A stretch of DNA of 64,000 bases from positions 3,596,001 to 3,660,000 of the forward strand of contig NC_135244.1 of assembly GCF_947623445.1 (NCBI RefSeq), given 5' to 3'. The notes under the pieces were generated by a model that saw only the letters and a list, made by a program, of their open reading frames with translations, made no database searches and was not told where the DNA came from. Position 1 is the stretch's first letter, and each line of letters opens with the position of its first letter. Positions 1 through 64,000 of this stretch are shown piece by piece. Both the position numbers and the translations under genes were made by a program. Origin of the DNA: Clavelina lepadiformis (lineage: Eukaryota; Chordata; Ascidiacea; Aplousobranchia; Clavelinidae).

Positions 1-860
1 CGGTCTCCCTTGTTTTCATTTCAAACGAAGCCGTTTCCGTGGGAATTTTGAAAAAGGAAGTAATTGGTTACGTGCAGGGGGTGCCAATGTTTGTAGGAAA
101 TTCGATTGTATCTTTGCTTTCCATTGGTGTTGCAATAGGAATGCCGTCGTAAACTGAGCCTCAACGTGATAACTCGCTTCTGCTTGTGGGTAATAATGTA
201 TGACAAGTGATTAACGACCGTGAGAGGTAAATTTTATTAAGTCGTAAAACAAGACTTGAAAAAACAGGACTTAACTGAAAAAAAAAGCAATAAAATTTAA
301 CGAAAAATATCTCTCCAACCTAAAATGGCACCTGCTATAAATACAAAAGCCATCAAATAATAAGTCTGTAGAAATTTCTGGATCGCCTTACGAAATCAAT
401 GACGTAACGTCGCATAGTTACGCAACAGGATTGAAATAAAATCACGTGAATGTTACAGTACGTGTTGCCATGACGGGGTTCGATTCGGATCACGTGATTC
501 GAGGAAAATGTTATTTCGCAGTGAAAGCCCCGACGAAGAATTTGAAAAATTCAAGTCGCAAAAACGTTGCAGAAATAAGACAAAAACTTCAGGCGGCCGC
601 TAGCATCAAAGACTTCATATCATAACAAAGGTAAAATCGAGCAAAACGTATTGGTCAAATAAAAGTAACGGTTATGAAACAGAACTCTAAATCACTCGGC
701 TTTATAACACAGTTTGCAAAATGGTGTTTTCAAAGTGAAAAGTAATTTTTTTAAATTCGTTGTTTGCATTGGAGAAAAACTTTGGATGGCTCAATAGTAT
801 TGCACAATTCGTAGATTAGCAACAAATTTTAGGACGACAAATCTTCAGTCTCAAGAAGTC
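1..860. other. Non-coding sequence downstream of XPOT
   Basis: I see no supported gene here. Reading frames are short and lack splice-consistent homology. The stretch lies beyond the 3' end of the minus-strand exportin-T gene and may include part of another locus outside the window. Confidence 0.4.
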
Positions 861-866
861 TTTATT
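861..866 (-). promoter_or_regulatory. Candidate polyadenylation signal of XPOT
   Basis: TTTATT on the plus strand reads AATAAA on the minus strand, about 87 bases past the XPOT stop codon. This is a plausible 3'-UTR length for a compact gene. Confidence 0.5.
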
Positions 867-952
867 ACGTGACCACCCGCACATCCCACTTTCTATTTTT
901 TTGCAAACAAATATTCCATTGTGACATCACAGATAAGATAACGAGGAAGAAG

Positions 953-3900
953 TCACGTTTTTGCTCGGGTGAAAAAGCCCTGAAAAAATGAAAATTGTTA
1001 AAACAAACAAATCAATAAATTTAGCACGAAATTGTGAAAGGAGCAACTCCTAGGCCACAGGTTGAACGAAACAAGCTTTATTGCTTGTACATCTCGTTGA
1101 TATAACAAGTGCAAGTTTGTGTAGTGATATCACGGTCAACATTAATTCTTACGAAATTTCAACGATCCACTTAAGCGTATACATAATATGCAAAACACTG
1201 CATAATCAAGCTTGTGATAAAAGCAATCACGAGCTCAAGATTTGCAAGAATTAATCCAGATCGGAGCAGAATTTAATCTTTACCAGCAGTCAAACCAAAA
1301 TGATAAAACAGTGGAAGATTAACACTAATAGCTTCGAAAAGTCTCATTTTTTAAGAATAGATTTTAATATATTTTAAACATATTTACTGCACACAAACGA
1401 CACCACAATACTGCTATTTCATAATTAAATGCAAAATATGTAACAAGACAATAGAATACCTTTACATAGCTTCGAAATACACGGTTGTCGCCAGCACGCA
1501 GCACCTGGCAGTATTCCTACGCAAAAAAAACAAACAAATGACGTCATGCAAACAAGGGGGAACTACGTTCCATAAACACACGGCGATGCCTAGCACGACA
1601 ACAAATTAAATATTGTGGGGAATTTCGAAACTTATGCAAACGAGTTCATCAACATACTTAAAAAGCGCCTATAATATATGATAATGATAAGGTATACAGA
1701 CTTCACTGCCTTCTGGGTCATGTTTGTGAAATACTTGAAAACGCAACATTTGACTAGCAGTAGTAAATACAGCACTTGCTTTGTGTGTCAAACGACTGAT
1801 TGCGCAAGCTCTACAAATCTGTTTTACAAGGAATTTTCTAAATTAGCATGACGTTAAAACTACCATACAACATAAAAATGACATGGAGAGCGGAAAATGC
1901 GATTATTTATGAAAAATGAAAGCGATTACAGTCATAGGTTACCTCGATGATTTCTTGCGGTAGACTAATGGAGGGGAGATATTCGCATCTGAGAAATTCA
2001 ACCAGTTGCTCACCCTGCACATATCGAAATTTTGTTAGACTGCCAGTGATTACGTGAAGGCTAATCTCTATGCGCAAAAACGCTGTGGTGTGACGTGAGT
2101 GCAACCACTGCAACCTTCGTCGATCTCAAATAACCTCTTAAGCTCTTATCAACGAAGAAACACACATTTATACATAATGACGCAATCGGTTTTGCAAAAC
2201 GACATCAAGACACCTGATTTTTAAAGACAGCTTTCATTAAGTATGAGGATTCATTCAATGCGAGCACAGTCTGGGCGTCCTTCAGGTCGAACTCGGGGTG
2301 CAACGGAGCCATGAAACAAGCAGGAATGACGCTCTTCGTGGCAAACTCCCACGCGGCTAAAGAATTGCCGACGTCTGCAAAATACCAAATAAATTTGCAT
2401 GCGCGTGTATGTGATGCGCCAAAACCTTATCTGTGTTTAACTTTCTCAACGGTTCGGTTATGATAAGCCGTACTGTGACCCTAAACATAGGATCGACGGC
2501 TTTCGATTTGCATACAGGTTTTCAAAGGTGATTCGAGTTAATATAGACAACATACCCCAAGCTTCGATGAGCTTTGTGAGGACGCTGAAAGAGATTTTCT
2601 GCGCCACCACGTCCATTCCGTCCGTTGCTCCTTGTATAAGCGTTGACAGGACCATTTCCAAATCTTGTTGTGCTGCGATAAGTACGAGCAATGCTTACGT
2701 AGCTAGAACAGAGGAAGCGAAACTAAGGCCGGATGAGTGGTGAGCCGCAAAGCTTGCACGGTTTCAGCTGAGTTTGCACGGTTCGTTTGTACATAACGTT
2801 TGGTATTTGGTCTTGTCAAGAAAGGTTAACTGCTGCGTGTTAGGTCGTAGCCGCGCGAGTTAAGTGCGGCAATCGGGGATTAATCAACATATTTTCCTCG
2901 GTAAAAATTTAACCCTGGCTGCGGCCTTGGAGTGTTACAATTGCAACAGATGCAGAAGACAAGTGTGCGCATTCAATTGCAACCACAGATGCCGCGGAAA
3001 AAATCAACTTCATTGTTTTCATACGTACGGTGGAAACGCTGCGAATTAATGGAAAAAATGCGCAAGATGTTCGTCAAAAGAACGTACCAAGTTAAAAAGT
3101 TTTCATGATCGCAAATCATGTTACTGCGCTGGCTGGCTTAAAGCAAGTTGTGATCACCAAAGTAGCCTCCTAACTTGTCCAATTGTTAAACAATAAGCGA
3201 TAGCAAAATGCAGTGATAGGATGACAGAAGGACTGCTTGAAATGGCGAAACCAGCACTTATGTCAATTTCACAACCTTTTAAAATACAAACAGGATGTTT
3301 ATTACTGGAAGTTATTTCTAGAATGAGGAACTGCGGCATCGAAACTAGACTTGATACGGGTCACGTATTTTCGTTTCCAACTGATGTAAAGTTATTTACA
3401 TAACAAAATAAGAAGCGGACCCGTTAAAATCAGCAGTAGCGATGAGAAAATAGACCAACAAAAACATTGCATATTATTGTTAGCGTTTCATCGTCTCAAC
3501 TAATGGACGAAGACAAATTCGCCAAGTACAGCTTACATTTTACATCCTTTGTCCATGGGCATGTTTGCCTAAACCATAATTTGCACATTTACGATTTGAA
3601 AACAATTAAAACATAGGTACCTTGTCTTAATATCACCGCGGCAACGCCATTGGAAACTAGCGCAAAAAGGAACTGAAAATAGGTTCGTCTGATTGTTTTC
3701 ATGTCGTCATCTGATTGTGACGTCACGTCGTCGCTGTTTCGTGCCAGCACGTCAAAGACGGCACGTACCACCAACATGAAGACCTCACTCAAAAAAGGTT
3801 CGATGACTTTCTAAAGAGAAATCGGGAAGTGGTTTTATTTGATGTACCGTAAGTAAGATTAGAGAACTAAACCGATAACAATCGAAGTTGCCAAACGAAA

Positions 3901-6900
3901 CAATCACGCAACTGCGAGGCCCTAGCGACCAAGTCGAGGGAATTTCCACACGCTCGCGCTACTGCTCGTTTACGCCACCGTGCGGTGAGTGAAATTCAAT
4001 CAAAAATTAATGACACGGAGTAAATTTTCCCTATGGCAAAAGGTGCAAAATGGTAAATAATGACGAAGTATTCCGTTCGTTAGCAATCGTGGAAGTACGT
4101 AAAAAATATTTACAACAACGGCAAGTTATCTGCAAAACGAACGTACCTTGAACTTGTTTACAATCTGGTTAAGCAAGGGTATAAAATCATGGAGGGATCT
4201 GGGTTCTCCATTAGATAAAATATGTCGGATGGTAACTGGGACAAAAGGGAGCACTTCGTCCTCAAGACAAATCACCATCCTGTGAAGATATTGACGAACA
4301 CCTGAAAAAAAATATTTTGCTTTAACGAAACGATTTTATGTTAATGTTTTAATCAAATTGACGCAATTCAGGGCATTTCATATCAAATCAACGAACCACC
4401 TCTTAAATTTGGCTGAAATTAAACTTGAAAGAGAAATTATTTCTGAAAAAAAAACGACGCTTTTTATGAAGCTCGCCGAAGTGGTTGCATAGTTAAAGGG
4501 TTTTAAAATAATTGCTTTTGTACTCAATGAACAGTGTTGCACAATGACTTTTGACGCAAGTTATGTTTACCTGTGTGCAGTGTGGCACGATGGACTTGTG
4601 TGTCCAATGCAAGCAGAAAGACTTTTAGCGCATCGGTATAAACCTGAGCACACCCAGACTGGCTCATTGTAAACTTGTTACTGAAAGCTTTGCTTGTACG
4701 ACTGCCGGTGAAAGATAAAAGTTACAAACCTATTTCACAGGACCCAAACATAACCAAAGCATTCATAATAATTAAAACAAATAGAATAAGATACATAAAG
4801 GACTATTTTAGTGTGACTTGGAAGCCAAGTGATACATTGAATCCAAGAAACACCTGATTAATGGTGAATTTGAACTGGATAATCTCACCTGGCATAGGAC
4901 ATTGCATAGTTCAGTGCAGTGGCATAGATTTCACTCGCTTGTGGCCCATTCACCTTGTCAGGGCCGTTTAATTCTTCAGCTGCGAGACTTTTCATTTTGG
5001 CTAACATCGGCTCAAATCCCTCCACAAGTGGGCGCAAAAGCGACATCATTAGAGCCGCTTTCTTCTGTGGTGGGAAGTTGCTGCTGACGATCAGGTTGCC
5101 AGCGAGTTCAAAAATGAAAAGTTGGTCATCGGATGAAAGAGCCCGTTCTACGCTTCTCACCTTCACAAATGATGAATGCAAATGTATGAAGTATGCAAAG
5201 TTTATGCATCGTATGAGCAGCAAAATACTCGTATGTACCAAATCGCGGATGCTGTTTAGTAAATGCACATGCAAAGTCACTATTTTAGTGGCAGATTGCA
5301 ATGTTTTAAAATATGACGCAAAGTTAAGGGTACTCAAAAAGTTACACTACACTGGCAACCGTTAGACTTTGAGTGTGGAAGTCACAAAATATGAATAAAT
5401 GCTTAGTGGTAATCTGGGACAGAATTAGTATACCGGTACCATTAAATTCAAAGTAACATTTAACAGAAAAAAATGGTCAGAACAGATCATTCTTTGTACT
5501 ACTGTACATATACTGGTAATTTACTTGTAAGACAATAAAATTAATAGCAGCAGCAAAAAGCTAAAAATTTAATGAAAATTAAAACCTTAAGCACTAAAAT
5601 ACCAACGTTTGGAAAAGTGCAAAGATAGTAGCAAACTAGCAATTGTAGCGATTAACTACAATACAAAAAACTTACAGGGCTAAAAACAACAAGGCGTTCA
5701 ATTTCCGATAAAATTTCTTCAGCAAATGGGCTGAGTTGCCTTCCAACAGTTTTCACAAATCTATAAAAAATAAATTGTAAGTGGTTAGCTAGCTAGCATA
5801 GAACATTAATCGCATAGACCTAATGTACACCTGAAGAGAGCAAGCACATAAAAGACGGTTACCAAGGTGTGGTTTTGGTATTAAAAAAACTATGAATGAT
5901 CATATTAAAAACCTTGAAAACAGATAAGCTGTTCGGCTTCGAACTTTAGGTTCATTGGATAGTAAGCCACGATGGTCTAAGAACGCCTGCGCAGTTGTAA
6001 CAGTAACTGTGGAGTCCTGGTCCATCTGCGCTGCCACCACAAAGTACCGATCATAACGGGCAACTGTTTCGAAAAATTGCAACCGGACGGCAGAATGAGG
6101 ATGGTTACTGACACCACTGCTGGCAAGCTGGGGATGGGAGATAATAAAAAAAACTTAAAAAATTTATTTGTTGAGTTTGATATGTACATTCAGCATTTAT
6201 GACATCATTCTGTTTACACATTTCACAGGTATTATGCGGAAACCATTTCATTCTGCCACAATTTTAGTTGCTCATTTTGTGCAGGAGGTTTTGTCCAAAA
6301 ATGCTAACTTTAGACACTATGTATATATCCCGGTTAACACTAAGCTTTGCATACCACTGTCATCATGTTATGTAAAGGAGAAGTCTTTTCAGGGTCGCTG
6401 GAAAACTGTGTACTCAAGTTTGATGGCAACGATTCACCCAACATATACAGGAGTCTAATAAAATAAGAAATACATTTTCTATTCCTGTGTTAACAACTGT
6501 AAGTACAGCTCAATGCTGAGACATATGAAGTATGTCATCATAGATAAATGATGAAATGTAATTTTTGGAAACCCTTCACCTGATGGCCACTTCAACATCG
6601 TTGAACGAAGCTGCCTGCCAGTTCAACATTGTGTTGGTGAGAACTGATTGAACATTTTCCAACACCAACTCAGGACAAAGCATTGCAAAGTTATCAAAGA
6701 CAACTTTAACGTTTCGAAGAAAATCTTGAAATTCGATTTCATCTTCACCCTGTTAAAATCATGCGGCAACATTACGATCGTAACAAACAAATCATGTGCA
6801 GTGGGAATAAAAATGCAGCTAAATTGCTTTGACAGTTAATCAAATTGTTCATGGAGTAAAAAAATAAAACATTTGGAATAAAAAACTAAAATCAAATGAA

Positions 6901-9378
6901 TTTAGGTGTTAATGAAAGCTTGTTAACTTAATATTTTCGATAACAAAATAGTAAATTTAGCTGTCTCGGAGTATGCCTAGCCATATGTATTGCCATGAAT
7001 TTTACAAACTTCAAATTACCCATGTCGTACATAGCCCAAAATAACTAAATCGGGTCCCTTCGGCTTTGAGATACAATGCTTCTGTCATACTTTTTCAGTT
7101 TGGGAAAAAAACTTAAGTATATACTAACTTCATTGTCAAAACGATATTCCAAATCATATTTGAGTTTCTTCACAAGGCCATAAAATAACTTTTCCAGTAA
7201 TTCTTTTCTGTTGTCATCCAGTCTAAAAACGTAAAGAACGTCAGCATTGGAAGAACACTCATAGAATACTTAACTACAACTCACAAATTAAAACACAGCA
7301 ACTGGTGGGTAAATGGCCCCAGAAAAAAGATACATCAAGCCATGTTGGTTGTTTATCTCACAACATTTACTTACACTTCAATGCGCTTGAGCATGTCAAT
7401 GTAATCCTTGACCAGATCAATGCATTGAGCTGAAACATCATCATCTTCATGCTCAAAAAATAGTAGGCAGGTTGGAAGTTTTGCATGAATAGAATCGAAG
7501 AGCATTTTGGTCAAATTGGTTTCAGAGGGAGATTTCAATTGCCTATTTCATATAGTACTTGTTTCGATAATGTTAAGAAGCGTTTTACAGAAAGGTACAC
7601 CAGTATTCAGCACGATTAGTGTCCACGCCACAGATATAAAGTGTTGGGACACATGTTAACAAACCTGTTCCAGGCAAATATCAACGTTGAGATCATGGAT
7701 GATACAAGGCGTGATAGTTTAATTACAAAATCTATTTCTTCATCATCCTAAAAATTGGACACACAGCTTAAAAACTATCTAAACAATAAATGCAGTAGCA
7801 TGAGGAAATGCTAAAAATGATAATTTCTTCTGAAAACAGCGAAAATTTTGAAACGATCATCATTATCACGGTACAAAAATTGGATCTATTTTGCCTCACA
7901 TACATTTAAACCAGTTAGAATGCCAGAAGTCTCAATAGCACCCCATAATGTTTCGATCAATGCAAGTTTATCTGGTGGCAGCATTCCTTTTATTGAGACC
8001 TCCTTAAGACAATCACAGGCAGACTCACGGATTCTTGTCTCTTGTTGTAAGCTCAAATAATTCAGAATGAGAGACATAAACCTGAAAGAAAAATGTAAAA
8101 GTAAGTACTGACTATTATTATTTTCTTTTTAAAGATGGCATTTACAATGCACTATCCAGTAATTGTAGACAGAAATACATGCAATTACTACACAAAAAAC
8201 TTCTTCACCTATCATTTGCAATGAGGTTAATGTCAATCCAGGAAATATAAGCACCGACCACTTGCAAACAGAGAGAGATCGACTCATCTGATACGTCCTG
8301 GAACGTCAGGACACAGTACCAAGAGTTGACCATCTCACTTACGCACCTTTCTCGCATCATATCTTTCAACAACTGGTTGTGTGCTTGCTCCTAAAATAAT
8401 AACAACAAATGCAACAATATGGCTAACAACAATGCCTACCAGTAATACCGTATCATTGCCAGTAACCACTGAAGGATAAAATACTAACCTCAGATGTGTG
8501 GTCAATATTTCGGTCCACTACTTCCGAATCGATTGCCAGGAGAATCCTGAGGTAAACATCAGTGCCGAATTTTGGGATGACGTTGTTGGATATGTTCTCT
8601 CCCAGTGTTGCCAACATTACATCCTGAATGAAATTCGTCCACCCTGCTAAATATTCCTTGGCAAAGACCAACGCAAAGACTTGAGACGCTTTATTCCTTA
8701 GAAACACTGGAACTTCGGTCACTCCACACTTGTTCTGGATCAAAACATATTACAGAATTTGTAGAATTTTCATACAAAAAGATTAAGACTTTACCACCAT
8801 TCAACAGGCTCCGGTGTGGGAACAGTCTTTGTCAGATGCTGATGGGTTGTAGGTTAATCAGAAACAACAGGCAGATATTGTAAGTTATGGCCTATGGTAC
8901 ATTGGTACTCACGTGATTTTGAATCCAGGCTAGAAGAGACTTCCTCACACCCAGTTTAATATTGTCAGAAAGTTCCGAATATCGATATTTGACCTGATGC
9001 TCCAGCACCTGTGCAAGTATACGAGAGATTAATACCATTTGCTGCATTTTCCATACACAATAAGCACAATAACCTGTTAACTTGCAAACTTATACCTGCC
9101 ACAGGAAGAAATTCACATGATCTTCCTGGTAAGTATCTTGTGCAAGTGCAGTGGCACAAAACTCTAGTCCCTGGTTGCTTGATTTGACTTGCTCAAAATA
9201 AGCAACAGCCTAGAATGAACAAAAGTGATCATAATATAAAATTAAATCAACAATTTTCCTGAGACATTGAAAGGGTAAATTGAAATTAGGAATATTGTTT
9301 TACCTTTGAATGGGTGTAAGGGTCAGCTAGGGGCCCCAACCCTCTAATCACATCTGGCTCCAAAGTTGTTTGCAGCAT
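953..9378 (-). CDS. XPOT: Exportin-T (tRNA nuclear export receptor), complete, 22 exons
   Basis: Importin-beta family receptor that carries mature tRNA out of the nucleus with RanGTP. Exons, in minus-strand order: 9378-9304, 9209-9096, 9008-8913, 8734-8489, 8390-8209, 8081-7904, 7747-7665, 7542-7375, 7222-7129, 6749-6580, 6454-6355, 6127-5913, 5760-5676, 5160-4889, 4701-4571, 4301-4147, 3810-3621, 2672-2556, 2374-2214, 2014-1943, 1516-1460, 979-953. All boundaries are GT-AG, phases join, and the total is 2988 bases (995 residues; human is 962). Conserved blocks recognised from human XPOT include [82 protein letters not shown] and [11 protein letters not shown]. The final exon is only 27 bases and encodes GFFTRAKT before TGA, matching the human end VFFQRAKP. 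The start is the ATG that opens the 75-base first exon. No frame damage was seen. Confidence 0.95.
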
Positions 9379-9830
9379 AACTTGTCCGATTCGAAGTTCA
9401 ACGACCGAGGGGTTTGGTCATATAACATAATTTTGTAACCGTAAATTAGTTAGATAACATATATTTCTTTTCTATGTCACTGAATTGAAAAGCAAAACAA
9501 TGTTAGTTAGTCAGTCAGGAAACCACTGACAATATTACACCGTTTATCATCATCCCACAACCAAAAATGCAAACCAAACTTGAATAAAACTACAAAAGAC
9601 TGCATAAATCCCAAAAAAATTAATGCATTTGATATGTTACAATCACGAGTAGCAGCAACTTTACATAAGTAAGTTTATTGAATTGTAAGTAATTTGACCA
9701 CAATCACATTGGCAGTGTGAAACCTAATTTAATTCAATATAGAGAAGCAGCAGATTAAACCTAAAAATTGAAATGTGCAGATTACATTAAAAAAACAAAA
9801 CGGTTTCCAAAATCTTAGCATATTAAAATA
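9379..9830. other. Spacer between PPAN 3' end and XPOT start
   Basis: About 450 bases, AT-rich and without a gene. It must hold the PPAN 3' UTR and the XPOT promoter and 5' UTR. The two genes run in the same direction, but the spacing is too long for the very tight operons known in tunicates. Confidence 0.5.
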
Positions 9831-11159
9831 TCATTTTCTACTTTTAAAGGATTTCCGTCTAGGGCCTTTATTATGTTTGTGTTGGTTAGTGCTGTGAGCT
9901 GGACTTTTTGCCCCCCTGGTTGTTTTTTTTTGTTTTCGATCATGAGGAATGAATTTTCTTTTCTTCCTAGAAGGACCATTGCCATGAATAACATCTCTCT
10001 CCATCTCTTCTCCAACCTCTTCCCTGTACCATCTTGCATTATCATCTTCATCATCATTATCTTCGTGACCTCTTTTCATGCCTAGTAAAGACCTCTTCTT
10101 GTTAAGTGTTTTTAGCTCTTCCTTCTTCTTCACATTTTGCTCTTGTTGTGCTTTCCTCATCTGTTTGATCTGCTTCTTCTTCTCCCTTGTAGTTTTGATC
10201 TCTTCTTTTTCGTCTTCGGTTTTCTCCACAAGGCTGTGATAGAGGATCTCCCCTTGGCACATGCCTTCTTCAATCTTGAACAACTCTAGCGTCATCCGTG
10301 GACCCAGCTCTGTGAGTTTAATCGCGCTTTGGCAATTCTTCAGATTTCCTTTGCCGACCATCTTTTGCGAGAGTTCGACCTTATTGTTTGGATCATCAAG
10401 TTCAAGTTCTGATTCCGATGCGCTGCCATCGCCGCGATTCATCAAGTAGTCACTGATATCTTTGCATTTGTTCATATTTGGCATGTCACTTTGGACAACC
10501 AATTTTTTCATTCTTCGGCTCATACCAACTGGCCTCACGGTGATGTTGTAATGTCTAAATTCGATGCTGTTTGTGTCAGCAACGTAATTAAACAAAACAC
10601 ACCGTTGCACATGATTCAAGTTTAATTTATTAATGTTAATGGATGGGAACATGTTTTGGAGTAACGTTGCACAAAGTTTGTGTGGATTTACAATTTCTTT
10701 TGAAGTGGAATCTGAATCTTTTTTAAAGTCATTCAAAACCAACAGAGGGGAGTGTCTATACTGGCCTTCGGAAGATTTGGGCTTTTTCAACAGTGAAACA
10801 ATGTCTTTACAAAGACAGTAATTGTGCACTTTGAAATACAGAGTGGGGCCTTTTGGTAACCTGGCTATCCTCATATTTAGTCCAGAGTTTGTTTTTGAAA
10901 AAGACACAAAGTGAGTCACACCTAGAGGGCCAGCAACTGCAACAAAATCCTTTAAAATGTTCTTCTTTCGAACTTTAAGATTTGATGCAGTATAAGGCTC
11001 CATTACTTTCCTCATATCCATTACCAGTTGCTGAACGTTCGTTCCAAGGTTTCCTCTGGCAAAAACAAAAGTGTGAGGATCTTTACTGACTTCCACATCT
11101 TCTAATCGGGCATTTTTCCGATTATTTTTCTTAGCTTTTCCTTTCTTCTTCCTTGCCAT
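9831..11159 (-). CDS. PPAN: Peter Pan / SSF1-like ribosome biogenesis factor, Brix domain, intronless
   Basis: Nucleolar protein needed for 60S pre-ribosome and 27S pre-rRNA processing in the SSF1/PPAN family. The single exon begins MARKKKGKAKKNNRK at 11159, giving 442 residues; an upstream in-frame ATG at 11207 would add 16 residues, but the basic MARKKK start fits the family better. The Brix domain fills roughly residues 25-300, with PHTFVFARGNLG, LVMDMRKVMEPYTASNLKVRK, VTHFVSFSKT, GPTLYFKVHNY and LNHVQRCVLFNY visible. The rest is charged and lysine-rich, as in the family: a coiled-coil-like KEEIKTTREKKKQIKQMRKAQ stretch portion, acidic DNDDEDD, and a basic nuclear tail ending GPRRKSFKSRK. 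The lack of introns is unusual beside the intron-rich neighbours and could reflect an old retrocopy or intron loss. Confidence 0.92.
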   Translation of the reverse strand: MARKKKGKAKKNNRKNARLEDVEVSKDPHTFVFARGNLGTNVQQLVMDMRKVMEPYTASNLKVRKKNILKDFVAVAGPLGVTHFVSFSKTNSGLNMRIARLPKGPTLYFKVHNYCLCKDIVSLLKKPKSSEGQYRHSPLLVLNDFKKDSDSTSKEIVNPHKLCATLLQNMFPSININKLNLNHVQRCVLFNYVADTNSIEFRHYNITVRPVGMSRRMKKLVVQSDMPNMNKCKDISDYLMNRGDGSASESELELDDPNNKVELSQKMVGKGNLKNCQSAIKLTELGPRMTLELFKIEEGMCQGEILYHSLVEKTEDEKEEIKTTREKKKQIKQMRKAQQEQNVKKKEELKTLNKKRSLLGMKRGHEDNDDEDDNARWYREEVGEEMERDVIHGNGPSRKKRKFIPHDRKQKKTTRGAKSPAHSTNQHKHNKGPRRKSFKSRK

Positions 11160-11552
11160 AGTAAGGTCTATATCATTGCATTTACACTTATTAAATAAAC
11201 CTGCCACGATAAGGTTTATTAATAGGTTTGCAGGTTAGTTAGAAAAGTATGTATATGTATCAAGAGTATGAACTATATACATTATTGGACAATAAATATA
11301 AAATAGAAACATCGCAGCCAGTCAGACTGGAAAGTATGAAAAGTGCGTGGGGAAATATAATAGTTGCACATATAATGACTATTGTTTCAACTTGACTACG
11401 TGGAGATTTCTCACCCAAACACAGAAAACTTTCTAATCTGGCCAGCCAGCCAACCAACCTTGTAGACATGAGATCAGAAAGAAATTGTCTGAGTGTCCGG
11501 AAAAACGTTCCATTTTGCTGATTCAAGCATTAGTAAAACAAGTTACACTCAA
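11160..11552. other. PPAN upstream region
   Basis: Upstream flank of PPAN, presumably its promoter and 5' UTR. No other gene or RNA is supported. Confidence 0.35.
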
Positions 11553-11560
11553 TGTACAAC

Positions 11561-12060
11561 ATACGTGTCAAACTTCCGGCCCGCGGGCCACATCCGGCCC
11601 ATTTTACAATAAAACTTTGCCCGTAATGCTATTTTATACATAAAACCATTTCCGGCCCGCGAGATCATCGTATAGTTTAGTATAACTTACTTTTTTTCAA
11701 GCAAGAAACAAGATTATAACAAGTCGCACAATACAGCAGCACAACAGTTGCCCCATCATACGACAGAATAAATCGATTTATTCTAATTTCTAATGCTTGT
11801 AATTTGGGCTGCTTTTTTCTTTATTGTTTGTTAATTCTTTAATGCTTTTGCAAGGAGAAAAATGAAACATAATGATGTACGAGAAGAATAATCAAAAATA
11901 GCCCAGTCAAAAATATCAAAAATTTAGTGTTGTTTCTTTGCCTGTTCCAATTTATGTACTCGTGTCACGAAACGTTCAATCAACTTTTATCCTTACAGCC
12001 CGCGACGTTAATTAAGTACTGAGTTTTGGCCCCTGGTGCGATTGAGTTTGACACCCCTGA
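11561..12060. mobile_element. Non-autonomous hAT-like DNA transposon with 8-base TSD
   Basis: 500-base element flanked by a perfect 8-base direct repeat TGTACAAC at 11553-11560 and 12061-12068. The ends are inverted repeats: GTGTCAAACTTCCGGCCC on the left and GAGTTTGACACCCCTGA on the right. The left terminus is decayed relative to the right. GC-rich CCGGCCCGCGGGCC subterminal sequence is typical of this hAT group. There is no transposase frame. Confidence 0.82.
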
Positions 12061-12068
12061 TGTACAAC

Positions 12069-14056
12069 AACAAAGTCGATAACAACAACAACAACAAAAT
12101 CACATGCAGATTTTCATCCTGCATAACATACTTTTAAACTGCGACGTTTAGCCAATAATTTTACAAGTAGTTGTAAATTTTTTACAGAAGACTTAGATTC
12201 TCTGGGTTTAGTATATAAGTGTACAACTAGAATACGTCACAAATTAAGTAGCTGGGGTCAAGTATACAAAGGCATCCTGTGCTTGTGCACTTGTATGCTA
12301 GACCCAGCTCTACTGCCGTTTGGGCTTTGCCACTTATTCCGTTCATTATAATTGTCCGTGAGCATGTTCTATATTCTGCTACAACTATAACGATTAGCAT
12401 CCTAATTTTCGCCCTGCACAGTTTATTGCGAAAAATAAACGACACGATTATAACAGAAAATCGCCGTTCTTATTGCCATCGTGTTTGTCATCCACTATTA
12501 TTACAACGTGATTACGTCGTGGATTGCATTATTTAAGAGTCAGCTTTTGCCATATCTTTTTAATCCTTGTTTGAATGCTGAGTTAAAATGTTAGCGTTAT
12601 TTCGACAAAACAGACTTCAAAAATTTTAAAATAATATTAATTATTCTGTGGTAAAAAATGCAATAAATACTAAACACCTATAAATTTGATAAAAAACTGG
12701 AACTGCTTTTGAGAGCTGTGATAAACGAAAAATATATAAACTGTATCTTATTTAAAAGTGGGCAAATTATGATGCAATACTTGAAAGTCATAAACCTTTC
12801 ATACTAGAAAGTATTTTTAGAATTATGTCATTGCCCCAGACAATCAAATAATAAGATAAAGCTTAATCCAAAGCAAACAGCGTGTTTAAATTTATACCAA
12901 ATACAATCGTGTTGAGAACAGTGTTTAAAAGAGTATAGGTTTCGCGTTTTAAATGATTTGTATCGTATGTTTTATTTTTTATCCTTAACTGCGAAGAGCG
13001 AAATAAGTGTTGTTAAAACCGTTATAGCACATCAAAAAATATGCTCACAAGCAGTTAATGCACGGAAAAAGATAGCAAAAGCCCAATTGTTCAAAAATGC
13101 GAAATGGCAATAATGGAATTGTGATAACACTATAACATGCTATAGGCTAGTCTTACATTGTTGTAGGCTAATTAATAATTAGAAACCCATAATATTGTTG
13201 GGATTATAAATTCAAATGAAACGTCAAAAACAGAAATATACTCTACAGTCTACATTATAACAACAACCAAAAATCATAAAAAAATGTTAAAGAATACTTA
13301 GAAATCATGTTCTATGATTACATGCGTTCAAAACAATTTGTAGCTATAATTTAATCACAGCAGGGGAACATATCTCTAAGTGTATAACAAGTGGATGGTA
13401 AAAAACGCACAAAAAACTCTACCGAGGATATCGGCGTCTCTTTTTGTGGCCAAATGAAGTTATTAACTACGAAACTGAAGCCTTCCGGTTCAAGCTTGGT
13501 TTGAGTGCACTAAAGGATCTCAGTGAAAACATTATGATTGGTCGTAAGCAGGAATTCACTCCAATATTTTCTTGAAAGTGAAAAATTTATTAATTTGATC
13601 TAAATTTATGTATTTTTTTTTAAATAAGCAATGTTTTGTCTTATAATACTAATGCACTAATTTTATATTTGCTACTTCACCCGAACGTTGTTTATTTCAT
13701 ATGTTTTTACCCCACACGAAAATTTGAAAATGTTAGTTACCCACAGTTCCTCACCAGAAACAAACGTGATAATTTTGTTCAGATTTCATATAACTAGAAC
13801 TAACATTACATATCGTCCAAAAAATGTTTCTGGCATATTGCAGCAATTTTAACATATCATTTCAATACATGTTTGTGTTTTCAAAATTTTAATATACTTC
13901 CGTATTTTTATTTTCGTAAAAATGCTTATATATGTATATATAATGACATCTTTTTATACTCGTAGTGAACACGTCTTCTTCATATTTCATAGTAGGTGAA
14001 TTTTAGCAACGCACGACTGTCTACGGTCTTTTTAGGTTTGCTGCTGTACGGTTAAC
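12069..14056. other. AT-rich intergenic region upstream of RPL18A
   Basis: No gene is supported. It opens with a short (AAC)n run near 12075-12098 and is otherwise AT-rich. The last few hundred bases must contain the RPL18A promoter. A pyrimidine-rich tract ending TTTTTAG at about 14028-14034 sits some 20 bases before the ATG and could be a splice acceptor. Confidence 0.4.
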
Positions 14057-17000
14057 ATGAAGGCAAAGGGCGATGTAAGATTTTGTGAAATTCTTAGGTT
14101 ATAAGACTAAAATACCCGAAGGATTGTAATAGTTTTGCTCCACATGTTTCAATATTCGCTTATATTTCAAAATAAAATGATTTTATTCTTATACTTCGGT
14201 ACTTTGGAAGCTAAGAAATCGTTTTTGAAATATTTTACTGTTTTTTTGGTTGTTGTGGTCAGAAAAGTTTCGATTTGCTAATTGCATATTTTCTTACAGT
14301 TGAGGGAATACCGAGTTGTTGGAAGAAAACTTCCTTCAACGGCTGTACCCAATCCACCATTGTTTCGTATGCGACTCTTTGCGCCCAATCATATTGCAGC
14401 AAAGTCGCGTTTCTGGTAAGCTTAAAACCTTAAGTAATATTGTAGTATAACCATCGCCTGTAGGCTACTTACCGTGTTTTTTAGAAATATTTTTTATTAC
14501 CAAGTTTTTTATTTTTATTAAGCGATCCACAGCTCTAATTTTGTTCAGCATTTTAGGTTAAGGCAGGGCTTCTCAAAATTTTTGTTCTGTGTCCCCATTT
14601 CAGAAAGGAAATCTCTATGCGACTTCTTGATGGGTAGCCTACCCCTTAACGATATTAAAACAATAAACGTTCCTTCACAAATCTCAAGTGATAATTTTGT
14701 CTATGATGAAATGATACAAATTCACCCAACCCATGAAATTAACTGTACACCCACAGTAAAAAAAGCGTAATGGAAACAGAAATGTGAAAAAAAGTTGACA
14801 AAAAAAACAATTCAATTTATAATTTGTTGGTATAATTGTTAATATGGATTTGTTTCAAGATCCCAAAACTACATTTTGTGACTCGGAATGTTGTCATGAC
14901 CCATAGTTTGAGAAGCCCTGACCTGAAGTACCGTATCAAATTATTTAACTGATGATTTGAAAATGGGCTTAGCACCGTAGCCTAGTAAGAATCTTGTTTG
15001 CACTATTCTGTATGAGAAAGCATGGCAACTGCATCCTCAAGATTGTTAATGGCTGTGCTTGCTGCACCTGAATATTCCACATTTACCTTCGCAAATTGGA
15101 GCCACAGACTCTTAAGTTTTGTTTTCCAGCCTGCAAAATGCACCCAATACACCCCGATTTTGGCCGCAGAGTTACTAACCTATTTGATCATAACTAGGCC
15201 ACGCTCTCTGTTGTTAAAAATAGACAGTTAAATTAGAAGAAAAGTTATGTGAAAAGTCGATTTAAGCTATTTAGGGTTTAATTGAAGTTAGATTTAGATT
15301 AAAAGGAAGGTTTAAGACGTGTATAACATGTAAGTTAGGTTGTCAAGAAACCATGAAAAATAGCTTGGAAAGTACGGATTTTTCCTGTAAAATAATGAAA
15401 GCCTTTTGGCTGTCTCAACCCTTGATGTAAACTTCTAGCCACAAGACGGTTCCCCTGTCTAACTAATTTATATTTCTGGACAATCGCTTTTAAAGGAGCT
15501 GCATATGCGGCGCTGTAATTATATCGTGTTTTTCCGTCTCGTTACTGTGTTTTTGAGTTTAGCGGAATCACGGCTGGAAGTAGCCACGATTTGAGTCTCA
15601 AGGAACAATGCGTTCCTTTATTTTGGTGGTTTTTGGGTTTAGGCATTTGCAAAGTTGCTCTTATTCGGTCCTGGCGAATAGAACTCAGTTTTATAGAACT
15701 CGGCCGTTAGGTGACACGACAGGGTAATGCAGGAATGTGTAGGAAAATTGTGGTTTTTATCTGGATCCTGTAGGAAACCTTCGCTATTAACAGGAGAGTT
15801 TTACACCTGAAATCTCGTCGAAAAGTGCCTTGCTTTCTAGTCTGGTCTGAAACTTTGCTGTTTTTGCGCAAACACAAACATTTTTATGGAAACCTGACCA
15901 TGGAGACTATTTATAAATTGACGGCAACTCATGAGTTTAAAACCCTTGACTACAGTCAAGTCCGAAAAACAAAAATACAGGTTAAAAAAGTGATAGGCTT
16001 TGTGGTGTAAGACTAAGCCATGTGCTTGTTTTGCTATTTTTGTGCTCGTTTTGCATGCCATTTTCTTTCATGTTAATTAGCTGATATTTTGTTTCGAATT
16101 TATTAAACTTGTATGTATTTAAATTATTGTACTTTAAAATTACCAAACTCAGATATGTTGTTTAAAACACATTTCGAAATGGTAATTAAAATTGTATCCT
16201 TAGTTTTATATGGATGCACAATTGCACAGAGCATTGCATAAAAGAAAACAAGGTCTGCATGACCTGAAATTACATGTGTTGTTTATTATCGAGGGTATCT
16301 GTAGGTTTTTCAATATTTGCTGCCATGTTGAACTGCCATGTGTCATTAGGGATGTGCCAAATTGAAAAGGATTTGTATTTATGAGAATATAAATTATAAC
16401 TTTGATATTCATGTGAATCCTAATCTGCCAAACTTTCTCATTTTATTTAACCAAAATACTTGACAAGCATTAAAGTCATGCTTAAGCTTGTTGGCAAATG
16501 AAATAAATTAACCCGCTTTTCGCTTATACAACTCTATTCAAAATACAACCACTCCACTGCCCTTAAGGTCAATCATACAATCAAAAAATCTTATGCTGCT
16601 CATTTCTGATTTCTTGCAAAAGATTGGTTGAATCTTTTTGCAGGATTCGAATTCATGAGAATGAAAAAAAAGGTCCATATTCGTGCGTACTGTTCAGCTT
16701 TGGCAGTTGGCACATCAGTATTTATTACAGACTTGTACTTCTGCTTCGTTGGTGGACTCGTTGTAAGATTTTAACATTATGTTTATGTATTCACCTTTGA
16801 AAGGTATTACCTGTCCTATTATAAGAAGATTAAGAAAAATGCTGGTGAAGTTTTGTTGTGCCGTAAGATGGCAGAGAAGACTCCCGGTGTTGTAAAGAAT
16901 TTTGGTATATGGTTAAGATATGATTCAAGAAGTGGAACCCACAACATGTACAGGTACATTGGTTGGCCATTTTATATCAAACTGTCGAAATGAAATACCT

Positions 17001-17620
17001 TTTCGCTGTATCTTTTCATGTGTTGGTTCATAATTCTCTCGGACTAACTACTTTAAACATTTTACGAAATCTTAATCAAATTTACATTTAAAACAATCTA
17101 AATATGTTATTTTTTTAAAGTAATATGCTGTGGTAGATATGAAAGCATATTTTGTCTTATACTCAATTTTTTCAATAACAGAGAATACAGGGATGTTAAA
17201 GTGGCCAGTGCGGTCACGTCATGTTACAGAGACATGGGCGCACGGCATAGAGCTCGACCAGGATCAATTCAGATTATGAGGGTCAAGGAGGTGCCATCAA
17301 ACAAATGCAAGAGGAAGCATGTCCAGCAGTTCCACGTACGTAATACGATACTTGTAATTGATAACTCTATGATCTCGTTTCAGAAATAACTCCATTAGCG
17401 TCATTACAAGTCAAATTGTCTATTGAATAAGGTTGACAGTGATATGGTGATATCAATTCACAACATGAGATGTGCTCAGTATTATGTTTGAACTGGTTTA
17501 ACTATGACTATTTTCTTTTAGGACTCCAAGATTCGCTTCCCGATGCCAAGAATGGTTTTGAGCAAATCGAGACAGAACGCGCCTCGCTTCACTACCAAGA
17601 AGCCCAACCTATTCTTTTAA
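14057..17620 (+). CDS. RPL18A: 60S ribosomal protein L18a (eL20), complete, 5 exons
   Basis: Structural protein of the large cytosolic ribosomal subunit. Exons 14057-14074, 14300-14415, 16804-16953, 17182-17335 and 17522-17620 total 537 bases, 178 residues (human 176). The tiny first exon encodes MKAKGD, equivalent to human MKASGT. Landmarks nearly identical to vertebrates follow: [62 protein letters not shown] and the end [13 protein letters not shown]. Splice sites are all GT-AG with matching phases. Intron 2 (14416-16803) is large and holds a hAT-like element and a dispersed repeat. Confidence 0.96.
14564..14920. mobile_element. hAT-like non-autonomous element in RPL18A intron 2
   Basis: 357-base insert bounded by inverted repeats CAGGGCTTCTCAAA (left) and TTTGAGAAGCCCTG (right), a 14-base perfect TIR typical of hAT elements. 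The flanking 8-mers no longer match well, so the target duplication is not clear. There is no transposase. Confidence 0.65.
15255..15375 (+). repeat. Dispersed AT-rich repeat, copy 1
   Basis: Shares a block (…TAAGCTATTTAGGGTTTAAT… through …AAGTTAGGTTGTCAAGAAAC…) with 21690-21800 on this strand and 28265-28400 on the other. No ends or coding capacity were recognised. Confidence 0.5.
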
Positions 17621-17636
17621 GCTTTATGGGGCTGAG

Positions 17637-17642
17637 AATAAA
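17637..17642 (+). promoter_or_regulatory. Candidate polyadenylation signal of RPL18A
   Basis: AATAAA 17 bases after the RPL18A stop codon, consistent with the very short 3' UTRs of ribosomal protein genes. Confidence 0.6.
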
Positions 17643-20600
17643 AAATCTTGTGTCTAATTTTGTGATTTTAGACTGGTATTGAGAGGCAAAGCGCAGCTTC
17701 AAGGTGCTGAAAGCCCTGAGTAGAGGTGAAAGAGCTGAATCAACTCAATAATTAAATTAACAAGCCCCCAGGGTAACCCATGTAATCTTCAAGAACTAAG
17801 ATCACCACTGGAAGAAAAGGGAATGCTAGAAAAAGAGCTTTTAACTAAAGAAATAAAAACGATTATCACTTCATTTTCGCTTGCCACCGTCTATGGGGAA
17901 AATAAGCCATGCCTCGGCGCAATAGAACTGTATGGCCAAAGGAAGAACAACTAAACAGCAACGTGCTCAAGCAGGAAAAAATATGTTGAAGATTTTAATC
18001 AATACGCCGAAAGGGGAATTTGTGCGATAACAACTCTTAACGCATTTAGTCTTTCATCATTCCAACGAAAATTTTTACGCAATGTTGTCTCACATTAATA
18101 TGTTCATTATAAGCTGCCGTGTGTCAGTAAAAGAAGTTCCCCATCTGTTGTATGCAAATGCATTGCAACAAAACTTTTTTAGCAATTTTATGAGATTAAC
18201 AATTTGTTGCGTGTTTCAGCGTCTTACTTCGTCATCTCCCGGAGAAGTTGAACCCAATGGCAATGCCGTTGCGACTTCGAGGAACTGAAGACGTGGAATT
18301 TTTGCATAATTATCTGGAACAAGAATTTTGTGTTCATGTATGCGGTCAACCGACACACCCAAAACAAAAGCTCATGAAATTCCCTTTTTGAGCGCAGCTT
18401 GAAAAGCCCAGTATTTTACGCTAAAATGCAAGCAATGGATGCAGCGGAATCACATTTTACGTGTAGCCTACGAGACCATTACTAAGCCTACAGTAATCGT
18501 CACACCACTCACTAATGCTTTAAATTCTAAGTACTTGTTAGTTAAATAAAGCTTACAAAAACACTTAACCACCTAGCACAAATCGGGTGATCTGGCATTC
18601 TGACTGCTAGCGGGTCAACTGTCTTTTAAAAATATAACATAGATTTCAGGTGATAAAGATTAAACCGGAAAGTAAACGTGTATTTGAAGAAATTAAAAAG
18701 ATGAAAAAATAAGCACAACATTAGCAAAATTATTATCGTGTCCAGTAGCAGTCAAAATCAACTTTGCAGGCTCAAATGCAACTGTTTCCTGCCGTAGGGT
18801 TTCAAGTTACATCTTCATAAATAAGTTGCAATTTAACTGCTTCCTTAAACACGATGGCGGGCTGAAATGTGCCGAAAAAATTATTATCGAATTAAGTTAA
18901 AAGACTGAAAGTTTTTTCAGCAAATTTCTGCTCAACCGTAAGTACAAAAATAGAACTATATCAAATTGGAAGTAAGAAAAGATCGGCCGTTTCCTTTGCC
19001 ATTTCGCCGAGAAATGATGCTCGGAGTACGGCCGTCTTAACCTCATCCACCCCGATAAGCTTTTGGGTTGGAATATGAAGGTGCGGAAACCACGACTACA
19101 GCCTCCTTGCTTTGTTGGTGAGGGTACGGCGGAGGAGCTTGCTTAGGTCCTGCAAAATATCACAAAAATATTTCTGAACACGAGCCGAAGCCAAAAGACG
19201 AGTTAAAGACCTTCAAAGACCAGCGGCGTAGACAAAATGTATTGCTAAAATCATACAGCAGAAGTTCTCAAAATGATAAATTTGTTACTTCCCATGGAAA
19301 TCTAAAGGAGTGATACAAAGTTATTATTACTTAACTCATGGTATTGTCGCGCATATAGAGGTGTGTTGGACTCTTATTGGCTAGGACAAAGAACAGCCAA
19401 TACGGGGTTTTACCGGGGCAGAGCTCGAAATCAACAAACGTTCTGCCTAAGCTATGAAGAATGCTCAGTAGTGTTGGACAGTGCACTTACCTCGACGCTC
19501 CCCATTGCTTTTATCTTTTTTTTCACGACCGCACAGACATTTCCAAAACCCTTCGCAGGCTAAAAAAGTATAACGCAAAACTTTTAAACCAGCATTGCGG
19601 CAATTCGTACATGCACTAAGTGAAATATAAAATTACAGGTAACGGCAAAATTACGGCAGAAATAACCACGCAATAAAAGCAGCTATACCAGTGAAGCCTA
19701 AAACCTGATAAATCGTGCATTAAGTCGAAAGCGTTGATACAGTATTACAGTATGGGAAGTGAGCATAAAAAATGAAATATGATGCGGATAATTATGACCA
19801 ATAATTGCTGCCTTACCCTGAACAAGTTTAATACCATACCTGAAATTATTACTCAGCACATTTCGAAACACCAGTCTTTCGCTGAAGGCCCGAATCTAAC
19901 AACTGGTAGCAAAAACAAATTCAGATCACAAGACGAGTTTATAATAAATTCCTGGAAAGAAAATGTGTAAGGACATTCAATGCAAGAAATGTAGGCCTAC
20001 GCTTTTCCCTATTCCCTGGTGCACAGTGATGAGAGCCTTTAAGCATTACGGACCATTTTCTGAAACCTAACCTCAATGCGATAGGCAACTTATATGTTAT
20101 AATGACTTGTACGAGCATTGCAACCGAATCACCCTTCATTAAATCACTTACCACCAAAGCACCAAGCAACCGAGATTATGGTTTTCACAACCCTCCTAAG
20201 TATAAAACGTAATAGAAAGCAACCGCCTACCTTTTTCTTCTCCAAAACGTTATCTCGAAGTGTTATGAAACCGCTAACATTGAACCCAAAGTGGTCAACC
20301 TACCGCCAACATCTAGAACGTAACGGATTGTTCAGACGCTATGCGGTTGCAATGACTCAACCCTGTTCTTGCAATTTTACTAATCCGATTGGTCTGAGTA
20401 TTTCAAGCGATTGGTTCACTTAATATCGGCGAAGGTCCAAGAAAACCTGTTTATTTAAGAAGCATCCCAAATTTAAGGCGTTTGTGGATTGACTAAAAAA
20501 ACAACCGTCCGCACTTGAATGACTATGACAAAACAAAGCCATCTGTTTAGTTGCCACGTCGCTAATGTTTGAAATAAATCTATTTAGAAGGTTACCTCAG

Positions 20601-23600
20601 TTTATTTTGGGAATTTAATATTTTTGCCACAACCTCCATTAGTATTGCTTGGGCCAAGGTATATTGTTATTTCAGGAGAGGGTTAGGATGCGCAGGCGGT
20701 GTGTTACGCCATTAGATTTTATCTAAAAACCCTTTATCTGTGCACGCTGCTGCAGGGTTATCCCTTCTACGCATGGCCTAAACCTGAAGAAAATTGTCGG
20801 AATACCGACTACAGTTCTTAGAACCAAGGTTACAACCTTTGAAGAACATTCCGCGTTGGTTTGCAACTTCGAAAAAATGCCATTTAAAGATATAGGTGGT
20901 TTTTATCCGCCTTTAAAAAGAAGTTGGCTATAACTTGACAAACTGCCTCATAGTTGACCAACGGTGTAAACTAAACCGCATAACTCAAATAAGCTTCGTT
21001 TTGTGGCTAGTTTATTAAATATAGGTATGACTCGTATGAAGAAAACAGAAAACCTATCACTTGGGTTATTATTGGAAATGCAATGCTGGCGGATAAGTTT
21101 CGCACTATTTTTGCACCGTCAAAAATGTGAAATAACACCATGTTATTTTCTTTCATTGCGTTGTTGACATGACGCATTGTTCTTGTCATCTGCGGCAATT
21201 TCCTCCAGTTTTATTTTGATTATTGTGACGTCACAATTATTTGTATTGTCCTTATTGCGTAGCTCATCTAAATTTTTTATAAAAAATCTCGGGTTAGAGG
21301 TTCTTTTACCTGGCCTTTAGTTTGGGTTGGGCACAGATTTTATACTACTGTATAGATCTTACGTGTTTTAACTTATGAAGACCTGAACTTAATTTACAAC
21401 AAGTTTCACCATGCTAAAGACAAACTAACCATGTTGCTAGTTTCGCAGATAACGAAATTGGAGTTTATTCAACTTTAAATGTAGTCAAATACAATTAAAA
21501 TAACCGTGAAAAACAACCGAGTGTGCTCCTAACAAACAAAAAAGTTTCTAAAATTTGGTTTAGCAACCCGCAAAAGAGTTGCTTATCTTTCCAAAGAAGC
21601 CGCTATATACAATACATAATATTTTATGAAAAATCAATGCATTTCACCATAACTCCGTTAGAAGGTTTAGGTCACGCAAACTTTTGTTAAATTGGTTGAT
21701 CTTAACTATATAGGGTTCGATTAAAGTTAGATATAGATCAGATATTAGGGGACTATGCTTTAAAAATTTAAGTTAGGTTAACGAGAAACCGTGAAAATAG
21801 TTTTCAACATACGACTTTTTCTCGTGAAAAAACGACAGCCCATAATATTTGATAGTGAAAGTTCTGGACGTCTATTTTTTGAATTTATTAGCCTTGAGGT
21901 ACTAATTCTATTTTTGTCAGTAACTTTACCAGGCGATATTTTGGTCTTGCAAGGTGAAGTACTTGCAAGCAAGAGTTGTAGGAATATTTGAAGTTTTAAC
22001 GACACCGCACTTAAAACAATTCGTGTTTTGTTAGCACCATGACAATTTTAAGTAGCAATTGTCGTTTGTTATACGTAATAATATGCTCAATGACCGACTT
22101 GCAGCACTGGAGTATTCCCAGATACATAGGCTAAATTCAGCGGCACCAAAAAAACGCCTGACACTGAGTCGCAGGCAATTAGATTGGAAGACATCGAATC
22201 TATCAGTCTCAATAAAGTAGATACAACTTAATACAACAAGACAACTGCTTAACACTGTATATATCGTAGCTCATCAGAAGAGACTACCCCAAGTCGTCCC
22301 TCGGTTATATCTACGATATAAGTATATGATATGTGTGCGTTCCCTTTTACGCCTTAACTAAAACTGCATACAATGTAGGTTATTTTAATTTAAAAATAAG
22401 TCGCAATAATGAGCTGATATACTTTGTATGGCCATCGCTGACGTTAGGTTTGGTCGTTGCTATTAATAATTTAATTCAAAGCTTATAATAGCCGTATGTG
22501 AGCCAGAATGTTACTCATTAACTTGACCTTTTCATTTCAGGTGATTGAGATTACATCAAACAGATAGCTTGTTGCTATTTACTTGTGCATAAACAACACT
22601 TTTTTCGCTCTTCAACTCTTATAACAAGCCATTCTCTGCTGTCTATGCTTACATCTGTCCACCCTAAGCATGGCGGTACGAGTGGTAATATTGCCTGCTG
22701 GCATACGAACTTCCGTAGCCTCGCAATGAGTTGGCAAATTTGTTACGACCGCAGACAACTATCAATATCAGCATGTTGTACAACACAAACTACACTTAGC
22801 CCAACGTTAGGACACAAAAGCTTTTATGAGACTCCGTAAGCAACTGAACTAACGAGAAGCGATTGTGCATCGTCATTCCTTTATTTTTTATAAAAGAGCG
22901 CAGGGCTCGAAACTTGTGGCAACCACTTCCTTCAGCATGCGTAACCACGAGCCAGATACGTGAGCTATGCGTTGACTCAACGATGGCAGAATTAGTGACA
23001 ACTATAATACCGCAAACTAATTACTACTATATACGATTAGTCATTGTTTTCTTTGTCTGATTGTGAATGTGGTTTATAAATTTTAGTATAGCGAATTAAA
23101 TATAACTTTAGTTGTGTAGTATGCGAATGTCGATTATAGCTAATTCAGAACATGACATACTGCAAAATATTCAAAAATTAGCTGACGAAGCAAGCGTCTT
23201 TACCCTTTCATGTTGTACTTTCTGGTAAACCTTCTGGTATTTCCGGGAATAGCATCCTGTTGTGCATGAATAGCATCTGCCATGACGATGCAAAAATTTA
23301 TTTGCCCGCAGCCATTCATTATTTGCGCATCGATTTCGCTTTAGCTAATATCGAAGCCAAAATGATTAGCACTTTTGCGGCATCGAATCGTCAGCTGAAA
23401 GATGCCTTGTAAGCTGACCACATTATTATCTGATTATTATCACTTTCAACTTCAAACTGTAAGTATAGGTTTCTATTAAAACACTCCTAAAAATGAGCAA
23501 CATTTTGAAAGAGATAATACTGAGGGGAGAAATTTTAGTTTCTTTCTTTTAATTCCGGAGACTGTCATATAATTATCTAAAATGAATGCACGTGATTTTC

Positions 23601-24021
23601 AACGATTTTATGATGGTCTTTTTAAGGTTTCACTGAATACAAAGGAAAAAAACGGAAAATCAAGGTTGTAATGAGTCTGAAATTACGTCAAATGCTGTAG
23701 CAATAACACCAGCAGATCTGTTATAAGTTGGTAGGACTTGCCTCGGTCGCCACCTCAAAGAGAACAGAAAAATCGGCTACGAGACCTAACTTGCAAACAA
23801 CGCATTATTATGCACAGGCAAAAGAACTTAAAAATTCTCTATTTCTGTGAAAGCTGCGCATTTGAGGAATAAAGAACGCAAGCCGAAAGGACTTTTTGGA
23901 TTGCTGTACGATAGTGTGGTGTTCATTATTTTAACTTATCAAGGTGCATCATTAAAGAAATACGAGATCTTCGATTGTCTTGCTTTTGCTAAAGACTTGT
24001 CCATTTTGTAGGATCGGTATA
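17643..24021. other. Gene-poor region
   Basis: About 6.4 kb with only short frames, none showing homology or splice-consistent exons. It holds one copy of a dispersed repeat (21690-21800). I cannot exclude unrecognised non-coding RNA or small exons. Confidence 0.45.
21690..21800 (+). repeat. Dispersed AT-rich repeat, copy 2
   Basis: Matches the repeat in RPL18A intron 2: …ACTATATAGGGTTCGATTAA… and …AAGTTAGGTTAACGAGAAAC…. Confidence 0.5.
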
Positions 24022-24029
24022 GGCTAAGT

Positions 24030-24231
24030 CAGGGGCGGGCAACTTCTTCGGTCGGCGGGCCTGATATGAGAAAATGAAGTACTTGGCGGGCCGGATTCCT
24101 GAATCGATACATTAATTGTGTATCGTGGCCGCAGGCCACGTTATCATGTAAGACCGGAAACTGTCTGCGGGCCGCTCAAAATCCCGTCGCGGGCCGGACC
24201 CGGCCCGCGGGCCGTATGTTGCCCACCCCTG
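24030..24231. mobile_element. Short hAT-type MITE with 8-base TSD
   Basis: 202-base element between perfect 8-base direct repeats GGCTAAGT at 24022-24029 and 24232-24239. Terminal inverted repeats are CAGGGGCGGGCAAC and GTTGCCCACCCCTG. GC-rich GGCGGGCC/CCGGCCCGCGGGCC subterminal motifs resemble the element at 11561. Both ends look intact. Confidence 0.88.
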
Positions 24232-24239
24232 GGCTAAGT

Positions 24240-25311
24240 GAAAAAACTTATCGATTCGATAATGTTGTAAATTGTAACGCACAATAGGGGTATGTTACGT
24301 CAGCAAAGGTGGTAGGCGGCCGGGCAAAACAACTGTAGTGTTGTCATAGCAGATTAAAAGTCAGCAATAAACATTAATCACGCTGTCAAAGTTTTTTGAA
24401 GCTCACCACTTACGCGAAATATTCCGCTCAGCATTAACAAAACTGTTGGCCACTTAGACGAATAGACGACTTACGCGAAAACGAATGATCCAACTTGATA
24501 ATACAGAAAACGATTAGGGTCTCAGCCGGGAACAAGCGATTTGCGGCGAAATATGTTAAACGTTTACATATGATGTAAGAAAGTTTGTTAACTTCCCAAA
24601 AACTACGTCACCAATGTCGGTTTGGAGTCCTTATTGTTTTCTTGCATGCTTTAATCTTTATTCCTACATTGCATCCTTGATCCTTATTCTTTAGCAATGG
24701 CGTATATATGAAAAAGGCTTAGGCTTACTACCCACAATATAACAAGAATTTTGTCGGCAAAAGGCCTATCTATAAAGAAGGGCAGTTCCGCAGCACAATA
24801 GTATTGAATTACTCATTACTGTGGCCCGACGCTTTTATTTAAAAGTACCGAATTACCTTGTTGAAGCAATTTTAGTCGAAACTGTACTGGAGTTATAGGT
24901 ACTTTTAATGTGACTATTTTATGGCTTCGAGAACTGTGGTTTTAAAAGTTTATATTTGATTAAACTTCAATGCCAACTTTCAACGCTCGCTTTCTTAATC
25001 AATGGTTAATAACGTACAGTAGTAAGGAATGACGTCATGTTTGTCTTGACCTGTAAAAACTCGTATATAGACGTTTAATTAACCAGATTCAATTAATATA
25101 TGTTCCAAATGTTTAAGATGAACGCCGGGAATTTACAGTAAAAATTCAAAATGCCGTTTCCATCCTTTTGGCTATTAATGTCAGCATTAATCATGTGAAA
25201 AATTTAGCTGTGCTCGTGTGAAGCTGAACATTTGAGACTTCACGGTTTTTCGCTGTGCGTCGATTTTTTGGGGGCATCTTTTCACGGTGTTGTAATCATA
25301 GCGTTTTCCTT
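24240..25311. other. Intergenic sequence
   Basis: No gene, RNA or repeat boundary is supported in this stretch. Confidence 0.35.
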
Positions 25312-25499
25312 GTCGACTCTGTAGCCGAGTGGTTCGAGCGCTGGCCTCGCAACAATTGCGGCTTGCTTTCCGCCGGCGCCACACCGTCGTACACCTTGGG
25401 CAAGGCTTTAACGACACTTACTCCTGTTTAGTGGACCTGGTGGACAATTTCAAATTCGTGCAATACGATATAAAAAATCTAAAAGCCAAAATAAAAAAT
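25312..25499 (+). repeat. tRNA-derived SINE, 5' part
   Basis: Begins with a tRNA-like head, TGTAGCCGAGTGGTTCGAGC, whose A-box region resembles tRNA-Leu/Ser, but the anticodon arm and B box do not form a usable tRNA. The body (GTGGACCTGGTGGACAATTT) recurs at 34724-34745. The remainder of this copy appears at 27047-27185, so the SINE is split by the inserted element 25500-27046. Confidence 0.65.
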
Positions 25500-25546
25500 A
25501 CGAACATTTCGTATATTTAAAAAAACAAACTCAGCATCGATCGATC

Positions 25547-25588
25547 ATGTCCGGACGTGGTAAAGGAGGAAAAGGTCTTGGAAAATGA
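25547..25588 (+). pseudogene. Histone H4 N-terminal fragment at the 5' end of the retroelement
   Basis: ATG followed by codons for SGRGKGGKGLGK, exactly the first 13 residues of histone H4 including the initiator, then TGA where H4 would continue GGAKRHRK. No later H4 sequence follows anywhere in the window. It lies 41 bases upstream of the retroelement's main ATG. A match of this length to one of the most conserved eukaryotic proteins is unlikely to be chance. Confidence 0.8.
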
Positions 25589-25629
25589 AGGAATGAAGAA
25601 GTAAAGAACCTCGACAGAAAAGGTGAAGA

Positions 25630-26859
25630 ATGGCTGTGACTCTCACCTATGCAGAGAGACTGAAAAGACAATGGAATAACGACGTGGCTGCTGACTACTG
25701 CAACCACAGAGAAGTAACAATCCAATTGGTCAATGACAGCAAACGAGAAGACATCTACAGGCTGCTGAAAGAAATCAAGATACCGATTCAATACATCGAA
25801 GGCATCATACAGAAACCAGGGAATACGGTAAATATTACTGTAGATAGAAAGAACAATGCAATGAAACTTGCAGACCTACTACGTAAAAGGCCGGAAGTAA
25901 AATCTGCCATCGCTCACGGAGATGAACGAATAGACCTCACGATCCGGTGGGTACCTATCGACTACCCACAGAAACACCTCGACGAAATCCTCGCAGACTA
26001 TGAGATCCAAGGCCCAGCACAATTGGGCATTGATAAATACGGCATCAAAGACGGAAGAAGAATTTATAAAGTAAACAAGGAAACGATGGAACGACATCAA
26101 CTTCCATCGTACCTGTACCTGGGAAAGATCAGATGCGCAGTAAGTTATAATGGACAAATTCAAACATGCTCTTTTTGCACAGAACAAGGGCACAAATTTA
26201 GAGACTGCCCAAAGAGAATGCGGGTTGGCAACAGCGATGCGGACAAACAGGATGTATCGATGACGACTACTCGGAATGTGGAATCAGAAGAGGAGGGACC
26301 AGCACCACCCCCCAGCGAAAGTAAAAAAGTGTTTTCTGCCCTGGCAGGAACAATCAAACTACTACGAGAAAAGAGCACCAAGGATACGGAGAAGAGCCGA
26401 ACGGGAGCGGAGCCCCCACTGGAAGAAAGCCCGGAGCTGGACCCCGATGAGCGAGCCTCGGAACGACCCTTGGAGCGAGACCAAAGTGAGAGCCGAGGAA
26501 ACAAGAGGAAGAACATAAGCGGAGACTCAGACGAACAACAAGTAGAACCCGAAGCACGAGGATTTATGGATGGACAAATTCCATACGATGCCTCCCCATT
26601 TCCAGCCAACCTAACACGCATGATCCCCTGCTCATGCGGACAGCTCACTCGAATCAGAAGAAACAAGAGCTCATCAAGAACAATTCCGAATTTTAAAGAT
26701 CCGAGTTACTGTAAAGGTTGTATAGCAGCCTTTATGCGATGTGCTTGTACCTCTTTTTCGATAATACGTATCGACAACAGACTTAAGTCGTTCCAGTGCG
26801 AAGGATGTCAAATGACCTACGAACCTAATACCGAACACCTTAATGTCACTATAAATTAA
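25630..26859 (+). CDS. Retroelement ORF1-like protein with CCHC zinc knuckle
   Basis: Intact 409-residue frame. Residues about 20-170 look like the RNA-recognition-like folds of non-LTR ORF1 and ZCCHC3-type proteins (VTIQLVNDSKREDIYRLL, IDLTIRWVPIDYPQKHLDEI). A zinc knuckle CSFCTEQGHKFRDC spans about residues 178-191 (C-x2-C-x4-H-x4-C), as in nucleic-acid-binding gag-like ORF1 proteins. A charged low-complexity linker follows, then a second cysteine-rich region near the C terminus (PCSCGQ, YCKGC, RCACTSF, CEGCQMTYE). No endonuclease or reverse transcriptase accompanies it. It is either ORF1 of a LINE that moves in trans or a frame retained by the host. Confidence 0.7.
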   Translation: MAVTLTYAERLKRQWNNDVAADYCNHREVTIQLVNDSKREDIYRLLKEIKIPIQYIEGIIQKPGNTVNITVDRKNNAMKLADLLRKRPEVKSAIAHGDERIDLTIRWVPIDYPQKHLDEILADYEIQGPAQLGIDKYGIKDGRRIYKVNKETMERHQLPSYLYLGKIRCAVSYNGQIQTCSFCTEQGHKFRDCPKRMRVGNSDADKQDVSMTTTRNVESEEEGPAPPPSESKKVFSALAGTIKLLREKSTKDTEKSRTGAEPPLEESPELDPDERASERPLERDQSESRGNKRKNISGDSDEQQVEPEARGFMDGQIPYDASPFPANLTRMIPCSCGQLTRIRRNKSSSRTIPNFKDPSYCKGCIAAFMRCACTSFSIIRIDNRLKSFQCEGCQMTYEPNTEHLNVTIN

Positions 26860-27046
26860 AGATTGTAACATTTATGTGCTTCAACTTACGAAATGCAGTG
26901 CCTTAGAAACACTTTGTGTCTATTCCGAATATTGAAGTACTCTGTGTTTTTCCGAGATTTATACGATCGTTTTTTTTATTTATTTATTTATTCGCGTGTA
27001 CATTTACTTTTAACAAGTGTGTTATGCGAATAAAACAAAAACAAAA

Positions 27047-27185
27047 AAAATAAAAAATGTGTGACAAATAAGGTTAGCTCGGTTACCGGGGCTCGAGCGA
27101 TGAGGTATCATCGCCGGGTTTATGTCGTGCAAACACTTTTCTCAGTCCGACGATAAAGATTATTATCGTACCATACTATACCACT
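27047..27185 (+). repeat. tRNA-derived SINE, 3' part
   Basis: Continuation of the SINE interrupted by the retroelement: ATGTGTGAC, then GCTCGGTTACCGGGGCTCGAG, CGCCGGGTTTATGTCGTGCA and CGATAAAGATTATTATCGTACC. The same order occurs at 34785-34915 and, more diverged, at 28545-28660. Confidence 0.6.
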
Positions 27186-28264
27186 TTTTCGCTCTCCAAA
27201 GGAAATAGTAAAAAATGAGCTAAACGATGTGATATCGATGACGATATCTCTCTTTGCAACGTATAAAATCGCAGCTACTTCTTGTTACAATTTTTTTTCC
27301 ACATATTTGCTGTTTGTAAATATTATTATGTTATTGCTCTCTATTTTATAGTTCGTATTTTTAGATGTCAGCAACTGTTTTTAACAATTTATCACAGGAA
27401 ACGACTTTTAAAAGATTAAATTTAGTGTACTTTGTCCTGTAGCACCCTTGCGTTTTCTGCCATCGTAGGTATCATTTATAGCGTTGGATTGTTGGCAACA
27501 AAAATCATCATAGTAGCCTACATTAGTCTAATACGGTACAGCATAAAGATTTTCTTTGGAAAATGGTCGCAAAACGACATAAATAAGAACGGACCTATTT
27601 GAATTTTTCAGAAAAATAAGATTCATTCCTCTATACTTAAGAAGATTTATGCAAGAAAACGTTTTAGCTAGCCTACTAGACCAAGCTTCAAAGTTTAGAT
27701 TGAAAAACTTATTCAGGCATAGCCCACCGCATACTGGCAAAGCTAGGCCTATAGGCCTCTACGTCTTTCTGAAATTAGCGTTCTGTAATAAGATATAGGC
27801 CTACTGATATAGGAAGCCCGAGCACCAAACATACCTTTGGCATACTCGACGGTGATGTAGCCTATGGCAGATTTTGGGGAGACATTGCATTGGCCTAGGC
27901 TATGTGCAAAGAGACGCATTTAGGCGTGGTGGCGTACATTAAAGCCTTAATTCTTTGTTTATTTGTTTATTAGAAATCACAACCAAGCAATCAACTTCGC
28001 CTGGTTTGTTTAATATAAATTAGCGTGAAGGTGTAAAGGTTGGGATTTTACGTTGATTAACTTTACATGGCAAGGTATGCCAAATAGCCTGTTGGCTCAG
28101 TAGGTTAGTACAGCGCTTAGCTTGCAATAATGTGGTCCATGTTTGACACTCAATGATGCTACTGTTAGTATTATAGTACACTTTATAGGCAAGGCATTCA
28201 GGCACTAAGCTATGGATATGGTCTATATAAAAGGGTGCAACTATTTTACCAGAAAAATTGTGCG
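27186..28264. other. Intergenic sequence
   Basis: No gene is supported. Frames here are short and have no recognisable homology. Confidence 0.35.
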
Positions 28265-28400
28265 TTCAAAGCTATTTTTACAGTTTCTTGTTAACCTAAC
28301 GTAAAAGTTATAACGTGTCAACCTAAACCGATAACCTAAGTCTACATTCTAATTTAGTTTTAACTTTAATGAAGCCTTAAATAGCTAAAATCAGCTTTCT
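28265..28400 (-). repeat. Dispersed AT-rich repeat, copy 3 (inverted)
   Basis: The reverse complement matches the repeats at 15255 and 21690: TAGCTATTTAAGGCTTCATT and GTTAGGTTAACAAGAAACTG. Confidence 0.5.
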
Positions 28401-28544
28401 GCTCAGCCATTGTCCTAAACTAACCACTTATCTTTAACAGCAGGCTGCATGACCTACTTTTGGTGAAATAGCGCCTTCCTATAAAAAGATCAACAAACCA
28501 AATAAAAACTATGTGTATTATATGTCTATGGAAACTTGCACAAA

Positions 28545-28660
28545 AGTTAGAGCTCGGTAACCAGAGCTTTGGCGATGATTAGATTATTCGGATTATCCTC
28601 GAGTTTAAGTTGTGCAAAGACTTTTGTCTGTCTTATTATAAAAATTATGGCATCGTATCA
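28545..28660 (+). repeat. SINE 3'-part fragment
   Basis: Diverged copy of the SINE tail: AGAGCTCGGTAACCAGAGCT, then GTTTAAGTTGTGCAAAGACT and a TCTTATTATAAAAATTATGG end. It lacks the tRNA-like head. Confidence 0.45.
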
Positions 28661-28674
28661 GTTATGGTTTAGAT

Positions 28675-28981
28675 CAGGGAGGCAACTGTGACAATTTTTG
28701 AAATTGGGGGGGGGGGCGATTTTATTTTTTAAGGGGGTGGAAGTCACTGTTTCCATTGTTTTCCAAGTTTTGATTTTATAATTATGTATCTATTGTTTAC
28801 CACGTTATTATTGCATAACTTGCTTTGTTTCTGATTGTTCTTTCTTTTTTGTGATAATTTCAAAGCATATTGTATATCGCAAGAAGCAAAAACATTCGTA
28901 CAAAAATATTAATCATAGGAGCGCTTTTGACCCAGAACTCCGTAAAGGGGGCGATTTCACAAAAAATGTTGAAGACCACTG
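28675..28981. mobile_element. hAT-like element with 8-base TSD
   Basis: 307-base insert flanked by GTTTAGAT at 28667-28674 and 28982-28989. The ends CAGGGAGGCAACT and TTGAAGACCACTG are imperfect inverted repeats. It carries a poly-G run near 28707-28718 and no transposase. Confidence 0.7.
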
Positions 28982-29220
28982 GTTTAGATATTAAGATGAT
29001 CTCGCCAAGCTGATGTTATAACGTAAAAAACTTACAATTGTGTGATTATGAGGCTACCATTTTGAATATTGTTTTTTTGTATTCTCATTCTCCAGAAGGC
29101 TTTTCTTGTTAGATTCCTACAACTATTGCAGTATTCAAGTTTCTTGTAAAGACTGTTTTTGCGTGAGAATCTTTAAATTAAACAACAAATTTTCCATAAT
29201 TAACTTCTAAATATTTAACT

Positions 29221-32200
29221 ATGGAAAAAAGAAGGCGCGAAAGCTCGCCTTTGTTAAGTGAAGGTTCACAGTCTCTGCAAAGGTGAATTCATTGTTGCTG
29301 CTGTCTTAGTTTTATATATATTTGTATTTGTCATTTTTGTTAAACTGATTAAGTCTTTTGAATACAGTATATTTATATATGTATATACAGTATTTATGTC
29401 ATTAATTCAGTTTGCACATGCTTTTAGTCGAGTATTTTCAACTTCACTTGAGGTTAAAGAAAAGTAAGTTCATGTAATGTGCAGATTTATACCACTTGGT
29501 AAATTTTATGCACATTGCATGCTAAGCTGAACACATATTGCGGTGTTATTTCAACAGTCCTCACTGGAAACTATGGTAGTGCGTGTAAAGACACAAATTT
29601 TGATGTGATGGCTTGCACTGAACCCTTAATTCTTTGTTTATTTCTAATAAATTGGCATTCAAGTAACCAACTTTGCCTGGTTTGTTTATTATAAATCGTC
29701 GTGAATGTGTAAAAATTCAGTGTGCCTGTTTATGGCTCAAGTTCATGTATATGCCACACATTCCACTACGTTCAACAATCGGGTTTAATAAACTTTCTGT
29801 TATTAAAAATGGGTAATCAAAAAAGTCTTGTGATTTACACAAGATGGTAGCCGTAATTCGAAAAAGGTTTATTTAAAAATATATATATATATTCACTATG
29901 TGTCTACATTTCAACCTGTTACCTGAAAATTTTCTAACTCATACCTTCAATTTATGCTGTTAATAAAATTTAACCCTTAGTATGTTCTTGGTGCAGATAT
30001 CGAACATCCGGTGTGCATTTCGACAACGCTGCATATGAAGGTGGAAGCATTTATCAAGATGACGATGATGCAACTTATGCTGGCAACGAGCCAGTTGCTC
30101 TTATGGAGAAGAAGAACCATGGCAAAAGCATAATGATTCTAGATGCTGTTCTGTTTGTGGTGGAATATCTACAGGTTACTCATATGATAAATATAAAATT
30201 CATCACTGACATCTCATTTGTATGTGGACTCACCACACTTAAAATACTTTTATTGAATGAAGTGAAGTATGAAGTTTATAGTTGTTTTCTAAGCCATTAT
30301 GCTATTACCGCTACATTTAGGCTTGTTAAAGTAATAATAATGTGTTAATGTTAATATCATGATACATGTGTATACTTATTTCATCTCAATTCAGTAAAAA
30401 TATTACCATATTACGCGGTGAATTTTTGTGAAAAAAGACTAAGACAGACAAAGAGGTCACACTAATTATGGGTATCAAACAGGCCGATAAAATGGTCAAG
30501 CAGTTAAGTACATCAAAATGGTAGTTTGCCGTCACTCAGCATATTTCTTTTTCAGATGTTCGCTCTGTTGCAGTCATTATCCTTGCGGTGGACCTGGCCA
30601 TTCACTTGGGTTAATGCGTTTTCGTTTCTGTTCATTTTTAACTTGGATGCTTGGGAACTGAGCAAACTGGCTAGCGGATCTTATATCGAAGCAAGAGACA
30701 GATATGTACCAAGCGCCGATATCCCCATAAATTACATGTTAGTTGATAAAAACTTTGTGGTATTCTGTTGTTTACTTGTTATGTTTATTGTTATTTGATG
30801 TATGTTGTTTATTTTGCACGGTTTGCATTTTCCCTTTAGGGCAATGCTACTGTGTTGGCTGATAGCTTTGCTTGCTTTCGGTTTTGCTTACTTCTCCACG
30901 CATTGGGTTTTTACACATCATCTGAAAACAAGGGCACTCACTATTCTTACAGCTGTGTTCATTATTTCTGCTCAAGTGAGTCAATCAGTAGAGATTTCAA
31001 TTTTTCTATTCATATTTTTATAACTTTGTTATTTGTTGTAAAACAGAAACTTTTGTGGCAAGTTATGTGGTAACTTATGGTCTGCCATTAGTAAAATCAT
31101 TAAGTGTCCAGCACACCTTTCCATTTCTATTTTACTGTTTTTATGGTCATTCTGCAGGTTTTGGCTCTTCCAATCGGGGTTCAGATAGGGAAGTTATTCT
31201 GGTGTCGGCCGACTGACAACGTACTTGACGTTGACAATGGGCTTATCTGTTGGAGTCTCGAACATTGTGTTTATATTGTCTTGGCAGTCTTGGTCGCTGC
31301 AGTCGTGTTTATTGTTTATCCTGTCTGGCTGGCTCGAAAAGTTAATCAAGAGGTGATGAATTAACTGACTGTGAAATTAATCGAGATGATCATGACGATA
31401 GCTGCAGTTATCAATCTCACTGTGGCCACCTATTTATTTTCATGCATTGTTTCAGGTTATCACAAAGAACATGCGTAAGCACGAAGCTTACCTCAAGTTA
31501 AAACATTGCGAGCAAATCTATCAGCTTGACTCATCCTGGAGCGAACGATCATTTTTTACTTTTGCATCTTTTCGAAGATTCTGGGTTTTTCATCGACCAG
31601 CCAATCACTTGATTAAGTTTCTCATAGTTTGCCTCTATGCTGCCTTGTTTAATGCCAGGTAATGGTCGTGTTTTTGTTCAGAACGATGGAATTATTTAAC
31701 TGTTGATTGATTAATTATATTTGATCTACTGGTAATGATATTTCTTATTTTCAGGCTTGTTCAGATTTGTCTGATACTTGCAATATTTACACTTCAAATA
31801 TTGGTCTGTCTGGTTCAATTTTCATATCGTGTAAGTAACTGATAAATGTGAATTTAAACTTAGTAAACGGCTGAGGTAACTATTGGTGGTGAAACGGTAT
31901 TGATTACTTTTTAAGACAGAAGGCCAACTAGAAGTTTTCTTGAAATTTTTTCAGGTGACCAGTTTTAATTTTCCCCATCTTTGGTCGCTTCTCTGTCTCT
32001 GGTCTTGCGCTGTAATTGGGACAATGAAGAACATTCCTGGGATCCAAAGTGTATTTCTACTACCTAGCTACGTGCAGGTTGAACTTTGTAACAAATTCAA
32101 ATTTCCTTGAGACAACTTATATCCGTGGTTTTACGCATAAATGAGTTTTCTTTTTGCTCCATGTCTACCTCACTTGAATGGTTATTGTACAGGGCGAGCT

Positions 32201-33782
32201 GATATTGATAAACGCTGGTTGGTTGATTGGGATGCTCTTGTGGTTTTCATACTTCCTTGCTCGACTGCTTGGAGTTTTTTACCCGAACAGACCACTTTGG
32301 CCAAGTCTGCTCGATCACGGGAAAGAGAAACTCAATGTAAACACGGAAAGGTGCGAGTGTAATATGACTGTAAACGAACAACAACTTTCAAGTAACGTAC
32401 TCAGCATCTAATACCTACCGCGTGTAAATAAAATAGTTTTCCAATGACCTAAATTTTACAAGCACACCAGCATTGCGGTTTTACTATTACTATTACTTAT
32501 TACTATTTTCTGTGACACCACATCTTTTATTCATATAGGTACATGGTGGCGTGTATTAACGGTCGAAAAGCAATCAAGAAAGCAAATTCAGTCCCAGCTC
32601 TGCTTGCTCCAGTACAAGAACTCGCTCATCACATTAAAGTTCTGAATGCCTTAGCCTGTGAGGCAGAGTAAGAAATTAAGTGAATTTTGTTTAAAGATTT
32701 TCTGATGTGTTCCCAGGTTTTTGTCTCCTGTTAATTTCGTGCAGCATTATGAAGGCACAGTGTTTGAGTATGTGGAGTGGATCTTTCGAATTTTAATGTT
32801 GTTCTTATGCAAGGAAATGTGAAATGTGTTTTTGTTTCATGGTGCATTATAAGTTGCATGACAAGACGTATACGTCAGATATTTAAACTGGTTAATTCAA
32901 ATTTTATAGATTTATTCGTGATCCATTGCAATCGTCATTGAGAGACACCCTGGATGACGTCATTCAACTTCACAACACTCTAACTCCGGTGTCTATATTC
33001 ACCGAATCATTGAAGACATACGTTCAAACAACAATTAACAAACTGATCGAGGTCTATATTCAAGTTGATGAATTGATGTCAATATGAATGCTGCCATGTT
33101 GTTATCGTTGTAATTACAAACAATTTTTGGGTAAGTCGTTTTAATCGTGTTCTTTTTTCCAGGTTCTTCCCGCGTTTTCAAAGCGCCTCCAGCAACGAGA
33201 GTTTGATATGATCCTCGCACGTCCGGTGAGGAGGAGGATGTTGCTGAAGATGTTTGCCATTTCCTGCTTCGTTCGAGCTGGAAGAGAGGAACGTCCACAC
33301 GAACACGGAGTAAGGAAACTGTGGAGTGCTCCTGCTCTTCCAGATGGTGTTTTCGATGAAGGTTTCCATGAGGATGAAAGTGTCATTGCCCTGGATAACA
33401 TTGGTGAGGAGTACGTTAGAGGCTCCAGCTGTTTTAGCTGGGGTTGTTTTGGACATTGCAGGAAAATTACCTCTCACCTAATAGACAGAGAATTAAAATA
33501 AAATAATTTTAAATATTTTCAATAATATAAAAAACAAGAGTTATTCAAAAAAGGTGTTATAAAAAATGTTATTTTTCAGAGATCACAGCACGGCAGGGAA
33601 GGTTTACTCCTTCTGGAAACAGGTGCTTAACCGTTGGATTAATTACATGTTAGTTTTACGTTCTCCTTGATGAACTACGTCAGCATATTATCTTCGGCAT
33701 TTGTTTTTTGTTTAGAGCTGCTGTCGGAAGAGAAGTTGGCACCGCCTCTTTCGTCACAACTCAGGACGAGAGCTTTGCATAA
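29221..33782 (+). CDS. Unrecognised multi-pass membrane protein, 14 exons
   Basis: I do not recognise the family. Exons: 29221-29282, 29997-30174, 30556-30737, 30840-30975, 31158-31352, 31456-31658, 31755-31830, 31955-32077, 32193-32350, 32539-32667, 32910-33051, 33163-33403, 33580-33622, 33716-33782; all GT-AG and phase-consistent, 1935 bases, 644 residues. The N terminus is short, charged and cytosolic-looking (MEKRRRESSPLLSEGS). Residues about 60-430 hold eight or nine hydrophobic helices, including AMLLCWLIALLAFGFAYFS, VYIVLAVLVAAVVFIVYP and LILAIFTLQILVCLV. A W-P-F-x-W / FNLDAWELSK block follows the first helix, and a cysteine-bearing loop (FWCRPTDN…LICW) lies between helices 4 and 5. 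The C-terminal 200 residues are soluble, with coiled-coil-like and basic segments. The last two exons are the least certain; the chosen acceptors are the consensus ones. Confidence 0.75.
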
Positions 33783-34047
33783 GATTTCGCTTCCACAATT
33801 TGCACTTCTCGTGTTAGCATTGCCACTGATTTTTTTGCACTCGTACAAAAGTAGCAGTCTTTAGTGTTCATATTTTTTTTACTTCATCTGTAACGTCAGA
33901 TGCACATTTTTCGCGTCAGATGTATTTAGTTTTGTATATACTTTATGTGCATTTATACCCACTGTAAGAATAGCTGCGACACTGTAAAGTTTGTTTTTAC
34001 GCACGTATTTTGTACCGCTTATGTAAGGTCATCACCGTCAATCACTT

Positions 34048-34053
34048 AATAAA
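34048..34053 (+). promoter_or_regulatory. Candidate polyadenylation signal of the membrane-protein gene
   Basis: AATAAA about 265 bases past the stop codon of the 14-exon membrane-protein gene. Confidence 0.45.
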
Positions 34054-34227
34054 CTTCATCCAGCACTATGATCCCCTCTTGGATTGTTTCTCATTTCACG
34101 AATGAATTACTGCGACCTGTATTGAGGTAAGCTCGCAATGGTCTAAAAATGGAGCCCTTGGTCTGAGTGTAGTGGCGAGACAGAGCAATTTTGCGCAAAG
34201 TGGATACTAAAATTTTAGGTGTATAGC

Positions 34228-34577
34228 CAGGGTTGCCATACCGTCCTTATTTCTAAGATTTGTCCTTATTTTGGAGGTCTGTGTCTCAGAAAATATTTTT
34301 TCCTCATTTCTAAGAAATGTCCTTGTTTTCACTTGCGTCCTTATTTTTGTCTTATTTTTAGAGCAGAGCATCCTATTTCAGGCATTTCGACTCCTTTAGT
34401 ATACTATTTTGTACGAAAGAGATTTTGTATTTTGTACCAAAAATAAAAACATGCAAATAGTGTCTCGTTTTTTTAGGAACATTGATAGCCTTCATCACTT
34501 GTGCACCGTTTAAGGTAGTATTCTTCTTTCGTTTCCTAGTCGTCCTTATTTTTGAGTACAGACCGATGGCAACCCTA
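34228..34577. mobile_element. hAT-like non-autonomous element with 8-base TSD
   Basis: 350-base insert flanked by TGTATAGC at 34220-34227 and 34578-34585. The ends CAGGGTTGCCAT and ATGGCAACCCTA are inverted repeats. The interior is a series of TGTCCTTATTT-like repeats. A related truncated copy lies at 49510-49697 in the other orientation. Confidence 0.82.
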
Positions 34578-34689
34578 TGTATAGCCTACTCAACCGGTTG
34601 CTGCTGGGCTAGCTGGTGACAAACAAAACGATAGGACACTTTCAGAGGGAATACTGGCAATACACCAACATCTTGGTAATAACTTTTTT

Positions 34690-34915
34690 ATGTACTTGCA
34701 ACGCAACTTTTCGTGTACAGTGGACCTGGTGAACAGTTCTAAATTCGGGAAATACTGGAAATCAAAAAAAAAAACACAATAAAAAAATGTGTGACAATCG
34801 AAACTTGCGCTAAGGCCAACTCGGGAACTGGGGCTCGAGCGACGAGAAATCACCGCCGGGTTTAAGTCGTTCAAATACTTTCCTCAGCTCGAAAATAAAG
34901 ACTATCATACCATAT
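34690..34915 (+). repeat. SINE copy lacking the tRNA head
   Basis: Shows body plus tail in one piece: GTGGACCTGGTGAACAGTTC, an A-rich stretch, ATGTGTGACAATCG, GGGGCTCGAGCGACGAG, CGCCGGGTTTAAGTCGTTCA and an end near ATCATACC. This uninterrupted copy shows how the two halves at 25312 and 27047 belong together. Confidence 0.6.
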
Positions 34916-35104
34916 AAACCAGCTGTTATATATCTTTTACTATTTATATTGTTTAGTTCATTTCGATATTTAAAGTTATATCGGCGACAAGAGAAATGAG
35001 TAAACACTATCTGCATAGCGAAAAAGGCCCACACATACAATGGCGATGAACGGAAAGTCTGTACATTTTTAATGAGGGTTAAAATTGTTTTGGAAGTTGA
35101 AAAT

Positions 35105-36398
35105 CTACTGTTTCATGCGTTGAATCATTTTCAGACTGGCCTCACTCCTCTTAATACATCGACTTATCAGTTCCGGATTGTTCAGTTCGTTAATATCTTT
35201 GTAGGTTTTTATAGCGAGCTGGAAATACTGTTCGGCCTCCTCCATTCTTGACATGCAGGCATAGGTGTAAGCCAGGTTATTACGAAGCAAGCCTACAACC
35301 AGGTGTTGATTATATTCAGCACCGAAACATTTATGCATCGCAGAAAGAGCTTCCTTTAAAACCTTCTCTCGCCCTTCGTGGTCGCCAACGATCAAGTGGC
35401 AGTATTCTATGCTGTGAACACAACAGGTTGCACTTTTGCATCGATCTGCCTTCGATGCGCCATCTACCGAGAAAACCATTTCTTTCATCTCGTAAATCAT
35501 CGGAATCACTTGATCTCGGATAATAGACCCAAGACGTGAATCGGCTTTAAGTAAATTTATGACTAAACCTTGCATGCATTCAACACAGGACTCTATACCC
35601 ATGACCGCAATCACTGGGCTGGGCGAAGCTGAGTAGAAGAAAGCGGCTACGTAATAGAACGTCATCGAATTGAATAGAGCTTCAGGCTTTCTGCTGAGCT
35701 GCCAGGCAAATGCTTGAATTTCTTCAGGGGTTGTCGTGATGCTTGTTCTGATCAATTCAATCAGTTCTTGACGTGTTTTCGCAGCGTTTTGCGTTTGCTC
35801 TGTGAATAGAAGCATTTTGTGAAGTTCCACCAGTAGCTCACCTCTGTACGCTGGACCAAGAACATATTTTTCGAAAACAACTTGGTACGCTCGCTTGAAG
35901 TCGCCTTTCTTTTTGAAAGACTCGTACAAGTTGTAGGAGTCGTTGAATTCTGACAAAGATGTAATACTATTTCACTGTTTTGTTAAGGTAAATAAAAAAG
36001 GCTATGTCAAATTATTACTTTTGGAGGTAAAAGCTTCAGTAAGATTCACTTTTTGAAGTGGTGATGACATTTGTTTTAGGATGTCTTTATCGCCTGCATC
36101 ACATTAAATGAACTTCAATGTTTAGTAGTAGGCTATCTTATGAAGGATTCTAATTCACAAAGCAAGCTTAACATCAGCAAATATTACACTCTAAGTTGTC
36201 ATTAAGAAACTTACTTGGGCGAGTGAATGCTGTGGCGTTGGAGGCCGAACTTTCTCGACTGTGATGTTCGATATGTTCTACGTATTGAACAAAACATTGC
36301 ATCTTCATAAATTCAATTAGATTTAAAAGAAAGTAAAACTCATAGCATTCATGCAGTGCTCGGTTAAAGAGCTGAATCAGCTGCTTTCGTTCCAACAT
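35105..36398 (-). CDS. Helical-repeat (TPR-like) protein of unknown function, 3 exons
   Basis: Not recognised as a named family. Exons 36398-36215, 36093-36019 and 35949-35105 join in phase to 367 residues. An in-frame stop precedes the ATG at 36398. The protein is all-helical in appearance. Near the C terminus GLLRNNLAYTYACMSRMEEAEQYFQLAI resembles a tetratricopeptide unit (N-x-LA-x-x-Y…G/R-x-x-EAE-x-x-xxxA), and a preceding helix pair (HEGREKVLKEAL) fits an upstream unit. No signal peptide or membrane segment is seen. It is the nearest same-strand neighbour of the VioB-like gene, but nothing in the sequence links their functions. Confidence 0.65.
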
Positions 36399-38809
36399 GT
36401 GATGATCGAGTTAGTTTGTTGGATCTCCGAGGCCAGCGGTAAGTTAGCCTATTACCTATTAATTATTTATCAAAGTTACTTGCAAAAAAAATGTAAACAG
36501 TATATTCGGAAAAAAAGTTCTGAAAACACTTACCTGCATGTTGTACATGCATGCCAATAGTTCTGCAAAAACAGCAAGAGCAGCTGTTACGTTTTTTTTT
36601 GCAAGAAATTTCTTGCTGATCGTTACATACTTTGACTTATGTATATCTTGATAATAATATCCAAATAAAGAACAATGGTTACATAATGATCAATCCTTAC
36701 TGCTGTAACCATTCAAAAACAGCGTACAGGCCTATTTTACGATGCAAAATAACTGTTAATAGCCTACCTTTGGTCTTGTTTATTTACTGTTAAGTTAACT
36801 TGCAGCTGAACGGGTTCTTCTCCACTTGCCATTGCTTAGTTATAACTATATCTCAGTAATGATCATAGATTTGTCAACAGCAGTATGTGTACTGCTTTGT
36901 TTTGCAAACTCATGGTTATATACAATATACGCTTGTGGAAAATACTTGCTGAAGTAGCGAAATAAAACTTCCTCATAATCGTTGTAGAAAATAACGGTTT
37001 GGTTGTCACATGAAAAAACTAGACTGTGCAATTACTGCAGCTTGCATTATTGCTAGCAGGCAACCGAAACTATTGATCAACTGAAAACAAACATTGAAAA
37101 TAACAAGGAAAAGCTTCATTTACGTTGTTATCAACTGAATGACTGATGCTGAACTTGACCTTATCCTGAAATGGCAGTGCTTGATTGCGCTTTTTAAAAT
37201 TACTTTATTACATCAGATACTATAGGCTTGAAGTAGACACCTGATCAAAAATAAATCGTTAAAGCAGCGACATCGCAGTCAGGTAGCCCACCACTACATA
37301 TAGCTTATTCAGCCTATTTCATATTTGGTTCATATGCATAAAATTCGTTACAACAACGTTTCTTCTTGAATATAGGTTTGTAAGCTCATGAAGGTATTGG
37401 ACACATTTGTACTTATGTGGAAAGTGTTAAAATATTTTTAGACGTTTTAAAATACAGCGAACCAGTATTTATATGTCTATCGGCGTTGGTGCCTTTGTAT
37501 GTATCTACAGACTTTCCCGAAGCGAAGCAATGCAAAAAATACGATTGAGCGATAATGAAGATTGAAGTAGTGAACTGGGATCGCTGTTGGTCAAAGTGTA
37601 CGGAAACATCACGTATATGTAAGGATAAAAAGTTTGGCTTACAGGCTGATGAATCTCTTGCGCGCATGCGCTACACTTTCCACTGTGGATTACATATATC
37701 GGATTATGTAGTTACAAACTATAATCTAAATCCAGTCTGCAAGTAGGCTACATTGCAGCTGCCAGCCTTCGCAAGTTAAAACGCTTTCGTCCACTTTGGC
37801 CAACAGCAATCCCAACCTGCCACTCTAATTTTTGTTAACACGTAATCGCACGATTTTGTCCCACTTGACCAACCCAATATCTTACACGTAAAGGTTTTGA
37901 TTTTTGTCCAGAATGGCCTGTCATATCCACGCCGTCTGTACAACGTGTTATAAATGGTCGCTGTGGGACACGTGGAGATAAAGACCAATAATTCTAAGAT
38001 AACGTCCGTCTAAAATAGCCCAGAAATTCCAGCTGAGTTTGCTTTCTTGCTGTGCAGGAATTAACAATAATGAAGTTTTCTAATTTTTGTATTGAATGAG
38101 AAATTATCCACAAATAAAAAACAACTGAAGTTTAATATAGGGATGTATTTGTATTGAGTGACTTACATACATAATTAATTTATACAGAACGTACGTGCCA
38201 TGTGCAATTAACGGACGCTGTGAGAAAGGTGCGCCTGCAGTCGCTGAAATGTTACGCCAGCAGAAAATCGGCGCCTTATTATGACGTCATCACAACAAAC
38301 CAAAAAGGCAAATTTTAGACACAACAATACTTTAGTTTGATAAATGAGTCAGCACGAAAATAAGTGCAGCAAACCAGTGACACAAACTCATCTTTTTCAC
38401 TAACAATATTTTTTAACGGCGATATTCGCGGGATATTTATTGACATAATCTTGTTTACACATGCAAGCCTACTACAATATTGCGGAGAAGGTAGCAATTG
38501 CGGTATTGGTGTTTCAAAGAAATCAAGCATTGTTATTAGCCGTTAGATGAAATATATGCTTACAAGGCAACAATACAAGCCATTGTTACATTTTTAATAC
38601 AAAATTTTGGTTATTTACAGTCAAAATAATTACTTAATGGAATATATCTACAGAGGAAAGATTACCTGCAGCGGTTGCTGCTAAACTAAAATTAGCCTAT
38701 ATATATAGAAGTAATGTTTACAAGGGCCGATAAAAACGTATCCACATTTTTTTTTTGATATATTCGTTTTATAATATGATATATTCTGCATGCATTTTGC
38801 AAAGGACAT
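36399..38809. other. Intergenic sequence with a weak inverted duplication
   Basis: No gene is supported. Segments near 37570-37605 and 37785-37830 are similar in opposite orientation (GGATCGCTGTTGGTCAAAG versus GGATTGCTGTTGGCCAAAG), suggesting a decayed inverted repeat. Confidence 0.4.
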
Positions 38810-38815
38810 TTTATT
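38810..38815 (-). promoter_or_regulatory. Candidate polyadenylation signal of the VioB-like gene
   Basis: TTTATT on the plus strand, AATAAA on the minus strand, about 180 bases beyond the stop codon at 38997. Confidence 0.4.
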
Positions 38816-38996
38816 CAATCGCATCAAGTTACTTATAAAGCATTTCAAATAGAAACACAAAATATGCGAAACACAAATAAAAGAAAAACCACAATTCTGT
38901 ATAAATTATTAGTTTGTGACAAATCCATTAAGGAGTGAGACTCAGGGATGGTTGAAACATATTTCAACTTCTTGATCTCATAGAAGTTCACGGACG

Positions 38997-41900
38997 TCAA
39001 CAAAATTCAATATCAGCCTGCTCATTGTGACTCACTTGCTCCCCTTCCTGCTGAAATGGGTCGAGAATGTAGGTCCAGGTCGGTGTAGCAGTGAATCCCG
39101 AAGAAGATGAGATTGGCATTTTGACTAGTCTCTTTCCTACGTTGAGCAGTTCGTACATCCTTGCTATGCACGTTGACATTCCCTTTGGATTACCGTTCAT
39201 TGTAGATTCTGAAGAGCAAAGGTATAAAATATATACATAATTTAATTAACCGAATAAACAAGATACAAAAACGAATTTTGCAACAAAGCTCACCCAAGCA
39301 TTGCAGCAAGTTGGTGTAAATCATGTTGAACTCGTATATTGTGCGCAGAGTCAGCTCATTAATTTTCTTGTCGTCAAGATACCCGTGAATATCAGTAGGA
39401 ACGGAAGCAATCGGCCAAACATCTGTGTCTTCATTAATGGAAAGCGATTCCCCAACGTAACAGAAAACTTTGTCTTCAGCTGAAATATCGACGCAATGCT
39501 CGTGTGTCAAACAAGGTACGCCTGCCCATCGTGGCGGTTGTTCGTCAATATTAAGAGCAACCAACTTTCTACCAAACGCGATCTCCTGGTACTTTATGAA
39601 ATGGGTTTTCTCATGGTCGGGAAAAGGATTTCCATCCAGGTCGGTTATGTAAGGTAAACAGGGGTAACCCCCCTCTCCCTGGTAGACCACGTCAAGCAGA
39701 GCTTCAATTGCCGACTTCAAATCATCTACAGAATTTCGTCTGAGTTGTAACTCGGGGTCACCAGTGAAAATGGTATTCATTGGAGATTCCGCTTTAACGC
39801 AAGATTCGACTTGAATCAAGCGAAGCAAAACTTTAGTATAAAACGCTCCAATGGTGTATGCGTCAGATACATCACGTTCCTGGAGCATTTCCGTTGCTTT
39901 ATCAAACAACTTTTTCCATAAATCGTCACCGGAGAAAGTAAAATCTGTTTTCTATGAAATAAAACATTTATTAAAAATCATCATACAACGACAGTTAAAA
40001 CATTTTCTGAGTTATTGAAATGAACAAGATCTTAAATAATTTACCAAGGCTGTATGCAAACCGAGCGACCGTGCCCACTTTGGTTGGCGTTCTGAAAGTA
40101 GCATAAAAATTTGTAACTTAGATCAACAAATTATAAGAAAAACGCAATCTGTCAGTTATCGGAAAATAACTATTACCTGAAGTATATCTTGTACTCCCAT
40201 GTAGTTGTTTCCAAAGATCAGCGATGAAATGAATGATTTTGTAAACATCCGGTGAATCCGGTTTTTCAATTTCACTGAAGACTTCTTTCGCCAATGAATT
40301 TGACATTTTTTTTAACTTCATTATAAGCCCTGGATTTATCTGAATAAATACAGAAAATCTCAATGATGGACGTTGGAAATCGATACAAAATTTTAACGTT
40401 TGCTGAATGTTATTACAGTAAATCCGCACTAATTGCAAACCGAATTGCCTTGCCCGTCTAATAATATGTGGATATTTCTAAAGATGTCCTTGCAAATCTA
40501 TTTTTGAAACGCTGCACCATTATTTGGCGTCGTTTGGTGCGCATTTGAATTACTTCCGATTTCTTAAGCTTGGCAATCATGTTATGCAGTCTACGATATA
40601 AATATGTTTCGTTCTATACTACATGTAAATTTAAGAGAACAATCATTGTTCTTGAATAACAACACCAATCTCTTGATCAACGTCATGAGTGACGGATTAC
40701 TGTTGTACTGGGATAGTTAGTGGTCTCGAAACAATTGCTGAACAGTTTATTCTAACGACAAGCTACTTGCACTTGGAGTTCAGCACAAGCGATATAAAGT
40801 GTATATCACGTACGTAAAGATTGCATTGAAATGATATATCTCTAACAAATGTTGAGCTTAATTTTTTCCCTTTTTTTTGAGTTGCTTGTGTTAAAATTTA
40901 ACTCACAGCAAATTCGTCAGTTGATGGAAAGGGGGTGGGGTAGTCTGGCAACCAATAGGAATCGGTGAGATTTGGATTTCCACCAATAGCGTTGAGAACA
41001 TTTGCATCGTAGGCAAGGTGATTCATTTCCTCAATAGCAATGCTGTGGAAGTATTTCTAATTTTATATTTGCGACAATAAATAATTTTCTTGTTTAAACA
41101 AAATTTTTACAAAAATGTGTTATCTACTGCACTTGCTTCACCGACAAACTTGAATTACCTTGTATTTCAATTGTTATTAGCAAACGTTTCGTGAGAATTA
41201 TTCAAATTATTTCATTGATAAGCCCACGTGTATTGAAATATATAAATGATAATAAAAGTGTGTATAATTTAAAGTTGAAATAGTTGAATAAATTGACAAA
41301 TCTATGAGAAATGTTAAAAAGAAGTCGATTACCTCAATAACATGTCAGAAACTTGCTTATTGGCATTCGGTCTCATGGACATATAAGCAGTGAGATATGG
41401 AGGTATTATATAGAGTTCTATCCACATGCCAAACTGCAACAGAGTCTGGAGTTCGCCAACAGATTTTTTCAAATTTTCAGGAGTGCCACAAACTTCAGCC
41501 ATTGTTTGTGATGGACTAAATGATGAATCAAATTAAAGGTTCACAGAAATTTAATCTACAAACTTTAGCAAAGTAGCAAAATTACCTGCTTTGCCGGCTT
41601 TCCTCGTCAGCTTTGTTTCTTCCACTGGCTTCACATTCAATCCACCTCCGGATCAATTCAGTTTTATCACCAGATAAGTCACGTGTCACTGGCATGAAGT
41701 TGGGATGTTCAAAGTCAAACTCAAACATGGACATGTTCATCAAATATAACTTTTGTCTGAAGTTAAATACGTTCTTGATGACTATTTTGCTTTTGCGGGT
41801 TAACGTTAACGTTAAGTATAACATTTGAATAATATTACAAAGACTGAAAACGTGGTAAGGCTGAAGAGTAATTAAATTATTTATGATTTATCAGCAATAA

Positions 41901-44900
41901 TATACAATATTGCAGGTAGCACCACAACCACCCTCGAACAAAATTTATTTAAATTATTAACAATCATGAGATAAATATGGATAAATACTCGTTTAATGAT
42001 TCATCATACTGTAGTGATTGTATCAATATAATTACCGAACTGAACGCAAATCTTTTAAGTCGATAATGTTGCGTTTAGCCATAACGGGACCAAAGCCAGC
42101 ATATTGATTAAAAATATCCCGGACGCCGTCGTCAAGCGAAGGACACTCTTTGCTCATGACTGACTCGTTCAGGGAACTAGAAAAAGTAAAGAAAATCATA
42201 TTCAGTCATGCATGATTGATCACAAAAAATTAGTTGATTCATTTATGACAACCAAAGAAGATGTGCTATAAGTAGCTAGAGAAGCATCTGTTTCTCTTAC
42301 TTGTCGTTTAAATCAGTTGCAGTCGCATTTAACCCTTCTTAAATTTATGTTTCTAACGCCAGGCAATCAACGTAAAGATGATTTGACAAATGTTGAATTC
42401 TACCAACATAATGATTCTAAGCTCAATTAACCAGAGAAGACGAATTAAAGACAATTGATAAATACTCTTTTGACACGGAAGTTCTAGATATATTTATGCA
42501 CAGGCTGTATCAAATGATAGATAATTAATCATTGATTGCAATTGTTCATTGTTTTTAATTTTATCATATTCCTTCTTATTAACTTTTACTTGATTTTGCA
42601 AGCTTAAAGTTGCTGCATTAGTTGAGTCAGCAATTTTAGGTTAAAGTTGGCTTGGAGACAACGCTTCAGTTTCATGGACAAAGTTGCGGAAATACTTAGT
42701 GTCTTTAACGCGTATCAGTTCAGCTTACCCGTAAACTTGAAGCGTGAGAGGAACGTTGAAATATGCCTGATATAAGTTGCATTGCTCTTTTGCATTATTT
42801 TGAGAATCTTGATCTCCCGTAGCAGTTTGGAACATTCCTCCGTCACCAACGCTTTTGACTCCGTTTCTTGTTGGAAATGACAATATTAAACCGAGTGGGA
42901 AAATCTAAATCAGAAATTGAGAAATACGATCAACGTATGTAATTACTAAATAACTGAAAAAAGGATTAATGTTGATAAATTTTGCCCCGTTGACACAATA
43001 TACGACGAGGTGACTCAGTGGCGTATTTTGAAGCAGAAACCAAAACTGTTCTTCGAATATTCGTGTTCATTTATCACCTGTCCGTCCAAGCCACATCCTC
43101 TTGGGAAACCAGGTTTTTTCGGAACACTTATGCTCAACTCAGCCAGACCATTTGCGTCTGTCTCTGCAGATTCACTCAACTGAACCATGTCGTGAGGAAA
43201 AGCGATTTTTGGCGAGCAGGGAATCTATGACACTACACTTGTTAATAGTCTTCAAATTGCGACTTTGTATGTTCTCGTTTCAAAGTGATGTATACCGGGC
43301 TTTGTTCGCATTTGTATAATCCATTGAAAATTTTTATAATTTTCAAGTCGACTTTACTGCCTTTTAACGGTCGACCGTACGTGCTAGCAACTGCTTCAAT
43401 CTTCCATTCTTCCTTGTAGTTTAGTCGATGTGTTATATCTTTCGTTGGCTGTGAAAGTGAATGAGATTGTTAAAATGTGAAGTAAAAGTTAATTAAAATT
43501 TTCAAATTTCTATTTTAAGAATAAATAAGATGATAAAAGTATGAAAGGATTTCGACAGTAATCAAAGACTCTGTACCTTTATGTTGACCCCTCTTGGATT
43601 TTCCAGCATAAAGATCTCACAAGAATCCGCTGAAGATGATTCACCACCACACGTGTCGGAAGAAGATCCTCCACAAGATGTGAAGCTGTTCGACCCGCTT
43701 CTCTGTGTTTCTCCGTTTGATGTCGCTGTACGTTGGACTATTCCCATTCGACTATTTGACAACAAGTAGAACACATCGTCTTCAGCCCAGTCGAGATCGA
43801 TCTCCACAATTCCTCCAAATATTGTGTACCTTGATAATATAAGATGCCGTATTACATACCATACTGTATGTGCAAGCTTATGGACAAGTATTGGGTTATG
43901 GAATATAATAAAATATTGAATTTAATAATATTCTAATATTTTTGAATTTTTAATGGGAATGGAGCATATTAACAGCTTTATCGTTGAGCATTTTATAACC
44001 ACAGTAGGCTACCATTGCCACTGGGACATTCTGGTAATTTACCATTAAACTTAAACAAAGTTTTTATATAATGGCAGTTGTTAATTAACTTTAATTGGGC
44101 AGATGTTTTAGACAAGAAAGTTTGTATGATAAATGACAAGTGGACCTGCAAGGCCTAATATACTAATACTCACTAGAATAATTGAAAACATAACACCACC
44201 AAATTTTACCATTCTTGAGTTGTTTGAGTTTTATTTAAACCGCCATCTAGCGTAAGTAAAATAAAATTCTTCCCTTCGCAATGTAGTTCTCTCTTATCAC
44301 AGTCGTGATCAATCAAGGAATGACATGATTGGTCACTGTTAGGCAATACCACAACGTCCAGAAGTTTATCGGTCACATTGAAATTGCCTTTGACGTCACA
44401 ATCCATCACTCCACTCATGTCCAAAACGAGTTTCTGCGACGTTAAAGTAAATTTTACGAACTAGACCTACCGTACTAGAATGCTTTTGAATTTACCAGAC
44501 TTACAGTTAGGTACAGAAGGATAACATATCGAAATGCAATAATTTACGGTTGCTAGATTTTCAAATAATTGTGCAAATATGTTTTAATTGGTTGGTTCCC
44601 AACCTAAGAGCCATGAGCCCCTTTTGTAGAATTTAAGGGGCTATAAACTGAGTGTAAGGGCACTAAAAATCTCACGTAATCTGCGTTTTTGATTGGAAGG
44701 CAAATATTTACATATTCTACGCCATGTTAGACCATGTAAACCACTATATCATTCTAGTAAATGTTAGACAATGTAAATTCAAAATTTTTGAGGAAAGCAT
44801 GCGTCCGGACCCCCTAAGATAGATTGCTAAATTTTCCTTGACTGCAATAGTTTACACACAACCAATCATTGATGGTGACGTTCCTATCTGCCCAGAAGTA

Positions 44901-47900
44901 TTGTGTGACTTGTTAATGATATCATATACATCCTTTTGAAGTTAGCTTGGTCACCCTAAATTAAATTTCAAATAGAGGACTACAGACAACCACGTTGTGT
45001 GGATTGGACAAAAGGGTCATAGATAGAAATCATACTTGAAAAGTGGTCGCGCTCAAAAAAGGTTTAGAAGCAGTGTTTTAAGTTAGAAAAAAAAAAGTTA
45101 TCCACAACTCACTTTATATTTTCTGCTAATGTAGAAAGGGACTGATCCATTATGGGGAAATTGACTTGGTTTCATCTCCCTTGCCCCGTAAACCATATTA
45201 GGATCATCTGGTGACGTCATTCCAATAGTACCCATTACCCGGCCTTCCATTATGCTTCCGTTGCTGTTGAAAATATACATTTCTTTGGTTTCCTGCTCAT
45301 TGATGTACGTGACTGTTGTGCTATTGCTTGTGTGTAAAACAACTTAGGGACTGTAACTTAAGCAAAACATTTTATTGGGTGCAACATAAAATTTTCTACA
45401 ACGTTATTGATTTTACGTGTGGAAGTCTGGGATACGCATATTGCACTCTCATAACCATACCAGTAGAGGGCGATAGTAAGCACGTTGTTTTTAATTAAAC
45501 TTACAATAAATCTAATTGAAAGCGAATGGAAAGTTCTTTTGAATTTTGAAACTTGTCTTTAAAAACGGGGTCTATCCACGTGATGTTGGTCAACTTTCCT
45601 TTGAAATTACCAACCAGAGACATGTCTCCAGCCATTCTGTATAATACAACATACCCTTTGTTTTAATATTGAATAAAACTAAGTCACTTCTAAATGATGA
45701 TAATCGCTGACGATAAAATCGATTAAGCATAAAGATATAAATTAATATCAATTTACGATGGGATTCTTGAGGTTATTGAGGTAATGAGTGTTCTTTTCAT
45801 TGATGCCGTAAAAACTCCAGGAATATGAACTTTAAATCCATAAATTTCTGACGCTATTTGCCAGTCTACATCTAAATCGACTAATCTCCCAGGATGAGGA
45901 TCTAAAAGGAATGCAATGAAAAGTTTTAAAGGTAAATTCAACAAATGAGTCTTTGACAATTAAAGGTGTATTATTTCAACTGCCTTCTTCAGCTTTGTCT
46001 TGATACACAGATACGTGTTAACTACAAAAACAAAACTCAAACTTCGAACTGCTCTTTGGACAATGGGATCGTCTGTAACACAATCGGAGCTTCCATTCCA
46101 ACATGCTGACGTCACTTTGGCTTGGTAAAAATAAAAGTGACTAGTACCCATTGCATTATACGATCTTCTGCCGAAAATAAAACGTGGCCGGTCGGTGCCC
46201 TGTAAAAGTGAGAAAAGTGTGAGATGAGTATTAGCGGTTTACCGTCTTCACCTTCCGACAATCCCTTACTTCTTGTGTGAATAAACCTGTTTCTGTTTTT
46301 GCCCGGTTGGTGTCGCACGTGGGACAAAAGCCATTGGGCTGATAGAAACATCGAACGTTGTTGGTGGTCGGTATGTCGGCTACGAACCTTCCACTGAAAT
46401 GGATGCGCGGCCAATCGAGATAAGCTTTTGAACGACAATGCAATGAAGAAAAGTTATTTCACGTTTAAACCAAAGCTAGCAAAGGACATATGGTTACTTG
46501 TAAATGATATTTGCAAAATCTAGTTCTATGTCAATTTAGTTAAAAGACGATTCAACTTAGGTATAATTCAGACCAAGTAGAAATTAACCCACTAGTTACA
46601 TAAAACCTACATATACATTGGGTATAGGACGTGGCATGATTATATTACTGTATACTATTGTAATAAGAATTCTCTCGTTCATGAAACCAGACTAAAATTT
46701 CACGTTTACGGCGAACCGCAAACACCCTTAACTGTGAGTAACTATATACTGTGTAGTGTCGTGACGTTAACAAAACAAACCGATCATCCTCATAAACATC
46801 CTCACGTTTAATCGTAGCCAGACACCGACTAACCCCAGTAAAAGACAAGAAAACGTTTATATTCATCAAAGGTGTCAAACACAATGATAAAAAGAATCAG
46901 AACAAACGCTTAAAAATGATGAATGATAAAAAGCTTCAAACAGACAACATACAGCATACAGCATACAGCAAAGAATGACGAGCTACGTGAGGAACAAAGC
47001 TTGTCACACTGTGTTAGTTTTCTCAAAGCCTCCGCTCATTCACACTTAGTTTGATTGTAGCAACTTTTTGCTTGTGGTTTTACAACCGAAATATAGGGAA
47101 AGCTTAATTCCATTATTTTCATAGATTTATGCGCAAACATATTTGACTTCACGGACAAAAACATTTAAAAGTGTTGTCACAATAATTTTACGTTGTTCAA
47201 CATTTTTTGTAAATGCAAATAAAAAATGGGGTTATAGGGTTTGGTCTTCCGTTGGTTGAATTATAATTAATGGGTAATTAACCGACCATCTGAAAACGAT
47301 TTACGAAATTACTTGTCAAGTTATTAATGATTAGAAAAACCAACCAATGCTAGGTATGTAATTTAGGTATCAGAAAATTTTGTAGGTAATTTTATTATAT
47401 ACAAGTATTTTAACAAAGTAAATTGTTTGTGATTTCAAAGGAGAGCGGTTTCAAAGCTTCAACGGTGGCATAGACACAATATTATTATGTAATACGTATT
47501 GCCACACATCATACTTACAGGGACATAACCGGTTAAAGCAATCTTTTTTATCATTGCAAGTCGATTCAGCGGAGTTGCAGTTTTGCCTGGCCCGTGTCCG
47601 AAAACCTCGTCCGCATGTGGCGCTGCATACGCTCCAAGCTGACCACTTTGACTGTTGTTGGTCATTGCCTGCATGGGGAAGAAATAATGGCAAAGAGTTT
47701 GCTTTTTATCATTTGGAACATGGGATTCCTCTAAAAGTATCGCAACAAATTGATTAAAAAGGAGCGCTTACTACAAAATAACTCTTATGTTATTATAGCA
47801 TTTGACACTTGTTCGTAACTCGGAGCGAAGCCGAATATGATTTCTCAATTTTTGAATAAAAATAACTCACCTGTGGTTGAAGAGTCCCCATTCACGTCGG

Positions 47901-48146
47901 CAACGAAAACAGCTGCAGTGTACAAAATATTTCAGATTATTTAATTCATTTGATTTTTCTACTTTGATAGACAGACACCAAGATATATAACTTTTAGCCA
48001 CAGCATTCCTGGAAAAGCTAACTTGAATCTTGAAAACTAAATGTGTGTTAAGTTATTCGCTTAATTGATGACGATACACAATATATAGAGCATTTAAACT
48101 TACTTGTTATCACGCATATCGCAGATATATACTTGAGTTTAAACAT
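38997..48146 (-). CDS. Secreted TSP1 + iminophenyl-pyruvate dimer synthase (VioB/RebD-like) protein, complete, 21 exons
   Basis: Exons: 48146-48104, 47912-47871, 47668-47519, 46424-46270, 46199-46043, 45901-45757, 45636-45505, 45320-45113, 44433-44210, 43829-43577, 43448-43296, 43224-43078, 42904-42729, 42176-42036, 41756-41586, 41515-41333, 41042-40907, 40339-40177, 40091-40045, 39951-39294, 39208-38997; 3696 bases, 1231 residues, all phases agree. Order: hydrophobic signal (MFKLKYISAICVITTVFVA); TSP1 repeat about residues 35-78 with six cysteines (WSAWSVCSATCGRG…DCFNRLCP); VioB/RebD N-terminal part (YLDWPRIHFSGRFVADIPT, GRLVDLDVDW, GRVMGTIGM, LENPRGVNIK); ferritin-like C-terminal part with likely metal ligands E in WIELYIIPPYL (~799), EEMNH (~831-835), VVYQGEGG (~1035) and EKTHF (~1056), then the family's YEFNMIYTNLLQCL…ARMYELL end. 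In bacteria this family couples two indole-pyruvate imines in violacein and indolocarbazole synthesis. Substrate and reaction here are unknown. Confidence 0.85.
44592..44830. mobile_element. Possible hAT-like remnant in an intron of the VioB-like gene
   Basis: GGTTCCCAACCTAAGAGCCATGAG is the kind of terminal sequence seen in hAT elements; the region continues with AGCCCC/CCCCCT-type motifs. A second terminus and a target duplication were not found. Confidence 0.3.
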
Positions 48147-49137
48147 TCTGTACTAAAACACAGCCGTTCTCCTCGCCTGAGACATCCAAAATAAATGTAT
48201 TTAAATACAACTACACCAGACTAGGAGGAACAAAGCGTTGACAAATTTCCGTTTATGCTTTTCTCAAAGACCTGTTTCAACACCTACATATTTCCTATAT
48301 AACTGATTCGATGAATTCTACCTTAGATGATTATCAGGATATAAGGTAATTAACCAATTGTCTTACGACGCTAACATCGTTGGAGCATTGCATGCAGAAA
48401 TGCTGCAAGCACTAGTAGTATCAAATCTGCATTCTAGTTTAATATGATTACACATGCGTGAATATACTGTAGCACATTATTTAACGGAAACTCTGTGCGG
48501 CAAAAACACCAACAAGCTTGTTGTACCACAACGCGGTAACTGAAATCTGTCCAATGCAAATACTATTTGATGACATTAAGGCTATGCAGATAGATTACTT
48601 TTAGAACTATTTAGTGATGAAGTTGTAGCAGATACATTAAAATATATTGTGCTCGTCGTTTTGTGTAGATGTCTACTTTTACAGCTGCCTCGCAAGCGAC
48701 ACTTTTATATCATTAACGTTTGTTGTGAACAGCACTAACTCGCTTCATTTTATATAAACCTTGTTCGTTATTACTTTGCTTCACCCTTTGGCTTTCATAC
48801 ATTTTAGTTGCCCTACGACATCAAGAGTCTGGAGATCGGGTATCACCCGGTATCGACTATTCTCGGGTTTCAATTCAACAAAAACTTAATTGTAATGGTT
48901 TTAAATGTAAATTAAACCTATCAAGCAAACACTTTTTTGACCCAGGTTGATTTCTTGGAATGAAATGATCGAAACTTTACCTTATTTTAAGTGTCCTATA
49001 TGTACAAGCAAATTTCTGTCCGGTCGGACACGCTATATTACAGTTAAGATCGAAGCTGTTTTCAAATTTTCCGCTATACTATTTTACAAAATAAATTTCA
49101 TTGCTTTCTATTACAAGTAATTAACATCAACTGATAA
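48147..49137. other. Upstream flank of the VioB-like gene
   Basis: No gene is supported. The bases just before the start (TTTTAGTACAG directly upstream of the ATG) contain acceptor-like AGs, so a trans-spliced or further upstream non-coding exon is possible. Confidence 0.35.
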
Positions 49138-50050
49138 CGGTTCTAGGTCGATTCAACCCACGGACGATCCAACCCACGGACGATTCAACCCAGGACGATT
49201 CAACCCACGGACGATTCAACCCACGGACGATTCAACTCAGGACGATTGAATTGAGCATTAGACCCAACATAATGAAGCCAGTATTCGATATCCAGTAATG
49301 CTCTATTGCTGTAATGCCTTTGTGTTCCTGTTCAGAAGACCTGATGCACCATAGTGGGAAGTGTGGTACTTGCATGATGCACAAGATCTATCATTGTGCA
49401 CTTTTAAAATTTATGGTACCTGAACAAAATACGGTACGATTGCAATGGTACCAGGTCCGAATTTAGACCATGAGAGGCCCTAGGCTATTTCATTTGTGAG
49501 GCCTATACCCAGGGTTGCCATCGGTCTCAACTAAAAAATAAGGACGATTAACACCTTAAACAGCGCAGAACAGGAGAAAGCAACCAATGTTCCTAAAAAA
49601 ACAAACAAAGACACTATCTAAGTTACATGTTCTTAATTTTGGTATCTCTTTGGTACAAACTGGTATACTAAAGGTGTCAAAATGCCCTCAGTAGGTATGG
49701 ATAGAAAATGGATTCTCTAAAGCAATTAAATCGGCATCAATCCCAAACTTCGAAATTGAATTTCGAGGCCACTGGACTTTGAGGCCCAAGGCTTCAGCCT
49801 GCCTATAGCCTATTGGTAAATCCAGCCTTGAATGGTACCATAACCGTTAACCACGACGTACAGGCCTATTCAGGATGGCCTAACTCTAGAATCTAGACTG
49901 TCCAATATTAAGCTTACAATTGGCTACAAAGTAACTTGGTGAACGTCCTGGATTGAATCGTCCGGGGGTTGAAACGTCCGCGGGTTGAAATGTCCGCGGG
50001 TTGTATCGTCCGCGGGTTGAATCGTCCGGGTTTGAATCATCCGACCACCA
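49138..50050. mobile_element. Foldback-like element with tandem-repeat inverted ends
   Basis: The left end (49148-49248) is a tandem array of about seven ACGGACGATTCAACCC units. The right end (49946-50044) is an array of about six reverse-complement units, GGGTTGAATCGTCCGC. The two arrays face each other across about 700 bases. The interior contains a truncated hAT-like copy and no transposase. Exact ends and target duplication are not resolved. Confidence 0.65.
49510..49697 (-). mobile_element. Truncated hAT-like copy nested in the foldback element
   Basis: CAGGGTTGCCATCGGTCT, AATAAGGACGA, CAATGTTCCTAAAAAAAC and GGTATACTAAAGG match the reverse complement of the right half of the element at 34228-34577. 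The other half is missing. Confidence 0.6.
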
Positions 50051-50290
50051 AGTAGAATAAATACAAAAACCAATTAAGACAGTAGAAAATATTTTATCAG
50101 TCCGATCTTTCGGTAGATACTACAACCGTTTCCAATGTAGGGTCTCTAGTAGAGAAACAACCGAACTATCGACTAATCGACCACTCGACTCAGCAAACGT
50201 CTGACTGAGAAGTTGCTTTCCCTGCTGTTGCACTTTCATTGATTTTGCGTATGGACCTCACCTTACATCTCTCCCCAAATATCATTGGAA

Positions 50291-50325
50291 CTTGCTTTAG
50301 TACTTTAGTACTTTAGTACTTTAGT
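50291..50325. repeat. Short tandem repeat (TTTAGTAC)n
   Basis: Several consecutive copies of TTTAGTAC followed by TTTAGTCCATG; a simple microsatellite next to the relic exon. Confidence 0.7.
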
Positions 50326-50334
50326 CCATGTTAG

Positions 50335-50495
50335 TACTTGCTGGGGACTGTAGTCTACATTGATCACGCTTCGGTGGTAATTCGGTACATCAGTGAAAAT
50401 AGTATTCTTCGGAGATTCCGCTTTAACGAAAGATTCGACTTGGATCAAGCGAAGCAAGACTTTAGCATAAAACGTTCCAAAAACGAAGGCTAAGC
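50335..50495 (-). pseudogene. Relic of the VioB-like gene's ferritin-domain exon
   Basis: The minus strand reads GTFYAKVLLRLIQVESFVKA then ESPKNTIFTDVP, matching GAFYTKVLLRLIQVESCVKA and ESPMNTIFTGDP of the large exon at 39951-39294. Similarity fades on both sides and the neighbouring exons are absent. A microsatellite abuts it. It is the trace of a further, mostly lost family member or of a local rearrangement. Confidence 0.75.
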
Positions 50496-51382
50496 TAAGC
50501 ATAGCTAAGGCATAACATTTGCCGTATCGTGTATTACTATATTATCTCACTAACACCCGCAGCCTTCATTCCGAAACTCCAGCATGGAAGTCAGTAGTCT
50601 GTAAGTCGGAAATGCGTGAGCGGTCGTTGTTGTTTCCCGAATGCCCACAACAGCACCTTCAGACAGGTCACAAAAACGGCTGTTTCGTTCAACCTCTTCG
50701 TGCAGTTTAGCTTGAAGTGTGCAGACTAAAAAGGTGTTCTTAGGGCTAGGCAATGACGTACGCCTTATATGTATGTCTCAAAATATAGATTTAGGTTGCT
50801 AATGGCATATTGCTTATAGGTTGTAAAGGTTTTAAGCGAAACACGAAATGTTTAATTTATAAATTCGAATAGAATTTTGCGCGCACAATTGTTTCACTGT
50901 GAGGTGATGATGTGTATGAATGCCGGCCATCTCACTTTGGGTCCCATCCTGTTGTCGGCCTTTAAGTAGCTCTACCAATTCTTTGTTGTTAGTTCTTTAT
51001 GGCATACGGACACTATGGCAGAGCTGAAATTCGAAAGAGGAAATGGCTTTCAGCTGGCTGTTACATATGGACTATATCTATATAGGTACTAAGTTAATAA
51101 AAGGTGAGTTTTCAGTATTAAATTCTCAAAATGAAAAAAGGAAATATCTTGATATTGAACTCGATCACAACAATCTCTGTAATTTGAATTATGATAATTG
51201 CAAATCAAAATCAGAACTCGATTTTAGGCAGCTTTAAGCTTCCTTTTGCTTTGAGTGAATTAATAAAAACTACTAAGCTTTTATATGGAGGAACATATAA
51301 CTCACGACTTGAAGCAGAGAGTATTAAACTTTTGCATTCATCTTCAATTATACAATTTTGTTGTTTCAATAAAACACCCAGA

Positions 51383-51529
51383 ATGACAAGAATCATGATA
51401 GTTGTTCTTTTCCTTGTTGGCGTTTGCTTGACAAGTTGTGTTGGAAAATGCTATCAGCAGTCGGAAAGAAATCAAGAAAGTGGTAAATGGACGTTGTATG
51501 CATGTTGTCCAAAAAATCCAACCATGTAA
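51383..51529 (+). CDS. Candidate small secreted cysteine-containing peptide
   Basis: 48-residue frame. MTRIMIVVLFLVGVCLTSCVG is a convincing signal sequence, followed by a 27-residue mature part KCYQQSERNQ…YACCPKNPTM with three cysteines. I do not recognise it. It could instead be the first exon of a longer gene or a chance frame; no polyadenylation signal or intron was confirmed. Confidence 0.35.
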   Translation: MTRIMIVVLFLVGVCLTSCVGKCYQQSERNQESGKWTLYACCPKNPTM

Positions 51530-52106
51530 AACTCTTGGTTTGTTATCAGCCCAGGAAATTTGCAACAGCGTTTAAAAAATCATAAAGTCAAAAAGAAACC
51601 CAAAAAAGAAAACGTCTTTATTGGTCAGTGCATTTTATTTTCAACGGATTTTAAGAGACATCTGTAGCTGTCGAAAGTTCTATTTGTTATAACCGCACTG
51701 AACACTGTTATCTAGTTATCTTGTTAATTCAACAACGCATTGTATAAGAAGTTTAATTCAACAAAGCAAATACTTTCAACACGCAAAGACGGTAACTTTT
51801 AAATCACCGGAAACGTTTATCACATTTTTCCCCAGACTGTTCCTGAATCTCCATCATAAATAGATATTCGTTACTAGCCAATTATTGCTTATTTCAAAAC
51901 TAATTCTCACTACGAAACACATAGGCCTAGTGATAGGACATATAGCAAGTGTGATAACAGTGTTTCTCTGCAATAGGAGCTTTACCTTTACCATAATCTG
52001 TCATGGCCAGCGAAGCAGACTACGACATTCTATAAGCACGTGGTTCCATAAGGATTGGTCTTGTTCCTCAAACTTTTTGCCATAATTTTTTCTCCATGCA
52101 GGCAAT

Positions 52107-52240
52107 GACGAAAAAGAGTCAAACTGGTCAACATGGAGCGTTTGCAGCGCCTCATGCGGACGAGGTTTTCGATTGGTGCGATTCCACCAATTCGATCTGC
52201 AAGGATAAGAAAGAATACTTTGACCAGTTGTGTCCATGTG
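52107..52240 (+). pseudogene. Relic TSP1 exon, unit 1
   Basis: After an acceptor-like ATGCAG it reads NDEKESNWSTWSVCSASCGRGF, close to the TSP1 exon of the gene at 38997-48146 (NDQQQSKWSAWSVCSATCGRGF). The frame then breaks: after GFR the sequence runs into an in-frame TAA, while a shifted frame would give KDKKEYFDQLCP-like sequence. No following VioB-like exons belong to it. Confidence 0.75.
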
Positions 52241-53277
52241 AGTAGCCTATATTGCGTATTATTATCCATATTTTGTGGGGTGCTGTACTATAAAAGTCAT
52301 CTATATATCCTTAAACCAACACTAACTCATAAACTTATCCAAACTGATGAGATAAGCTGCCACTCTTGTGTTGGGTTATTCTACAGCCAATCTATTATTA
52401 TTTACGTGCATTGGCCTTTTTCATATCCAGATCATGTTTAAAAGCTTCAGGTTAAAAAGACTAATTCCATTCTGTATAAAGCAAAACCAAACTTGCAAAA
52501 ACATTTTTGGATAGTTTCGATTTAGGGGAATTCCCATGGGCACTCTGGAAGAAATTAGTAGTAATTGGTGTAATTTGGTAAAATGGAATGACGTTAAAGC
52601 AATAACAAGCTTCCTAACTACCGCCAGAAAAAATAAGATTTTGTGATAGGCTTTTTAATGATACTAATACATTTTTATTAGATTTGGGGAAAAATTTTGT
52701 CGTAGTTTAACAACAATTAGTATTTTTTGTATATAGTTGTGTTACAGTTTTTTTGATTATCGTTAAGTTGTATTGGTTTCTGTAGTTTAGATAGTCAATA
52801 CTGTTTATGCAACGATTAGTACTTAATCTTATTGCATTGTTGGTTTGATAATTATTGCTATGGTAATTTTGTAATAAATGTGTTACTGTAGTATGAGTAA
52901 AGGCAAACTGTTAGGTGTGAAATATCCGGTCGTAGTTTGTAGAAATGAATATTAGTTTTGTGAATTTAGCTTGTAATAGATTAAAGGATCTATTTGCCCT
53001 CCAACTTTGTATTTTAATTTTTAACGTCGTCTGTCGCGGTGTTGATTGAACAGAATTAGAATTGGACAAATATTTCTTCCATGTTACAAAAACAACAAGA
53101 TCTGCAATTGGCTGCATTTTATGCCAGAAGTAGCGAAGAGTGCTATGGGTACAGTAATTATTTAACAAAGACCAATCAAGACCATGAAGGACAGGCGAAA
53201 GTTCTGGACACTTATGCACTGTGACACTTCCTTACATCAGTTGTGCAAGGATTGCTATAAAAGTCATTTGCTGTTTT

Positions 53278-54395
53278 ACCAGGTTCCATGACATTTGACC
53301 GCGGGAAATTGACCGCGAACAAACTCACCGGGGACAACTGAACGTGACGTAAATTGACCGCGAACAAACTGACCGTGATGTAAATTGACCGCGAACAAAC
53401 TAACCGGGAACAGACTTACCGGAATGAAAATTGACCGGGAGGTAAATTGACCGTGCAAGTGCTGAATTATTGTGTTTAAGTTGATGGTAGTATATGATAT
53501 GTAAAGTAAATATTTGTTTGTAACTATTTCCTTTGTTTTTAACAAAATTTTTTTTTTATTTCAATACACATTGAAACATTTATTGAAATAAACAGAAATA
53601 TTTCCGGAAATACGAGAAACACGAGCAACAACATTAAAAGAAGTTCACTGCAAAACACATATGACACTACATAATAAGGGCACTAAAATTTACACAAACT
53701 GTTATTTGACAAATAAGGAAGTTTATTGCGCAAATTGTAGGTTGTGGGCGATGCCTCTGGGAAAATCTAATATGTCACGGTTTGCAAAATCTTTAACGAT
53801 GGTTTGAAGTCGCACATCCAGATCCTTGTATTTTCTCCTTTTGGCAGGAGGCCCTTGGGCACAGAGCGCCTCAATCTTGTTTTTGTTTATGTTCTGCAAT
53901 TTCCTCAAAGCTTCTATAAATTTCCAAATGGTTGGGTGTTGCATTGATAACATCTTGTTTATTAGATTGTGGTGACCTTCAACTTTGTTGTTGGTTCTGG
54001 CCTCGCCATTTAACACCCGAACATGGACGTTCCAGAAGTCATGTGAATATGGCGGGTCTCGTCGGAGCTGAATAAAGGTGAAAAACCCGTAGGGTCACCC
54101 TACACCCTACAAGGGGCCAACAAACCCTACGAGTGGCAACCTTGACTGCAATACACATACTAAATTGGCTGGGATTAAAGCTGATGCGCGACTAGATAGT
54201 GAATTAGAATTTTGACCTTTTGACGGCCATTTTGTCGCCGGTTAATTTGATCGCCGGCCAATTTATCGACGGTTAATTTGATCGCCGGCCAATTTACGTC
54301 ACGGTTAATTTCATCGCCGGCCAATTTGTTGCCGGTCAGTTGACCACTACCAGTTGTCGCCGGTGAATTTGTTCACGGTCAATTCACGTGATCCC
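53278..54395. mobile_element. MULE-like DNA transposon remnant with tandem-repeat ends
   Basis: About 1.1 kb present in unit 1 and absent from unit 2, where GCTGTTTTTCCATCTGG is continuous at 60371; this defines the insertion site. The ends are inverted (GGTTCCATGACATTTGACC and the complement of GGTCAATTCACGTGATCCC) and consist of repeated TTGACCGCGAACAAACTGACC-type units on the left and GCCGGCCAATTT-type units on the right. It carries a degenerate transposase frame (53723-54016). A short TTTT-containing duplication flanks it, but the target duplication is not clear. Confidence 0.75.
53723..54016 (-). CDS. MULE-type transposase C-terminal fragment
   Basis: About 97 residues. ARTNNKVEGHHNLINKML and QHPTIWKFIEALRKLQ match the RTNN-x-x-EG-x-H … HP-x-(I/L)WK-(F/L)-I pattern at the end of MULE transposases found in many invertebrates. 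The upstream catalytic part is missing, so the element cannot move by itself. The frame opens on a non-ATG codon. Confidence 0.6.
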   Translation of the reverse strand: MLNGEARTNNKVEGHHNLINKMLSMQHPTIWKFIEALRKLQNINKNKIEALCAQGPPAKRRKYKDLDVRLQTIVKDFANRDILDFPRGIAHNLQFAQ

Positions 54396-54981
54396 GTTTT
54401 TCCATCTGGCAGCTACTATTTCTTGAGAGGTTGGGTTTTATTGTTGAAAAGAATTTTAGAGAATTTTGGTGAGGAACTCAGATGATTAGAGACCAGACTT
54501 TACGACATCATGATCGTGGTGGAATTGTGCCGTTATTCTGATCTTGTTTTATGAGGTGGTCCTTTGCTTTATGAGTTTACTTATAATAAAAGTCTCCCTT
54601 TTAACCGAGTACAATAAAAATGAATTGTTACCAGCGCAAGTAGTGTTACCAGTTATAAATCCAAGATATAAAGAGTTTTGAATCAACAGAAGATTGTCTT
54701 AAATTGTTTGCAAAAGTCGTTTTTAGCAAACACGCACAAGCCTCGTAGACAGAATCACTGCGTCGATAAGGGGCGGTTTTATTTTCAGTTTTATTTATTT
54801 GACGCTCTACTTGGCTTATTTAACTAAACTTCAGCAAACACAAATTGAAATGCGTCTTTACTATATAGCCATACCCGTATGCCGTATCCATTATAATGTG
54901 CTTATATAGCTGCAAAAAATATCAGCATAAAATATGGTATACGGAGCTTAGATAAAGCCAGAGTTCTATGGTACAATAGCC

Positions 54982-57900
54982 ATGACAATGTTTGTCAATA
55001 AAATGGAAATAGTGTTGTTATACCTCGGAAGCTTTCTGTTTATTGAAGGTACCTTAGCAGGTAATCAGCATAAGTTGATAACTAACATCTAGTTTCTAGA
55101 TATGCTCAACATATTTCTCAGTTACGTATTGTCAGGATAAGTTATAAGAACCTTAAAGTACAATGAATTTTCGGCAGATGATTGGTCTGAATGGTCGAGT
55201 TGGAGTGGTTGTAGCGTAACATGCGGTCCAGGTGTAAGGCATCGACAACGATTTTGCATCCAGGTCGATTCACTTCCACGAAACCGCAAAGATTCCTGTC
55301 GCGGTAGCAAGAATCAATACAAGGATTGTTACGAGCAGCTGTGTCCTTGTGAGTAAATCGAGTTACGACGTTGTTTAGCTGAAACTGCTGGCTTGTGCTT
55401 CAGTATCAAATTACCGACCGTTTATAATGCTCTGTGGTTGAGTATCAATTATTGTCATAAAATAAAGTTGAATCAGTAATAACTGGCATAAGCCATCTCT
55501 CCTATTTCAACCTTAGGCCTATTAGCATTTCAACATCACCGCCAGCTTTCCTGGACGCACTAACATTCGCAGAAACTGAAACTATGCACTTGATTTTTAT
55601 AAATAAAACTATAAATATTACATTTTATAAATAAAATGTAATAAAACTGCTTAATGAATGTTTCATGCCTACCCAGTCAAGATGCATAGTGCCAGGACGG
55701 GAATATAGCTATAGTTTTCACATACCACAGAAATAGAAACCCGTTGCTCCTTGAAGGCTTGCACACAAAGGAAGATTGTTATTTGCGATTTATGCGTACA
55801 GCTTACAGCATTAGCGATATTAGTAAATGCTCCGTGTGTTTTGTTAGTTATCATTTAGAAGCATTTCATTTTTACCGGGATCCTTTTCGATCTGTTTGCT
55901 ATTTACCAGCTTACCTCGACTGGCCCCGCGTTCATTTTAACGGAAAATTTGTCAGTGATTCACCGAGCGCCAACAATTATCGTTGCGCTTTCCAGCCCAG
56001 TGAGTATTGTCCCACGTGCGACACCAGTCGGAGAGAAACAGGAGCGATGGCCTCTTACGTTAAGGTGAAATAGCTACAAGGATGAGATGTTGATTCGTTG
56101 CTTAATGGCTGTATCAATTTCTCCGTAAATACAATTGCGTTGTTCTAATGTAGTCTATGCACTTCGTTGCGTAAAATGTAAGCAAACGTTGATTGGAATA
56201 ACTAAAATTTATGATTTTTTGGGACTTTCCAGGACGCCAACTCCTCTCAGATATTGGAAAACGCTTTGGGCAACGGTCATTTTTATTTTTACGAAACTGA
56301 AGTGACATCGGCGTGCTGGGATGGAGAATCTGATTGCGTCAGCACCGATGACCCCATTGTTGGAAAACAAGTGAAAAGTGCGATTTAAACAATAAATTTA
56401 TCTGTGAATGTGTTAAAAGATGGTTTTGAGTTAATTAGTTGTTTGGACTAATTAGGTGTTTATCAAAAACGCAACGCTTTAGACTGGTCTTTTAAATTCC
56501 TTTTTTATGTTTAGATCCGCATCACGCAAGAATGGTCGATTTAGATCCAGACTGGCAGCAAGCAACAGATATTATTGGACTCAAAATACACATACCGGGC
56601 TTACTCGTAGCGCCTATGACGAGAACAACTTTAAACTCTTTAATCAAAAGACAAAAAGAGTGAGCTTAAGACTTCTCTCTTTCTCTCTAACTTTTTATAT
56701 TTACAAAGTGATTTTAAAGGTTAACTACTTAGTGTCTTAGTCCTTAGCAAATGCGAGTTGTTATACGGAATAAAGTGTACTAATAACTTGTGTAGAGGAG
56801 AGCAAAACTCGTCGAAATGAGTTGTTGCGATTTTTCAATGAGCAAAAACAGTGTTGAATTGTATTATCAAATTAACGCCTAACCCCATAAACCCACAATA
56901 ACATGATGGAGTATTCACTTTTTGTCCTTTGTACATAAACATACATTAAACTGTCTTGTTATTTATATAAATTGCATTTTCAGAGGTGGTGATACGACTG
57001 CAGTTGTATATTACAAAGGGAAACTGACCAATATTAAATGGATTGATCCTGTGTATAAGGAGAAGTTCCGAAATGCTACTGAGCTATCCATGCGGTTTCA
57101 TCTGGACCAATTGTAAGTTAAAAGCTGCTGTAGCCTATATCAAAGTATAGACATGAAACAAGAAAACTATGTATTTTAGCCAGTTTGAAGAAATGAGCGG
57201 CCGGCTAACTGGTACCATCGGAATGACGTCACCAGATGACTGTGATATGTCTTACGGTGCAAGAGTGATGAAGTCATATGTTCACGGGGAAGTCCCTTTC
57301 TACGTCAGCAGGGAGCATAAAGTGACTTTACTGCTACAGCTTAACTAAATATAGAAAGGATAGTGATTAGGTTTAAAACAACTGCGTCTTTCTACGTCAG
57401 CGGTGATATTGAAATGTCTTGTATGTTTAGATATATCACACGCTTTTTCGTTAAATAGAAAATATCAAATCTTCACTTTACTACCGAATCTACTGGAAAA
57501 TATGGTAAAATATTGCAATTTGTTATTATTTCTCTAGAAACTTGTTTTTGATTTGGGTGGAGCTATTCCATGCAGCAGCTCAGGTAATTTCAGTGCATCC
57601 GATTTCAATCTGAAAGTTTTGGATGTTGTCGTATCGCCATCCAACGACGAATTTTGCAACTTCATTGACTGCAAAGATCGAACACTAACTTGTGATGGAA
57701 AAACGTACTTCATGCTTACGCAAGGTGGCGTTTTGGATACAGTTCACACGTCGCAAAACTGGTCAGATTTCGATAGAAGGACTTAAAAAGCAACAAAATT
57801 GCATAAAAAATAAATTTTTCGCAAAATTGCATCTTTCATTTTGTTCATAGGCTAAAAGCATTTATTGTTATATCAAGGTACTCAACGTACGGAGGAGTTC

Positions 57901-59176
57901 TTGAGATATCTATTGATTGGGCTACAGATGCTGTGTTCGACATGTTGTCAAAAAGTCAGATGGGGATAATCAATCAATCTTCAACATCAGATGCACAGTT
58001 CAGGAAAAGCAAAAAATCTACTTATTCTGCGTGTGGACTTTTTCCAGATCGATGTGATCACGGATCATCTTCGGAAGAACATTGCTGGATCTTCGTGATG
58101 GAGAATCCAAACGGAGTTAACATCAAGGTCTACTTTTCTTCTCTCAAATGTTTCTTATTCAATTATGTATAAATGATCTACGTGATTTAAGCGGATGTGG
58201 ACTGACACAGAAGCAGCCTTAACTATGAAGTATTTACAACTGTGCTTTCGTTTTTACTTTCGCAGCCGACACGTGAAATCACTCGGCGACTAAATCGTGG
58301 AGAAACTTGGATAATTCCAACACTTTCTAGTAGCTACGGCCGACCAATTAAAAATGCATCAGTGGAATTGCGAATACTAAAAACTTTAAACGATTTGGAA
58401 GAATGTAAACAGAACACGGTACGTAAAAGTCGAAAACGCAAAAATTCTACTTTTTTACGTTTTACGATGAGATTTGCATGCTCACTTGGTATAGGTTTCA
58501 TGTTCACCTGTTTTGGCTTCTCCGAAACATATTCTTAAACTGAATGATCTTATGCATACGGATGCACATGGGTTGGCAGAATTAAGCGTTAAAGTCGTAG
58601 GAAAACCCGGATTTCCACGGAGATGCGGTTTAGACGGACAGGTAAATTTTTAGAACAATTCTTCCCAAAGTTTTCTGGAAATTTTCAAAAAACGTGAGGA
58701 TGCGGTATCACTTCATACCGACTAAATTTTCTTTATCAACACGTTGGTGCTACCGTTTTCTGGTATTTCTCATTTAAAGGTCAGCGACATAACCTTGTCA
58801 CCATTTAACTTTCCAAGAAGTTTATTACGTTGCAACACAATTCCATTGTTATTAGGAATTTAAAGATCTCTTCAATTGATTTGTGTAGATTTATCCACTC
58901 GGAATTATTTTAACTTACTCTGCTGCTGATGGACGGATCGTTCGCGTCGGTGAAGGGGGAATGTTTGACGGGATTTCCGATCCATTCAATCTAAAACAAG
59001 TGAAAAAACAATGCAATCTACAACAGGCATACAACTCAGTTCAGATAACAGTGTTTCTCTGCAATAGAAGCTTTACCTTTACCATAATCTGTCATGGCCA
59101 GCGAAGCAGACTACGACATTCTATAAGCACGTGGTTCCATAAGGATTGGTCTTGTTCCTCAAACTTTTTGCCATAA
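54982..59176 (+). CDS. Secreted TSP1 + VioB N-terminal-half protein, ferritin domain missing, 12 exons
   Basis: Exons: 54982-55060, 55178-55348, 55910-56064, 56233-56377, 56515-56659, 56984-57112, 57180-57321, 57538-57761, 57878-58127, 58266-58418, 58495-58641, 58889-59176; 2028 bases, 675 residues. Signal peptide MEIVLLYLGSFLFIEGTLA, then TSP1 (DDWSEWSSWSGCSVTCGPGV, WxxWxxW and six cysteines), then the VioB/RebD-like N-terminal half (YLDWPRVHFNGKFVSD, ARMVDLDPDW, GRLTGTIGMTSPDD, MENPNGVNIK, YPLGIILTYS). Exon phases, and several lengths (155, 145, 224, 153, 147 bases), equal those of the gene at 38997-48146. At the tandem-duplication junction (59043) the family sequence stops after LQQAYNS and an unrelated tail of about 45 residues leads to a stop, so the catalytic half is absent. 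It could be a secreted non-enzymatic variant or a pseudogene. Confidence 0.78.
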
Positions 59177-59195
59177 TTTTTTCTCCATGCAGACA

Positions 59196-59345
59196 ATGAC
59201 GAAAAAGAGTCAAACTGGTCAACATGGAGCGTATGCAGCGCCTCATACGGACGAAGCTTTCGGACTCGGGCCGGCAAAACTGCAATTCCACCAAATCGAT
59301 CAGCAAGGATAAGAAAGAATATTTTGACCAGTTGAGTCCATGTGA
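59196..59345 (+). pseudogene. Relic TSP1 exon, unit 2
   Basis: Counterpart of 52107-52240: NDEKESNWSTWSVCSASYGR, then FRTRAGKTA. One conserved TSP1 cysteine is tyrosine here, and the reading frame is lost over the later cysteines. It keeps a GFRTRA-like stretch that unit 1 lacks, so the two relics have decayed differently since duplication. Confidence 0.72.
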
Positions 59346-60959
59346 GTATATTGCGTATTATTATCCATATGTTGTGGGGTGCTGTGCTATAAAAGTCATC
59401 TATATATCCTTAAACCAACACTAACTCATAAACTTATCCAAACTGATGAGATAAGCTGCCACTCTTGTGTTGGGTTATTCTACAGCCAATCTATTATTAT
59501 TTACGTGCATTGGCCTTTTTCATATCCAGATCATGTTTAAAAGCTTCAGGTTAAAAAGACTAATTCCATTCTGTATAAAGCAAAACCAAACTTGCAAAAA
59601 CATTTTTTGGATAGTTTCGATTTAGGGGAATTACCATGGGCACTCTGGAAGAATTTAGTAGTAATTGGTGTAATTTGGTAAAATGGAATGACGTTAAAGC
59701 AATAACAAGCTTCCTAACTACCGCCAGAAAAAATAAGATTTTGTGATAGGCTTTTTAATGATACAAATACATTTTTATTAGATTTTGGGAAAAATTTTGT
59801 CGTAGTTTAACAACAATTAGTATTTTTTGTATATAGTTGTGTTACAGTTTTTTTGATTATCGTTAAGTTGTATTGGTTTCTGTAGCTTAGATAGTCAATA
59901 CTGTTTATGCAACGATTAGTACTTAATCTTGTTGCATTGTTGGTTTGATAACTATTGCTATGGTAATTTTGTAATAAATGTGTTACTGTAGTATGAGTAA
60001 AGGCAAACTGTTAGGTGTGAAATATCCGGTCGTAGTTTGTAGAAATGAATATTAGTTTTGTGAATTTAGCTTGTAATAGATTAAAGGATCTATTTGCCCT
60101 CCAACTTTGTTATTTTAATTTTTAACGTCGTCTGTCGCGGTGTTGATTGAACAGAATTAGAATTGGACAATTATTTCTTCCATGTTACAAAAACAACAAG
60201 ATATGCAATTGGCTGCATTTTATGCCAGAAGTAGCGAAGAGTGCTATGGGTACAGTAATTATTTAACAAAGACCAATCAAGACCATGACGGACAGGCGAA
60301 AGTTCTGGACACTTATGCACTGTGACACTTCCTTACATCAGTTGTGCAAGGATTGCTATAAAAGTCATTTGCTGTTTTTCCATCTGGCAGCTACTATTTC
60401 TTGAGAGGTTGGGTTTTATTGTTGAAAAGAATTTTAGAGACTTTTGGTGAGGAACTCAGATGATTGGAGACCAGACTTTACGACATCATGATCATGGTGG
60501 AATTGTGCCGTTATTCTGATCTTGTTTTATGAGGTGGTCCTTTGCTTTATGAGTTTACTTATAATAAAAGTCTCCCTTTTAACCGAGTACAATAAAAATG
60601 ACTTGTTACCAGCGCAAGTAGTGTTACCAGTTATAAAGCCAAGATATAAAGAGTTTTGAATCAACAGAAGATTGTCTTAAATTGTTTGCAAAAGTCGTTT
60701 TTAGCAAACACGCACAAGCCTCGTAGACAGAATCACTGCGCCGATAAGGGGCGGTTTTATTTTCAGGAGCGTTTATTTGACGCTTTACTTGGCTTATTTA
60801 ACTAAACTTCAGCAAACACAAATTGAAATGCGTCTTTACTATATAGCCATACCCGTATGCCGTATCCATTATAATGTGCTTATATAGCTGCAAAAAATAT
60901 CAGCATAAAATATGGTATACGGAGCTTAGATAAAGCCAGAGTTCTATGGTACAATAGCC

Positions 60960-63900
60960 ATGACAATGTTTGTCAATAAAATGGAAATAGTGTTGTTATA
61001 CCTCGGAAGCTTTCTGTTTATTGAAGGTACCTTAGCAGGTAATCAGCATAAGTTGATAACTAACATCTAGTTTCTAGATATGCTCAACATATTTCTCAGT
61101 TACGTATTGTCAGGATAAGTTATAAGAACCTTAAAGTACAATGAATTTTCGGCAGATGATTGGTCTGAATGGTCGAGTTGGAGTGGTTGTAGCGTAACAT
61201 GCGGTCCAGGTGTAAGGCATCGACAACGATTTTGCATCCAGGTCGATTCACTTCCACGAAACCGCAAAGATTCCTGTCGCGGTAGCAAGAATCAATACAA
61301 GGATTGTTACGAGCAGCTGTGTCCTTGTGAGTAAATCGAGTTACGACGTTGTTTAGCTGAAACTGCTGGCTTGTGCTTCAGTATCAAATTACCGACCGTT
61401 TATAATGCTCTGTGGTTGAGTATCAATTATTGTCATAAAATAAAGTTGAATCAGTAATAACTGGCATAAGCCATCTCTCCTATTTCAACCTTAGGCCTAT
61501 TAGCATTTCAACATCACCGCCAGCTTTCCTGGACGCACTAACATTCGCAGAAACTGAAACTATGCACTTGATTTTTATAAATAAAACTATAAATATTACA
61601 TTTTATAAATAAAATGTAATAAAACTGCTTAATGAATGTTTCATGCCTACCCAGTCAAGATGCATAGTGCCAGGACGGGAATATAGCTATAGTTTTCACA
61701 TACCACAGAAATAGAAACCCGTTGCTCCTTGAAGGCTTGCACACAAAGGAAGATTGTTATTTGCGATTTATGCGTACAGCTTACAGCATTAGCGATATTA
61801 GTAAATGCTCCGTGTGTTTTGTTAGTTATCATTTAGAAGCATTTCATTTTTACCGGGATCCTTTTCGATCTGTTTGCTATTTACCAGCTTACCTCGACTG
61901 GCCCCGCGTTCATTTTAACGGAAAATTTGTCAGTGATTCACCGAGCGCCAACAATTATCGTTGCGCTTTCCAGCCCAGTGAGTATTGTCCCACGTGCGAC
62001 ACCAGTCGGAGAGAAACAGGAGCGATGGCCTCTTACGTTAAGGTGAAATAGCTACAAGGATGAGATGTTGATTCGCTGCTTAATGGCTGTATCAATTTCT
62101 CCGTAAATACAATTGCGTTGTTCTAATGTAGTCTATGCACTTCGTTGCGTAAAATGTAAGCAAACGTTGATTGGAATAACTAAAATTTATGATTCTTTGG
62201 GACTTTCCAGGACGCCAACTCCTCTCAGATATTGGAAAACGCTTTGGGCAACGGCCATTTTTATTTTTACGAAACTGAAGTGACATCGGCGTGCTGGGAT
62301 GGAGAATCTGATTGCGTCAGCACCGATGACCCCATTGTTGGAAAACAAGTGAAAAGTGCGATTTAAACAATAAATTTATCTGTGAATGTGTTAAAAGATG
62401 GTTTTGAGTTAATTAGTTGTTTGGACTAATTAGGTGTTTATCAAAAACGCAACGCTTTAGACTGGTCTTTTAAATTCCTTTTTTATGTTTAGATCCTCAT
62501 CACGCAAGAATGGTCGATTTAGATCCAGACTGGCAGCAAGCAACAGATATTATTGGACTCAAAATACACATACCGGGCTTACTCGTAGCGCCTATGACGA
62601 GAACAACTTTAAACTCTTTAATCAAAAGACAAAAAGAGTGAGCTTAAGACTTCTCTCTTTCTCTCTAACTTTTTATATTTACAAAGTGATTTTAAAGGTT
62701 AACTACTTAGTGTCTTAGTCCTTAGCAAATGCGAGTTGTTATACGGAATAAAGTGTACTAATAACTTGTGTAGAGGAGAGCAAAACTCGTCGAAATGAGT
62801 TGTTGCGATTTTTCAATGAGCAAAAACTGTGTTGAATTGTATTATCAAATTAACGCCTAACCCCATAAACCCACAATAACATGATGGAGTATTCACTTTT
62901 TGTCCTTTGTACATAAACATACATTAAACTGTCTTGTTATTTATATAAATTGCATTTTCAGAGGTGGTGATACGTCTGCAGTCGTATATTACAAAGGGAA
63001 ACTGACCAACATTAAATGGATTGATCCTGTGTATAAGGACAAGTTCCGAAATGCTACTGAGCTATCCATGCGGTTTCATCTGGACCAATTGTAAGTTAAA
63101 AGCTGCTGTAGCCTATATCAAAGTATAGACATGAAACAAGAAAACTATGTATTTTAGCCAGTTTGAAGAAATGAGCGGCCGGCTAACTGGTACCATCGGA
63201 ATGACGTCACCAGATGACTGTGATATGTCTTACGGTGCAAGAGTGATGAAGTCATATGTTCACGGGGAAGTCCCTTTCTACGTCAGCAGGGAGCATAAAG
63301 TGACTTTACTGCTACAGCTTAACTAAATATAGAAAGGATAGTGATTAGGTTTAAAACAACTGCGTCTTTCTACGTCAGCGGTGACATTGAAATGTCTTGT
63401 ATGTTTAGATATATCACACGCTTTTTCATTAAATAGAAAATATCAAATCTTCACTTTACTACCGAATCTACTGGAAAATATGGTAAAATATTGCAATTTG
63501 TTATTATTTCTCTAGAAACTTGTTTTTGATTTGGGTGGAGCTATTCCATGCAGCAGCTCAGGTAATTTCAGTGCATCCGATTTCAATCTGAAAGTTTTGG
63601 ATGTTGTCGTATCGCCATCCAACGACGAATTTTGTAACTTCATTGACTGCAAAGATCGAACACTAACTTGTGATGGAAAAACGTACTTCATGCTTACGCA
63701 AGGTGGCGTTTTGGATACAGTTCACACGTCGCAAAACTGGTCAGATTTCGATAGAAGGACTTAAAAAGCAACAAAATTGCATAAAAAATAAATTTTTCGC
63801 AAAATTGCATCTTTCATTTTGTTCATAGGCTAAAAGCATTTATTGTTATATCAAGGTACTCAACGTATGGAGGAGTTCTTGAGATATCTATTGATTGGGC

Positions 63901-64000
63901 TACAGATGCTGTGTTCGACATGTTGTCAAAAAGTCAGATGGGGATAATCAATCAATCTTCAACATCAGATGCAAAGTTCAGGAAAAGCAAAAAATGGACT
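60960..64000 (+). CDS. Second copy of the TSP1 + VioB N-terminal-half gene, truncated by the window end
   Basis: Exons at a constant offset of 5,978 from the first copy: 60960-61038, 61156-61326, 61888-62042, 62211-62355, 62493-62637, 62962-63090, 63158-63299, 63516-63739 and 63856 to the window end. Signal peptide, TSP1 and all splice sites are preserved. Coding changes seen relative to copy one include GGDTT to GGDTS and YKEKF to YKDKF, all conservative, with no frame break. Whether this copy keeps the ferritin-like half cannot be told, because the window stops inside the ninth exon. Confidence 0.78.

Follow-up and report, generated by a model that had tools for sequence, protein, structure and literature searches.

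The minus strand of the 64-kb stretch of Clavelina lepadiformis DNA that we analyzed (the window) carries a gene whose predicted product runs from a signal-peptide-like start through one TSP1 repeat into a 1134-residue region that is collinear with VioB-type proteins of bacteria. Three further copies lie on the same contig. Judged from profile scores, the animal proteins are members of a sister family to VioB/RebD/StaD and fall outside that group.

The gene extends from 48146 to 38997 in 21 exons and encodes a predicted protein of 1212 residues. All 20 introns have GT-AG borders and no internal stop is found in frame. The initial annotation had given the same coordinates and exon count, which our model reproduces; it had also given a protein length of 1231 residues, and the difference must sit in a few exon ends. 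The composition it described, a signal peptide, one TSP1 repeat, and about 1140 VioB-type residues, is borne out, the first as a signal-peptide-like start. The start was classed as signal-peptide-like by eye from the hydrophobic N-terminus of the translation, and the TSP1 repeat matches TSP_1 (PF00090) at residues 35–71 with 24.9 bits (cut-off 21.6). A Pfam scan of the full protein placed the ferritin-like PF12902 domain at residues 773–1047 (E 2.9e-36; 125.8 bits against a curated cut-off of 22.3; profile positions 1–219 of 221). The motifs singled out earlier are all present, WIELYIIPPYL at residue 778, EEMNHL at 812, QGEGG at 1014, and EKTH at 1037. The protein contains 34 cysteines and 9 N-glycosylation sequons, and direct reading of the TSP1 repeat finds WSAWSVCSATCG, which presumably bears on sugar modification. 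The intron at the junction of the two VioB-type halves could be read as marking a former border between two bacterial genes, a reading that was dropped because 20 introns in 1212 codons make such a position not unlikely by chance. An Rfam search of the 64-kb window gave no match.

Features of the window, with coordinates in window positions
Feature	Coordinates	Strand	Basis or remark
Exon 1: start codon, signal-peptide-like N-terminus (MFKLKYISAICVIT..)	48104..48146	-	donor GTAAGT, ends in phase 1
Exon 2: signal peptide end/short linker, phase 1-1	47871..47912	-	not matched in the models of the paralogues
Exon 3: TSP1 repeat, symmetrical phase 1-1	47519..47668	-	PF00090 above cut-off; loci B, C, D have a matching exon
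Exon 4: start of VioB-type N-half (SYLDWPRIHFSGRF..)	46270..46424	-	start coincides with start Met of four bacterial relatives
Exon 5: N-half	46043..46199	-	weak donor GTTTGA, picked by position in paralogues
Exon 6: N-half	45757..45901	-	gene model
Exon 7: N-half	45505..45636	-	gene model
Exon 8: N-half	45113..45263	-	gene model
Exon 9: N-half	44210..44433	-	224 bases in 4/4 models
Exon 10: N-half	43577..43829	-	gene model
Exon 11: N-half	43296..43448	-	153 bases in 4/4 models
Exon 12: N-half	43078..43224	-	147 bases in 4/4 models
Exon 13: N-half	42729..42904	-	176 bases in 4/4 models
Exon 14: N-half	42036..42176	-	141 bases in 4/4 models
Exon 15: N-half end (..HPNFMPVTRDLS..)	41586..41756	-	gene model, bacterial alignment
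Exon 16: start of ferritin-like half, predicted ligand E780	41333..41515	-	gene model, ligand alignment
Exon 17: predicted ligands E813 and H816 (EEMNH)	40907..41042	-	PF12902 9e-13
Exon 18: conserved E878 (SEIEKP)	40177..40339	-	gene model, ligand alignment
Exon 19: short linker	40045..40091	-	placed by paralogue similarity; weaker than other exons
Exon 20: predicted ligands E1016 (QGEG) and H1040 (EKTH)	39294..39951	-	about 14 residues of B, C, D missing
Exon 21: C-terminus and stop	38997..39208	-	gene model
Paralogue B, 5' part	60981..64000	+	same architecture; runs past the window to contig position 3664020
Recent tandem copy of paralogue B 5' half (TSP1 and N-half exons)	54396..59042	+	99.2% identical to 60374-65020

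The three further loci (B, C, and D) have stop-free models of 1218, 1262, and 1232 residues with the same architecture, and no PF12902 match was obtained in the duplicated 5' half of B. Exons of 155, 224, 153, 147, 176, 141, and 136 bases recur in all four models. Identity among the four copies is 55–78%, and dN/dS between copies is 0.18–0.25 for the whole protein and 0.18–0.29 for the ferritin-like half; the codons of this four-copy family are under purifying selection. Given the three stop-free paralogues on one contig, the common exon sizes, and the low dN/dS, the gene model of the window copy lies far beyond chance. Between B and C, dN is 0.166 and dS 0.19 over the 50 codons of TSP1, values that do not point to constraint on TSP1 in this pair.

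A potential concern with the gene model is that two neighbouring genes, one for TSP1 and one VioB-like, might have been wrongly joined, or that the locus is a decaying pseudogene. In the window copy an intron of 1.1 kb separates exons 3 and 4, which would be compatible with such an error. However, the TSP1 exon directly precedes the SYLDW exon, in frame and in phase 1-1, in each of the four models, and in the window copy reading upstream from the SYLDW exon in its frame reaches a stop without passing a Met. We rejected both split genes and a pseudogene, which we consider extremely improbable, on the basis of this conserved exon order, the four models with 0 stops, and the purifying selection.

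VioB, RebD, and StaD are iminophenyl-pyruvate dimer and chromopyrrolic acid synthases. The protein of the window had initially been placed in this family, a placement we examined with the NCBIfam model for VioB (TIGR04492) and with home-made profiles. Of the profile matches anticipated in the initial annotation, the one to the ferritin-like domain was obtained, but the VioB model gave 18.3 bits against a cut-off of 1250; as controls, a VioB scored 1855.9 bits and five RebD/StaD-like proteins scored 586–788. The sister-family profile gave 399 bits with the window protein and 399–442 with the four animal copies, versus 17–36 for the same copies with a profile of nine VioB/RebD-type rows (from eleven actinobacterial loci, of which L150 and L151 were left out). 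Membership in VioB/RebD/StaD is rejected on these scores, and by the NCBIfam and the home-made profiles the animal proteins fall in the sister family. Mean identity of the animal proteins to VioB/RebD/StaD is 19–20%, and no VioB or RebD was among the matches when the window protein was compared with the sequences of solved structures. What the two groups share is a two-part architecture in one chain, the PF12902 domain, and the metal ligands. On this likeness, and on the partner logic of VioA-VioB and RebO-RebD as set out in two reports (PMC9705886, PMC10851217), the protein could be read as a true VioB/RebD/StaD-type enzyme that dimerizes the imine of indole-pyruvate, or of a tyrosine or DOPA analogue, supplied by an amino-acid oxidase. 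Against the profile scores we regard this as very unlikely, and the genomic context of the bacterial relatives argues in the same direction: homologues of VioA, VioC, and VioD (E 1e-15) were found at 0 of 84 bacterial sister-family loci, within flanks that reached no further than about 6 kb on either side.

Among bacteria the sister family is both widely distributed and diverse, with 119 confirmed stretches in one scan. Its N-half is rich in beta structure and has no Pfam name, and its C-half is the ferritin-like PF12902 part; among the 84 loci, 65 have these halves split into two genes, 8 have them fused, and 11 carry the N-half alone, while 71 provided rows in which both halves were long enough. 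Compared with pairs from Aureibacter, Gloeothece, Azospirillum, and Mycetohabitans, the window protein matched at E 1e-19 to 7e-28 over the N-half and at E 7e-21 to 6e-45 over the C-half. Both halves are collinear with these four pairs (e.g. Aureibacter tunicatorum WP_309940633/WP_309940635), with the same ligands and 25–29% identity. The bacterial proteins differ in being mostly encoded by two adjacent genes, and the four plasmid pairs start with M-SYL/SFL, with no TSP1 before it. At least two homologues of the ebo (metabolite-export) genes were found near 22 of 66 bacterial loci, the query-source locus among them, and fewer than two near the other 44; LodA-type oxidase homologues were found near 4 of 84. 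In the literature searched we found neither a family name nor a tested function for bacterial pairs of the N-half with PF12902.

The residues E780, E813, H816, E878, E1016, and H1040 are present in all four animal copies, in 72 or 73 of 73 bacterial rows, and in 9/9 VioB/RebD-type rows. E780, E813, and H816 align with E23, E56, and H59 of bacterioferritin 1nf4 (numbered by our own count), which we take to be iron-binding residues. The animal proteins keep all the predicted ligands of a ferritin-type two-metal site. For a bacterial relative in which the halves are fused, a structural model (mean pLDDT 90.5) has a C-half matching ferritin-like CC_0557 (PDB 3hl1; Foldseek E 4e-9), to which the C-half also has a profile match at E 1e-24; CC_0557 differs in being bacterial, 289–317 residues long, and without the N-half. 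For the N-half Foldseek returned 35 matches at E ≤0.001, none of them convincing. The first 23, to complement C3/C5, integrins, CD109, a sialidase, and alpha-2-macroglobulin, were rejected at TM ≤0.15 and rmsd >20 Å. An intimin domain gave a Foldseek TM of 0.36–0.39 of target.

The window copy differs from the others close to this site. The N in EEMNH is private to it, L being found in the other three copies and in 93% of the 73 bacterial rows, and about 14 residues just before the QGEG helix, present in the three paralogues, are missing; the bacterial stretch at this position is shorter. With this loss near the metal site and N for L beside H816, the window copy may differ in activity. The deletion would also suit a matrix or adhesion protein or a metal store, in which the enzyme half is kept for its shape or for iron binding without catalysis, and TSP1, the signal-peptide-like start, the cysteines, and the sequons suit an extracellular structural role. 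Such a role is unlikely in our judgment, since the listed ligands are kept in all four copies despite their divergence and the ferritin-like half evolves at low dN/dS.

The origin of the animal genes was examined in two trees of animal copies and bacterial sequences, which used 49 and 34 of 86 rows, respectively. In both, the animal copies, four in number, group together as a single clade outside the bacterial sub-clades, with a stem of 1.8–2.1 changes per site, and no donor lineage was resolved among the sampled bacteria. An ancient acquisition from bacteria is possible on these sequence comparisons. The same topology could be produced by an old eukaryotic gene that was lost in most animals and gained TSP1 in this lineage, with no transfer into tunicates; this bears on origin and not on function. 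PF12902 proteins are mentioned for a fungus in one report (PMC4417212) and for schistosome extracellular vesicles in another (PMC7563238), the latter being possibly ordinary ferritins. The breadth and diversity of the family in bacteria argues against an old eukaryotic gene, which we consider quite possible but would not presume. Aureibacter tunicatorum ranked first in the plasmid search; its name points to a tunicate source and its record gives Iriomote, Okinawa. It was rejected as a donor, for in the trees it clusters with the rest of the Bacteroidota and at a distance from the animal copies. A bacterial-type cellulose synthase gene is described for tunicates in PMC6523144. The CelA model gave one match of 106 bits against a cut-off of 699, and it also matched in 11 of the 14 controls from bacteria and archaea, in 1 case above cut-off; the GH6 model gave no match, and likewise none in the controls. 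A search for COX1 found none.

We tentatively favor, at a level somewhat short of probable, a sister-family enzyme with a shuffled-in TSP1 repeat that is exported and acts, tethered to the matrix, as a metal-dependent oxidase on a small aromatic or amine metabolite or on peroxide made with it. A TSP1 exon would have been joined by phase-1 exon shuffling ahead of the former bacterial start, and a bacterial-type enzyme would in this way have become an exported one. Outside cells the protein would most likely act as a metal-dependent oxidase of diiron type, possibly also binding haem. Its target would be a small, reactive metabolite, either an aromatic compound or an amine, or the peroxide generated together with it. 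Through TSP1 the oxidase may be held at the matrix or at the cell surface, in the way put forward for Tuphoxin.

Tuphoxin is a tunicate TSP1-tyrosinase fusion that is secreted from blood cells to the tunic (PMC9395347). With this published precedent in its favor, the tunic or haemolymph may be the site of action of the proteins described here. The likeness lies in the combination of TSP1 with a metal oxidase domain. Tuphoxin differs in that its enzyme domain is an unrelated copper one, and in that the evidence for it includes antibodies and mass spectrometry (PMC9395347), whereas that for the window gene is genomic. The broader proposal that a bacterial natural-product module was taken up by an ancestor and exon-shuffled into a family of matrix-tethered extracellular diiron or haem oxidases that couple or oxidize aromatic metabolites in tunic or blood we hold as rather doubtful; we met no account of such an oxidative chemistry in animals in the literature searched. 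The literature searched, which included few subscription journals, yielded no VioB-like protein in tunicates and no TSP1-ferritin-like fusion.

If the protein is active, it would show that an animal employs, outside its cells, both parts of a bacterial-type enzyme from the VioB superfamily. It would also make a eukaryotic member accessible to experiment in a family that is widespread in bacteria and for which we found no tested function. Finally, it would be a second TSP1-tethered oxidative enzyme after Tuphoxin, and would bear on tunic hardening, defence, and host-microbe chemistry.

When the window was compared with related loci elsewhere on its contig, located by the PF12902 search described below, a set of conserved minus-strand open frames emerged; the gene model for this region was curated by hand. 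The initial annotation had proposed 21 phase-consistent exons, and the curated model has the same count, in consistent phases, with GT-AG borders at all 20 introns, no internal stop and a product of 1212 residues. The least secure parts of the model are the exon 5 donor (GTTTGA) and the short exon 19, both picked by their position in the paralogues. The proposed TSP1 repeat and ferritin-like domain were both confirmed by Pfam, as TSP_1 at residues 35–71 and PF12902 at residues 773–1047 (E 2.9e-36); the stretch between them had no Pfam match at E 1. By eye, the start of the protein looks like a signal peptide. We refer to the beta-rich first part of the VioB-type region as the N-half and to the PF12902 part as the C-half. 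A PF12902 search of the animal's own genome (209 Mb, 95 contigs) gave eight matches, all on the contig of the window (C5), where three paralogues (B, C and D) were modelled. The first exon of D is a candidate, picked for its hydrophobic start and phase-1 donor.

Features of the gene family and its surroundings, in window coordinates unless a contig is named
Feature	Location	Strand	Description
Window gene (copy A)	48146-38997	minus	conserved open frames
Paralogue B	contig 3656981-3664020	plus	stop-free; 19 exons; introns GT-AG 18/18
Paralogue C	contig 3674199-3665919	minus	stop-free; 20 exons; introns GT-AG 19/19
Paralogue D	contig 4373724-4365750	minus	stop-free; 19 exons; introns GT-AG 18/18
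Tandem duplicate of 5' half of B	54396-59042 vs 60374-64000 (to 65020 outside)		4647 bp, 99.2% identity
Matching stretches	51953-53281 vs 59044-60382		96.7% identity
Relics similar to the TSP1 exon of copy A	52069-52171; 59160-59349		88% and 82%; outside gene models
Relic of part of ferritin exon 20 of copy A	50384-50480		90% similar; outside gene models
N-half-like exons	C4:11134323-11135764		39-66% identical to copy C
Single N-half-like matches	C4:9025171; C4:19115734; C6:12956469		all contain stops
Open frame, 409 residues	25630-26859		weak below-cut-off zinc-finger and ZCCHC3-like matches
Brix-domain protein open frame	9834-11156		E 1e-44
TPR-like protein open frame	35108-35971		matches below cut-off
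Short tandem arrays, intergenic	49149-49247; 49942-50036; 53295-53453; 54224-54338		periods ~15-16 and 31 bases

Exon lengths of 155, 224, 153, 147, 176, 141 and 136 bases are common to all four copies, which are 55–78% identical to one another and 25–29% identical to four bacterial pairs. The TSP1 exon (150, 171, 177 and 171 bases) is phase 1 at both ends in every copy and is followed directly by an exon starting SYLDW. Four bacterial relatives begin with M-SYL or M-SFL at this position, so the junction falls at a former start codon. By the Nei-Gojobori method, applied to earlier gene models, whole-protein dN was 0.25–0.32 and dS 1.3–1.45 for the pairs A-B, A-C, A-D, B-D and C-D; the B-C pair had a dN of 0.12 and a dS of 0.51. 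These values indicate purifying selection, with dS near saturation in the older pairs. For the TSP1 part (33–50 codons), dN/dS does not demonstrate constraint, because five pairs have saturated dS and, in B-C, dN (0.166) is close to dS (0.19).

The tandem duplicate of B is a truncated fifth copy that contains TSP1 and N-half exons and has no PF12902 match; it may be a genuine duplication or a haplotype retained during assembly. Together with the scattered exon relics, it shows recent local duplication. Searching the genome with the N-half of copy C produced 66 matches, 58 of them on C5 and eight on C4 and C6. The N-half-like stretches on C4 and C6 are probably partial or dead copies: C4 has no PF12902 match, and the three single matches contain stops. 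The 409-residue open frame may be a retroelement ORF1.

Bacterial relatives were sought among plasmid proteins and species genomes. The plasmid search matched 164 records, three of which span 80% or more of the query. Adjacent genes annotated as 'hypothetical protein' and 'ferritin-like protein' jointly match the whole VioB-type part in Aureibacter, Gloeothece, Azospirillum and Mycetohabitans; many further plasmid matches are to the ferritin-like half alone, for example next to GMC oxidoreductase genes. An N-half alignment scan of species genomes gave 158 candidate stretches, 119 of them confirmed. The best 80 of these 119 and the four plasmid loci comprise 8 one-frame loci, 65 two-gene loci and 11 with the N-half alone, some of which end at contig ends. 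In 73 of 84 loci the bacterial N-half (e.g. L014:5998-7761), of about 560–700 residues, has a PF12902 partner, either fused to it or encoded as a pair. Five loci (L026, L027, L036, L037 and L060) carry two such pairs in tandem, which suggests hetero-complexes or duplicated pathways.

Comparison rows for the VioB/RebD type included Pseudoduganella violacea VioB (1855.9 bits against the NCBIfam VioB model), whose three adjoining genes we take from operon order to be VioA, VioC and VioD, and its Chromobacterium subtsugae counterpart, which has the same neighbours. Seven further RebD/StaD-like rows, putatively RebD or StaD, came from genomes of Kibdelosporangium's family, 33 of 150 of which have a PF12902 match; the loci of these rows show weak VioC-like and no VioA-like matches. 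Five of these seven scored 586–788 bits against the VioB model, compared with 18.3 bits for the window protein. On home-made profiles of nine rows each, the four animal proteins scored 399–442 bits for the split sister family, 371–408 for the fused bacterial group and 17–36 for the VioB/RebD type. The description of the protein as VioB/RebD-like thus holds for architecture and superfamily but not for subfamily, and a specific VioB/RebD assignment was rejected.

Thinning the 86 aligned rows at 62% identity left 49; in the resulting tree the four animal copies make up a single clade (SH-aLRT 100) whose stem measures 1.82 changes per site. The program flagged two long branches that meet, those of the animals and the VioB/RebD group, and a deviating residue composition in many rows. 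When the VioB/RebD group was left out (34 rows), the animals again form one clade (100/100, stem 2.09) and join between the bacterial fused and split groups, whose own supports are only 88/69 and 86/79. Neither tree of animal and bacterial rows indicates a donor lineage. Tunicates are said to be the only animals with a bacterial-type cellulose synthase gene (PMC6523144). A bacterial cellulose synthase model gave one 106-bit match in the genome, which fits a tunicate but lies below the model cut-off, and the model also matches 11 of 14 controls, mostly below cut-off; GH6 matched neither the genome nor the controls, and no COX1 was found. On these tests a tunicate origin is likely.

Conservation in at least 93% of 73 bacterial rows defined 118 columns; all four animal copies are identical at 79 of them and the window copy at 90. 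Residues E780, E813, H816, E878, E1016 and H1040 are kept in all four animals, in 72 or 73 of the 73 bacterial rows and in 9/9 VioB/RebD-type rows. A profile of two animal and 24 bacterial C-halves matched three solved sequences at E ≤1, the ferritin-like protein 3hl1 (1.2e-24) and the bacterioferritins 9viw (1.3e-7) and 1nf4 (8.2e-6). E780, E813 and H816 align to E23, E56 and H59 of 1nf4 (numbering counted by hand), presumably its iron ligands. An AlphaFold2 model of the fused bacterial relative L022 (892 residues, 50 sequences) had a mean pLDDT of 90.5, and its best Foldseek match was also 3hl1 (E 4.3e-9, TM 0.70 of target). A model of the N-half, built on a protein of the split type (mean pLDDT 86.2), had no convincing Foldseek match among solved folds, and another bacterial N-half had no Pfam family match at E 0.01; on these two proteins, the bacterial N-half is an undescribed domain. 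The window copy alone among the four is missing about 14 residues immediately ahead of the QGEG helix and carries N at 815, features that count against full equivalence.

Homologues of five Aureibacter ebo proteins (E 1e-8) were counted in the 66 loci for which 11 kb or more of sequence was available, the Aureibacter query locus included; at least two occur in 22 and at least three in 17. The ebo cluster reportedly moves scytonemin precursors to the periplasm (PMC6282210). LodA-type oxidase homologues occur at 4 and FAD-oxidoreductase or halogenase-like genes at 5 of the 84 loci (Pfam was applied to three proteins of these sets), and VioA, VioC or VioD homologues at none (E 1e-15, in flanks of at most about 6 kb on either side). 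These neighbours suggest small-molecule oxidation and export, and are no proof for the animal protein. PF12902 proteins are also reported near lodA/lodB-like genes in a fungus (PMC4417212) and PF12902 domains in Schistosoma haematobium extracellular vesicles (PMC7563238), so no claim is possible that other animals lack the domain.

The animal proteins have a secreted-type architecture, conserved ligands and an enzyme part under selection. According to published work, VioB contains haem b, has catalase activity and dimerises the imine of indole-pyruvate (PMC9705886), and the RebD-type enzymes are chromopyrrolic acid synthases that also contain haem (PMC10851217). The window protein is plausibly an enzyme. 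The TSP1 module would tether it to matrix, and the C-half, partnered by the N-half, would hold a diiron-type centre whose substrate may be peroxide or a small compound of aromatic or amine type. The nearest published parallel is Tuphoxin, a tunicate protein that blood cells reportedly produce and release to the tunic (PMC9395347), which shares TSP1 but has tyrosinase as its enzyme domain; TSP1-astacin proteases are reported in ascidian sperm (PMC6353882, PMC11673157). Nine tyrosinase (PF00264) exon matches lie on C1, C5 and C7 of the Clavelina genome. The stop-free animal genes, whose domain combination we did not find described, are a small, unusual and real family.
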